64,000 nucleotides of DNA from Apostichopus japonicus (taxonomy: Eukaryota; Echinodermata; Holothuroidea; Aspidochirotida; Stichopodidae): positions 1,624,501-1,688,500 of the forward strand of contig NC_092581.1 of the NCBI RefSeq assembly GCF_037975245.1. Reading direction: 5' to 3'. Each line of letters starts with the position of its first letter. The stretch's first letter is position 1. Shown one piece after another: positions 1 to 64,000 of this stretch. The notes beneath the pieces were generated by a model. That model did not search any database, was not told the origin of the DNA, and saw nothing but the letters and a program-made list of their open reading frames with translations. The position numbers and the translations under genes were made by a program.

Positions 1-312
1 GCAGCGGCCTCCAAAGACACTCTATCCAGGTGGCTAGTAGAGATCATACGCCCGTTCACATCGGGGACCTCCCGACCAAGGGCTCACGACGTCAGAGGGG
101 TCGCGGCCTCTACAGCCCTATTCGCCGGCATCCCGGTAGAGGACATACTCAAAGCAGCAGCGTGGAAAACTCCAACTACGTTCGTCGCCTGCTACTTGAC
201 CGACACTTTACACGCCGAAGCGGCATTTGGTAGCGCGGTGATGCGAGGTCCGGTGGGTAACAGGTCCCACCCCTCGGGCCTCCCACCATCGGGCAGTGCC
301 ACTCGGTGCTAA
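1..312 (+). CDS. DIRS-like retrotransposon tyrosine recombinase, C-terminal part (5' truncated by window edge)
   Basis: Frame 1 is open from the window edge to TAA at 310-312 (103 codons). It contains the C-terminal tyrosine-recombinase signature: an H-x-x-R-like box (RAHDVRGVAAS), then the WKTPTTFVACYL stretch, where Y is the expected nucleophile. The order H..R..(about 35 residues)..Y and the phrase ending in F-x-x-x-Y-L are typical of DIRS1-group recombinases, which integrate a circular DNA intermediate. The internal complementary region and right terminal repeat just downstream support the assignment. The upstream gag, RT and RNase H parts lie outside the window. The visible frame has no internal stops, so this may be a young copy. 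A Crypton or Ngaro recombinase is less likely because of the repeat arrangement. Confidence 0.8.
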   Translation, partial: AAASKDTLSRWLVEIIRPFTSGTSRPRAHDVRGVAASTALFAGIPVEDILKAAAWKTPTTFVACYLTDTLHAEAAFGSAVMRGPVGNRSHPSGLPPSGSATRC

Positions 313-403
313 GGTTGTGAGGAGACAGGTAAGCGAGGAGCGAAGTAAATATTCCAAAACTTACTGGTTTGGATATTTACGAGTGACGAGCTTACCTGTC
401 TCC
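305..403 (+). repeat. DIRS internal complementary region (ICR)
   Basis: Bases 305-334 are a direct copy of 969-998 (starting ggtgctaaggttgtgagg). Bases 347-403 are the reverse complement of 985-1041. DIRS elements carry such an internal region complementary to their terminal repeats and are thought to use it to circularise the cDNA. The ICR overlaps the recombinase stop codon, so the ORF end and the ICR share sequence. Confidence 0.8.
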
Positions 404-968
404 ATTCCCGCCTCCCTCCCCCGAGAGGGTGGTGGGACACAGCCGGACGGAGGAGCGGTCGCTCGACTTGACTCATGACTCCGAGCTTCACACCAGATAG
501 ACAGAACCACCATCCACCAGAGAGCCATCGACTAGGTCTATCGGTGAGTGTACCTATGTGTTTCCGTATGCGTTTGCGTACATAGTCTTCCACTTATGTT
601 CTCACCTAAGTTGATCTAAGGGTAACAAGTGGCGGACCGTAAATCTTTAGGCTCCTTGTTAGTGTAAGGGGTAGTTCCGCCTGCAGGGTTCAGGAGAGTG
701 TCCCCCCTTCCCGCTGCGCCGGGGAGGGTTACACTCCCCCCTGCTAAGAAGGCGTCAGTGAATTTTTTGTTAGGGGTTCACTTTGGGAAGTTAACTCGAC
801 GGGGGTCGTTGGGGGTGGCCAGACCTTGCCACCCCCACTCCCGTGTCCGTGAGGCCACTCTTTAGGAATGGTCTCATGAGAAAGGAGGAGGGACCGGAAG
901 GGGGGTCCGGTCATAGAGGGCGCACAGTGTTATTTATTTACCAGGACTTTATAGGCACGGTAGAATGA
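404..968 (+). mobile_element. DIRS element, non-coding 3' segment
   Basis: A GC-richer stretch between the internal complementary region and the right terminal repeat. It contains C/G-rich patches and no convincing ORF. I read it as part of the DIRS element by position only. Confidence 0.55.
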
Positions 969-1041
969 GGTGCTAAGGTTGTGAGGAGACAGGTAAGCTC
1001 GTCACTCGTAAATATCCAAACCAGTAAGTTTTGGAATATTT
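969..1041 (+). repeat. DIRS right inverted terminal repeat
   Basis: Bases 969-998 repeat 305-334 and 985-1041 are the inverse complement of 347-403. The match stops at about 1041, where AT-rich host-like sequence begins, so the element probably ends near here. The left ITR is outside the window. Confidence 0.75.
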
Positions 1042-4000
1042 CCTTTTATTTTGAAAAGTCAGTTTGTGGTATCATCTGAAGCTCGTACTAAAAGTAACAG
1101 GCTTCCCGTACACATTCGTTCACTTCAGTAATTACCACAAAAGTTGTGTCCCCTTCTTCGAATGTCTGAAAAATTGTTTACATTTGGTGAGGCAAACTTT
1201 CATCGATGTACCAGCCACATTGGATCGTGGAACCTGGATCCTGAGTTTGTTAAATTTTATACTGATATTACCGACTTCATATACGCTACTCACAGAATGG
1301 GATCGAAGACAAAAATAGTCTCGACGCCATCAAACAGATCAGAATATTGTTTTTCCTCTGGTTATCCCCAAGAGATGGTCAGAAATGTCTTGTAAAGTCT
1401 ATATTCATCGTCGAGCTGTGAGAATTGTCCCAACTTAAAACCAACAAAGTTCTTGTCAATATTTTGGCATTAATGGATGCCTAAATCAATTTCAAAATGT
1501 CAAAGAGTTCATCTTTAAATGCCAGAGTGGTGGAAGTGGAGGGAGAGATTTCCCCTTTAGATCAAAAGGGAAGATCTGAATCCATCAGTCTCCAGCTTCT
1601 CCTCCGAGGGGAAGATAAACTAAATGTTGGGACAATTATAGTTGTTTTCTCACTTTGCTGTTTTATTAGAATCATCCAGGTTGCTTAATGATTTTGCTGT
1701 ATGAATGCCGATGCTCGCTCAGAAGTAGTAAACGATGTTTAATATTCTCCGAGTAAAATGACGTTCACAAAAAGAAAAGGAAGAAACCCTGTAGGGATCT
1801 GTTTGAAAGGTTATAAACTTGATGGTTTGCAGGAAATACTTCAAGTTTTATAGCAAGCCGTACGTAGTAATTGGTGTTGGTAAAACGTTCTAATTGTCAA
1901 AATTTTTGGAGAGGATATGTCGATTTTCTTACCAAATGTACTATATCGTTGTGATTTTAATAAATATTTACAATGGTATCATTAGTGACCACTGTACAAA
2001 GTAATAATATTTTATAAAACCCTTTTTACATGAGTGCAGCTGTATTTTATTTATTTTGTTGTCAATGGGGCTCTGCCAAAATTAATAGAGGGCTCTATCA
2101 TCCCAGAACGGCGAAACTAGACAAGCCGTCCCATGGAATTTCCACGAATTGTCAAAAGTCCTTGAACAATTAAAAATTTTCCCATTTGGATTTCCATTCG
2201 TAGAAAAAGCGTAAATGTCATTTGTAGTAGTTTATAATACAAACTAAAGGCAGATCATAGCATAATTTCATAGCCTGTTTCCATTTACCCTCATTTTCTC
2301 TTGGTATTTTAAGTTTTATCTTGAAAGAAATACTTGTTTTTTATCGATCAGAGCGTTGTTTCTAAACTTGGACATGTGATTGTCATCCTTGAAACATACA
2401 ACCGTGAAATTAATGAGAGGCCCTCCATATTCCAATCCTCCCAAAGTGTAGATAAGAACATTTGAACATATCAACATGTGCGGTCAACATTAATAAAACG
2501 TCCCTCGATTTCCTAGAAGAAAAACATGGTCACCTCATATTTGGAATGTCATGCCACATTTGGGCACTAAAAGGGTTCTAAAACTTCCGGATTGAAGCAT
2601 GTGGTTACAACAGATGCTGACTTTGATCAAGCTAATGCATCAGCAAGCAAACAACGAAGGAATTTATGTAGATTTTGATTTCCGTAGAAGACTTTTTCAG
2701 CCTTGGCAACAAGATGGAGGATTAGATCCTCTCAGTTGTGGCATGTCGATCATCAGAAAGTTTTGCTGATTTTTCTTTGAATGTTCACTTTGGCTCCTTT
2801 ATTTTCTAAATTAGCCATCCTAAAATGCCAGGTGGAATATTATAGAGTCAGTACCTAACAACTACTTTTGAAATCGTTTGGCTGTTTGGTTGCCATGGTG
2901 ATAAGATTTTAACCTTCTGTTTGGATTGATCGAAATCTGAGTCGTCCTCAATCCAAATTTCAAAACATTGATTCCTTTAATACTTAATCACAAAAGATTG
3001 ATCAATCACTTATAACAAATTGGTATGGATTAGCTAATTGCATGTATTTACATCTAGGCAAAGTTTACCTGCAAAGTGGAACAACCTCGAATCACAATTT
3101 CTTCATTTAAACTGAATCGCCCATAGATCGGTATATGACCTATTTCTAGAAAGGAAGTAATAAATGCCAAAATATGTTGGATTTCTCTGTTCTTTACGAC
3201 TCTTCTCGTTTGAAATTTGAAGCGAGAATTAAAATAGTACTTGAAGGGATATTCCAGTGGCAGACAATGGGATTATATATGGGGGAAACCCCAATGAAAG
3301 AAATATATTCCACCCTGCAATCTCAATGCCTTTGTCCCTATTCAAGTCAAGATATGGTTGATTGAATGAAACCTTGATACTTCCCTGGAGTGGATCACAG
3401 ATAATGGTCGTGTGATGTCAAAGGGCAAATGTCCTGTAAAACAGCTTTACTTTCTATATTCTTCTGGTTGATTTAATCTCTGAAACCTGATATGTTCTGA
3501 ATGTCTACTTAATGGTGTTCTCTGTATTCATATCGATAACATATCATTCACTCTGCTGCTGTTGCCAACTTATATGCACTCTCAAAATACCACCAAATTT
3601 TAAGGAAAATATTTATATCCTCCCCTATCGAAAATGCATGATGAAAAGGTCATATGGTTTTGACATATAGATAGTAGAAAATTTCCGGCATTTCTTTGTA
3701 AGGAGTAATATTAACTTCAGCCACTGGAAGATCTGTTTATAAAGGTCAACGTACAGGTTGTTTGTGAACTGCATGTGTATGGACCTAATCAGATTATTTC
3801 TCGAAGAGTAGGGACTTAAAAGCAATGTAGTGCAGGTCATTGCAGTGTCCACTATTCGGGGCAAAAGGATATCGTAAAACTTACTGTACGTTATCGCACA
3901 AGTAGCCACTTCCGTAGGATAGATTGACACTTGATCACTTAATTGTCTCTCGTTTTCATTGATCTGGCTGAGGATATTGCTGCGAGGTTTAGGCCACGTT

Positions 4001-5385
4001 CATGGCAACAATTCAGTTAAGTGTGTCATTCTTATCGTCATGGAAATATCAGATTCCATCAGTTCAGATGTTTCGACCTAGTTAGTGGTTAATCTACGTA
4101 TCAAAAAGTGTTTAGAATTGCAGCATAATTGGCAGTCGGTGCAAACAGAATGAAATACAGTAGATGTGTAAGTGGCTCTCTGTGTGTGTTTACCTGTCCA
4201 GATTAATGTGTAATGAAGTACCACAAACACCATGCATGTACTTGTTATGAATTACTTTAGCTGTTTTGATTACATTAACTAGCATTAAGCATTTCAGCTT
4301 AAATTTGTCTGCTTTATATATCTGCCAAGATTATTGAAATTACTCTGCTTCCTCACTTGTGTGTCTCTTCACAACTTGCCCTCAATGGCGTAGCAAGGAG
4401 CAGCAGGAGCAGCAAGGAGCAGCCTGGCCACAATGCAGCAGTAGGATATGGGGCCCCCTAGTGAGAGTCCACTCGGTTGAGCAATCTTTCACATTTGGGA
4501 CAGCTTGATATGGCACTCTCCTTCCCCTCCCCTAACTGGACCCATATACCCTCTTCTCTGCTAATATATTGTACTACAATAAGAAACATCCACACTAGTA
4601 CTAGCAAGATCAAGTTTCTACTGTACAGCCCATTGGAGACCTAGCTGTTGGGGAAAAGAGTCTAGACAAAATTGATATTATATATATTATAATTTGAGGC
4701 ATATTTTGATATTGAAGCAGAAAACTATTGAATTTCTACAGTGACATCATGATTTACGACTCCAAGCAAAATTTATGGATGCTTGATCAGTTTGAAGCTG
4801 ATATTGTTTTTAATGAAATTTAATCATTTTCTCTTTAAAATAGTCATTCTTTATCTCTGTGGTAACAGCTCAAACTTTATTGTGCTCATAAGAATTACTA
4901 AGAACTTTTACTTTACTCTATAAATTTGGGACAAAGCAAGGAAACCAGAACGTCTGTGCTCTCAACGGACTTCAACTACTATCGATTGCTTGCTTTCTCT
5001 TCTATTTAATGCAATCTGATTCTTTTGTTTTCAAGCTGTTTCGATATAGTTAAATTAGGTCGAGAATTAAAGGCTTCTTAAAAGATGTACATATAAATTG
5101 AGTAGTTAGCATGTTTAGCACAGAAAGAATTTTGAGCAAAATTCTTGCTGCAATGCTTTACTGGTACTTTGTCTCATGTCAATAGGTCAGGAAAGTTCGA
5201 AATCCAGGTTTTATGATGACCAACTCCAAAAGTGAAACTAGTTCCTTTATTAGCCAAAACAATCCAATATATAGTCGGACATAAAAATGATAGAAATGTT
5301 ATTTAAGCTGAAGACATCAGGCAAACACTTTCCATCAGTTGTACAAGAATTCATTAGATAAAATTTTGTGGGACCCAACATTTTT
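1042..5385. other. No recognisable gene (upstream of visible HLCS exons)
   Basis: AT-rich sequence with short ORFs only. Two ORFs were considered: 1144-1395 (83 codons, unrecognised) and 1497-1626 (starts MSKSSSLNARVVEVEG and runs to a weak phase-0 GT). Either could be an unrecognised exon, but neither has a good splice context. An RFX-like box gttgccatggtgat is at 2889-2902. Short repeated AGCAAGGAGCAGC words occur at about 4395-4430. Confidence 0.4.
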
Positions 5386-6050
5386 AGCTCATACCAGCAT
5401 GCTGGTGTGAGCTATTGTTACAGTGCGGCGTCTATCACTCTATCATTCTATCACTCTATCACTCTATCACTCTATCCGTCAACAATTGGTAAAACCACTC
5501 CCACTCGCACAGTGTTTGATGGAATTTCATGAAACTTGGACACAAGGACCATTGGGTATAGGGCCATCAGAGATGGTCCGAAATTTGGGGTCAAAGGTCA
5601 CCTGTGGGCCGTAATGGGCCATTTTGTGGAAATACGCAAAATGCTTCTTCTCCTACAGATTCCATGGTACAATGTTGAGGGTTTGTCACGATAGTGCTAT
5701 GGTAGTTTTACCTTCAGGGTGTTCATGAATTTGAGATCAAAGATCAACTAGGGGTCTTTTGTGGCCCGGGCCACGGCCCTATATTTTCAAATTGCTCCTG
5801 TTCGTACAGTGTATGGCCAATTATAATGAAACTTGGTCACAATGTTCCTCGGGATGAGAGTTACGAGGGGTGTTCGGAAAATTGAGGTCAAAGGTCATTT
5901 AGGGGGTCATCGGGGGTCATTCTTTGTAATATTTTCAAATATCTCAGTCTCCTCAAGATTTTGATGGATCATATTCAAAGTTGAACTGATGATTGTTGGA
6001 TTGTGTATGAATAAGGTGATGCCTAAAAATTTTTGGTCAAAAGTTAATTA
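5386..6050. repeat. Four-unit ~149 bp tandem repeat with DR1-like motifs, opened by a palindrome
   Basis: Bases 5386-5413 form a 28 nt near-perfect palindrome (agctcataccagca and its complement, one mismatch). A short (ctatcactctat)-type microsatellite follows at about 5430-5476. Four diverged units then follow, each with phrases such as atgaaacttgg and a direct repeat of AGGTCA half sites spaced by one base: 5588-5600, 5734-5746, 5885-5897 (perfect AGGTCAAAGGTCA) and a degenerate one at 6034-6046. Spacings are 146, 151 and 149 bp. A related boundary sequence appears at about 6500-6550. I read this as a transposable-element-derived tandem repeat of unknown class. Confidence 0.65.
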
Positions 6051-7541
6051 ATTACAAGTAATCCCCATTGTTTAAAAAAATCTGAGCTTTCACTTTTTGC
6101 CGAAGCTCCTTTAATTTGTCTCCCAATCCCTGCAGTGTTTGTTTACATTTGTGGTTAAGCTCTGCAGAGGCTGTTAGTGGAATTAAAGCAGGACTGGGAG
6201 TTGTTATTAACTGTTGAACTGTAAGCATGAGAGCCCTATAGCCAATCAGCACTTGCCGATTCTTAAAGGTCTTTGAGCCTGAGGTATGTAGGCAGCTTGT
6301 GAAGTTATGTCTTGTAGGGAGTGCTTGTTATGTCTGCTAAGGTAGAGGGGAGAAAGTTGAATAGGGTAGGCCAGTGGTATTGTTTGAGAGAGTGGGTAAA
6401 ATAGGATTTAAAGGGGAAAATAGGAAATTATAGCCAGTGGTGTGGCCAGGATTCTGCTAACGAAGGGGGGGGGGGTTATCCCTCACGGGCCCAAAATTGG
6501 TTTTGTGGGCCCTACATTTTTCAGCTCGAAAAGGTATGAGCTTCTGCACCATTGGTGCTCTAGTTGGAATGAAATAAGGTGGTTGGTCAGTCAGTTACTT
6601 TAGCACAGCCAAATTTTGTAACTCAACTGTAGACCTTGTTGTTGAGATTAAAAGGATATTCAGTTATAGATGAATATTAGATGACTTTGTGTAGCTGTTA
6701 CCAGGGTAACAGCTTACTGGTCAGAATGACTCCAAGTTACACTCCAATACAACTATGTACATATCTTTATACCAAAATTTGTAAAAAAATTCTAAAGTGT
6801 AAATTACAATAATTTTAGCATAGCAACCAATTAGGTTTCAAATGATCTTCTCTGAAGCAGTACTTTTGTCATATGAGAAGATATGGCCTCAGGTTTATTA
6901 GTATAAATAATATCTAATGTAGATATAATGCATGCACTAAAGCACATTTTTAGCAGCTGGCGTGAAAGACGAGAATGCTTAAAATTCTTGGAAATGCAGC
7001 AAGATGACAATTACAGCTTGTACCTATACTTTTTTGTCAGCCATTTTGATGTTCTTTTGCATATACACATAACTAATAGGCCTATGTTCGACAGATTGTT
7101 TAACCAAAAGCACTTTTCTGCTAGTAATTGTCACTCGATCCAGTGTAGGTTTACACTCAACAAATGAGATTGATGGGTGAAGGAGTAATTATCTGAAGTT
7201 ATCTCTAAACGGGATACTAAATCATGTATACAAAAATGTACTGTGTCATTTCAAATAATTCATGCACACTGTATGTACTTAAATTAAAACATAACTTTAT
7301 ATGACGATGATTTTCAAGCAACAGATCGGATTGTAAAATTACACTTTGTGATGAAAGTACGTATCCAGTTTCTTTGACAGGATCTGAACTTCTCAATTTT
7401 AAATCTTTATCTCAAGGGGATGGGGGAGGGGCTCATTACTCTGTTAATTAACGTTGAACATAATTGTTACAATCACCAATTTTTGAAGAGTTGCATGTAG
7501 TTTGACTCTTTCTTGCCTTTTTCCTCAATTTTTCTTTTTAG
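6051..7541. other. Non-coding stretch, probably HLCS intron
   Basis: No convincing coding sequence. It has a G-run region at about 6465-6480 with repeat-like sequence around it, and it ends in a pyrimidine-rich tract and AG at 7540-7541, the acceptor of the first visible HLCS exon. Confidence 0.5.
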
Positions 7542-7890
7542 CAAACTGTTGACTTATCCAAAGAATGGACTTCCTTCATTGGTTCATCAGTTGCTCCACC
7601 AGATTCCTCATCTAAGGGCAGTAAATCACCGGAAGATGAATCCTCCCTCTTCTTTCTCCTGGAAGCGTCTCCTCCGGCTAAGGATAGCGAAGGCAAGCTG
7701 AAACTGAGAGATGTATCCAGTGACAGAGTCGTCAATCTCTCCGACTTAGCCGTGCCGGTCGCATGGAAACCGGGTGAACCGTTTGGTATTCTGGTGCAGG
7801 CATCAGCAGAGAATTTCAGTAAGGTCGGAACGGCTTTCATGGAAGGCGTCTTAGAACTAGACGATGGACTTTACGTCGATCAGATTATCT
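7542..7890 (+). CDS. HLCS: HLCS exon a (first visible)
   Basis: Acceptor tttttag ends at 7541, with an in-frame TAG in the intron. The exon reads QTVDLSKEWTSFIG... to ...GLYVDQII in phase 0 and ends one base into a codon before gtaaat at 7891. It is serine/acid-rich and poorly conserved, as expected for the N-terminal region of HLCS. The phase-0 start requires an upstream coding exon. Confidence 0.85.
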
Positions 7891-10800
7891 GTAAATATTC
7901 CAATATGTTAATGTTTGTTTATAACCATTTTCTTAAAAGGAGAAGCAAAACCCAACCACCATCGTTATCCTATGTAGTACAAGGGAGATGCTTATATGAT
8001 GAACCACTCTCCCAAGTAGCTAAGCACAAATTACATTCCAGTCAAGAAATTTTTGATATTCTCACATGTACAGTTGGCTCAAGACTTGAACAAGTCAAAA
8101 ATTAATGTTATACAAAGAGTCATCAGCTAGTACTTATAATGTGATTGTGTGGGTGGGGATGGAGGGGTTGTCCATCCCAACCATCTCTATATTACATAAG
8201 GACAAGAGGATGACTAAGTTGTTTCTCCTTTTATGCTGTATATCAATTTGAAAAGCTTTTTGCTATAAAATAATAAACCTGCTACTTGAGGAATTCTGTG
8301 CCCTCTGTTGATTTAGGGCGTGGCTTGTCAAGGATGCGAAGGAAATAAGTTGCTTTGTTCATGTAAATATATTTTCTGTCAGATGTACCCTTACATTCCG
8401 TAACTAAGGAAGTGTCATACTACATGGACCACATAAGAAGGCATATAGAGTACAAGGCCAGAAATTGAAATGCTCAAGTACCCTGCTCACTCCATCCCAT
8501 TATCTATTGAGAATACAAAAGGAAACATTTATTTCCATATATTTTCACAGGAAAGACTTCTGAGTTGAAATCACAGTTGAGCATGTGTTGGGTTGCATAT
8601 TAACTTTAGCCAGATCACATTAGAAAATGCAGAAAACTGCTTTGCCATCGTAAAATTGCACTTTATTTGACTCAAATCCTAAATCCTGTTTCAATGTTTG
8701 ACAAAAAGTGTATGGCATTGTGCATATTGTAAGAATTAAGTTGGCATTTGCATGCAAGTATCCATGGTTTTGAGAAATATGGAAATGTAATTCAATAAGA
8801 CAAGTTTGTTTTGTATATAAACACTTCTAATGTGAATGGAATCTTCAATGGTAGATAAAACATGAAAACACAGTATTTTGTATCTTTCACTTCAAGCTGT
8901 CGAAGTCCAGGGTCATCCATTCAATTTGGTGGATCCTTTAGTCGATAAAGACGTCGGATTCTCGCTCCCTGGAAATAACTTGGACGAAAGCAGTGAATTT
9001 CCCTCTGATGGCTCAGAAGTTAAGTCCGGAAGACAGTCGAGGAAGAAGCACTCGTCGCAATTTACAAAGCGGGTAGAGAAACAGAAGAAGGGCACAGACG
9101 ACAAAGGGGGAGTCAACGGAGCTCTCTCGGACTCTACGAAACCGCCGAACGTTTTGATTTTCACCGGGGACAACCCACAAGCTGCTGAAATATTTGAAAA
9201 GGCCACTCAAGCCCTAGAAGGTGTCCTCGGCAGAGACAAATACGTCGTCTATCAGTTGACACCTGATCAACTAGCCGGTCACCCTTGGTCGGAAAATACG
9301 GCTCTCTTGGTCACCGTTGGACAAGCTGGGACGGCGTTCACGAAGGAACAGCTGGACATTGTCAACGATTACGTTGTAGTCGGAGGAAAGCTTTTAAATG
9401 TTGGGATGAACTTGGCCTTTGAGGTGGGACAGTATGCAGCTGGTAAAAAGTCACCTTTGACCCCAACAGATATAAATTACAAAGCTAAGAACTCAGCAGA
9501 CGAAGTATCTTTCAGGGCTCCGTACTCTTCGGATCAGATTCAGGTCACGTCAGAGGATTCCTCCTCTGTCCTGGTCTCCGTTAAAGGGGAGAGCCTCGTG
9601 GTGGAATGCGCCGAGGATCGGGGAAAGGTCATTCACTCAAGGGTAGGTATAATTTACCTTCTCCTTCAAGAAGGTGGTAGCTTTTTTTTATTTTACACCC
9701 ATAGGAAAAGAAAAAGACCTGAAAACAGGGAATCAAATTTTGTGCAGAGTTACGTAAAAATGTTTTCTCAAAACATTTACAGGTGAATACCATCTAGTCT
9801 GAGCATGCATTGCACGTTGACTGTCAAGTTCTGTACATTTTGAGCTGGAACTACATTTATTCATTCGACATTTGACTCTTTTGTTTTATCATCGCACCTA
9901 ACATGTGGCCTAACATGCTTTTGTGCTGTCCCGGTGGTAGGCACCAAATTCTATTGCTAGATTACTTGTTGTGACAGTTGAAGTATAAGCTTTGTAGCTT
10001 GTCTTGTAGGTACCACTGTAGAGCTCGGTTCTGCTGTATTTGATTCACACTTTTCATTAGCAGTTATCATTTCATCTTTGATTGCATGGCTATCTTTGAG
10101 TATGTGTAGGTATGATAAGGAGATGAAACGCTTATAACAATCCACAATGTCCAATATATTTGCATCATTTTCCCTTCCTGGATAAAAATGGCCAACAACC
10201 ACTGATTAGAAACTGTTTCTGCTAGTTTGGTAAAGTTAAGTTGGTCAGAGTAACCTAGTGATCTAACAATGTGTAAGTGCAGTGGTTTATACACATGAAA
10301 CCAGATATATAACCGATTTTGTTCCCTTCGTATCTGATACTTTGCACAAGGGCGTAGGAACCGGGGGGGCTGGGGGGGCGCCAGTCCCCCCGGTGAAAAA
10401 TGTGGAGGGGCGGAAGTATCATTCCGCCCCCCCCCGCTTCGCAAGTCAGAAAACCCCTTTTTCATTTCCAAATGAGAAAAAAATCTCATTTGGAGCACCA
10501 AATTGCATCTAAGGCCAGGTGAAAATGCAAAATTATATACAAAATGGAGTGGGTGGGTTGAAGTGTGCTATATTGCACCAAATTGCATCTGAGGCCACCT
10601 GGAAATGCAAAAAAAATCCAAACGGGAGGGGGACACCCCCTCCCCTTAGACCCCTCCCCCAGGCCGGCCATCAGTCTTCAGCCCCCCCACTCAAAAGTAC
10701 CTTCCTACGCCACTGACTTTGCAGCTATGTGGCTTCTATTAAAGATGTTGAATTTTGACATTGCTATTCAGAGAGTTAAACCTTATTCCCACAGATCAAT

Positions 10801-13800
10801 GAAAAATTTCTAAGCTTTACAAAAAAATTTCCCTGTCTTAATAATTCCTCCACATGAACCATCACCATAGCAATACTTTCATCTGCTTCATCAGTTTGTC
10901 AAACTAGGCTGACAAAATATTGAGGCTGGCCTCGATATGTTTCAAGCGAAGTAAATTTTTCTCTGAAGAAAATTGGTCCTTATCTAGTGCATGCATCTGG
11001 ATTTTTTTTTGAAAAGTTGTCAGGCCAGAGCGGCCTGCCAGAATTGTTCTAATGTAGAGCCTGCTGGGAAAGTAATTGGTTTTTAATCCCATGTATACCT
11101 TGGACACAGGAGGAAGATGCTGAAATATGTGATGTGCATTCTTGTAATTCTCAAGTGGCATGTTAATCCAATCATTGCCCGTAGGCTTGAGGGCGGCATC
11201 AGTTTTAAGATGCGCTGAGGATGGGATCGACCGAAATTTGAATATATATGGTTACACAAGTATGTAAAGAGTATATAATGACCAACTTGAATAGCTTAGG
11301 CAATTAGTTGAGCTAGCAGATTGGTGATATGTCATTTTTTGTCTAATTGCCTACTAATTGCACGATGTAGCCACCATATTTTGACTAATTAAGAACCCAG
11401 TCGTTGACCCGCACGCCTTAAGAAGTATCTATCCTATTTCTTTGTTTTTAATAATGGGTCAAGAGGAGGGACGGTGTATCTGACCTTAGATTCAAAGCAA
11501 CTGGTTATATTTCGCTGCATTTGGGGATTGGGAAGAGAAACCTAAACCATATACCATTAGCATGGTAGGTTACAGTGTACGTTACAGTGTACGTAATAAA
11601 AGATTTTTACCCTGTCCGCTGAAAGTTTGCCACTTTTGTGTACTTGTACTCATAGCCTGGGTTTAAAATACTTGCTAAAAGTAACATAAATATCTGCAGT
11701 ATGCCTGTTGTTAATATATATGTATATGCATAGAAAACTGTGAGTTGAAATAACTTTCCTCAAAGAATTATGATAATTACTAGCTCATTGTTCCATCTAA
11801 CTTGCACGGTTGAGAAAGAGTGTTTTATGACTTTGATATGTCATGGAACAACAGCGCACGAGTTACTTTTGCAGAATGAAATGAGTTGATACAGCAGAAA
11901 CACACATAAACCCATATATAGTTGTATAAATCTAATGACAAGATTACATTACAAATAAAAGTGTTTAAAACTTTTTTAGCACATTAGATTCGTGACAAAT
12001 ATCATATACTCTGTAGTCAGTACCAGTATTAATCTGGAAAAATAGCTGTTAACCTGCTAGCAAGCCATGGCTATGTGTCATGTAATTAGAAACCTATATT
12101 TGTTGTCAAATATAAAACCCTGTTACAGCTGTGGCTACAGAAATACAGAGAACAGTTCTTGACCTTAATATGTCTGCTGGTAACAGGTCTAGGTGCAGTC
12201 TGTGTGTAGAATGTCTTTGCCAGAACAAAGTACCCCACCAATTCATGTCCTTTTTTGGGGGGGTTGCTAATTGTGTCATCAAACAAATTTCTCACTTGTA
12301 ATATATCAAGTGTCATCGTTTTATGCAAATGCTAGATGTGAACAAAAGTCATACACTGCCTAAGTGGACAAAAAATTCGTAAAAAGAAATTCGTAGTAAC
12401 ACTTTTTGAGGACGTTTGCAGCTGAAAAACTGTCTGTTTTCACTGAAATCATCCAAAAAGGCAAGCAAGGCTATAATTAACTGGCAACAAACTAAAGCTG
12501 GCCCCAGAGTTGGTTGGTGGATGTTTCAGAAAGAAAATAGATGAAAAACTTCCCACAACGTATTCTTTGTAACAGTGCAGAAATATCTAGAAACAGAAAC
12601 AGAGCTTTTTCTTAACAAAAGGGGGGATATCATTGTGCATTTGTGTTTGATGCTGTTCTTTCAAGTCTCCGTTCCCTTCAGTTAATTGATTTTGCTTTAC
12701 GTTGACATATATATTACATTATTTTGGTTTCATGGTTGTCAACAGGACCTATTACATATATTGTATGTTTCTGTCTAGACTCTGTTGAGTGCGATCTGCA
12801 AATTTTTACCTTATTTACGATCTTCTTCTTCTTCTATAACTTGACACTTTCCTTAATAATGTTATGTGGCTCCAATCATCTACAGATGCCTGCGAGACAG
12901 TTACACACAAAACTCTGGGCTACACATAGTGCATTTTGTTGAATCAGCCTGTTGAATTTTAAAATACAACTAAACAATAGGTATACTTTAGAGTTTGTTT
13001 GTGTTGCTATTCCACAGTGCAGTAGGTTTCCACCAATGTCATTTGACAAATTTTAAGTTTTGTTGGAGTTTGACAGATACAGTAAGTGCAGCAGTTTGTG
13101 CTGGGTTTTATCATGGAGATGTATGCATGTGCAAAGACTGCCGTGGTTAGGCTAATTTAAACCTGTCCACTTTAATGTATGGAAGTTGCCTGGAGTACCA
13201 TGGAGGTAGAACGGCAATATTTCAAGGCCCTTTGCTCAAAACTACCCTGCTATCTGCACAATTACTTTCTGTCTTTCTGGAACAACACTTTCAGACCTTA
13301 CGGCAAGATTTTTGGATGAATTTTTATTCCAGATTAGCTATATGTGTCAAATTAAGTCCACTGTGATGGATGGCAATTGACAAGATAAAAAAAGCCAGTG
13401 GGTGCAATCCATGTAGCCTATTAGTATGCTGGATGTATGTCTACAGGGATAAAACAAATTTATTTGCAAGAACTTTTCCATGTTTCATCTTTTTGAAAGA
13501 GCAATATTTTTGTTTAGAATTCAATTAAACCAGCTGGGTCCATCATGAAAAACAAGTTCTCTTCCTTAATTGATATACATTTTGCCACCTGAGGGGGCAC
13601 CACGGAGAAAGGACAGATATGGAGAGTTGGGGCTTACCCAAATCGTATTCAAAGTTTTGATCAGTTCCATGCAAGTTCTAAACATCATCAGTTAAACTAC
13701 CTTAATGTTTAATAACATATGCTAAATATTGCTAGATGTCTGGCAAATTTATTTTTGTGAAGGTCCTAACCCTTTAGAGAATTCTCAGACATTGAAATAT

Positions 13801-16800
13801 CTTCTATGCAACGTTGTCTAGACATTTTGCGTTTCACCAGTATTAAATTATGTTTTATACATCAGTGGCCGCATTGTTGTAGCTATAAATGTTGTAAATG
13901 CCTAAGGTGGGATTTACACTTCATACCTCTCAGGCTTTAACAATTTGAAAATAAAGGGATTTTTTTTTCTTCAAGCTTTTACTTTGAATCATGAGACATG
14001 AGACCCTTGACATGCATCGTCTGTCTTCTATCTGGAAATATCATTTTTAATATGAATAATGAACAAGAGGAGTCTTATCATGAAGATGTTTTTATTTGAT
14101 AGTTTTCATTTCCTCTTTTTTAAAATTTTGTCTGACAGCTGCCTTTGGTTGCATTGGAGCAGGTAACAGATGAGAATGCTAAATCATGCCTGCAACAGAT
14201 ATTGGCAGATGTTCTCAGCAGACTTCAGATAACGTGTCAACCAGAATGGAAATTACCAGACCTAACACCGTGCTTCCTGGTAGCAAATACTCCGGTGGGT
14301 ATATCATGCTTTATATAAACCATCGAGCGGTTTTTCGTGAAAGACGCAAAGATATTCTGTTAAATGGTTGTTATAGTTACCAATACTCCATTCAAACTAT
14401 ATTTAAGTCTGACATTAACTAGAGAGAGGGTAATTACTGCACATTAAGTCACATAGCAACCGTTCAAGTTTTTTCGGCAGTGTATTACAAGTTTACCAGT
14501 TCAATCTACCAATTAAATATTATTACTGTACAGTATGATCAAGTGAACATTTCATAATATATAAGCAATTAATGACTAATTCCCAGACAATTTTGATATT
14601 AGTTTTAACTTCACATTTTGCTCTGTACTGATCATGATTATCACACCAACTTTAAACCAACTCATGAAGCGTTCAAGTGCAACTCAATTACTGTAGCTTT
14701 ACTAAAGAATTTTATTGTCAAAATTACCACGAAAGTTGTTTGTATTTAAATTCAGAGTGTTATTTCTTTAGGCTGTTATGTAGACACTACTGCAACTTGA
14801 AGCAAATTCTTGGAGTAGCAAAGTTATATAAATTTCATGAATTTGTTAAGTACCGTCCTGTATGTTTCAGTGTACAAAATAACCGGGAGAGTGTGTTAGT
14901 CACATTTAATTGATATCAACAAACAGTTTGATCAAATATTTGCCAAGTTGTGTGAAATTGATTTAAACTACATCAACGAGTCACCACCATGTTTCAAGTG
15001 GCTAGTTAATGAACTGTTACTATTGCCTTGAAAAGTCATCAGTAATTGTCCCAAAATTTTACCCATGATAACAATTTGCTATAAGTTCCCAAGAGTACTT
15101 TTCTGAAAGTTGTAATCCCCCTAAATTATTCCTGACAATGAGGACGATCAAATGTCATTGTGTCGGTACGTACTTTTAGAAGTGGCACTAAAATGCTTGT
15201 TGACATTTGAGAGATTGGGTGACCACTATCTGACTTTCTAGGATATCATTTCTAGCATATCGTATTTGGGGCCATTTTCGAGACAGTACTGATGACCTTT
15301 GATAACAAGTGAGGTGAACTGTGAAGAAGTAATTGCTGCATGTAAAGATTGCTAATTGTCACTTTCTGCTCTTCTCTTCATTGCCAGGCAACCAATAGTG
15401 CCTTTCACAACTCTGTCAAACCCCTCCTTCAGAAGTCCATCCTGAAAGCTTCACCCGTGTCACTTTTCTTTGCATCCAATTTGGCGGAAGCGGAAGACAA
15501 AGTCAGTGCGGACTTGCTGACAGTCCTATCCGATATGTCACCTTCGTCTTCTGCGTTCGATGTCGACGTCTACATGAAGAACTTAAAGAGCAAAGTCCTC
15601 GGTAACGTGCTAATGTACATCGAAGTAGTTCCCACGACGATGACATTATTCGAAAGGTGAGAGCTAGTATTGAATAATCCCTTGAGGTTTGATCACTTCT
15701 CAATGCCATGTCTTACTCTTCTATTTAAGCAAGCTATATCTTTCTGGGAATGTAATTTCGTAGAGTACAAATATAGAGATTTCAAACACATAGGAATATT
15801 TACATAATGTAATATGCATGAAGCATTTAAAGGGCAAGCTACCGGTCTCCAATTAAGTTTGTAAAGATCGTAAAGATTCTACGATGATGACGATGACATT
15901 TGAAAGGTGAGAGTGCAATATAGTTTTTCAGCAGTTCTGAGAGGTTTCCACATGCAGTGGCACATTTACAGCTCATATTAATATGAAGCTTAGGTCATAA
16001 ATCTGGGAAAGGCAATTTATCAGAATGTGAGAAACACAGCATTCCATGAAAGGATATTTACATAACACAGAAAAAATGAAGGATTTTAAAGGGTTAAGTC
16101 CCTAAGTAATCTCATAATGTACGCCAAAGCCATTCTCACAGCGATGACTTTTATTGGAAAGGTGCCACGGGACTCCTTGTAAGTTTTCATAACTTCTGAC
16201 GCATCTAGCTTTTGTTAGTCCTAATTTCTGGGAATGCAATTTATTGCAGTGTGATCTACAAACACTGCAATCCATGAAAGGTCATGTACATAATGCAATA
16301 TACATGAAGAATTTATAGACCAAAGTCCTATAAAGTAATTTCGTAAATGTACAGGTTCCTAGGTGATGACTTTATCCAAAGATTAGAGAGGAATTCTTTT
16401 GAGTTTTGGCTGCTTCCTATACTTATACCTATGCCCTTTAAATTAATAAGACCAATATTTTAAAATTTTATTTTATTTGAGTATGATAGCAAAACAAAAT
16501 AAGAAATGAAGACATATTTACATGATTGAACGAATATAAAGATCCTCATTGTCGCCTCAAACAAACCTGTGACCTTTCACTACCAAATGGACCTCAGGGC
16601 TTTTGGTACCTCAGACTGGCATTGTTTTCCAAACAGGGCTCTGGTTCCCAAGCCAGTAAACTGGAAATGTGATGGCCAAACAATTCTATCAAGTTTTCTG
16701 CTATTGAACTCATTTTAGATAAAATAGCTAAGTATGTTGATTTTCTGAATGTAGTAAGAGTCAACCACATGAATAAGTTTACAATGTTGATGAAAGAATA

Positions 16801-19800
16801 CAATCCTGATTTTTACATGAAGAATTTCAAACGCCACAAATTTATTGGCACAGCAATCTATAAATATATGTACAATGAAGTAGTTGGCAATAACAGTGAC
16901 GGAAATTTTGACAGTAGGAGGTATATACCTCTCAATAATTGTATAACGGCTCGTCGTTACAGCCCTCTTTCGTAAAGAAGATACAATCTCATGGCTCTTG
17001 GTGCAAAACATTCAGTCAATTTCGAAAAACAAAATGTGGCCAACAAACGTGTACATAGCTCAATCATGTGTCTCCATTATTAAATTAGAAGTATCTGGGC
17101 TGAATTAGGCTATGCGTATTCTCGACTGTTTGCCAGTGCTTCCTTGGGTGCTTGTACAAACAATTCATATATTTAGTCCTGGATCAGTTCAGTACAATTA
17201 CATTTTGCTGCGTGCGATCGAGGGGATTTACGTCATTCATATCACAAGTCCAACCGAAGCAAAGTTTATAGGGAGGGTATTATTGCTTGGCAGCGTTCTC
17301 ACATTAAATATAAATTTTGCATCAACCACTTGATCGTAGAAAATTATATCCTCCACTTCCTCCTCTTCACCCCATCTCCAGCCTTCCACTAACCCTCCCC
17401 TCCCCCATCCCTCCTCCCCTCCCTCCTCCCCACGGTTTTTAACGGGATTGGTTAAATATGGTAATGTGAACAGTATATGCGACCTTCATATTTTATCGGA
17501 GTACTGGGTTGTCACGAATATTCATAACTTCAATTGATATTTTGGTAAATTCTACTGTCTTTGTCACTCTTTTTCTCTCTCTGTTTTTGTTTTTGTTTTG
17601 TTCTTTTGCAATGTTTTGCACATAGCTCATGTTGGTCCTGTAGATCACACACAACAGCAGTAGAGAATATCATTTCATGTTGCACATAAATCTCTTCTTT
17701 CCAAATGATCATGGCATGTGTGAGTGATAGATCTACTAGTACCTACAGAGATGAGGCCATTTATTTCAATTTATAGCTCACCTTACCGTTTCGACAGACA
17801 ACTTCATCTTTTCCTCTGTTGACTCTTTTCACATTGTATTTGACATTATATTGGTTTTGACAAGGGCCTCTAACAGCACTAACATTAACTCTTGTGTCAT
17901 TACACTAAAAGGTCCTGTTGCCATGGTGATGCACATTCCTATAACTTGAAACCCTAGAAAAGATGGCGTATTCTAATGTTAAATGGTGGCTTTTATACCT
18001 CAAAGGAATAGCACAAAGATCGATTTCACAATAAACTCAAACTGTCATACTGGGAAGCCGCTGTATAAACTCTCGGTCTCGAGGCAGCATTTGACATCGA
18101 TTTAGCAATAGATCTTCCATGCAGTATGGGTACCAATATCCCATCACTATGGAATTCACGAGCTAGACATTTCAGATAATGAAGACATTTCTGAGTTCCT
18201 TTATTGCATGATGTTTGTTTGTATATTGATGGGTAGGTGTACAGTAGGGCTGGAGGATTCAAGTCCACAGTTTCCCAGACTTGGCTAATTGGACATGGAA
18301 TCCTTGCACTTGGGATTATATCCAGACTGGGATTAGTGGGCGAGTCCAATCGAATCGATATATTATATAGATGTTGAAATTTTAGTAGAATTAAATTATC
18401 ATTAATCATAGTCATCATTAGGTAAAATTGCAAGCAGTGTTTGGAGGGTTTAAAGTAATTTCCATGGTCATGCAAATTTGTTTAAAAGCAAGAAAAATTT
18501 TTGATTCTTTGCATTAGCCTTTTATTGCCCCATTCATTATAAATACATCAGCAATCATTTTTAAGGGTATCATTTGTAACAATTTGTACTTCACAATCAT
18601 TGCGGTATACATTTTTATGCCAAAATTTTGGCCTAATCTAAAGGCTTAGTTTGATATTGTAATGGTTGGATAATGTGTTTACAAACAGTGCTTCGAAGTG
18701 CTTTGGAATCTTATTTGCTATTCTATATGTAAATGTTCCATTTCTTGCAAATTAGCAAACAGCCATGAAACTAAATGCATCAATGCATTTGGAGACTTTA
18801 TAAAATATGGGTTTTCAGAATTGAGATAGTGATGTACTGGATAATCAAGCTGTTGGTGTAGATAGGGTTAGAATACATCACAATTAATCAGGCTTCCCTG
18901 TTTTTACAATGAAAGTAAACCATCCAGCAGGCAAACTAAATTGTCATGATTTTCTAAAGGTCTTTGTATTATTCAAAACTGGCACTTTTCTAGGACACAA
19001 ACACTAAGAAAAGTACATGTTTAGGCTAGTTGGGTACTTTTAAGACCGTTTCATTGCATGTCTCCCTTTAGGCAATAAGTCTGTGAAAAGTGAAAAGTGA
19101 AAAACAGCAAATGGAATCACCATCTGTTTGACGCTATCAACATTTCAAACCTGCCTACCTCATGCTTGATCGATAGTCTGGTGATTCATATGCTTGTAAG
19201 CACTTACAAACATAAAGTATCTGGTGAATTAGAAAACCAGTTATTGTCAAAATAACATTACTTTATCACCATGGTGATTTAAATTGTGGAACATGTTTTA
19301 TGATGTGTCTCGTACAAACTTAATTTTAAAGTATCATTTCATACTCCAGTTTTGAATTTTTTTAAATGACATAATTATAGTTTTTGTAGTATTATTATCA
19401 ATGATGACCTAATTATAGTCCTGTATTCAAGTGTAATTCTCTTTTCAACTTGTTGCCAAAATAAAAACCAAAAAAAAATGCCTCTTTTTTTATTATGTAT
19501 GGAGTGATATTTGCAGAGCAACAATGTTGAAGGTTGTATACTTTTGTTTCATTTTATTTGCATGTTTTTTTTTGGTATGTTTTGTTTTGAGACATCTTTT
19601 TAGAACTAAATGTAAGTATGTTAATTGCCCTTTGTCATTTTAGAAATAATATCATGTAGTGTCAATAGCACACATCTTGTCTGCATTCGTTAAGCAACTA
19701 AAAGGATTATGTGTTAAAGTTTAATTTCGCTCAGTGATCATACCTATAGTTGTGAAACAGAATTACACATGCAGTAAGAAATCAAACACTATGATTGAAG

Positions 19801-22800
19801 TGTCAGTAGTGTGACAAACAGCTGCAGTCTTTCAAGGCATTGAAGATTCGCCCAAACCCGTGCCGCACTCTGAAAAAGTTAACTTTCAGTTGCTTGCAAG
19901 TTAAGTTTTCTGCTTGTCGCTACAAATTGTAGACAGTAATGAAACGTGATACCTTGTTATCTTTAGCTGGACCTGAGATGTCCTTCGCTGTATCGTTTAT
20001 ACACTGTGCTGTGGGTATTGATCTCAGCTGTAAGTACTGACTGTACACTAGTGTCTAATTACCGATGGTAGCAAGCTGTGTGTCTATTTTCTGGGATCGA
20101 TGGTGGTGTCTAACACATTCGAAACTAGGTCAGATTACCGGCATAAGACGTTTCTTTTTATGCGAGTCTTCACACACTTTAAAGGTATCAGTTATTCTAA
20201 AGCTATCCTGACACTGCAGTGTTTGGTTTACAAGGTATGTTTCACATTGAAGTGTATACAGTATATCAAAGACAGGTTTGGAACTTTTCAACCAAAATTT
20301 CACTTTATGTACATTTCAGACACATTTTCTGTGTCAAGAAGATGTCAAATGAGCTATGATCTTGAGAAGGATTTCTAACCATGTGATCTGTCTGTGTCAG
20401 CAGTGTGACAAACAGCTTGCAGTCGTTAAAGATCGTAGATTACTAAGAACTTTTTGAAGTCACACATATTGGTTTCCTGATCTTCCATGATAAACTAGGT
20501 CTGGTTAAACCGTCCTATCACATACACCCTGGTTGTGTCCCATGCAGTCTGCTAAACAACTCTGCCAATTATAAAATATAATATCTACCCATGGAGAACC
20601 TTCTGTCAGGCTTTGGTTCTCAGTTACTGAAAGGTGTTGAACAGATTCGCTCTCAGTTGCTGTCACTTTTTCACCTGGCAAACATGTCAGCCTACACTGT
20701 TTAGTAGTTGCTAGTAAAAACAGCTTAGCTATGATTATCTCCAACTGATTACCTATAGTTTCTGTTGGTAATTGCTATGTACCCTTTTCTTGGTTTGAAC
20801 ACCCAACGAAAATGAATGGAATATAAACTACATAGTGCTTAAATGAGATGAGTTTATGTGAACAATAATGATTCTGGCTTATAACTACACGATAAGACAT
20901 TCCATAAAGTGATACTTTTTAGATCTTTTTCTCATTTTGCCCTTTGAGTCATCCACATCAGTTTAGATGTTAGCTATTGTTTATATAGTTACATGCTAAT
21001 AAGAATATCAAATGATAACTTTTTTCCTTAGTGTTGATCTTTCTTGTGTGAAATGCAAGAATGGTTTATAAGTTTTTCATGTGAACTACTATAAAATGCT
21101 TTGATATATGGTTGGGAATAAGCTGGTTACACTATCAATGGCCCTGGCTGCCTGTCTGCAGGAAGGTATTAGTTATTCTAAAGCTATCTGATACAGTGTT
21201 TAGTTTATAAGGTACATTTCACATTGAAATGTATATATCAAAACAAGTTTGGAACTTTTCAACCAAAATTTCTGTCTTCACTACATATACATTTCAGACA
21301 CATTTTCTGTCTCAAGAAGACATCAAATGAGCTAAGGTCTTGAGAAGGACTTCTTAACCATGATCTGCCTGTCTTCAGCAAGACTTGAACAAGTCTTTTT
21401 GTCCGATCCTATCAAAAACGCCAATACTCTCTTCAAGAAGATATCAATTATTAAAGCTTTGCGTCATTTTATGTTATCATGGAATCTTGACTTTGCAATA
21501 TCTAGTATGAAAGATAGCCAATGGAAGTGTAGGTATCTTGCCAAACTTAATAGGATGTGCAGTTTGCCAAGATCTCTCTGAACTGCGATGATGTTTCTCA
21601 CATCGTAATACTTCACCTAATAGTATTGTATGAATTAGCTCAGAAAATAAAGATATTATCTCTGATTTATGGCAATCTTGCTTATGTTTCATTTCAAAAT
21701 TCATCTTGTTTGCTGTTCTTTCAACACTAGAGTATTTAGCCTCTGGTACTGTTTAATGTCCTCAACTTGATATCTATAACTTGATATCATAAAAAGGACT
21801 CAATACTTATGACAAGTACCTTAACTGCTGGTAAATCCGCCTCTTCAATTAAATCTGCTTGTCAACACTGTCTCTTTGTGAGATTATAGATTTTAGGTTA
21901 TCAGTATTTGGCCCCATAGGTTAACATGCTAAAAAAATTGTTTAAATTTGAATTAGGTTCTTTTTTGGATATATCTGCAAAATATTTCTAAAAAATTTAG
22001 GGATGATGAGATTTGACGACTAAAGGACTCATTAGAGGGAAATGTCTCGACTGTGGAAGGAAACTGCATGTTACAGTTGGAGGCAAAAGCTTCCTTTCTC
22101 TTCCTTGCCTTTCTAACATATTTTGGGGAGCAAGACTTCTGGCCTTCAAGATGTTTATCGTCAGAAACTAGTCGTAGCTGTTTGCAATTTACTCTGATGG
22201 AAACGGAAGCTTGTCGGTAATCGAACAGCAACAAATGCAGCTACTTATCACTAATGTAATTTACGACTTTAAAGTGACATATTCACATTCTATCTCAGGG
22301 GCCTTCGCTTTTGATCTCGTGTATCTTTATTCACAGCAGAGTTATGCACGATGTCGCGGCTGCAATTTGTTGTGAGGGTATATCTCGCTTGTTTCTCATG
22401 GATTGGTTATTTGAGAATCTTATGTATCTACTTTGATAAGGCAGTCTCTGTCTCTTAGTGAATAGCAAAAGTACAGTGACTTAAAACAGATTACCGATCC
22501 CCAGCTGTTGAAGTTTATACTCATAGCTAAGACCTTGATGAGGTATTCCATTCCCTATTCTTTCTGTTTCATATTGCCTAAGCGACTTGGTTTATGAGAT
22601 ATGAAATCCTGCTGGGTTTGTCACCTTGACACTAATGGCACGTTTGGCTGGCCATGCAGCGGGGGGGGGGGGGAGATATAGCATGAAACTGGTAGAAGAT
22701 ATTTTAGTAACAGTGCAGGAGATTATGTGAAAGTCATATACCAGTATAAAGTATATATTGGAGCCCTCATAAAGTTATTATCACAGCAATAATCACACAT

Positions 22801-25800
22801 GTATTTCTACGTTTCACTTACCATGAAACAAGGTCTACCATGTGAAGCATATGGCCACCACTATGCATGATGGCATCGCAATGAAGTGAAAGACGTATGA
22901 CATTTCATTGCTCAGGTTCGGTCCATTGCTATGACAACATTTGGAAGAAAACTATTAAGTAATTGCCACAAAAGCAGCTGTGAATATGAAATCATTTTGC
23001 CACAGCTACTAGAGATTAACTTCATGTTCTGTAGGTATTGCGGCCATTTTTACAGTTGCTAGGGACTAAAGACCAAAGTTTGAAGAGCAAGTTTATAATG
23101 TAGTCCTTGTGAAGTATATATACAAACTGTACATTGCAAATATTCTTTCTCATAATAGTCTCATCCAGAGGATGGTTACAAATCTCAGGAAACTTTGTAC
23201 TTTTCAAAGCAAACATCAACACCTTGCCAAGACAAGATAGGAATGCTACCTTCAGGGTCAAAAGACCTAAAAAAGCTTGACTTCCTTCAATGGATTTTCC
23301 CATTTGGTGTAAAGTAGACAGGTTAAATTCTCTATATGAACAAAACATCACAGTAAAACAAAATATGGTACCCCCTGCTGTAGGCCTGCACACATTCTTC
23401 AGTCTCCAGAATATTTTGAGCACAATACTCCACAAAGTTTGTAGCATCCCTCCCATTTTAAGTATTTTGCCCAACTTCACAGCAGCAGTTCTCAAATCAG
23501 ACCATTCATTGGTTGATAATTGGTCAAATCCTTTCACCTCTATATGTTTTCATGCAATAAACAATAGTGTTTGGTTTGTTTTGTTTATTCAGCATCATCA
23601 AGGCTGAACATCTTTCTCCAATGCAATTTACAGTGACATTGAAAGCGTCCATTTTAAAATCTTGGAACCCTCCATGCTTCAGCATTTTATATGATAGTAA
23701 TACCAGCTCTCTTCATATTTTACTCCTTTATTACTCACAGTTATTGATGGTGTGAAGTTTTCGAAATACTTTTTGTGCTAATAAGGTGGTGCACATAACA
23801 GGAGGTACCATTCATGTTAGCAATAATTCTTTCTTCTAATTTACAACAGTTAAGCATTTGACTCTGTGTTCTCGTTGCTAGAGAACAGTCTGAGGTGTAA
23901 AGGTATAGACAGTTTAGAGTTAGTGACATGGTATGTTAACATTTTCTCCTAGCCTTATATTTATAGATTTGGGTGAAAGAAATACATTATCCAGAAATAA
24001 AGATAAAAGATTTACTGTTGGTGTTTTTCTTTGAAAGTTTGTATATTTTTCACCTTGTTTTCAGCTTTATGTTCAAGGTGCCGAAGACTGTTGGAGCTGT
24101 TGCGGTAGCCTCCAGACAGACGAAAGGAAAAGGTACGCAAACAGTTCCTCCCATTTAACATCTTTCCTGGCGAGAAGTTATAGCTGATTGAAGTACAATG
24201 TAATGATGGTCCACGGTGTATTATGATGTACAGCATCTGCAGAAATGACGTAATAGAATTTGTGTAAACATTTCACCATGTCGTTACTGTAGGCTTAAGC
24301 TTTTGCTAGTGAGGTTGAAACAAAAATAAAACGAGTTTTGAATTTTAATAGAAAAGTCCTGAACTTTTTTTCCATTTGGAATTGTTTTTGTTTTTCTTAG
24401 TTTCCATAAGTACTTGAATAGTAAATACCCTTCTTTCAAGTGTAGAATATTAGGAAAAGCAAACAGATACTGTTGAGAACAATTTTTAACATGCTGAAAC
24501 AGAATACCGAATATGTGATAGGCAATGATATCTTTAGTATGTGTCCTTAAGTTAACAAGAAAGCTAGGAACTGTATTTTATGTCAGACATAGATAAGTAT
24601 TTTTCCCAAAGCCAAAATGCTAAAGTTGATCATTAGAATTAATACATTTCAATTATTTCCTTCTTTCAGGACGTGGAGGCAACAAATGGCTTTCACCTCT
24701 CGGTTGTGCGATGTTCACAGCGCACGTCCAGTTTCAAAGTGGTACAAAGCTAGGCTCGAAACTTCCTTTCCTCCAGCACATGCCAGCGTTAGCAGCCGTG
24801 GAGGCTATCCGTACCAGACCAGGCTATGAGGTGAGGGAAATTAAGATGTCAGCAAATTCAGGGATGTTCTGGGTGTTTAAACGAAAGTTACATCTTTATT
24901 TCATGTAATAGAGATGCTTCTGATGAACAACACTATGTCAAAATGTTTAAATGTTCTTCAGAACAAGCCCCCAGTACAAATAAATCTACAAAATGATTGA
25001 ACTGCTTCTGTTTCTTTTCGGTAAATAATTTAAGCTAGTTCCCCTGAAGTATTTCTCCTGGTTTAATCTAAAGACATAACATTGTGATGTTGCAGACTTT
25101 TTCTAAACTACTCAATCTACATGAAATTACCTAGATACGGTTTCCATGACATCCAAATACAAAGGTAAATGAAATAGACTTTAGAGACACCTTGACAAAA
25201 GTACTAATCATTGCAGAACCCTTTGCAGTTCCTAATTTGATTTGATAAGATTGTAAGGAGATAGATAGGCATTATCTGTGTGCGGGGAGTTCAAACACCT
25301 TGATGCATTACGGGAGCGCCTCTACAAATGAGGGCTAAAGGGAAGAATGTTTGTGCAAATTTTCTCAAAGGAAAAGAAAGCCACATCCCTTGGGTGGCAT
25401 ACTAAGGGTAAACGTCATTAAGCCATTGCCAAAACTGCAAATTGAGCCTCAGTGATAAAGTTCAGACAGACATTTGAAAGTCGTTGAAAGGAGCGGTTCG
25501 TTTAAAATGCCGTGAAATTTACGAGATTAAAGAATTTTTTAGTCTGTTATTGCTTTGTTTTGGGTTTTTGATGTGAATTTAATTTCTTTAGTTTTTCTTC
25601 TTCATTAAGATCATTAATTTGGACTAGTCTTAAAAAGGAAAATAAAAGATATATTTAAAGAAAGAAATTAAGTAAATGGAACCGAAATTGTCTTTATACT
25701 GTTCCTGACAATGGTGATATAGCGATATGGTGTCTCTAATTTCACAAAGTTTGTTTATAGTGTTTTACACCAACAGAAGTATCGTTAAATTAAAAATAAA

Positions 25801-28800
25801 ATTGAGTAATGCTGTCAGGAAAAATAGAATTCCAACTACTTTTTCAGCAACTAAGCAAATATAATTGACTGGTTTGACTAACACTAAATCCCAATTTATC
25901 TATATCTTTCTTTCCAGGCGCGTAGCCAGGAATTTGCCAAGGGAGGGGCGAAACTGTAGATTCGGCATTGAAAACTATCTAAACGTAGCGCCACCATGGT
26001 TGGTGCGAAGCGTACAAGAAAATTTTGACTGAAAATGACTCCCAGATCGCTGGAAATGGCACTTCTCAGGCCTTGTTAGTTGCATCTTAGCATTTTCTCT
26101 TTTGAAAATACTAGCGATATCATAAAAACATTAAAAAAATTTTTTTTAAATATGCTCAAGGGGGGGCGCCCCCCCCTTGGCTACGCGCCTGTTTCTTTCT
26201 TCATTTTTGTTGTTTGTTTTTGCTTTTCAGAACCTGGACTTAGGAGTTAAATGGCCCAATGATATCTACTTTGGGGGTAAACAGAAAGTCGGTGGTGTTA
26301 TGGTGAAATCCAGTTGTATGGGTCGTGATTTCCATGCTCTCGTTGGTAGGTGTAACCTTCTCGAACAACATCATGATTTCGCAGAACGTCATGACTTTCG
26401 TTCGTTCATTTTTCATTCATTTGTTTATTTCCAGCAAGTATCAGCTGTTATGGAAGTATCATTGAACAAAGACCAGTGTGTATGTGCAAAGTTTATCATA
26501 TTGTAACTTTATTGTGTGGAAAAGTAAGAAGTACGAGCAACACTTAGTAATCTTTTCCCATTACTTTTGTCTCAAGATGTCTCAGGATATGACTAAAACA
26601 CACTTGAAGAGTAAAATGAGGTCAATGGCAGTCAATGACAAGTTATGTCAGCCTCTACTCAAGCATATAAGATTTCAAATTGTGGATTTCTAGTTGACAA
26701 ATACCGCTTACGTTATTAACCTGCACAGGAAGAAATTTGGAAGTTTTTCAGTCGCTAAAAACTTCTAGCAGTTGTGAACTTGCACATGGAGGTCCTTCAT
26801 GATTAATTCATATTTGCATATATAGTTACCAATAGCAACCAGTATGATTTTCCTATGTCACCTATTCCTATGTAGTTTTCCTTATGATTCAGTTTTACTA
26901 TGGCTAACAGCAATACTACCCATGTCTCATCCTTACAGACTCAATTCTGTCCAGTTGGGACAACTTTGCAATGCTTATACCACTATATACTGTCCTACGG
27001 TATCATGCTTCAGAGCACTTGTACTGACAGTATGAACAGTTCCTTTCATCTGATAGAAACAGGGTATACATACTGTCAGTACAAGTGCTTTGAAGCATGA
27101 CATAAAAAGTACAGTAAATAAAAAATTGTCCCATCTGAGTGCACAATTTTAGCAACAGCATTTGCATAAAGTTATCCATAGCAACCAGTATGATTTAACT
27201 ATGTGGTCTATCTAGCTCTTGTCATACTGTTAGGGATCAGTGTCGTTGTTGCCAGCAGACAATTACCCTTTTCTCTCATTCTTACTTTTCTCTCATTCTT
27301 AGTAGCATTTGCATATACTTACTAATAGCTTCCGATATGATCTTAATGTGCTGTTTATTTTCTTGTCCTTCTCTTAGGGATTGGGTTTAATGTTGCTAAC
27401 AGCAAACCTACCCTCTGTGTCAATGACATCATCGAGGAATACAATGAGAAAAATCAAACCGACCTTTCACCTCTCAAAGTGGAAGAGGTCATCGCATGGA
27501 CGCTGACAGTCCTGGAGAAGATGATTGACGACTTCCAACGTGAGGGACACCTCCAGTTCTGTAAACATTACTATCAGAGGTGGCTTCACAAGTGAGTGAG
27601 ATGGTATATCAAGGATTTGAGATCTTTATGTACGATGAAATATCATATCAAAGTGACACAAAATGAAAATACCAGTGACTGGATCTGGGGACCATCAAAA
27701 TTACTCCCCAGTCCAGACAATGTCTAACCAGTTTGAGAATTATCAACATTATCCATTTTCAGTTAGTTACAATCGAAACATTTGAAGAACAATGACATAT
27801 GAGAAATATTCCACGTCCAGTCTTCCATTTTGTTTTCTCTGACAATAACCTGTTTCGTCTTGATACATCACTCTAATCGTAAAAGCTGATGAAAATATTT
27901 TGCTATTTCTACCCAATATAGTTTGAATAAATGCAGTGTTGACCATGTTCTGTTCCGTAATGTGTTCAATCTCCTGGCCATGGGTGCACTTAATATTCTA
28001 TGCTGTAACACACATGACCTTTGTACTCTTGGCAGCTAACAAGATGGTTGTGATAATAGTTACAACCCTCCCACAATGAAATTTAGCTGAATGGTTCCAA
28101 CCAGAGTGAATCACACAGCATCCGATCACTCCTTTGCAACACAACAGAAATAACCATTCATTACATGGAGTGGATTATGTAGTTTACTACAAACTTTCTG
28201 ATCAATACAGAAATAAACATATAGCTTTAGTTGACCCTTTGCTTGCTTTATTTGATTCCCTGGTTGCTAGGGCTGAATAGAAAAAACCGATTGGATAGTG
28301 GTATGACTAGGCCTGGAAAAGTTAACCTAAATCATACAAGTGGGGTGTGAGTGCTGTAACCTAATTCATTCATGTAAATTAGGTTTTGGTTCACCATGTT
28401 TACTATAAATTATTTCTAATTGTCACCACATCATAGCGAGTTCATGATTCATCTCGTCAAGATATCACATTTAACTTGACGAGTCATCAGATGTGGTGTG
28501 TTTGACATGTTGTTGACTTTAACACAGAACACAATAAGTCAACAATTATAGGTACTTATTATGATCAAGATGTGATGCGAATGTAAAGTCAACAACTACT
28601 ATGTCTTTGATGTGTCGTCATGGTGACTGTTAACCAGCCACTCAAAAATTTTCAGATTTCTGTTACATTAGCGTAATTTGTCAACTGTATAAATATCTTA
28701 TTTTTTGGTGTTTTGTCAAGTTTAGTGCATTGCAGTAAACTCCACAAATTTGGTCAAGATGCATTAATTCCTTCAAGTTGGCAACTTGACAAAAAAATTA

Positions 28801-29099
28801 TACAAAATTTATTGCGATGTCTCGTCATGCTGATGCCGTAAACTCTACAACTCATCACCTGACCGACGTAAAATAGATATTAACACTCAATAAAAAGTAA
28901 ACTCGACGTAAATCTCGTAATTTTCAGTGATTCGGTCGTCCATCTGGAACGTGAGGACGGCCCTGAAGTTACAGTAATTGGATTAGACAGCTCAGGATTT
29001 CTGGAGGTGAAAGACAAAGACGGCAAGCTGATCAGTCTCCAACCCGATGGGAACTCATTCGATATGCTGAAGAATCTAATCCAGATGAAAAAGAGGTAG
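7542..29099 (+). CDS. HLCS: Holocarboxylase synthetase (biotin--protein ligase), nine visible exons, 5' end missing
   Basis: HLCS activates biotin with ATP to biotinyl-AMP and transfers it to a lysine of acetyl-CoA, pyruvate, propionyl-CoA and methylcrotonyl-CoA carboxylases, in cytosol and mitochondria. Joined exons: 7542-7890, 8897-9642, 14139-14294, 15388-15656, 24065-24132, 24670-24830, 26231-26345, 27378-27591, 28928-29099. All junctions are GT-AG and in phase, giving 749 residues plus stop; human HLCS is 726. The N-terminal half carries the regulatory region of animal HLCS (KPPNVLIFTGDNPQ at the start of the conserved part). The catalytic domain has GKGRGG (about residues 528-533), KWPND (590-594), GIGFNV, and a C-terminal cap ending PDGNSFDMLKNL, close to the human end. 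No in-frame Met occurs before the conserved part of the first exon, so at least one coding exon lies upstream. A short exon may also be missing between exons 2 and 3 (see findings). Confidence 0.95.
8897..9642 (+). CDS. HLCS: HLCS exon b, N-terminal regulatory region
   Basis: Acceptor cttcaag at 8896; donor gtaggt at 9643. It completes the split codon and encodes 249 codons. A lysine-rich linker (KSGRQSRKKHSSQ) precedes the conserved segment KPPNVLIFTGDNPQAAEIF. This segment and VVGGKLLNVGMNLAFEV match the human HLCS region that regulates access to the active site. The exon ends in phase 0 at ...GKVIHSR. Confidence 0.9.
9643..14138. other. HLCS intron (4.5 kb) with one MITE
   Basis: Apart from the MITE at 10347-10715 I see no coding sequence I can support. 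Given human HLCS, an additional short exon for the region between VIHSR and LPLVALEQ might be hidden here. The ORF at 13175-13366 contains GGRTAIFQ, but it has no splice support. Confidence 0.5.
10347..10715. mobile_element. hAT-like MITE in HLCS intron, 8 bp TSD
   Basis: The termini caagggcgtaggaa and ttcctacgccactg are inverted repeats (CAAGGGCGTAGGAA versus CAGTGGCGTAGGAA). They are flanked by identical 8 bp duplications ACTTTGCA at 10339-10346 and 10716-10723. CAG-type ends with 8 bp TSDs are hallmarks of the hAT superfamily. The 369 bp interior has long G/C runs, two related segments (ccaaattgcatctaaggcca and its near copy at about 10578) and no transposase. Confidence 0.85.
14139..14294 (+). 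CDS. HLCS: HLCS exon c
   Basis: Acceptor tctgacag at 14138; donor gtgggt at 14295. There are 52 codons in phase 0, reading LPLVALEQVTDENAKSC through LTPCFLVANTP. It corresponds to the human segment ending in LTPLYLLSA, just before the linker to the catalytic domain. Confidence 0.85.
15388..15656 (+). CDS. HLCS: HLCS exon d, entry to the catalytic domain
   Basis: Acceptor cattgccag at 15387; donor gtgaga at 15657. It encodes ATNSAFHNSV through VLMYIEVVPTTMTLFE, matching the human VILFAEVTPTTMRLL motif at the start of the biotin ligase fold. It ends two bases into a codon. The 3' edge of this exon has been copied several times into the following intron (15814-16900). Confidence 0.95.
15814..16900 (+). 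repeat. Tandem degenerate copies of the 3' edge of HLCS exon d
   Basis: The segment 15571-15663 (starting tacatgaagaacttaaag, ending at the donor gaaaggtgagag) recurs at 15814-15913, 16074-16168, 16301-16390 and about 16814-16900, with similar order of words throughout. The following intron sequence is repeated too: tctgggaatgtaattt near 15750 recurs near 16006 and 16228, and tatttacataatg near 15795 recurs near 16058 and 16275. The repeat unit is therefore about 220-260 bp of exon end plus intron start. Copies have indels and stops, and none keeps a full exon. Confidence 0.8.
16901..20040. other. HLCS intron, no gene seen
   Basis: AT-rich intron. A C/T-rich tract lies at 17350-17432. RFX-like boxes occur at 17917-17930 (gttgccatggtgat) and 19265-19278 (palindromic atcaccatggtgat). 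A 149-codon - strand ORF at 18026-18475 is unrecognised and has no splice or neighbour support. Confidence 0.4.
20055..20400 (+). repeat. Dispersed repeat, copy A
   Basis: About 20055-20200 (tagcaagctgtgtgtc, ctgggatcgatggtggtgtc, gtcagattaccggcataa) is matched in reverse complement at about 49740-49917. The part 20185-20400 (ggtatcagttattctaaagc, gtttggaacttttcaaccaa, cacattttctgtgtcaagaa) is duplicated in direct orientation at about 21165-21380. Word tgtgacaaacagct also recurs at about 19813 and 20402. Class unknown; probably a composite transposable element. Confidence 0.65.
21165..21380 (+). repeat. Dispersed repeat, copy B (partial)
   Basis: A direct diverged duplicate of 20185-20400, offset by about 980 bp. 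It shares ttagttattctaaagctatc, gtttggaacttttcaaccaa and cagacacattttctgt. It lacks the 5' part present in copy A. Confidence 0.65.
21381..24064. other. HLCS intron, no gene seen
   Basis: AT-rich. A poly-G run lies at about 22661-22674. The 171-codon - strand ORF at 23022-23537 gives no recognisable family or splice sites, so it is not called as a gene. Confidence 0.4.
24065..24132 (+). CDS. HLCS: HLCS exon e (biotin-binding loop)
   Basis: Acceptor gttttcag at 24064; donor gtacgc at 24133. A short 68 bp exon reading FMFKVPKTVGAVAVASRQTK and into GKG. This corresponds to human VIAARQTEGKG. The arginine-glycine loop that holds biotinyl-AMP is split across this exon and the next. Confidence 0.95.
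24670..24830 (+). CDS. HLCS: HLCS exon f (catalytic core)
   Basis: Acceptor tctttcag at 24669; donor gtgagg at 24831. It completes GKGRGG, then NKWLSPLGCAMF and LPFLQHMPALAAVEAIR, matching human NVWLSPVGCALS and IPFVQHLMSVAVVEAVR. It ends in phase 0 at ...RPGYE. Confidence 0.95.
24831..25914. other. HLCS intron, no gene seen
   Basis: AT-rich intron sequence leading to the hAT-like MITE at 25915. No coding or RNA signal noticed. Confidence 0.5.
25915..26191. mobile_element. hAT-like MITE close to an HLCS splice acceptor, 8 bp TSD
   Basis: Ends caggcgcgtagcc and ggctacgcgcctg are perfect inverted repeats. The flanks 25907-25914 and 26192-26199 are both TTTCTTTC. At 277 bp it is non-autonomous. 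Its interior (gtagcgccaccatggttggt, gcgtacaagaaaattttg) is the reverse complement of sequence in the MITEs at 41173-42253, so they belong to one family. The element ends 39 bp before exon 26231-26345, and its right TSD forms part of that exon's pyrimidine tract. Confidence 0.88.
26231..26345 (+). CDS. HLCS: HLCS exon g (KWPND motif)
   Basis: Acceptor gcttttcag at 26230; donor gtaggt at 26346. It reads NLDLGVKWPNDIYFGG then KVGGVMVKSS, the ATP/biotin site of biotin protein ligases; the KWPND lysine, which contacts biotin, is intact. It ends one base into the GIGFN codon series. Confidence 0.95.
26811..27300 (+). repeat. Two degenerate upstream copies of the HLCS exon h acceptor region
   Basis: Real acceptor region 27305-27415 (gcatttgcatata ... 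tctcttaggga ... gttgctaacagcaaacctacc) has two upstream relatives. The first is 26811-26935 (tatttgcatatatagttacc ... atggctaacagcaatactacc). The second is 27159-27285 (gcatttgcataaagttatcc ... gttagggatcagtg ... ttgccagcagacaattaccc). Copy 2 and the real exon are about 146 bp apart. Copies 1 and 2 are about 345 bp apart, of which roughly 190 bp is the foldback element at 26955-27135. Confidence 0.75.
26955..27135. repeat. Foldback (MITE-like) inverted repeat in HLCS intron
   Basis: The arm starting ttgggacaa and continuing through catgcttcagagcacttgta is mirrored by tacaagtgctttgaagcatg and ends ttgtccca. The transcript could form a hairpin with long arms. It separates two of the exon-edge copies and so inserted after that duplication. 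Confidence 0.75.
27378..27591 (+). CDS. HLCS: HLCS exon h
   Basis: Acceptor tctcttag at 27377; donor gtgagt at 27592. It reads GIGFNVANSKPTLCVNDII through FCKHYYQRWLH, matching human GCGFNVTNSNPTICINDLI and YYRYWVHS. The 5' edge of the exon is the youngest of three related blocks in this intron. Confidence 0.95.
28421..28628. repeat. Imperfect foldback element in last HLCS intron
   Basis: Left end gtcaccacatca pairs with right end gatgtgtcgtcatggtgac. Inner arms ttgttgacttta (about 28511) and taaagtcaacaa (about 28577) are perfect complements, and tctcgtcaag/cttgacgag makes a second small hairpin. Class unknown. Confidence 0.5.
28928..29099 (+). CDS. HLCS: HLCS last exon, C-terminal cap domain
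   Basis: Acceptor aattttcag at 28927; stop TAG 29097-29099. It reads DSVVHLEREDGPEVTVIGLD, then SGFLEVKDKDGKLISLQPDG and NSFDMLKNLIQMKKR, matching the human end NSFDMLRNLILPKRR. This is the small beta-barrel cap conserved in biotin ligases. Confidence 0.95.
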
Positions 29100-30427
29100 C
29101 AGAAATCAGGTAACTAGTAATGACTATGAATGCCTCCCAGCTCTATATACCAGGGGTCTAGATCACATACAGTTTAATTCTGAGGTGACAAGTTACGACC
29201 CTTTCTAAACAATAAGTTAATAATTTTGTCACAACACGAGTGCCAAAAAGAAAAGAAACATCTCCAGCTAAATCCTCACCAATTCCATGTTTATTGTCAT
29301 CATTTTCTTCTTCTTTATTCTCATCAGGTAGCCAGGACAAGGTGTCCAGATCTTCCACAGATAATCACTAATTAAAAATTGGTTTTATGGTCTGTCAACG
29401 GTTGAAAAGATTTTGCATATTTTGAAAGTGAATTAAAGTGTCTTGAATTGGTTTGATGGATGGTGTGTTTGCTATATCTTTTTGTCAATCAGACAAGATG
29501 TTTATACTGTCTTTGGGTCTGAGTGTGACCTACTGCGATAAGAACAGTAGCCTAGTCTAAAAAAAAAAAAAAAGAAAGAACTACTTTGTTATCATTCTTG
29601 TGACTTAGAGGAAGTAAATAATTGAAATTTGTTCAATCAAACATATGAGTATCAAATTTTCCTTTAAACCGTAGGGCTTCAAAATCCTTGGATTTGATAC
29701 TTATTTAGAGAAATCAGAAATGGTGCATTAAATTGGTCAGGATTAAGCTTCACAAATGCGCAATCATAGTGTTGAATTTGACCAAATCATTAGGTTTCAC
29801 ATTCGACTGTTAAAAACAGAAGATAATTTACTTAAAATCTTGTCTCTTGATCGTACCGAAAAAGGTTTGCCGATGACAAACTAAAAGTGTGTGGGACACA
29901 TACATTTTGTGTGTTGCCTTAAATAGCGTACGACTCAATTATTAGGAAGAAACAATTGTTTGTAGTCACATGGAGTTTTACCAGTAACTTGTTATATGCA
30001 ATGCGAATCAAAAATGCCTTGGTGAAAAAGTAGCACAAAATTTAAACCCAACTATTGACTTCAAATGCAGTTTTGAAAGGCAAACAACCCTTATCACTTA
30101 AAAGTGTGCTTATAACTGATTGTGCAATGTAATCAAATTTGGAAGTTTGTAGAAACTGATGTGTTTTTTAGGTTTTGACCCTTAACATTAGCTCATTGAA
30201 TTTTGAAGCCTGTTTATTTTACATTGTGTAACACTTCATTCAGACTCTTCATCATAATTGACTTGTCAAGTAGTTATGTGAGAGATCTGCTTTGTTAGCC
30301 TAGCTTGTCAGAACCTGACACACTTATGATATTTCTGATTTCCATACTGGCTGTCTTGTTAATGACCCGGTCACTAACGATGATTAATGAAATCCATGTG
30401 ACAGCTGACGATGGTACCTACTAGCCA
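29100..30427. other. HLCS 3' flank, probably 3' UTR then intergenic
   Basis: No coding sequence seen. There is an A-run at 29560-29573. No strong AATAAA is close to the stop; the first clear one on this strand is near 31365, after the minisatellite, so the 3' UTR end is undetermined. Confidence 0.4.
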
Positions 30428-30975
30428 AGTGTGAAAGCTAGGATCTACCTAGCCCACTGTGACAGCTGGTGACCATTTCAATGATTTCATGATATCTGTT
30501 ATCCCTAGCCCATGGGGACAGCTAGGACCACATAGCCGAGGGTCACAGCTAGGGACCACCAAGCCCAGTGTAACAGTTAGGGCACAACCTAGTCCAGTGT
30601 GGAAGCTAGAGACCACCAAGCCCAGTGTGACAGTTAGGGCACAACCTAGTCCAGTGTGGAAGCTAGAGACCACCAAGCCCGGGGTTACAGCTAGAGACCA
30701 CCAAGCCCAGGGTGACAGCTGGTAACCATTTCATGATATCCATACTCCTTAGCCCAGTGTGACAGCTAGGGACCACCAAGCCCAGTGTGACAGTAAGGGC
30801 ACCACCTAGTCCAGTGTGGCAGTTAGAGACTACCAAGCCCAGTGTGACAGCTGGTGACCATTTCATGATATCCATACTCCCTAACCTGGTGTGACAGCTA
30901 GGGACCACCAAGCCCAGTGTGACAGTTAGGGCACAACCTAGTCCAGTGAGACAGCTAGTGACCATTTGTGATACC
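30428..30975 (+). repeat. Minisatellite, ~30 bp units
   Basis: Tandem degenerate units of the type agcccagtgtgacagctagg and gaccacc repeat about 17-18 times. Larger blocks are themselves duplicated: the ggtgaccatttcatgatatc block occurs at about 30468, 30719 and 30852. The spurious ORFs here on both strands follow from the repeat. Confidence 0.9.
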
Positions 30976-32334
30976 TTTATTTTCCTGGCAGATTTCATCT
31001 TCAATCTTTATTTGAAGTGTATTTTTCTTTTCTTTTCTTTTCTTAATTTGTATTTCTTAAGTTAACAGTAACTATGTAAAGACATATTCAGGATTTTTTT
31101 GGGTTTTTTCTTTTCTCTCTCTCTTATTTTTCCTTTATTTTTGGTTTTTCAATTTCTTGGAAATTATATCTATTCTTGTATCATGGCTTGACTTTTTAAA
31201 ATTTCTAGATTTGCTTATAAGAAAGCGCACATAATTTTGTACCAGTTGCTGGAACTGCTGTGTAACATATAGTCCATTCTTGCTGTGCAAAGTGAGAGAT
31301 GATTTTGTCGTCAACATTGAGCTTCGAAACTCAATCTTTTACCCGGAGAAAAAGTTTAAAGTAATAAATGTTTGTGAAAGGAAATTTTTTACTGCTCTTT
31401 TGGTGTATGGAGTTTACACGGATTAAACAGCTTACAGGCATGTCTATGGAACAGATATAATTTTCTCAAGTCTCCCCCTTCTTTTGTTGCAGGTATCATA
31501 TTGTATTACTACTAAACCCGTTGAAATCGACGTTTGGGCTTTTCGTAACTTGAAAGTTTGGTTTCAAGTCACATGTATGTCACATGACAGAGATCGACCA
31601 ATAAAATTGTAGGATCTCTTCAGTGTGATCATGCAAGCAAGTTTACATGTTGAGGGAGGTGCTGGATAGCTTTCAGGTTTATGTTTCTTCTGGTTTGCTG
31701 GGGAGGGGGTGGGAGGGGTGGGAGGGGGAGGAAGGCAATTGGGGTGTGTAAAACCAATATTCATGTAACAACAGGAGTGTAAAATGAGCTTCTGTTTCAT
31801 TGCTGTGACAGATAGTTAGGGTCAGGTGGTATGAGGGGGGGGCAGGATTGTAACTGGTAGGGCAAGATAAATGCCACATGTGCAAATACAAATGAAACAG
31901 AAAACAATAAATTTGCAATGCAAAGAATTTATTTCAACTTGACTACTTTGTTTTGAACTTACAGATATTGAAACATCTGAAGAAAATATTTGGTACATTA
32001 AAAAATATTACCGTTAAGAATAATACCTGTTAAATCAAATACCAAAAAATATTTAAATGATATCTAGTCATTTGGCAAAGATTACATGTATCATATACTT
32101 TAACTTTTAAACTTTCTTCCATTTGTCGCCCTCTGTTTGCATTTCACTCTCAGAGTAGCTTATTATATTTTTTAGAATCGTACTTCACTTTCCATCTTCC
32201 AAGAGATTCACTTAAGCAACTACTTCCGTTGTTTCATTCTAACTTTAATAAGAGGTTTATTCTTTTCATCCTTAACGATATTAATTGGCTGGTTTTTGTA
32301 GTTTTAGGACTTCAGTCCCGATTCCAATATTGCA
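30976..32334. other. Intergenic, no gene seen
   Basis: T-rich tracts at about 31020-31150 and G-rich stretches at 31698-31735 and 31830-31845. No coding or RNA signal I can support. Confidence 0.4.
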
Positions 32335-32522
32335 AAGTAGGCTAGGCTAGGTAATATTGCCACAAATGTATGATAGGCTTAAGTTAAAACAAAAATGTAG
32401 ATAAAATGCAACAGACATTCTCTCAATTGCAAGTAGGCTAGGCTAGGTAATATTGCCACAAATGTATGATAGGCTTAAGTTAAAACAAAAATGTTGATAA
32501 AATGCAACAGACACTCTCTCAA
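32335..32522 (+). repeat. 96 bp tandem duplication
   Basis: Units 32335-32430 and 32431-32522 are almost identical (aagtaggctaggctaggtaa ... aacagacattctctcaa). The high identity suggests a recent duplication. Confidence 0.9.
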
Positions 32523-34111
32523 GCTTTTAAACATTTGTTATGAAATCAAATCTAGAAACTGTATTTTCTGCCTCCTCCTCCTGTGATAACGAAAGAAACT
32601 TGTATTTGGGAAATCCAACCAGCTGCTTGAGGACATTCTATCACCAAAAATCGCTTAAAGATGCCTTTTACAATTTTTTTTTGTAATTCCTTGTGCCACA
32701 TGTTTTGCTAACCAATAGGGTGGATGATAAGCTAATGGAAACACAATGAATAAAGCTTTCAAAATGTAAATTATCTGATGTGATTATTATTTGGTCTTTC
32801 TTTCTTCAATGGCCCTTTACAATGACAAACTTATTTGAATTATGGAAAGTAAAGATATTCACAGCCCCAGTTGCTAAAATAAGTGGATGACAGGCTGATG
32901 GAAACAATGAAAAAGCATAGCTCAAATTGCATCTACGTCTTATGTCATTTTTTTTTCTTTTTCAACTGATTTCCAATGTGTGATCATTGTTCAAATGCCC
33001 ACCAGGGGAGCCAAGTTTTTGAGATCTCCCTCCAACCTTGTCTTGCTTACTGCAGAGACTTTGTCATGGACATTGTTTTGTCAAGCGACATTTAAATGCG
33101 CTTTCTAAATCTGAATGACAAAACAATTTTTTTTGGGGGGGGGGCGGGGCGATGTGCAACAAGCTTGAAATATCTGAACAGTCAAATCAGGCAAGCAAAA
33201 ATACAGTATGAAATGTGTCCAGGAAAGGAAATTAGGGTGGTATCGAAGAACTTAGAATGCATAGACTCTGGATGTGTGACTTGGTTAATTCGCAGATGAC
33301 ATTGCAAGGGTCCTACCTGTACCGCATAAGATTTGTCACAGGGGTTTTACTCGTAATGCGTAAGGTGGGCATGTAATACACATTTTCGAATGAGAACTTT
33401 TTTTTCAGAATACCTAAAAACTATGTGTGGTCCTTATATGCCATCAGCCGTGCAAGCAGTCATTTTCGTTTGAGATATATTTCCATGTTTGTTTTTATTT
33501 AAAGCCAACTTACTTTACCCCTATAAAAAAAAATGGTATTACCTGAATCAGAATGGGTTAAGCCGGCAAAATTTCCTACTAGAGGACATTAAACGCCAAC
33601 CAAGCGCTACAAAGTATGAGTAAGAGAACAATTTATTAGTTAACAAAACAAGAGTTAGTAAGCTTGTTTTTGAAACAGTCTAGACTAGGTGTATGCACAA
33701 TGTCTGATGACACAGCACTCCAATCTTTTAAGGTGTGGGGGAAGTAGGAATATTACCTACAAATTGCTTCAGCTGTATGGACTAATGTATAGGGGGTGAA
33801 CAAGTTTTGTATCAAACACAACGTATTTTAATATTTAAAGACATTTTAACTACATAATATTATCAACGTTTACTTATTTAATAGTACCAAGTACACTTTT
33901 AATGTCCCTTTGATGGTTTTATTCTAACTGTTGAATGTTTTACTAACATTGACAAACAGTGCAGAACCTACCATGTTATTAATAGCAATCGTTTTGAGAA
34001 ATGACGGTGTGCCGTTGCTGGCAAAAGGATTTGTACTGCAACGAGGTCTTCGGCTTTGAGTACAGCTTTTCTGTATGTTGCCGTGTTGGACGAGTCTAGC
34101 CGTAATAGTAA
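32523..34111. other. Intergenic, no gene seen
   Basis: AT-rich, with a G-run at about 33133-33145. The stretch from about 33990 may be the 3' tail of the LINE relic that follows on the - strand. Confidence 0.4.
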
Positions 34112-34208
34112 TTAGTTTAGTTTAGTAGAAAAAAAGGAGGGACACTCAAGTCCCCCCCCCCCCATCAAGGACCCTATAGGAGAGAGAAAAAACTGAAGAC
34201 ACAAACAC

Positions 34209-34600
34209 TCAGACCCGATTACAATGCTTGTCCAAAGCATTCTTAAACCCATTGACACTACTTGCAAGTACAACTTTCTCTGGCAAACCGATCCACTCAT
34301 TCACAACCCTATTAGAAAAAAATTATGCCGTATATTAATCCTACTTTGTGACTTTTGGAGTTTAAGACAATGACCTCTGGTGGCATACAAGAAAAAGTCG
34401 TTAAAGGTTAAATAGTCAAAACCATACACAATCTTGAAAACCTGAATCAAGTCCCCTGCTAAGCTCCAGTGTGGTGAGAGTCAACAGTTGTGACCGCCTA
34501 TAATAAGGAACACTCTTTAAGGAACTAATCATAGTAGCCCTCCACTGGACCTTTTCAAGTACTTCCTTATCCTTAGCAAAATATGGGTTCCAAGCCTGCA
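34209..34600 (-). pseudogene. CR1/Jockey-like LINE ORF2 C-terminus, frameshifted relic
   Basis: On the - strand, the segment from about 34600 reads AVQAWNPYFAKDKEVLEKVQ, then RRSQLLTLTTLEL. After frame changes it ends EWIGLPEKVVLASSVNGFKN..., with stop TGA complementing 34209-34211. These are the usual phrases of the extreme C-terminal region of CR1/Jockey-group reverse transcriptases. It is broken by indels. The same family is present at 51050-51760. Confidence 0.8.
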
Positions 34601-34679
34601 CAGCAATTACCGACTTTGCGAGCCGCGTTACAGTTATTGCCGACTTTGCAATCCCCGGGTGCCCCTCAAAAATTTGCAA

Positions 34680-35164
34680 GGTCGGTAAAGTGGCTCCATA
34701 GTTTTCCCTTTCAGGAAACCAAGCAGGGATATCGTCTTTTGCAATTTAATTTTATTATGCCAAATCATGTCCACATCAGCAGTCGATTATGTTCCCTTTA
34801 TGACTAATCTAGGATTATGTCATAGCTGCTTCCGTTTTAGTCATGGTTTGGCGACGTATGTGAGTCCAACTTCCTGGTCAGCCCCTATATATCTCTACCT
34901 TCAACGTAAACGAAAACGTACTTATTTCAGCTTACTAACTGCTCTTTCCTCTCTGCTACCTCCCGTTGTGGATATTTACAAATGAAAGGAGTGTTGCCTT
35001 AAAAAATAAGCTCAAAATTGTAATGTTAGAAGGACACGTAAAGGAATAAGGACTTTTTTTCAGCACAGACAGTCTTCATCTGTTGACTGCGCAAACTCCA
35101 TAGCTCAATGAATGAAAATAACATCCCACTAAATGTAGCAAGCTTATTCAGTGGGCAAATAATT
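34680..35164. other. Intergenic, no gene seen
   Basis: Short ORFs only. It leads into the (gtat)n tail of the SINE at 35165. Confidence 0.4.
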
Positions 35165-35412
35165 ATGTATGTATGTATGTATATGTGATCTTCCCGCAAG
35201 CAGGAACTCGCGAAAGAAGCCATGGAGGCTTATAGACTCGCAAGCTGACCGAAGCCAATCTCTCGGCACACATCCATTTAACGTCCATGTCGGGAAGTTG
35301 TTATTGAACAACACCCTTGCCAGACGACACACATTGCTGTCGGCGGGGAATCGAACCGGGGATCTCATGACTGGGAGACGCCGGCGTTAACCACTAGGCT
35401 ATACACTCCGCC
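35165..35412 (-). mobile_element. tRNA-derived SINE, copy 1
   Basis: On the - strand it opens with a tRNA-like head: acceptor-like ggcggag, A box tagcctagtggttaacgcc, B box ggttcgattcc, and a closing ccgcc that pairs with the 5' end. The body contains catggacgttaaatgg, cttcggtcagcttgcgag and ttcgcgagttcctgcttgc, and it ends in (atac)n. The same head-body-tail order is seen at 36788-37060, so both are copies of one family. Confidence 0.85.
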
Positions 35413-35929
35413 TGTGTACGTGTAAAAGTGTACGTGTACGTGTTATGTACGTGAAAAAGTTAAATGTGACCGTTAAATAATACGATTACAGTCCAAACTT
35501 TATTCTACGCTGGCTACTACCAATATGGTTGGAGATATATTCCAGTCGCCAGTATAATTACTCTCGCTTTGTTTTGGCTCCATTTTCATGAGGTGTTTTC
35601 GATCAACGAGTATCGGATGTAGTGTAGCGTAAAACTTTCAGTTCGGTCAGTGGGAGACAATCATCATACATGCAATGTGGAAACCTTAGGCTATAGCATC
35701 GTGTAAAATGCATTCAGTATTCCCTAATTGCATTAGCATATAAAGTTGTTCAAAAGATTCAACCAGAACCCAGGAATATTTCACCCAATTTACTTATTTA
35801 TTTGATTATATATCATTATCATTAGATTACATTTGCTAAACTTAGTTTCAAATGTCGGTAAATACGTGTAATTGAGCGGAGACAGACACCCAACCCTCGC
35901 CATTGGTCTATGTTATAGAGATGTTCGTC

Positions 35930-36330
35930 AAGAACAACTTCCCAAAACAAGCTAAGAAAAAACCTTGTTCCATTTGGGAGATATCACGCACAAGGCCGAA
36001 GACTTGATCAAGTCCAAAAATAACATTGAGCCATGTACTCACATGTAGGCTACTTCAGTATATATTTTATATAGTTATTGCTACTTGTTACGATGTCTAT
36101 TTTCCGAAACGGATATGAGTTTTGCAAAAGTAAACTAATGAAGTGTCAACACTGTTAACATTTTATATTGAAAATATCAAAAGGGAAACAAAATAGAAAG
36201 TAAATGGTTTCAGTTTCTTGTAGCACTTTGACATCACAGATTAACCAAATTTTACAGTTCTCGGAAAAGATTTTTAAATAGGATACGTCTCAAACGGAGC
36301 AAGATCTTTCGAAGCAATTTCGGGGGTGAG
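35930..36330. repeat. Segment homologous to intron 3 of the mGluR-like gene
   Basis: Words such as aacaacttccc, atttgggagatatca, gacttgatcaagt, cgctgttaaca-like and gttgcag/gtttcag...atcac occur in the same order here and at about 46720-47190, over roughly 400 bp at moderate identity. It could be a dispersed repeat or a remnant of a duplication of the receptor locus. Confidence 0.5.
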
Positions 36331-36787
36331 TTGCTTTTTGACAAAGATCTCTGTCATATAAGCTATTAAATATGTTTTATGTAGTCAGGTATAGCCATCT
36401 TGTGATCAACTCGTTTATTCAATAGATTTATACAATTTACAGTATAGAGGGCGGTATGTCAGAATAGTCATTAAATACAAGTATTCTGAATACATGACAT
36501 AAGCTACTGATGGTTGGATTTCTGTCTTCTTGAACTGTCACAAACCAAATCGGACGAAAAGTCGGATGGTATCTGCTTGAGTTTAAAAGTCCGTATAGAA
36601 CTTGCTTGTTAGAAATATACTTGTCTTTCCATGTAGCACCACCACCATGTATAAACATCGGTGGATACGGGTATATAGGTCTATTCGTAACGAACCACTC
36701 AAACTAAATAATTGTTATAATTGCAATGAAAACACTAGTTGTTTCACACTCGCAGCAGGCTAAGGCATGTAAGCGTGTAGTGTTAGT

Positions 36788-37060
36788 GGAGTGTTAGCTC
36801 AGTGATCAACGCCGGTGCCTTTCAATCATAAGGTCCCGAGTTCGAGTCACTCCAAAATTAATGTATGTCGTCCAGTTACCGTTGTCAATTGACAATTCAT
36901 AACCATGGACGTTAAATATGAATCTAAGAGACTGACTTCGGTCAGCTTGCGGCTTTGATAAGCCAATGAGGCTTCTTCGCGAGTTCTTGCTTGCAGGAGG
37001 ATCTAAAATACATACTTAGATATGGCACGCATACATACATACACCCATACATACATACAA
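36788..37060 (+). mobile_element. tRNA-derived SINE, copy 2
   Basis: The tRNA-like head at 36788-36854 has a matching acceptor stem (ggagtg/cactcc), A box ttagctcagtgatcaacgcc and B box gagttcgagtc. The body repeats copy 1 (catggacgttaaat, cttcggtcagcttgcgg, ttcgcgagttcttgcttgc) and ends in (atac)n. It is not called as a functional tRNA because the anticodon arm is irregular and the SINE body follows directly. Confidence 0.85.
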
Positions 37061-40058
37061 GTGTCAACATGCAAGTCATTGGAACAAAGCACTTGGTATT
37101 TACAGTTGTATTCCTCCGTTGAAAAGTTGGTAAATGTTAATTGTATCAGACTAGTCCAGAGCTCGCTAAACAAAACTACGGGTTCTCAGTTCACTGTCCT
37201 GATGGTCATGACGCTTAAACTTATTCCCACAAAATGAGTTGAGTTTAATTTAGACAATTTAATGTAGATAAGTATTGTACTGCTTTGCAGATGAGAGAGA
37301 ACATTATAAGGCTTTCTAGCATATTTTTGGGACAATGCTAGTAATTTTTAAAGTGCGAAGTTCATAGGTCTTTTGTCTGTCTTGGAAACTGGGTTGGCGT
37401 ACCAAGAATCAGGAGAAATCCACATTTTACGATCACTGGACCACTTTGGCTGTTTTAAACAGATGATTGAAAGACCCTGCCAATGTATATGAGCAGATTG
37501 CGATTAAAAAAAATGTTAGCTAATTGCTGATTGATTCAGACGGAACTTTTAAGCAATTTGTAATTTGTTTACTTTGTCCGTTATGACAAAATTGTTGTCC
37601 TTTTTTGTTTACAATCATCTGGCAATTTAAACCACCTTTTATAGTCTGCAACCTCAAGGTTCTAGGCACGTATTGAATTAATGGCGTTCAAAAAGAACAC
37701 CAGCTTTTTTTATATCCACAATCGCGGATGTGACGATCGTGCGTTTGTTTTAACTTTCACCGGTTTGTTAGAATAACAACACACGTAGAGAAGCTCCGTG
37801 AACTGTGAAACAGTCTGGTGTGAATGCGCGGCCGATGGATATACCGGTTACGATATGATGTTACCCTAACTATACACCAGATACAAGAAATTGACAGTAA
37901 AGTCACGTGTAAAACAATGAGCTTCATCTACCGGAGTGTCTCTTCAAGATAGGTGTCAGATAGGTGCAGCTTCTAGATTGACGTTAACTAAATATATCCA
38001 ATGTGCAGTTTCTTAAAATTATTTAATATACTCTATAGACCCAATACATGGTATGTAAGGTTATGATGTCATATTTGTCACCTTAAATAGAACTTGTTTA
38101 CACGCCAAGAAAAACGACCGTCTGCCCGTGCACTGCAGGCCAGTATGGTATCTTCAATAGATCATTTGCTATAACAACAATGAACGTTTACCAACCTTCC
38201 TTTCAGTCATGCAGGATGCATGGACAGCCATAAAACAAATCCAGGTCTTCCTTTCTATTTCGTTGGTAAAACGCAAGTATTATAGACACTGTACTGATAT
38301 AACAACGGCGGGAAACAGCCTGGTCGACAGCAAACTGCGACAGAGAAGAACACAATTCAGGCAAACAGTTATTTATGCACTAACATTAACAAATTAGGTT
38401 ACTTTATGTTACTGTATTAAACCGAGGCTGGTTCCCTGTTTCGGCTATATTGGACGTTGGCAGGTAAGTTAACTACTACATGCAGGAAACCTTTGCTTTC
38501 GAATCGTATCATTTCATCGTTTCTAGTCAATGTTATGGCGGCATATTGTTGTATACCGGTACATCATAAAATGATTTGCTTGAATATAATGTCTATACTA
38601 TAGACGATGCATTTGCTCTAAACTCATTTCTTTCATAAATCCTCACTCAGAATCGGACAATAACATCAGTTTTTCCTTGTTTGACTAAAAAGTCAAAATC
38701 CTACAGACGCCGTGTAACGGTTAGAAAGATATAGTGTTGCGGACCTTTTATTGCAGCAGCAACTTTGTTGAAAGATATCACGTGGTTTTAGAGTCAGTTT
38801 TGATATCCGACAAGTGTATCTGATCTGTCGGGGTTTAACATTGACAGGTTTTTACGTACAAATATCACACCATGCATGATTGTTGTTTAAACATAACATC
38901 AAAAGAACGGTTTAAACAATCATTGCTTTCATTGTATTGGCCAGCCTCAATCAGTACTAATTGCGGTATGTTGAACATTTTGCTGCATACCATTCAATCG
39001 TGGGGTGGGGGGGGGGTTGTATACTTTTATTAATAGATGTGGAGAATGATAACTTTCGACCCCTCCCCCACACCCTCGTAACCCACCCCTCCTATACTTG
39101 TATTCTCATGGAATCAATGGTTATGATACTGCGGATAACCAAATTCATATTAAAATGGTTCATCCGTCGTATAAGTTTCCTGTTAACTACATTAGGTTGT
39201 TTGATTCTAGGCTGGTGTTTAGATACTCTTATATATGCCCTATGAATAATGTGACCTGGCTGTATGCCACAAATTAGGAGCAGCTTATTATAAATACTTT
39301 TTATATAGGTTTATATAGACATAGTTTAGGAATCCTAGATTACGCCCCCCCCCCCCCCTCTACGCACCCTCCCATCCCACTTTCCTTCTTAAGTATGGTG
39401 ACCTCTCCGAGTCCTGTATGCCTATATGATGTGCATGCCCCAGTATACAATTGTTCGCAATACTTCATACAAATTAGGCGGTGGTTTACCAAAGTGTCTT
39501 TTATCTTTTATCAAAGGCCTAATTGTGTTTCGAGCTCTTTTGCATATTAATTCATTTCCTTAAATCAGCAGGGAAAATGAATTTTAAAAATTGAGGTCAA
39601 TATATTCAATTGTTTGTTACTTAGCTACATTTTGTTATTCGTTTCAGTAATAAGGAAATGTGTATAGTCAGCATTTAGCTGAACTCTGGAGAAGTTTAAC
39701 ATGTTTCTGAGACTTAATGACGAGGAAGTTATCATAGTTAATATAATTGTATTTACATTTGGCTAGTTACATGAGGAAAACTATGTACGTAGGGATTTTT
39801 TCTTATGTAAACAGTTGTGAAGCAAGCAGTCAGCATAAGTTCAGTATATAAACTATAGAATACTTTATATTCAAACGTTTCCACTTAAACGTTTTACTTG
39901 CAAACCGAATGTTAGTGTGAAAGGTTGACAATCTTCAACCTTAACTATATAGAAATTCTTCTTAAAATCTTTTTTTATTTTATTTTATAGGTCTTTGGTA
40001 TTGACGGGATTTATATAATTGGTTAATTGAGTAATTTATGGCCCAACTTTTGTAGACA
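37061..40058. other. Upstream flank of mGluR-like gene, no gene seen
   Basis: No coding sequence I can support. C/G runs occur at 39004-39016 and 39342-39358. The promoter and 5' UTR of the receptor gene should lie in or upstream of this stretch, but no clear TATA or initiator can be assigned. Confidence 0.35.
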
Positions 40059-40598
40059 ATGGAACTGGATTATTTCTTTTTTATTCTGATGTGTCTTTGT
40101 GTGCAAGGAGAGCTTTTAACTTCCCGCTCCGTGAGTGCTAGAACCATGCCGGATCGTGAAGTTTACAGACAAGACGGTGACTTTGTCATTGGAGCCTTAC
40201 TAGCTCTTCGAGGGTTTCACGAAGAAACTCGAATTTGCGGCAAGATCCCCGACTATGGAGCTGTCCGTAGAGCTGAAGCGGTTGCGTACGCCGTCGACAG
40301 AATTAACCAAAACCCGGCAATTTTGCCGAATACCACTATTGGTTACGAGATATACGATACATGTTACGACCGGTCATTAGCTTTGGAGAATTCCTTAAAA
40401 TTCACCAGAAACTTTCGTGATATAGATAATGTGATCGGCGTCGTAGGGACCTCGCTAAGTTCCACCTCAGAGTTGACGACGACGTTTCTGTCCATTTTCG
40501 AAATCACGATGGTCAGCCATTTTGCTACTAGTGATGAGTTAAGTGATACCTTACGCTATCCATACTTTATGAGGACAATACCTCCCGACTCTTACCAG
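40059..40598 (+). CDS. mGluR-like exon 1 (signal peptide and first half of lobe 1)
   Basis: 180 codons; donor gtaaag at 40599, phase 0. The sequence runs from the hydrophobic [16 protein letters not shown] through [12 protein letters not shown] to the PPDSYQ end. Asn-linked sites include NTT in LPNTT. Confidence 0.92.
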
Positions 40599-43500
40599 GT
40601 AAAGTATACATATGCCTCTTCATTATTATCTATAACGTGCGGCTCAGGAATGTATGTGCGACCACTTCATTATTCGGTCGGTATGGAGTCCCAAGTCCTC
40701 TCATGCAGACCTGACGCGTATAGTGTTTGTGAGAATATATTTTGTGGAGGAGGGTGGTGGGGGGGGGGGGGGCAATTGGTTACATCCCGGGTCTCGGTGT
40801 CGATTAGCGGCCCGGGCAAGTTTGGGATATAAAGAAAAACGTGTTCTCATCTTCATGTCAGAAAATTCGTAGTCCAAGTTTAAGCATTTTCCCATATATG
40901 CAGGGTATCATACGTTAAGCAGGCTTGACAAAGGGTGGGGTTTTGGGGTTTTAAAGGCCCGGAGTAATTAAAGGGACATGGCAATGAGGGGCTAGGTGGG
41001 GTTGGGGGAAGAATAATGTCAGGGCTAGGAATAGGCTACCGGAAAATTTGTATGCCCATATACCATGAATGAACGAATTCCTCAAATTGTTGACATAATT
41101 GTCCGAGTGGGGTCCGACTTAACTCTCGAAGCCCTTAAAGCCATGAATAGTTTACTGATGGTGGCCCATGAACAGTGGCGGCGGAACCGGGGGGGGCTTG
41201 GGGGGCTCAGCCCCCCCAATGAAAAAGTTGAGGGGGCAAATGCGTGATAAGCCCCCCCCAATATTTACCAAGGCTCCGAAACGTGCATCTGCCCATTTTT
41301 CAATGCATATTTGTCGATCTGTCCGATGCACACGTATACTATATAGGTGTAATAATTTTAGTAAATGCTGGGGGACCCTCGGCCCGTCCCCTGGCTATAG
41401 ACCACATTGTCACCCCAACCGCGTCTTCACGCCCCGTGAAAAGTGGAAGCAGTGAGTGTGAGTACCGGTAAGCGTAACACAACTTCGTCTTAGGCCAATG
41501 ACTTGCCTCGTTTCAGCCAGTTCTCAAACATCCCCTTACTTGGTGACGGAGCGTCCATATATATAGTCAGGGGGCGGATGCCCCCCCCCCCTGACGGACT
41601 CAAATGGACTGCTGGCGCCCTTTTCAGCACTACTTTTTACTTATTCGCGATTATTGACTATTTTATTGCGCTCTCATATACCTATTGACATTTTTCATAT
41701 TCTGTTGGTGTAATTTTCCGACAAAATGGAGACGACACCTATTTATTCACTGTTTATCTGAAAATTAGCAAGGCCCAGAAAGGGTCATTTCCTGCAATCT
41801 AGGGAGTATCTTTACTCAAAAAACTTCTGTACGCTCCGCGCCAACCTGTGGTGGCGCTCCTCTTAGATAGTGTCGAAAGCGCCCATACAGACCATTCTTG
41901 CCCCCCCCCCTGACCAATACCCCTAGCTCCGCCACTGCCCTTACTACACTCAAAAACGTCTTTGCGAGTACACTACGAGTAATAGCTACTCTCTTAAAAC
42001 ATTATCGAAGATACAAATTACAATGTTTTTACAGACTTTTACGTGCAATCTGAGAAATTGCAGGCTTGAGACCCATGTTTTAGGGCTAGGTATTCGCAGC
42101 ATAAAACACTCGGGAAGTGCCGTTTCCGGCCATCTGGGGGTTTGAAAAACCCAAAATTTTCTTGTACGCTCCGCGCCAACCGATGGTGGCGCTCCGCTTA
42201 GATGGTCTCCACACATTAGCCCCCCCAATAATTTTTCCGTTCCGCCGCGCCTGCCCATGAAGGTGACCCATAGTGAATTAGTAAGTCGAAATTTCGAATT
42301 TTTATGATCGGAAGTTTGAGAAGAAAATTCAAGATTCAACGGAATACGATGTGCTAATCCACATGATCCATGCAGCTGAATGATCCAGCTATAGCTTAAA
42401 CATGAAGTGCATCTCTAGTTATAACAACTTGGAGGGAGCAGAATCATTTTAAACCTGCCCTCTCAGCTAGATCATTTTAAGCGCATTTCCAACGGTCACC
42501 TATTGGCTAATGAACTCTACTCTAATTGTGACATGGATAAAGTACAAAAAGAGTTTTAACATTTGGCAAATTCCAAGGCATGAACCTTTACGGATGGGCT
42601 TTAGATGATCAAACCAAATTTGAAACGGGGGTGTGACGGTAGGGTAAGGCTGCCTTAAAGAGGGCGTTGGGTTCAACCTCCAGAGTTATGATGAAGTTTA
42701 TACGTCAAATGGTGCAATTTCAAGCGTATTTAGACTCTAAATAAGGTCTATATTGTTATAGGTCCGAGCTTGCAAGGTTACGCCAATAAAGAACTTTTAA
42801 ATTTTGCCACGGCATGCAGGCACATTCTAATTCCACTCCATGATCACAATTTCATTTTTTTTTAATATTCTATTCCATCATTATGCCAACAATTCTTCTG
42901 TTCTCTTTCTTTTCCAGATTATGGCCATAATTGACATTTTAAACCATTTCGGATGGGAATATGTCGCTTTTATTTATTCCGAAAGTTTATATGGCCGACG
43001 AGCTTACGACATTTTCACAGCAGAAATCACAACAACTGGTATATGTGTCTCTTATTCTCGTAGTCTGGGCTTGGCAGCAAAGGAAGTTACCTACAGAGAA
43101 ACGATAGATGATCTACTGAAAATCCACAGAGATTCTTTGTTCTCCGCGGTTGTACTGTTCGCCGAACTTGAAAATATTCACGGTCTGATGAGAATGGCGT
43201 CCCAAAGAAACGTGACGGGTCAATTTATCTGGATCGGTAGTGATTCGTTTGGCATTCCGTGCCTTCATAGTGTGCTGGGTACTGAAGAAGCAGCATTGGG
43301 TAAGTTATTTAAACAATGGTAGTCTAATTAATGCTAATTAAATGTAAAACTATATTCAGATAATACAGAACCGTGGTATTTGGACCCCTCCAGCCCATTA
43401 TGTGGCCACCCCCTAGTGGTACGATATAGGCATAATAGTCTGGTCCCCTAACGCGAGGAATGAAAACATCCGCTACTGGGGACCACGTTTGCAGAATGGT

Positions 43501-46039
43501 TTACATTTGACCAACCCTCCCCCCCCCCCCCCCTCCATTAATATATTTCCTTGTACTCAGTAAAAATGTGCCCAAGGTAAATATCATATGTGTTTTATTT
43601 TTGAACAACCCCGTGATCCCTTCTCATGTTACAAACAGTCACTCGGAGGTAGTGGAGGGGTGCATTCCTATATAATTCGGCCCATTACACTATTTAGTAC
43701 ATACATGAAAACCCCCTGCAGGAACAAACTAAATCAGTTCCCTATTTTTGCAAATAATCGGCGAAATACATGTTAATAGCTTAAGGTTTTGCCATGATCT
43801 TAAATTAAACAGATCGGGCTAAAAAATATCTTCTGATGAAGTTATGTTCAATTTCATGTCCAGGTGCATTTACGATTATACCCAAGGCAGGAACTTCTGA
43901 TTCGTTCGACGATCATTTTAGAAGAGAAGTTGATAATAACTTATCGGAGAATCCATGGATTGCCGAATACAGAGAAGAAGAAGGTAATAGAGTCAGCGAT
44001 TGTCCGGCTTTCGAATCTCTGGTCGCGGATGCTGTTGAAGTGATCGCACGAGGACTGGACAGACTTTGTGTTTCGTCTTGTAATTCTTCAGATCTAGTAA
44101 GAAATAGACCCTTACTTCAGAAATATTTAACAGGCGTGAAGTTCCATAGCAGTGCTAATGGTCCTGTCTTCTTTCCCGAAAATGGCGACCCACCTGGGAG
44201 ATATGACATCCGCCAACTGTACAAGGATCACCAAGGAAACTACAGCTTCCGAACAGTAGGGAATTGGACTGCCAACGGTGGACTCGAAATTACCCCTCAA
44301 GTGGCATGGTTTGTTGAAAATGTCTCTGGGCGATACAGTAGTAAAGGAATACCCAAATCGATCTGCTCGGATCCTTGTCCAACTTACCAACGGCGTGTAT
44401 TCTCGGAAGATCAGCCATGTTGTTGGCAGTGCGAAAATTGTGATGGCGACAAACTCGTCATCGATTGGACTTGTCAAAAGTCGTGCATTAACCGTACATC
44501 GGGTGTCTATCAATGGCCGAGTCAAGATCGGAAAAAATGCACCGATTTGGAAGAATTGCCAATAGCTAAGACGGGAATGTCTATCACAGTTATTTTGATA
44601 GGATTACTTGGAATGATTTCAACCTTAACCGTGTCTTTGTTTTACGTTCAAAAACGAGAAGAGAAACTTGTGAAGGCCTCCAGTCGTGAACTAAGTTATA
44701 TTATCTTGGTAGGATTATTTTTTAATTACCTATCAGCGGTCATTTATAGGCTGAACGCGAGTATCACGGTGTGTACACTTAGCAGAATAATACCGCACGT
44801 GGCCATATCTCTAATCTATGTCTCCATTGCAACAATTACCGTTAGATTGTTTCGAATCTTTAAAGCGGGGAAAAAGTCCATTAGACGACCAAGTTTCATC
44901 AGTCCGAAGTCCCAAGTGGTTACAACTATGCTCCTATCTTTATTACCTGTAAGTATGTTTATGTTGAAATCCTTTAAATATGTTTCAAAAGATGTATTAA
45001 ACTTTATGGCACGCCAAAATGGACTAGCAAATATTACGTATAGTGTCCGATTTGTTAACAGGACGATATAGTGATTCAATCATTGTTAGATATATGCTAA
45101 TATGGCCACAATATTTAAAAAAAAAATCATTGAACAAAAATTAGAATTTTATAGCTTTGATTTTTTTAATATGTTGTAAAATGAAATCATATATCTACAA
45201 ACGGACACATAGACATGAAACTGCATTTTGTTTCCTATCAACTTCGGTGACGTCATGACAGACGATTGAGTTCTTTTAGCCATAGTTTGCGGATGATTTC
45301 GGGCAAGGGGAGGTGGGGAATAACATTTAATATTCTCCTGACTGATTAAGGTAGGCGTTGAACCTATACGGAAGAGCCGGGCGAATGAAGGGTTCATAAA
45401 GGAGGGACTATATGTCCCTGTGGTCGTTGAAGCCGACTCCCATTTAGTGGGTCTGTCCATGGTCCTCCTAGAATTTGGTATTAAAAAATTACACCTTTTT
45501 ACTACCTGTTACTACTTTTTACTACCTGTTTCGATCAGAAAATGGTGACTTTGAATTTACATGAAAGTCTGACATAGAAATATGATAAGACAAAATAGTG
45601 TTTATAGAGTTAATTTTAAGCCTTTGATTTTGAAAGTTTTGGTACCTCCACGCATGCTGACCTACCAATGTTGTCTTTGAAAGAATAAGGAGTTCTTCAG
45701 GCCTGTTATTATCACTTATCAAATTGATATGCATATTGAATTATAACAATGACGGTATACTTGTTATCCTGTCAGGAGACATCGAAACTAAAAGAAAATG
45801 TTATTCTTCAATTAAAAAAAAAAAAAAACTTGCTTATAGTTCACACACGTATATAGCAAACACAAACAGACTTTGATATATTTGTTGTTGTTGAAACATC
45901 CTAGATATAAAGAAAGGTGAATACTCTTTTCATCACGCATGCGTCTTCCGTCTAATTACTAACCAGCCATTTCCTATATAAATAGACTTGGTTACAAATG
46001 CACTTTCTATGGGAATGGTGGAGAGTATATATATATATA

Positions 46040-46095
<56 letters not shown>

Positions 46096-46138
46096 TATAT
46101 ATATTTATATATATATATATATCTGATAATATCTAATA

Positions 46139-46184
<46 letters not shown>

Positions 46185-46472
46185 ATATAAAAAAAATCCA
46201 CTTCACGACCGGTTTCGTCCCTTTGGGACTCATCAGGCGAAGGTAGGAATCGAATCCCGGATCTCGTGTCACGAACCGAAGTCCGTATACCACTCGACCA
46301 CAGTGATTCTACTGGTGTGTTAGAGCGTATAAATTGGCTTTGAATAACTGTCATTAAGGGCGTATTACCCAAGTGTTATGATTGTACAGAATGCACCCCT
46401 GGCGCTTTGAATCTGACAATTTTACACAGAATAACCACTCTTGATAGGCAAGCCAAGCCGTAAATAATAATT

Positions 46473-46556
<84 letters not shown>

Positions 46557-48080
46557 GAAAATATCAGATTCAGATAAAAACTATATATACCGTAACCAAC
46601 CTTATACTGATCTTAATGCTATGAAGAATCAAACCACAAGGATATATATTTATGAGGATATAAGTTTGAAATAACTGAGTTTGTTTTTGACAGGAAACTT
46701 ACACAAACCTAATAATCGTCTATGGGAACTGCCACGAACAACTTCCCTAAACAGCTAAGAGGAATCAGATCCTATTTGGGAGATATCATAGAATTTAATG
46801 TTCCTTCACACTCACGGTTGGAGACTTGATCAAGTATAAATATAACATCAGCCGGCAAGCCAAGTGTGCTTGTAGTTTTGTATAATGTTTTTATGCATTA
46901 TTTAATGCAATGTTTATTTTCTGCTATATGGAAATAGGCGAGAGCTTAATTTAAAGTATGTATTGAAGCTGTTGACATGCCTAGCTAATGATAAACATTG
47001 GTTTCAATATCAACGCTGTTAACAATCTACCTCGAAAATTATGACACATACACTCATCAAACAAACAAGAATGAGTTGCAGATTCTAGTGGCAATATGAT
47101 ATCACCGATTTAAATAAATGTCAGCTCACAGTCATGAAAGAACGATATCTCCTATAAACCAAATGAAACAGAGATTTTTCAAGTCTTAGCTGTTTGAGGG
47201 GGGGGGGGGGGGATTCACACAGCTCTCTACCACATACTCTAAGGTTATGATAAGGTTTGTGTAACATTTAGATATATTCATTAGTCAAACAATCTAGTAA
47301 CACGATATCTGTGGAACTATATATACTGTATCGTTTCATCGTCAAACTCAAACCATTTGCATAATTTGGGAGTTTTTTAAAACAGCGAAGAATGCACCCC
47401 TTGATTTCCCACTGTTTTTATAACCTTCTTGCAAGTTGTCACACGGCCTTTGGGGATCTGGGGAGGGGGGGGGGGCGGTGGAGGGTACTAATGATTATCT
47501 ACTATTTTACCTTATTCCGTTCACCATATCTCATATCGTCTGCCATTTGATAAGCTAAGCTAATTTAATGTTTTATTCCGCTTATACTTTTCAGTTCATA
47601 TGGGGAGTAGTGTGGCTCATCGCGCAACCTCCACGTGTTGAAGTTATCGATCCTACAACAGACAGACAATACATCGTAAGGGTCTGTTCTCTATCCAAGG
47701 GTCATCGAATAGGACAGCTCGTCTGGGATATTGTAGTTGTGACAATATGTTGTTACTTTGCATTTCGCGCCAGAAATCTTCCCGCCAATTATAACCAATC
47801 TCGTTTCATCGCGTTTAGTGTCTTTAGTACTTTAGTAGTTTACATTGCATTTGCACCGGCCCTTTTTACTTCTACCACCGATTCGTCAATGTTGGACATC
47901 TATTCGGCCCTTGGGGCTCTTATCCAGTCGACTGTGGTCCTGGTTCTTGTATTTATAGTCCGCCTCTTTGCCGTATATTACGTCGACATTCCCGATACGA
48001 GTGATAGCCTGCAGAGCAGTCATGGCGCTCCCCGTGTGAGAAGTAGTGGTGTCCATAGCATGGACAACTTTTCATCCTAG
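40059..48080 (+). CDS. Class C GPCR, metabotropic glutamate receptor-like, four exons
   Basis: Exons 40059-40598, 42918-43299, 43864-44948 and 47595-48080 join in phase to 830 residues. The start Met follows an in-frame TAG at 40053. A hydrophobic signal peptide (about residues 3-16) is followed by a Venus-flytrap ligand domain ([50 protein letters not shown]), then a cysteine-rich domain ([18 protein letters not shown]). Seven TM segments follow from about residue 546, with [30 protein letters not shown] and [13 protein letters not shown] matching mGluR loops. Several glutamate-site positions look kept: the Arg of RRAEAV, Thr in FATS, Tyr in LYG and Asp in IGSD. Others differ, and the TM7 F-x-P-K-x-Y motif is replaced. 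The C-tail is short (about 25 residues). The ligand may be glutamate or another amino acid; family membership is firm, subtype is not. Confidence 0.93.
41173..42253. mobile_element. hAT-like MITE in receptor intron 1 with a nested copy, 8 bp TSD
   Basis: Terminal inverted repeats cagtggcggcggaac and gttccgccgcgcctg are flanked by CCCATGAA at 41165-41172 and 42254-42261. The interior has G/C runs. Near the right end it has cttgtacgctccgcgccaac and atggtggcgctccgctta, shared with the MITE at 25915-26191. A second element is inserted at 41541-41937. Removing it with its TSD leaves about 676 bp. Confidence 0.85.
41541..41937. mobile_element. Nested hAT-like MITE with its own 8 bp TSD
   Basis: CCCTTACT at 41533-41540 and 41938-41945 flank 397 bp. 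The right end reads ctagctccgccactg. The left end (tggtgacggagc) is a diverged counterpart, about 9 of 12 matching. The interior gtacgctccgcgccaac and ggtggcgctcctctta is the same family as the host element. Confidence 0.72.
42918..43299 (+). CDS. mGluR-like exon 2 (ligand domain lobe 2)
   Basis: Acceptor cttttccag at 42917; donor gtaagt at 43300; ends one base into a codon. It reads [20 protein letters not shown] then [10 protein letters not shown], and ends after [12 protein letters not shown]. The mGluR pattern GWxYV...YG...IGSD is preserved. Confidence 0.92.
43300..43863. other. mGluR-like intron 2
   Basis: 564 bp with a C-run at 43518-43533. No other feature seen. Confidence 0.6.
43864..44948 (+). 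CDS. mGluR-like exon 3 (lobe 1 return, cysteine-rich domain, TM1 to mid-TM4)
   Basis: Acceptor atgtccag at 43863; donor gtaagt at 44949, phase 0. It covers the rest of the ligand domain, the nine-cysteine linker and TM1-TM3 with their loops. It stops inside TM4 (TTMLLSLLP), which exon 4 completes ([10 protein letters not shown]). Reading through the donor would give a truncated receptor of about 40 extra residues with a stop at 45069. Confidence 0.93.
44949..46026. other. mGluR-like intron 3, 5' part
   Basis: AT-rich, no gene seen. The short tandem ttactacctgttactac word is at about 45500-45530. Confidence 0.5.
46027..46190. repeat. (TA)n microsatellite, interrupted
   Basis: Long runs of alternating T and A with short interruptions (atctgataatatc at about 46121). 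It abuts the 3' end of the hammerhead-bearing SINE. Confidence 0.95.
46191..46315 (-). mobile_element. tRNA-like SINE containing a hammerhead ribozyme
   Basis: On the - strand the head has an A-box-like tggtcgagtggtata and a B-box-like gggattcgattcc (46245-46257). The hammerhead core follows, then a T-run (46191-46197 in + view as A) and (TA)n. The spurious - strand ORF over it reads [13 protein letters not shown], because the ribozyme core is palindromic. Insertion next to (TA)n is typical of retroposed units. Confidence 0.75.
46201..46242 (-). ncRNA. Type I hammerhead self-cleaving ribozyme motif
   Basis: Read 5' to 3' on the - strand: stem I 5' arm CTTCGC (46242-46237), core CTGATGA (46236-46230), stem II GTCCC-AAA-GGGAC (46229-46217), core GAA and A15.1, stem III ACC/GGT with no extra loop bases (46213-46208), cleavage-site C (46207), and stem I 3' arm GTGAAG (46206-46201). 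Stem I pairs over 6 bp with one G-U. All conserved core bases of a hammerhead are present. The loop-less 3 bp stem III is the minimal form known from hammerheads in animal retroelements and satellite RNAs, which usually work best as dimers. Confidence 0.88.
46476..46553. repeat. (TA)n microsatellite
   Basis: An essentially pure TA run of about 78 bp in receptor intron 3. Confidence 0.97.
46720..47190. repeat. Segment homologous to 35930-36330
   Basis: In the receptor's third intron. It shares an ordered set of words with the upstream copy, e.g. gaacaacttccc, atttgggagatatca, gacttgatcaagta and gctgttaacaat. It ends before the poly-G run at 47199-47212. Confidence 0.5.
47595..48080 (+). CDS. 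mGluR-like exon 4 (TM4 to C-tail)
   Basis: Acceptor acttttcag at 47594; stop TAG 48078-48080. It completes TM4, carries the ECL2 cysteine (VRVCSLS), TM5 ([14 protein letters not shown]), the conserved [15 protein letters not shown] loop, TM6 ([11 protein letters not shown]) and TM7. The TM7 end [11 protein letters not shown] departs from the family's F-x-P-K-x-Y. The tail is Ser-rich ([11 protein letters not shown]). Confidence 0.93.
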   Translation, partial: FIWGVVWLIAQPPRVEVIDPTTDRQYIVRVCSLSKGHRIGQLVWDIVVVTICCYFAFRARNLPANYNQSRFIAFSVFSTLVVYIAFAPALFTSTTDSSMLDIYSALGALIQSTVVLVLVFIVRLFAVYYVDIPDTSDSLQSSHGAPRVRSSGVHSMDNFSS

Positions 48081-48122
48081 CTGTAAAATATGTGTTGAGA
48101 CATGAGACGTATTAAACACTGG

Positions 48123-48128
48123 AATAAA
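48123..48128 (+). terminator. Polyadenylation signal of mGluR-like gene
   Basis: AATAAA lies 43 bp after the stop codon, which would give a very short 3' UTR. It is canonical, but alternatives downstream cannot be excluded. Confidence 0.5.
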
Positions 48129-48986
48129 CGTCCGCACAGAGGGGGGGGGAGGGGGGGTTGCGTACATTTCCCGGAACATCACCATCAGGAGTTGGGCACA
48201 TTGTATGCATGCCCCCATACCACCACCTGGACTATGGTCCTATATACCTCTCTGCAATTTTTTTACTGGTAACTGAACTCTGGTGTCACCGGTGATGTAA
48301 TCGTTTAACCACATCTGTGTAAAATATGTTTGAAGAAAGGGTACATTTGTGCTGTTTGAAAATACAAACATTTCATTTCGCTGCGAATATGGCAGTTACG
48401 CTACAGTTAGCAGGCGCTATTGATAAATACAGATCGACTATATATATTTTTTTATTGCTTTAGTGCGTTCCGATACCGTAGTCAAATGCCTTGCTGGTGT
48501 GCCATTAAACGTTCTTAGAACATGTACTTAACCAGACTGCTTATCATATCTCAAAGATAATTTTGTTTCCATAATTGTACATAATTACATCTTCACATTT
48601 CTACGTAAACGGACGTCAAATCACAAGGTCTCATTTTCTTGTAAAAATATTCTATCGTTCTGCTCCTTGATTAAACATCTTTCCATTGGTTTATCTTTCC
48701 TGAAATAGAGGAGGAATAATGTACGTATCTTTTTCAAGTCAAAAATGAATTAAATGCGAACATAATTACACGGAGAGTAAACTATATTTGGACATTTTAG
48801 TAACAGTTTTAGTGTCGTCAAATATATCCTAAAGTACTTTAACATACCTTTGCGGTTTCTTTTCGTCTATCGTCTTCGGTCACACATTGAAATACGATTC
48901 CAATATTAACTGGCTCTTAGGGCACTCTACGGTGGTCATGTGTATAGCACAACTGATTAAATGATGTCAGTCACAGTGTAAGGGGA

Positions 48987-48988
<2 letters not shown>
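48129..48988. other. Intergenic, no gene seen
   Basis: G-run at about 48141-48158; otherwise AT-rich with no coding signal. Confidence 0.4.

Positions 48989-49064
<76 letters not shown>
48989..49064. repeat. (TA)n microsatellite
   Basis: A pure TA run of about 74 bp. Confidence 0.97.
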
Positions 49065-49734
49065 GTCTGAGAGGAGAAACCGCATTTTATTGTTATACTT
49101 CGAAAAGTTAAAAATGTCATCTATAATCCTTGCTTTGTTTTCATTGGTCATTCGCTTAACATTTAAATATGCTAAGATTATGTATAATAAGTACACAATA
49201 CATAGGCTCAGTAACCCTTGGGTGTATGATCTTTCAAAAAGTACATTTAAAAATGACTAAAAATTATTAAATGACTTAAAATGAAATATTTGGAGATTTG
49301 ATCAAATAAACGGACTGAACGGACGCTAAAAATCTCAGTTACCTTTATTTATAAAGACATTTTGGTCAAATATTTTCTTTCCTAGTTGCATGCTTTGAAC
49401 GGTACTCTTTCGCAAGCCCTCATTTTCTCTATGTTAGCCCCTTTCACGACACGTTGAACGGATTTGTCGTCCAACGGATGACGCTTATAATACATACAAA
49501 CATTAACACATTGATTCATTACTAATGGGGTTAATACCCCACAATGTGTGTACATAAATAATTCCCATTGTGCATACAACAAATTCAAACCCATTCTGTA
49601 GTATTATATTGTTATACTGTTGAATTTCACAACCCCACCATGCATGTACCATATACCAACAGTGGAGCCCCACACTGTGCATACACCAAGAACCCCAGAC
49701 TGTAGCCTCTGCTGGTATGTATGTGTGTATGTTT
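49065..49734. other. Intergenic, short degenerate repeat words
   Basis: No gene seen. Phrases like ccccacaatgtgtgtac (about 49535) and ccccacactgtgcatac (about 49665) suggest a decayed tandem repeat. Confidence 0.35.
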
Positions 49735-49917
49735 CAACTCAAACGTAGGTTTCAAAAAAGTGATATCTTGATTAAAGGGTGTGAAGACTCGCGCACAAAG
49801 AAACGTCTCATGCCGGTAATCTGACCTAGTCTCGAATGAGGTGTAACGGAAGTGTTGGACACCACCATCGATCCCAGAAAATACGCACACAGCTTGCTAC
49901 CGTCGGATTGTGCAAAT
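49735..49917 (-). repeat. Dispersed repeat, copy C (inverted)
   Basis: The reverse complement of about 20055-20200: tagcaagctgtgtg, tctgggatcgatggtggtgt, gtcagattaccggcatgaga and agactcgcgca on the - strand. It has the 5' module of copy A. The hidden reading FETRSDYRH is shared by both copies, but neither has a long ORF. Confidence 0.7.
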
Positions 49918-51040
49918 ATGTGCCTTACGTTTTTGGCTGTGTTCACAAAAAGAGTTGGGGGGGGGGGGGAGGGGTACACCATCCACACAACCCATGGATT
50001 TATACCTAAGGGGGGAGGTTTCTAAACTACAGAAATTGAAAAGCTTACTGTTTTATCAAAAGGTGCTGTTCTTTTTTTAGGAAAAGGGGCTCTTTAGAGA
50101 TTCCCTTGTCACTGTGACCTGCGCCCACCCCACAATCACATTGTTTTCAGGCTAGAAGGTTTTGTTTTTCTATAGGATGTTGCTAACATAGTTCCATGTT
50201 ATCGTTCACATGCAGATAAGGTGAAAACCTGGATCAGCCCCGACACCGCGTCCTCTCTTCAGTTTCACCCATCTGAATACTTCAGACTTCACAGAACCGT
50301 CATATTTGTAAACTCTGTGCGTTTCGCCATAGGACACACCAAGACTTAGCAAGAATTCGAGTATTTTTCATAGCTCATTACTGTAACTCATGGAATATGT
50401 CAGTAAATTTCGACGTATATTTTTTCGCGATTGCCAGGTCTGACATGCGGTGCGGGGGACACGGGAAAGGGTCTCCGAACTTGCTCATGATTCCCCTTTG
50501 GCCGACCAGTACCATACATATTATTAACCGCCCTTCAATATGCGGCGGTGATAAGAAAGATCTCATTTAAAGTGATCAATCAGAAGTGTCAATACTGAAT
50601 ATAGTGTCAGACATTTGCACATACGGTGAACTTCACGCGCACGCGCACACACTACACGTACGAAGGCATGTTGAAAAAAGATGGCACGGTACACTAGTGA
50701 GACCGCATCTCGTATCAACTTGGAACAGAAAATCGACTTCTGCTGTGACCAGGACTCCAAGTATTGCAAAGCCTAAGCATCTTACTGAAAATCAAAGATG
50801 TGCACTCTATCATTAAAATTTGGGACGTTTATAGGCCAAATAGTAAGTAGTATTAATGCAAGTGCTACTTGGGTGTACTATTGGCTAGTTTAGTGTAACG
50901 ATAGGCTAGGACGACTAAACGAACCCATGTCAGCCAGAATATTAACACTAGGCTGCAGCTGCATTCGTAGACAATACAGACTCGCATGAATGTGATGTAG
51001 GCTAGCCTAACATTAACAATGCATGCTTGCAATGTAAATG
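49918..51040. other. Intergenic, no secure gene
   Basis: A 45-codon open stretch from about 50217 (after ttcacatgcag) reads VKTWISPDTASSLQFH and stops at 50347. I do not recognise it and it has no downstream donor. Poly-G run at 49959-49970. Confidence 0.35.
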
Positions 51041-51049
51041 TGTTGTTAT

Positions 51050-51760
51050 TGGCAGGACATTACAAGTGCGGTACCACAAGGGTCTGTTTTGGGTCCCTTG
51101 TTGTTTGTTGCCTATATAAATGACATTGACGGAGATATTAATTGTGCACAGGCTACAGCTAAGAAGTTTGCTGATGACACCAAACTGTGTTCTTCTGACA
51201 TGTCACTTTCACTAGCAAATCTGAGATTGACAAATTTCGAATGCATTTGGATAACTTTTTTGATTGTCTCAGGGATGGCAAATGCTTTTTAATATTGATA
51301 AATGCAAGGTGATGCATGTTGGTAGAAGTAACCAAAAGTACAATCTTAATGGTGAGGAGTTACAGGAGATCTTGTTGAAAGAGACTTAGGTATCTACAAT
51401 TGACTCATATCTGCAACCTTCTTAACATTGTCATGAAGCTGCTAAAAGAGGTAATAAGGGTTTAGGTATGATCAAGAGGAACTTCAGTTTTCTGAAAGAG
51501 GACATAGTTTTTGGGTTTTATAAGCAGTTGGCTAGGCCTCATATGAAGTATGTTGTGAAGGCTTGGAACCGATATTTTGCTAAGGATAAGGAAGTAGGCC
51601 TACTCGAAAAGGTCCAGAGAAAGGCTTCTAGGATAATTAGTTCCTTAAAGGTGCCCTTTATTATAGGCAGTTACGACTGTTGAATCTCACCACACTGGAG
51701 GTTATGTGGTGACTTGATTCAGGTTTTCAAGATTGTGTATCATGTTTACAATTTATCCTT
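51050..51760 (+). pseudogene. CR1/Jockey-like LINE reverse transcriptase, degraded
   Basis: The first part reads SAVPQGSVLGPLLFVAYIND then KKFADDTKLCSSD, the RT palm motifs with FADD as the catalytic box. After frameshifts, MIKRNFSFLKEDIVFGFYKQ and AWNRYFAKDKEV...EKVQRKASRII follow, the RT C-terminal region. The stretch from about 51565 matches the reverse complement of the 34430-34600 relic, so both come from one LINE family. It is broken by several indels. Confidence 0.85.
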
Positions 51761-52538
51761 CACTGACTAACTGACTAACCATTTAGAACTAGAACTTAAG
51801 AAGGTTAACTTAACTTTTTAGAAGGTAAGCTAAACTTTTTCTTAGCAAATGTTACAAGAATAGGCTGAGCAAGAGTCATGCCAGCAATGTCACTGCATGA
51901 GGGAAATTCACAGTGACATGAGTAAATAATTGCTCTCGCACCCACAGATGAACACATGTTCGGTATATTACTATTGTAGCGCCCCCAACAGGGTTTTAAC
52001 TAGCTGAGCGGCTGTGGGTTCGATAGGGCCGCTGTCGGCAACCCTATGTCAGGATGAATGAGGGGCAACTACAAGTAAGGACAACCTGAACCAATAAAAC
52101 ACGAACAAATAAATTGAATTTCTGCTACACATTTAATACGAAACCGATGCCTAACTTGGGCAGGTGTCTATAAAAACCAAATTATATAATACATGAGGTT
52201 AACGCAGTGACCTCCAATGATAGTGTAGCAATGTGATAAATTAGGACCAATATTTAATTAATAACATACAAATCCACATAAATCCCAGCTTATAATTTAC
52301 ATAAATAATAATGACGGTACGTACCTGCGAAGTCAGTGGTGAAACGTATACCTACTTACACCATCACCCTAGTTTATACCCTAGCTTATACCCTGCTCGT
52401 AGGCTGAAATGGAATGGTCAGTCGTCACACCTCTGGAGGGTGGTGTTGACCCACTCCCAGTCGATGGATTACATCATCATCATCATCGCTCACTCATAGA
52501 TCTACTTTTCTCTCCTCTTCCTCGCTACATATGTGAAG
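51761..52538. other. Intron or intergenic upstream of adducin exons
   Basis: No coding sequence I can support. A short (atc)n stretch lies at about 52471-52487 and a pyrimidine-rich tract at 52501-52525 precedes the adducin exon. Confidence 0.4.
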
Positions 52539-52659
52539 GAGATTGAGCTGATCGTGCAAGCCGAGGAGACTGAAATTAAAGAAACCAAGGAGGAGAGTGA
52601 GGATGGAGAGAAGATCAAAACACAGAAAATTACAACCAAGATTGTGACTATTCACGGAG
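52539..52659 (+). CDS. Adducin-like gene, penultimate exon (tail region)
   Basis: Acceptor gtgaag at 52538 and donor gtaata at 52660. It reads EIELIVQAEETEIKETKEES, then TKIVTIHG, and ends one base into a codon. Highly charged tail sequence of this kind precedes the basic C-terminus in adducins, which cap actin filament ends and recruit spectrin. The exon has no independent family signature; assignment rests on phase and on the next exon. The adducin head and neck exons are not visible in the window. Confidence 0.65.
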
Positions 52660-53067
52660 GTAATAGTCTGCTAGAGCGTACCACTTACTGGTAGAGAGAG
52701 AGAGATGGAAGGTCGTTGTCATTCTTCCTGTTCAAGACGCGGCTACATAACCTAGCTGTGGATTGTGATCTTACAATTCATTTTAATCCTGTATTCTCCA
52801 GCTTCCTCTCTCTTAACCCAGCACAACCCTCTTATAACGTAAAATAAGTTGGCTGTAGTATGTATGTGTGTGTGTATGTCTGTATGTAAGTTCTAAAGCC
52901 ATGAGAGACCATACTATGGCCCACTTAATACATAACATGCATAAATAGGTGCGTTTCTGTTGGGTTTGATACAGTCATAGTAGAATTTAATTATGATCTC
53001 GTCAATGTCTCTCTCTTTTACGATCGCAGTTTTCCATCCTCTCTCTCTCTCTTCACAACTCTTTCAG

Positions 53068-53309
53068 ATCAACCGGGGACGGTAGAAACGACCACAGTCA
53101 GTATCGTGAACGGCGAGAAGGAAGACAACAATGACAGGGCACCCTCCGTCACCCCGAGGACAGTCAGAGCGTGGAAGTTTCCCCCTGGAAGAACTCGTCC
53201 TCTCGCGGACCAAGAAGAAGAAGAGGTTCCGAACGCCATCATTCTTGTCAAAGAAGAAGAAGGACAAAAAGGCGGAGAGCTAGAGGAAAAATCGCTACTT
53301 TTAAAATGA
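53068..53309 (+). CDS. Adducin-like gene, last exon with MARCKS-related domain in an offset frame
   Basis: A strong pyrimidine tract and ctttcag give an acceptor at 53067. The frame set by the previous exon reads DQPGTVETTTVSIVNGEKED, then NNDRAPSVTP, and stays open to TGA 53307-53309. The +1 frame encodes SERGSFPLEELVLSRT then KKKKRFRTPSFLSKKKKDKK (53212-53271), AES and TAG 53281-53283. That is the lysine-rich MARCKS-related domain ending adducins (KKKKKFRTPSFLKK in human), which binds calmodulin and drives spectrin-actin assembly. So the domain is certain but its frame is offset. A cryptic acceptor (for example AG at 53136-53137) would restore it in phase; a one-base sequence error near 53141-53150 would too. 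Confidence 0.8.
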
Positions 53310-55230
53310 CGAGTCAAATTAAGTTTGTTTGTGTGTGGAAAGTTGGTTGTTAACGTAAGTAAGCAGTACTGTTAGAGTTCAACTGTCCGACGCTGTGAGA
53401 AGGAGAGGCGGCCAGCATATCTCCCAAGTACTGATCACAATAATCCTCCCTCCCCTCTTGTTATTACGAATTTTTTATATATTTTTTCTCTCTTTGCAAG
53501 TACTATGTTTTGTAGACGCATTATAACAGCTACATGTAAGTCAAGTATATGCCTACTCAGTGATGCGAGAAGCTTCTCTCGAGTGTCCACGGCGACAGGT
53601 AGTAGTCAGGGCAGAGGTCAATGGTATAAAAATGACCAGATTATTGTTTATTGGGTTGTTATTAAATAGTGAAATTAACTCTAGACTGGATCAGCATTAT
53701 GTTCCAGGGGAAAGTTTTCTCCCTCTCTTTATTTTTTCCCCCCTATCTTTTCTCTTAAATTGTTGGCTAACAGGAACGCAGAGCGTACACGGTCTATTTA
53801 CTCCAGTCGCATAATGTAACTTTTTTGTATAGTACATAATATCATGTATTTGTCGGAACAGATTTTAAGCATTGGAGTTGTATTACTTTCCTTGGTTAGT
53901 ATTTTGTACAGATATGTATGAGAATGGCGCACCTAATGGCCCCTTCCTTCCTTCTTGCATGCCCAGGTTCCCGTAACCGGACCACGTGTCGGTTCGGTTT
54001 ATGTATTTCCCTGAAATGTTATTCTCATTTGTATTTTTTTTTTTAACCTATCTGAATGTTTGCATTGTTGTTAATATCATGCATGTTGTGAAGAGAAAAT
54101 TTGGCTTTTGTTTGTTTCAAGGCCAAGTCACAGTGATAGAAATCATGATAACTAAAGCTCTTTGACATATACAAACTGCCTTCACAATCGAGAGAAAGCC
54201 ACTCGTTCGTAATCTTATTACATTGGAGCACAAACGTCACTTTTTATACATACTTTTTTGAATTTTAGTTCTTGAACTTCCAAGCCAAGATTTTTAAACC
54301 ACATTAGAACTGCTGTTGTGAAAGTAGACATTGAAAATGGCTTTGCTGAAATATTTCTGTATATTCTTGTGGATCAAGGACTATCAGACTAGCGTTATGT
54401 TGTAACAAAAACTATCTTCACAGGACGAGAGAGGCATGTTTAGAATTAATTCTCGGCATGCCGCAGTGCAAAGTACCAGTTACCAATGAAGCTCATATTT
54501 ACTCGCGCGGCTCTGTTTATGTGCGGTTACCAGGAGCATCACACGGAAATAAGAATAGAAACAATCCCCTAGCTAATTTATCATTTGTAATTATTTTTTT
54601 GCTTATTCTCTAAAATCACTATAAAAAAAAATTGCACAAGCATTTTTTGCCAGGAGTCTTAGCCATATCCAATTTCTAGTACGCCATGTACGATCCATGG
54701 AGATAGGAAATGATCTGGAATTGCTTATTTGCTTTGCCAAAGATGTTAAACATAGTAAACAAGCAGACACTGCTTTTCTCTAATGTCAATATGAAACACT
54801 TTGAAATTGTCTGTAAGGTGTGCATTTGCTCTCATATAAACACATCATTTTATGTACACTTCATAGGCATGCTTCATTTTGTTTCCATATTTGAAGGATA
54901 GCTTTTTTTCCTTTCTCTTTTTTTTTCTACTGCTTTGGATTCAGACCTTCTTAAAACTTAGTTGTAGGAGTACCTTAGAGCAATTTTAATAGTATCGAAA
55001 AACAAAACAAAAATAGAGTAATTATCATGGTCTTTTTTTGATTTTTGCAGGTTTAACAAAGAAAAAAAATGGGGAATATTTCAGTAACAGCATCTGGTCA
55101 ACAGAGGCCAAACTGTATGGAATGTGGTTTGTTAAGTAGTGTAGCGGAGCATGAATAAAACAATTAACCTTGTTGAATGGATGAAGAATGAATGGGCTTT
55201 GTGGAAGCTGGTATTTTGTAATAAAAGAAA
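53310..55230 (+). other. Probable adducin-like 3' UTR
   Basis: AT-rich, no coding sequence. AATAAA occurs at 55154-55159 and 55219-55224, the first canonical + strand signals I noticed after the stop. UTR extent is inferred. Confidence 0.4.
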
Positions 55231-58170
55231 GAAGGAAACAAACATTTCATAGGGTATTTTGTTTTTCAAATATGACTGCATGTTGAATTTTTTATGATTT
55301 TCCTTTGGATATGAGATGTAATCTTCATTTGTACAACAAAGCCAAGCTTAAAAACAATCTTTACAGTTTTTTTTTCTTAATTCATAATAATTAACTGGCT
55401 AGACATGTAAAAAGTATGAATATATTCCTCATTCCTTGTGTTAAGGTTACGTCTTGGATGCATGTATTCATGTTTTCATGTATTCATGTTCAAGTATTTC
55501 ATTACGACTTGTATTCTTAATTATTGACATTACTAAGATAGTTCTTCATTTTGTTTCATCTATGTCATATATATAGAAATATTAAACTGTGTTCTGTTTT
55601 TTAAAAAAAAAGTTTGAACACAGAAAAAGCAGTGAAATACGGCGACAGGTCGTTAAAGTATGAAGTCTGTTAGCCCGCTGTTGACTCGTTATTTGTATCT
55701 AGTCTTGCTCTTGATTTTTGAAAGGTGTAGCTATGAAGATGATGCAGAATAATATTTGCCTGTAAACTTCAAATGCATTTCACAAGTTTAAAAAGCCAGC
55801 ATGGGGGGTGTGAACAAACCTGTAATTATGCATGCTGTGATTTCGATAATAAGGGAATAGCTATTGTCAGACCACGAGGAAGTGTATTCCCATGTACCTC
55901 TGGGCGGGTTCAGTGACTGGGCTGTACCATTGTCCCTTGGATAAATGGAACCGTCTCACCAAGGGCCAAAAACTTGGCATTGTGTCCACATGGTAAACAT
56001 GTACAACTTAACAATGAGCAGAGGCCACTCCAGGAACAGGTGTTAATGGGGTATATGTATATTGGTGTTATGGCTATGAATATTTATTAGCTGATGTTAG
56101 TTTAGTGCAGTGCTAACGAATATTCATGAATTTGTATTGACATATCAAAGTATTCAGATCAGCAGGAAGAGAGCAGCCAAGTAGAAAACATCCCATTTCA
56201 TTCAACAACTTTCTTGGTATTTTGCCTATTTGTGAGGTTACCATGGTGATGTGGTTGTAATGACTCATTCAGCAGCCATTAGGTGTATGTCGGGGTAATG
56301 CCTTATTAAGAGATTTGTAACAATAGCAGAGGTTGAAGGGAAATATTACAAATGGAAATAGGCAGTATTTATAGACAAGTTTGGATCAACTGATTTTCAT
56401 TACAGGTGTACTGAAACTACAAGCACAATGAATATTCATGTCATATATCAAAATTAGCATGATTGCCTGATTTTCCATGTTGTCGTCATGTGAGCGTTCG
56501 TGTCAAAGTGGAGGGTTTTGCTGTCACCATGGGATCCAATACTCCACAGATTGTATAGTTCATGCATGTAGTGTGCTTAACTAAAATTTTTGGAAAAATA
56601 GATTCTTTGCACAGAAATATTAAAAAAAAAAATGGAAACATAAAAAATTTGGGAAGGTGAGGCAAGGTAAAGCTGCAAGGCTGTAAAATGATACAAAGTT
56701 CATAAAAAGTTTTAATTGAGATAAACAGTTGAATGTGTATCCTGTTTGGTAGTTAATAAGTGTTATGTAACCAAATTTGAATATTAATATAACGAAAACT
56801 AAAAATGGTTATTGAAGAGTGAATGATGACAGTCAGAAACGCTGTAAAGAAATTGCCATGGTATTAATCGTGACGTTGTATTTGTACGGCAAGATCACCC
56901 AGGTCGATCTGAAGTGGTTTTTTTCCTTTCCAGAAAAGAGGTTCTGTTTTGTGAAGTGGTTGGTTGGTTGGAAGAGTAGACTTTGGTTCGACTCTTAATC
57001 CCAGGCAGGGGAGTGACAGGGTCTTCTCTTTTCCAATATTTATAGTTTTCGGACAAAAGGTATTGTTACCCTAGCCTTTCTAAACTCGGAATTAATTTTC
57101 AATCAAAAATGGTGGGGGGGGGGGGGGGGAAGAATCTTGACATATTTTGTTCCAGTAGCAACCAAACATAATAAAATCATGCATGGGGGAATGATTATAT
57201 ATATACTGATTTTTTTTTATAGTTATTTACGTATGTTTCCTTTTCTTTTCTGTAAATATAGAATGAACACATGTTTTCTGTTGTTCATATTGTGGCTTGA
57301 TCATTGCTTGTGGGATTGGAATGGCTTCTTTAGGTGCTTTAGTTAATACGCATAGTCCTGTATCACAGATAACACGCACGCCATGTCATCGTTGTCGTAA
57401 GTAACCTCTACCGAGGTACAACATGGGAGGGGGCGCTCCGACATCGCGACGTCTCGTTACGGACGTTTTTTTTTTGCAGAAGTGGTGAAGCGTTTCTATC
57501 ACTGAACACGAAGCACTGTACAATTTTCAATGCACTTCATTTATTGCAGGAACCACTGGTTTCTATTGTACTCATTGTCTCCATGACAACTGCCTTTTTC
57601 TGTATGCGATTCACACATGTGGTTATTTGCACTTTTGCTTAATAAATGTTGCAATATCGTGTCCCAAAAGAAGTTGAAAAATAAACAGGCAGTCCTGAAA
57701 TTCCTTTTCTTTCCGTATTTATTTCTTGACTGTCTCTCTCTCATTTCTAGTGTGTAGAGGAAAAAACAGAGTGATTTGAGAACTTGTCTGGTCCTTACAA
57801 ATGGAACTGGAAGTTTACCTCGCTTAACCATCCCCACACATCGTATTTATATCAGGATGTTATGAATAATCTGACAGACTAGTTTGCCAAAAAAAAAAAT
57901 GTTTTGACAAGACAGGATATTGCAATCGATAGAAAAGCTAGATGATATTTCTCAAAAATCGTTTTGCCCTTTGAAAGGCCTTTTAACTAAAACAAAAGGT
58001 CTACTACACCTTTTAAGCCTATTGAAACATTCTGTAATGTGTTTTGTAATGCATAATACAACACAGCCTACCCCCGCCCCCCCCCCCCTTGCTCCCCAAC
58101 TTTCAGTAGAACAATTTTGTCAAGAATTAGAACCTTTCAAACCATAAGAAAATCAAGATGACAAACAAAC
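55231..58170. other. Intergenic with clustered homeo/POU-like words
   Basis: No gene seen. Palindromic aatattcat words occur at about 56080, 56119 and 56430, with an RFX-like gttaccatggtgat at 56237-56250. A poly-G run lies at 57114-57129 and a C-run at 58074-58088. Confidence 0.4.
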
Positions 58171-58173
58171 GTT

Positions 58174-58665
58174 TGATTTGACTGCTTTGAGATCATGTAT
58201 CACTGGCAAAATGCGTCGAGCTCCCTCTTGCGGCCTCGTTTTTGGTCAGTTTTTAACTTCTGAGGAACAATAGGATACCGAAAAACTTTTAGGGTGAACA
58301 AAAGATTTCAAAACCTTTGTTCGTCCAAAAAGTTTTTCGCTCTCCTATTGTTCCTATGAAGTTAAAAACTGACTAAAAACGAGGCTGAAGAGGGCGCTGG
58401 ACGCATTTTGATCTTTTATACGTGATTTGACTGCTTTGAAATCACGTATCACTGGCAAAATGCGTCGAGCGCCCTCTTGCGGCCTCGTTTTTGGTCAGTT
58501 TTTAACTTCAGAGGAACAATAGGATAGCGAAAAACTTTTAGGACGAACAAAGGTTTTGAAATCTTTTGTTCGACCTAAAAGTTTTTTGCTCTCCTATTGT
58601 TCCTCTGAAGTTGAAAACTGACCAAAAACGAGGCCGAAGAGGGCGCTCGACGCATTTTAATCTTT
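58174..58665. repeat. Two tandem ~240 bp units, each a long palindrome
   Basis: Each unit begins tttgactgctttga and cactggcaaaatgcgtcgag, then runs gcggcctcgtttttggtcag, acttc..gaggaacaatagg and aaaaacttttagg. It then mirrors itself back to cgaggc..gaagagggcgct and gacgcatttt. Unit 1 arms are about 58210-58300 and 58315-58412; unit 2 arms about 58459-58552 and 58560-58661. Foldback DNA of this kind is usually MITE-derived. Confidence 0.85.
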
Positions 58666-58720
58666 TTTTTTTATCTTTTCCTTTCTGAGGTAGAAATATT
58701 AGATACGAGCACTCTTTTTC

Positions 58721-59110
58721 AACAGTCGCTGTGGTGCAGTGGTTAGTGCTCTGGACTGACAAACACTCTATCATGAGTTCAAACCCCAGTGAAGACAGTT
58801 TTCCTTTTACTATTCTTATATCTCTTTCCTTCCATTATGAACCTTAAATATTAGAAACGAGCAATAATTTTCAACAGTTACAGTGGCGCAGATGGTAGTG
58901 CCTGTACCTGGAGAGCAAGACAATCTCAATGTCTAGGGTTCAAACCCCACTTAAGGCAGTTTTCCTTTTACAATTCTTATACCTCTTTCCTTCCATTATG
59001 AACCTTAAATATTAGAAACGAGCATTATTTCTCAACAGTTACCGTGGCGCAGTGGTTAGTGCTTTGGACTGAGAGAGACAGACAAACACACTGTCATGAG
59101 TTCAAGACCC
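58721..59110 (+). repeat. Three tandem tRNA-like (SINE-type) units
   Basis: Heads at 58721, 58872 and 59034 share aacagt..c..gtggcgcagtgg (A-box-like) and a B box such as gagttcaaacccc or ggttcaaacccc (about 58776, 58937, 59098). Each is followed by cagttttccttttac, ccttccattatgaacc and ttaaatattagaaacgagc. Spacing is 151-162 bp. A partial unit tail precedes the first. Anticodon arms vary, so these are tRNA-derived repeats, not tRNA genes. Weaker B-box-like sites at about 59240 and 59578 may be further decayed relatives. Confidence 0.75.
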
Positions 59111-59279
59111 CACCAGAGCCTTTTACTTTTCTGTTCTTTGGCGCAGGTGGAAGTATAAAGGTAAGAAACGAAGGTGATTTCATTGGGAACCAAAATGGTG
59201 TAATGGGTTGTTCTGTCTGCGATGATACTGAGCAGCATGGTTCAAGCCCTGGGTGGGCTAGTGAGTGAACTCTGTAAAA

Positions 59280-59455
59280 GGAGATCACCACCACCCCTCC
59301 TCCTGACAAGGCCCCCAAGCGCAATGAGAGTTGCACAGCCCCCCCCCCATCTGACAAGGTTCCCCAGCGGATGAAGCGAGTTGGCCACCACCCCTCTCCC
59401 TGACAAGGTTCAGTGGAGAGGTCTCCTCTATTCCTGACAAGGTTCAGTGGAGGGG
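59280..59455 (+). repeat. Short degenerate tandem repeat (cctgacaagg words)
   Basis: Units with ctgacaagg followed by ccc/ttc and cagtggag recur at about 59307, 59350, 59400 and 59433. Confidence 0.6.
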
Positions 59456-60670
59456 AATATATTTTAAAAACACCTAAGTCCCAACAACTGGATCTTTAAA
59501 TATTTGAAATGCATCCAACAGTAGCATCTCACCTAATGGTTTGGTGGTAGACAAACAAAAAAAGCATCACAAGGTCCCTGGTTCAATTTCAACTCATGCT
59601 CTTCTTTTTTTATTCTCCCAGTGAAAGCACAAGTAATAAAAAAAACTCACCACCGATTTTTCACATATTCTTTTGAAGCTTACAAGTAAAAAAAAATAAC
59701 CAAAACTTGCATATAAACTATGTCCACTTAGTGCCAACAAAATATTGCATCTATATCAAACCCCCAAAAGAGAGGAGTTTTAGCATTCTCTAGACAGGGG
59801 GCAAAGAATTGTGATTTTCTTGCCATATAATTTGCACAAAATTCCACTTGACTATCTGACTGATGTAGAGTCAAGTGAGTTAACATTTGTGCAAGAATTA
59901 AGTGGGAACCAGAAATGATCAGACAATTCAAGCTCCCTAGACCACAAAACATGTACTAACTCACTCTTTAGACATCAACCTATTCTGATAACGTTTTTAC
60001 AGTACATAAGTTTTATGGCCAAAAATGGTTTAAAACCCAGAAAGAACAGTCTTCCTTTTATGTGAAATATAGACTCATAGATGTTGAATATGTATGAACA
60101 AATGGACATTAACTTTTACCTTACTTTGAGTTAGCAAATCAGCTCTGCCACCAACCTACCCCTTCAATACACTAAAATATTTTCAAAACCAAAGCCATGT
60201 AGTATATATACTACACAGAAGAAGGCAACTTTTCAGACAGCCTGTTAACCCCCTTGAGACTCAACTAGTGACAACTGCCAGGGATCACTTGAGGTGTGTT
60301 TTAAGATCATCCAACACATGATTATCACTTCTGAAGCAGATATCATTTACCTGATTGACTGTTTATGCATTGTTCAAGGTTACTTCAGACCTATCTGTAA
60401 TTTGAGCCACTTCACAAACTAAAACTGAAGTTGACCAAATTATGTTCACCAAAAGGAAATGATTGCAATGGAGAACTCACAGTGGTGGCACCATCATACC
60501 AGGTGTGCGATTACATGAGGATAATTGCAGCTTTGATTTTGAAGCTAAATATGTCGACAAGAATTTCAGGCTTTTGGCAGCTGATGACTCCAATTTACAT
60601 TTGACCTCTTAACAGAACTGCTCAAAGTGTAATGCTCAGTGAGGGGGACCTACCACCTAACTATGACATT

Positions 60671-61098
60671 TTACCGATGCTACAGATGTTCACTAAACTC
60701 AACTATGAGGTTTTTGTATTTTGGCCGCTGATGACCTCAATTGACCTTTGACTCCGCTCAATAGCTGGAGCAGCCAAAGAATTCAGTGCTGTAAATTTAC
60801 ATTCTAATTTGCATGAAATTCATGCAAGATATGCTTGGTGAGTCACCCCGTTTACAAGTTGGAACATCACATATACATACGTTTACCGATGCTACATATG
60901 TTCACTAAACTCGACTATGAGGTTTTTGTATTTGGCCGCTGATGACCTCAATTGACCTTTGACTCCGCTCAATAGCTGGAGCAGCCAAAGAATTCAGTGC
61001 TGTAAATTTACATCCTAATTTGCATGGAATTCATGCAAGATATGCTTGGTGAGTCACCCCATTTACAAGTTGGAACATCACATATACATACGTTTACC
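60671..61098 (+). repeat. 212 bp tandem duplication
   Basis: Units 60671-60882 and 60883-61098 are nearly identical (ttaccgatgctac, gaggtttttgtatt, ggccgctgatgacctcaatt, gaattcagtgctgtaaattt). A more diverged relative lies just upstream at about 60560-60670 (ttggcagctgatgactccaa). It is a young local duplication on an older unit. Confidence 0.9.
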
Positions 61099-61721
61099 TG
61101 CATACATACATGCCTAGATTTCTTTTTGCATTTTGGCTAGGAATCAATCCAAGATTCCTGGCAGAGGACACTTATAAATTCCTCTCTTCTGAATTTACAG
61201 ACTCTTTATGCATTAGATTATCTTTTAGCATCATCACATGACCATCCTTAACGAAAAACCTTTCATAATTTCCATCTGTAAATCTGAGAAAATTTTCAAC
61301 ACAATACCCTTGAGAAGAGCACTTTTGAAAACATGCAAGAGAGAAAAACCACCTGTATTTTTAGGTGCAGGGCAGAGATGGTCTTATGGTATTGCAGAAG
61401 TATTCAAGACTATGCATGAAATATAGATAGATTTCTGCAGAAAAAATTCTGCCAAAATGTTCCTTAAAATTTAGGAAAGCAATATTTCAAGTGTTTTAAG
61501 TAAAGCTTTCATAACAGTATTCTCCATTTTATCTGATGCTAAGGGAAAAAAACTGCATATCCTTAGTGCTTCAATATTTACACACATGGTCATACAAAAA
61601 AAAAAGTAGAAAAGCTTACATAACATATATATATATATCTTTTATGAAGCTGCAACATCAGTGGCTCAAAAAGTTTGTGATCCTGAAAGTTGGAGACCGG
61701 CAGGTCTATCTGGTAGCTGGA
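61099..61721. other. No gene seen
   Basis: AT-rich with a short (ta)n at 61626-61638. No support for coding sequence. Confidence 0.4.
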
Positions 61722-62083
61722 TCAAATCACTTTCCGATTTTTCAACTTTAGTCCTATTTCTAATCCCTTCAGCTTGTCTCTTTGGATTGATGAAGCGTTT
61801 GGCACGTCGCTACCAGAATTGGAACAAACTTTTCTGTCTTCTTCTGCCTTCAGGAGGTTATCGTCTTGTAAGCCTTTCTTGATCCGGTCCGAGTTAGACC
61901 GAACTTTACTCGGAGATGAGATGGAAGCTTTCATGTCCATAATGAGACTATTGGCTACAGGGGCTTTGGATTCCAATATATTGTCTCTGTCTGATGTTTC
62001 GTCATCTTCCCAAGTCTCTTCCAAATTTAAGTCTTCTGGAGGTCTCTCGGGGAGCTGTTCCATGGTGGACACCATAGGTGGTT
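61722..62083 (-). CDS. Unrecognised exon-like block (partial gene on - strand)
   Basis: On the - strand a pyrimidine-rich tract and tttatggacag give an acceptor ending at 62084. The open stretch reads PPMVSTMEQLPERPPEDLNL, then ETWEDDETSDRDNILESK, VANSLIMDMKASISSPSKVR and QRDKLKGLEIGLKLKNRKVI, with stop TGA at 61722-61724. The first codon is split with two bases in this exon. A weak donor just before the stop (aaa|gtgatt, about 61729) could make it internal. Composition is acidic and serine-rich, low in cysteine, intracellular-looking and possibly disordered. I recognise no family. Other exons would lie beyond 62084. Confidence 0.5.
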
Positions 62084-64000
62084 CTGTCCATAAAAAAGAG
62101 TATGAAAGAAAATTACTAGATAGGAATACACAAGCCATGTAGACGAAAGTACTCTGCATAAAGTGTCGATCATGCATGTTACATTTGAAGACTCGAATGA
62201 GTCGACGATAGCGAATAATTTTAAGGGCGAAAACAGATTGCTTTGGGTGATGGGAGGGGGTGGGGGAGTAACGCTTTCTTGGTGGGAAGGGGTCAGAGCC
62301 ACAGAAAGAGATGTAAGAACATTTAAAGATTTCCTTAACTTATGTAATGTCAGAAATGTCAATTTTTTTTTTTTCATTTATAACCCATCTACTAGTAAAA
62401 TGTCTAGTATTGTTGTATCAACTTCAGTAGTTACAGAATTTTATTATAAAATGTATACAAAAAATGTAAAAAAAAATGAATATATTACAACATGAAGGCC
62501 AAAAGTATTTGAGTTGCAATAGATTTACAAGCTATATTACACTGGAAAGACATGAAGGAAAACTTCATAAAAAAGATGACTTTAGAAACAAACCTCAGTT
62601 AATTTGTTGTGACCGTTGAAAAACAGTCCTATCAGGCCAGGCTGGATTTTTTATGCCACTTTTAATTTTTGAGGGAACGACCCTTTAATTTGCCGAGGTT
62701 CATCGGTTTAGAGTGACAAGACTATTTAGCCTAATACTTTAACCATTTAGCTCAGTTCCTCAGATCCAACACAAAATCACAAAAAGAGTTTTACCTGTCT
62801 CATATGACATGTTTACAGTGGTAGTAAAAATTTGTCAACTTTTGGACAGATGGTGTTTAATTTTCATGCAATGGGTGCAAGGGTGTTGCTGTTTTAATAT
62901 CAAGTTAAAGGAACATGCTTTGGTTGAGTGAGTTATTAGAATTTATGTAAAGCAATGGGTTAACATTAACATTAAAGCCTGTACTAGAAGAGCTGATAAC
63001 ATCATCAAGTTAGCCTTTAAAGGAACATACCGGAGGTTTAGCATATTTTAACGGTGAATAGCTTGAAACTGGATCAGCAATGTATGAGTGTAAAATCTCA
63101 AATTAACCCTGTTCTGGTGGACTACGACATTATTGTGTCTACAATTCAGCCTACAATTGTCATTTAGGTAGATACTGAAGAAGTGACGGATATGAAGTCA
63201 TGCTGTCGAGGAAGGAAACATTTCTTTTACAATTTTATTAATTCTTATTCTCATTTCATTATCTGACAGTAACACGGATGGAGAAATGTACTACATCTCA
63301 AACCTACGATAATCAGAAAGCAAAGCCAGAATATTAAAGTGGTGGGTGGAGTGGAGGCAATAAGTAAGTGTAAGTGTTTACTATTTTGAATACATGTGCT
63401 GAAAGTTTCTCCATTTTGTTTATCATTATATTGATGATAATACTAGAGTTTTTGTTAATGGAAAAAAAATGCACAATATCTTTGCACTTGTGTAGCAAGT
63501 CAGTCAAATTCATAGCAAGATTCGCCCGGGTAAATGGAGCAACAGAGTTCGGAGTGGGTTTAGTGGTACTGGATATGTGTTTTGGTGGGGTTACAGACAA
63601 AAACTAAGAGATGGGGAATCTAGGTCCCACCCCTGGCAGTGCATCCAAAACAGCAAAATACTAAGTAACTGGGTGTTTATTTACAAATAAATTACAGGTC
63701 TTTAATTGAGATGGAGAACAACACACAATAACTACAATGTACCTAAATATTCCACCAAGACCCGCCCCCCCTCTCCCATCCTCCCTGACCAATTCTCTCC
63801 TAGTCTCTTTACATGTAGGGTTTCCAGAAAGATCTGACCCGACCCGACGTTTATATTGTTACACCCTTTTCAAGATTTTCCTCTAAATATATTTATATTT
63901 ATATCTCTGGGATTATAGGAAAAAATTATCACTGCACAGACCAAAGCCTTATTTGTGAAAACAAACGTGACACAATGCACATACAATTTAAGGGAAACCC
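62084..64000. other. No secure gene; one weak - strand exon candidate
   Basis: AT-rich. On the - strand, 63603 down to about 63480 reads SVTPPKHISSTTKPTPNSVA then RANLAMNLTDLLHKCKDIV after a possible acceptor (ctcttag). No good donor is seen and the family is unknown. It could belong to the same gene as 61722-62083, but this is speculative. Confidence 0.35.

What the first reader, a model, noticed from the sequence alone, without database searches (positions are those of the whole stretch)
46191..46315. tRNA-like SINE carrying a complete minimal hammerhead ribozyme in a receptor intron
All core nucleotides (CTGATGA, GAAA, cleavage C) and three stems are present on the - strand, directly behind an A/B-box tRNA-like head. 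Hammerheads are established in Penelope-like elements and small animal retroelements. A Pol III-type head joined to a loop-less-stem-III hammerhead suggests a non-autonomous retroelement whose transcripts self-cleave, probably as dimers.
Basis: partly seen in the sequence, partly recalled or inferred. Interest (0 to 1): 0.75.

Follow-up and report, generated by a model that had tools for sequence, protein, structure and literature searches.

The report
Penelope-type SINE with self-cutting RNA
A small parasitic DNA element in an echinoderm genome joins a tRNA-like promoter to a predicted self-cutting RNA and carries the insertion marks of Penelope retrotransposons, which points to the unknown machinery that moves this kind of element in animals.

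Summary
Window 46242-46201 (minus) is a type I hammerhead (RF00163, 38.1 bits, E 4.8e-6), directly behind correctly spaced A and B boxes. It is one copy of a large family: 317 exact matches to the ribozyme core pattern in the window's own genome, none to the reversed pattern. The repeat unit is 341 bp, not 100-150; the window insert spans about 46183-46474, between two (TA)n tracts. The host is an echinoderm by mitochondrial code and gene order.

The new point is the insertion anatomy: 73 of 88 free 3' ends fall at two sites (unit 28-37 and 57-71); 68 of 88 run into (TA)n; 22 of 24 adjacent pieces are head-to-head, none tail-to-tail; inserts hold up to 2.33 tandem units. These are published hallmarks of Penelope-like elements (PLEs). 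16 of 18 GIY-YIG loci examined here also end in (TA)n. I read it as a PLE-dependent SINE/retrozyme: tRNA-like head plus PLE-type tail. Cleavage as a dimer, Pol III transcription and circular RNA are inferred. No PLE sharing the tail's sequence was found.

The parts
46183..46474 (-). whole insert: one copy (about 0.83 unit) of the 341-bp element family; aligned body 46189-46472
   Evidence: L009 aligned to the tandem unit of L017, unit positions 60-341, 95.1% identity; (TA)n on both sides
46475..46554 (.). (TA)n tract on the 5' side of the insert, read as part of the target microsatellite
   Evidence: TRF, 40 copies, 100%
46026..46182 (.). (TA)n tract on the 3' side of the insert, read as part of the target
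   Evidence: TRF, 79.5 copies, 86%
46469..46476 (-). 5' junction: TAAGAATT after (TA)n resembles a short inverted copy of the second 3'-end site (weak, 8 nt)
   Evidence: read from the sequence against the unit
46290..46300 (-). A box TGGTCGAGTGG of the tRNA-like head
   Evidence: conservation in 64 copies
46246..46256 (-). B box GATTCGATTCC (majority of copies: GGTTCGATTCC)
46201..46242 (-). minimal type I hammerhead ribozyme; predicted cleavage between 46207 and 46206
   Evidence: RF00163 38.1 bits, E 4.8e-6
46208..46213 (-). stem III, palindrome ACCGGT without a loop
   Evidence: sequence; ACCGGT in 56 of the 59 copies whose core motifs could be read, 64 scanned
46189..46196 (-). T8 run after the ribozyme (T5 in most copies), a possible Pol III terminator
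   Evidence: sequence; T5 in 68 of 93 matches, T1-T3 in 10
46183..46188 (-). letters between T-run and (TA)n; most of the 27 nt that lie there in the unit are missing or changed in this copy
   Evidence: comparison with the unit

Best explanation
A non-autonomous retroelement, a SINE or retrozyme that depends on Penelope-like elements. Each 341-nt unit has a tRNA-like head (A and B boxes), a minimal hammerhead and, 3' of it, two reverse-transcription start sites (TTAC|TA and TTCT|TA, 37 nt apart). Proposed cycle: transcription (Pol III from the head with read-through of T5, or Pol II read-through; inferred) gives unit or multi-unit RNA. Two ribozymes pair through the palindromic ACCGGU stem III and may trim or circularise it (inferred). 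A PLE protein (RT plus GIY-YIG) nicks a (TA)n microsatellite on both strands and starts cDNA at these sites. One strand gives a direct, 5'-truncated or multi-unit copy; both strands give the head-to-head pairs. Shown: repeated family, unit, two 3' ends, (TA)n association, head-to-head bias, PLEs with the same end habit in the same genome. Inferred: the PLE as the machine, RNA cleavage, polymerase, circularity.
For: Repeated family: 40 places scored of 1013 candidates, all E <= 7.6e-62; 317 exact core-pattern matches, 0 in the reversed control; 39 of the 39 RF00163 loci examined, of 59 listed, belong to it. 3' ends (62 loci, 90 pieces): of 88 free ends 47 at unit 28-37 and 26 at 57-71; 68 of 88 have a TA run of 12 nt or more within 40 nt, against 33 of 1247 background 60-nt windows. 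In the 25 loci chosen by ribozyme score: 25 of 33 pieces at these two sites, 21 of these 25 with TA. Single-orientation inserts with TA on both sides: 21 of 44. Adjacent pieces: 22 of 24 head-to-head, 0 tail-to-tail. Inverted partners are more alike than the mean of other inserts in 34 of 39 segment comparisons. Inserts of up to 2.33 units in one piece; the segments of L017 are identical or nearly so. PLEs: 37 GIY-YIG matches; two long ORFs carry RVT_1 and GIY-YIG; 16 of 18 loci examined have a TA run of 10 nt or more after the ORF, mostly at recurring end letters; one PLE family has two end sites 31-32 nt apart, the first 57-58 nt after GAAAC, against 37 and 55 here. Literature: the Anolis PLE cuts and extends both strands, prefers AT-rich DNA and starts at two adjacent sites; its ribozyme cut is 26 nt into the ORF and its start site 111-118 nt, that is 85-92 nt after the cut, with a tail of 30-40 bp between starts (PMC11167929, main text). 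Here the second site lies 82-89 nt and the first 45-52 nt after the cut. Head-to-head pairs, an optional 31-bp tail, AT-rich targets and pLTRs that carried a foreign gene are PLE features in PMC3846280 (passages).
Against: No PLE sharing this tail's sequence was found: the two compared fit no better than chance (13 of 300 and 27 of 300 shuffles score as high); only 18 PLE loci were read. No matched background was computed for the TA runs after PLEs. The ribozyme is nearly uniform (40 of 80 copies identical), so covariation cannot support its structure; one copy shows a paired change in stem III. The head is not accepted by tRNA models at default. T5 would be expected to stop Pol III inside the unit. 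The window copy's own two-strand minimum is an inactive duplex. No RNA data. Published work found the ribozyme unnecessary for insertion in vitro (PMC11167929), and PMC3846280 explains head-to-head pairs by self-priming on an antisense template, not by two-strand priming. Tandem units were more alike than other inserts in only 17 of 26 comparisons. The first copy set was chosen with a query holding about 40 nt of TA repeat, which favours TA-flanked copies. Some loci are probably segmental duplicates counted twice (L014/L023, L015/L031, L061/L063). 15 of 88 3' ends lie elsewhere.
Confidence: 0.72

Rival explanations
1. The hammerhead is a passenger: it sits in the RNA region that a PLE protein binds, and the element moves as uncleaved linear multi-unit RNA; no circular RNA is needed.
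For: Ribozyme mutants of the Anolis PLE still insert, and no in vivo RNA ends were seen at its cut site (PMC11167929). Only 2 of 90 pieces have a 5' end at unit 318-330, around the predicted cut after 323.
Against: Core motifs intact in 45 of 50 distinct sequences, though copies were partly chosen for this; animal retrozymes are known as abundant circles (PMC7229834, abstract and passages).
Confidence: 0.35
2. An ordinary tRNA-derived SINE moved by a LINE; the ribozyme and the TA repeats are incidental.
For: A/B boxes, scattered 5' ends, high copy number; another tRNA-type SINE lies at 35420-35180.
Against: Two 3'-end sites, head-to-head pairs in 22 of 24 adjacencies, tandem units and TA-run flanks. 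No LINE was compared.
Confidence: 0.08
3. The TA tracts are tails made by stuttering reverse transcription at the element's own TATATAT, or later slippage, rather than the target.
For: Both 3' ends lie at or beside TA-rich letters, so primer and template could slip; head-to-head inserts have two 3' ends and would show TA on both sides anyway.
Against: 21 of 44 single-orientation inserts have TA on the 5' side as well, against 33 of 1247 background windows; PLEs here share the flank.
Confidence: 0.2
4. A satellite amplified by unequal crossing-over, as hammerhead satellites of newts were first described.
For: Tandem 341-bp units; a local group on C1 near 12.1 Mb.
Against: Copies are dispersed over many contigs, mostly under one unit, with clustered 3' and scattered 5' ends.
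Confidence: 0.03

Closest known systems
SM-alpha / Sj-alpha SINE-like retroposons of Schistosoma
   Same: tRNA-related sequence (tRNA-Gln) plus a type I hammerhead; a 335-bp relative; more than 10,000 copies estimated (PMC2770079, PMC8490949, PMC4918200, passages)
   Different: echinoderm host; tRNA models do not accept this head at default; minimal ribozyme with loop-less stem III, whereas the schistosome one is a fast ribozyme with tertiary contacts (PMC6155905, passages). Insertion ends of SM-alpha were not compared here
Metazoan non-LTR retrozymes (Cervera and de la Pena 2020)
   Same: type I hammerhead, 170-400 nt unit, tandem copies, non-autonomous (PMC7229834, part 1 of 6 and passages)
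   Different: tRNA-like head; minimal ribozyme; PLE-type ends, whereas a 2020 review says the repeats show no conserved motif that reveals the partner (PMC7761336, passages)
Penelope-like elements with minimal hammerheads
   Same: minimal ribozyme, two adjacent RT start sites or optional 30-40 bp tail, AT-rich target, head-to-head and tandem copies (PMC11167929, PMC3846280)
   Different: no RT or endonuclease; 341 bp; tRNA-like head
Helenus / Cassandra small-RNA-headed TRIMs
   Same: tRNA or 5S promoter captured by a non-autonomous retroelement (PMC10886601, passages)
   Different: those are LTR elements; the passages seen describe no ribozyme in them

Membership tests
Type I hammerhead ribozyme (RF00163) | core CUGANGA, GAAA, H17 and three stems; score over the curated cut-off | tested here: met
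   38.1 bits against 34
Type I hammerhead ribozyme (RF00163) | self-cleavage | not testable with these tools
   only folding energies: double hammerhead is the co-fold minimum for two family ribozymes, not for the window copy
tRNA-derived SINE | tRNA-related head with A and B boxes | tested here: inconclusive
   boxes and spacing met; tRNA models not at default, a poor hit at lowered threshold
tRNA-derived SINE | 3' tail shared with a LINE | not tested
   no LINE was compared; the ends found are of PLE type
Metazoan non-LTR retrozyme | type I hammerhead in 170-400 bp tandem units, non-coding | tested here: met
   341-bp tandem units; frames from the ATG in the core vary from 6 to 109 aa among 85 matches
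Metazoan non-LTR retrozyme | canonical ribozyme with loop 1-loop 2 contacts; circular RNA | tested here: inconclusive
   ribozyme is minimal with no loop on stem I; circular RNA not testable
Penelope-like insertion | two adjacent 3' ends 30-40 nt apart | tested here: met
   47 and 26 of 88 free ends; 37 nt apart by sequence
Penelope-like insertion | head-to-head and tandem copies | tested here: met
   22 of 24 adjacencies head-to-head, 0 tail-to-tail; tandem units
Penelope-like insertion | AT-rich target | tested here: met
   association only: 68 of 88 free 3' ends against 33 of 1247 background windows; target against tail not fully separated
Penelope-like element (autonomous) | RT and GIY-YIG in one ORF | tested here: not met
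   the unit is 341 bp, too short for either
Derived from one of two PLE families of this genome | sequence homology of the tail | tested here: not met
   13 of 300 and 27 of 300 shuffles reach the scores

The most novel reading that the evidence does not exclude
A SINE of a kind not yet described: a tRNA-headed element whose tail is a Penelope-type module (hammerhead plus two internal RT start sites) and which is copied by a GIY-YIG Penelope enzyme into (TA)n from both DNA strands, often from multi-unit or circular RNA. It would be to PLEs what classical SINEs are to LINEs, and would name the machinery behind animal retrozymes. 'Not yet described' means: not seen in the listings.
Probability: 0.6. 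Interest if true: 0.82.

Novelty: new variant of a known kind. Interest (0 to 1): 0.68.

Why it matters
Which enzyme copies animal hammerhead retrozymes is open: the authors of the field suspect PLEs from co-occurrence but state that the repeats show no motif that reveals the partner (PMC7229834 and PMC7761336, passages). Here the inserts themselves carry PLE-like insertion marks, and PLEs with the same (TA)n habit live in the same genome. That turns a suspicion into a direct test: one PLE protein, one 341-nt RNA, one (TA)n target.

Tried and rejected
Tried without result: scan of viral contigs for the core pattern (0 hits; not expected to hold animal elements); ARAGORN and Rfam tRNA models on the head (a poor hit at lowered threshold); sequence homology between this tail and two local PLE families (not significant); Rfam for hammerheads in those two PLEs (none at E up to 10; motif matches only); a reading frame from the ATG inside the ribozyme (6 to 109 aa among 85 matches, so not claimed as a gene); covariation (too uniform). 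In one search several copies score best against another hammerhead family, RF02275 (about 40 bits, below its cut-off of 52). Not tried: LINE tails, SM-alpha insertion ends, other echinoderm genomes. I searched print in an open-access library; none of the listings that I saw showed a PLE-dependent tRNA-headed retrozyme, but two key papers (Cervera 2014, Ferbeyre 1998) are not held.

Full report
The feature is real. The Rfam scan of the window found one match over threshold, a type I hammerhead at 46242-46201 minus (38.1 bits, E 4.8e-6). An A box (46300) and a B box (46256, one mismatch) with tRNA spacing lie just upstream; 60 simulated sequences gave no such pair. The head fails tRNA models at default and gets a poor tRNA-Thr drawing at a lowered threshold, so I call it tRNA-like only. 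The host gene is an mGluR-like class C receptor on the plus strand, so its pre-mRNA carries the complement of the ribozyme.

Host. The assembly has 671.6 Mb in 35 contigs. Contig 35 (16,099 bases) begins with COX1, which reads through with NCBI table 9; AAA stands for N at sites such as STNHKDIG, which I know from recall as conserved. Then follow frames that I recognise as ND4L, COX2, ATP8 and ATP6 (gene names, and that this order is echinoderm and that flatworms lack ATP8, are recall). Other codes were not compared in a call. A sea cucumber is my guess from chromosome number and mitochondrial size; that is recall, not a test.

Family. The window stretch has 40 scored places of 1013 candidates, all of which lie in the 37 regions that I fetched. 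The core pattern occurs 317 times exactly, the reversed control 0. Of 59 places listed for RF00163 (50 over its cut-off; 74 scored of 66307 candidates) I examined 39, the 30 given as loci and 9 more; 39 of 39 belong to this family. For the end counts I used L009-L075 without five duplicates, 62 loci; a few more look like segmental duplicates and stayed in (L014/L023, L015/L031, L061/L063).

Unit and ends. Tandem copies repeat at 341 bp. In unit coordinates: A box 231, B box 274, core 294, cut after 323, T-run 334, TATATAT 28. The T-run is internal. Of 90 pieces, 88 have a free 3' end: 47 at 28-37, 26 at 57-71, 15 elsewhere; 68 of 88 have a TA run of at least 12 nt within 40 nt, against 33 of 1247 background 60-nt windows in the same loci. 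By sequence the two sites are TTAC|TA and TTCT|TA, 37 nt apart. 5' ends are scattered over the unit; 2 of 90 lie at 318-330, around the cut. Because the first query held TA repeat, I repeated the count on the set chosen by ribozyme score: 25 loci, 33 pieces, 20 at the first site, 5 at the second, 8 elsewhere, 21 of the 25 at these sites with TA, 6 of 6 adjacent pairs head-to-head. Over both sets 22 of 24 adjacent pairs are head-to-head, one is plus-plus, one minus-minus, none is tail-to-tail. Among 44 single-orientation inserts 21 have TA on both sides, which favours TA as target over TA as tail.

One event, one RNA. Inverted partners resemble each other more than the mean of other inserts in 34 of 39 segment comparisons, eight of them from L017; tandem units in 17 of 26, which is weak. 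In L017 the tandem units are identical and the inverted partners identical or within 1.4%, as expected from one multi-unit or circular template. A tandem genomic source would explain it too.

Ribozyme. 80 copies hold 31 distinct sequences, 40 copies are identical. Stem III is the palindrome ACCGGT in 56 of the 59 copies whose core motifs could be read (64 scanned), ACTGGT in 2 and ACGCGT, a paired change, in 1; three of the 59 have T instead of C at the cut. One family ribozyme prefers an inactive fold (-11.2 kcal/mol); two co-fold into a double hammerhead with a 6-bp stem III (-26.5). The window copy differs from the commonest sequence by one letter that lengthens stem II; its co-fold minimum is a long inactive duplex (-32.3), so activity of this very copy is less certain. 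The unit circle folds to -92.6 kcal/mol, z -2.56 against 30 mononucleotide shuffles, 61% paired.

The PLE link. GIY-YIG gave 37 matches (150 of 626 candidates scored). I read 18 places, two with 3.8 kb and 16 as about 1-kb stretches from the endonuclease onward. The two long frames (910 aa; and 835 aa, whose start runs into (TA)n and is probably 5'-truncated) carry RVT_1 and GIY-YIG. 16 of 18 have a TA run of 10 nt or more after the ORF; L090 and L096 do not. The runs begin at recurring letters, but no matched background was computed. One PLE family ends at two sites, TTCTAC|TA or ATTGCC|TA, 31-32 nt apart; its first site lies 57-58 nt after GAAAC, in this element 55, with 37 between sites. 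In the other family a minimal hammerhead-like motif, CTGAAGA...GAAAGCTC, is seen by pattern in L086, L101 and L102, and a variant in L087; Rfam does not report it in L086. The first family keeps only half of such a motif. Sequence similarity between tails is not above chance, so the partner may be a PLE family not yet read, or the likeness may be one of layout.

Literature. In the Anolis PLE the ribozyme cut lies 26 nt into the ORF and a start site at 111-118, so 85-92 nt after the cut; the tail between two starts is 30-40 bp; both DNA strands are cut and extended at AT-rich DNA; the ribozyme is not needed for insertion in vitro (PMC11167929, main text read in two parts). In this element the second site lies 82-89 nt and the first 45-52 nt after the cut. 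The ATG inside this core is not at the same place as the Anolis start codon, so I compare from the cut. Rotifer PLEs show head-to-head pairs as the commonest inverted arrangement (explained there by self-priming), an optional 31-bp tail, a liking for simple AT-rich targets, and pLTRs that moved an unrelated gene in trans (PMC3846280, passages). PLEs as movers of animal retrozymes are proposed from co-occurrence in PMC7229834 and PMC7761336 (passages).

Verdict. A new variant of a known kind: a retrozyme or SM-alpha-like SINE in an echinoderm, with insertion anatomy that points to PLE machinery. The PLE reading is likely (0.72); Pol III use, dimeric cleavage in vivo and circular RNA remain inferences.

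Noticed in passing
window 35420-35180 (-): A second, ordinary tRNA-type SINE with A/B boxes and a (CATA)n-like tail.
   Followed up: partly
window 26999-27104: A hairpin of about 100 bp, weakly like mir-2024 on both strands (below its cut-off), most likely a small inverted-repeat transposon.
   Followed up: no
window 7542-26506 (+): Exons of a biotin-protein ligase gene upstream of the receptor (Pfam hits at 8866-9786 and 26150-26506).
   Followed up: no
window 58174-58666 and 60670-61098: Two direct duplications, 249 bp and 211 bp, of two copies each.
   Followed up: no
L061-L064 (C1 near 12.1 Mb): The element recurs with the same neighbours, so several copies there look like segmental duplicates.
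   Followed up: partly
L073:1331-1553 (-): A copy without TA flanks that ends at unit 160, an exception to the end rule.
   Followed up: partly
L085 and L086: Two long Penelope-like frames with RT and GIY-YIG, one in tandem, one probably 5'-truncated, both beside (TA)n.
   Followed up: partly
L070:2070-1998: A tRNA-model hit (44.8 bits) beside a family copy, a tRNA or another SINE head.
   Followed up: no
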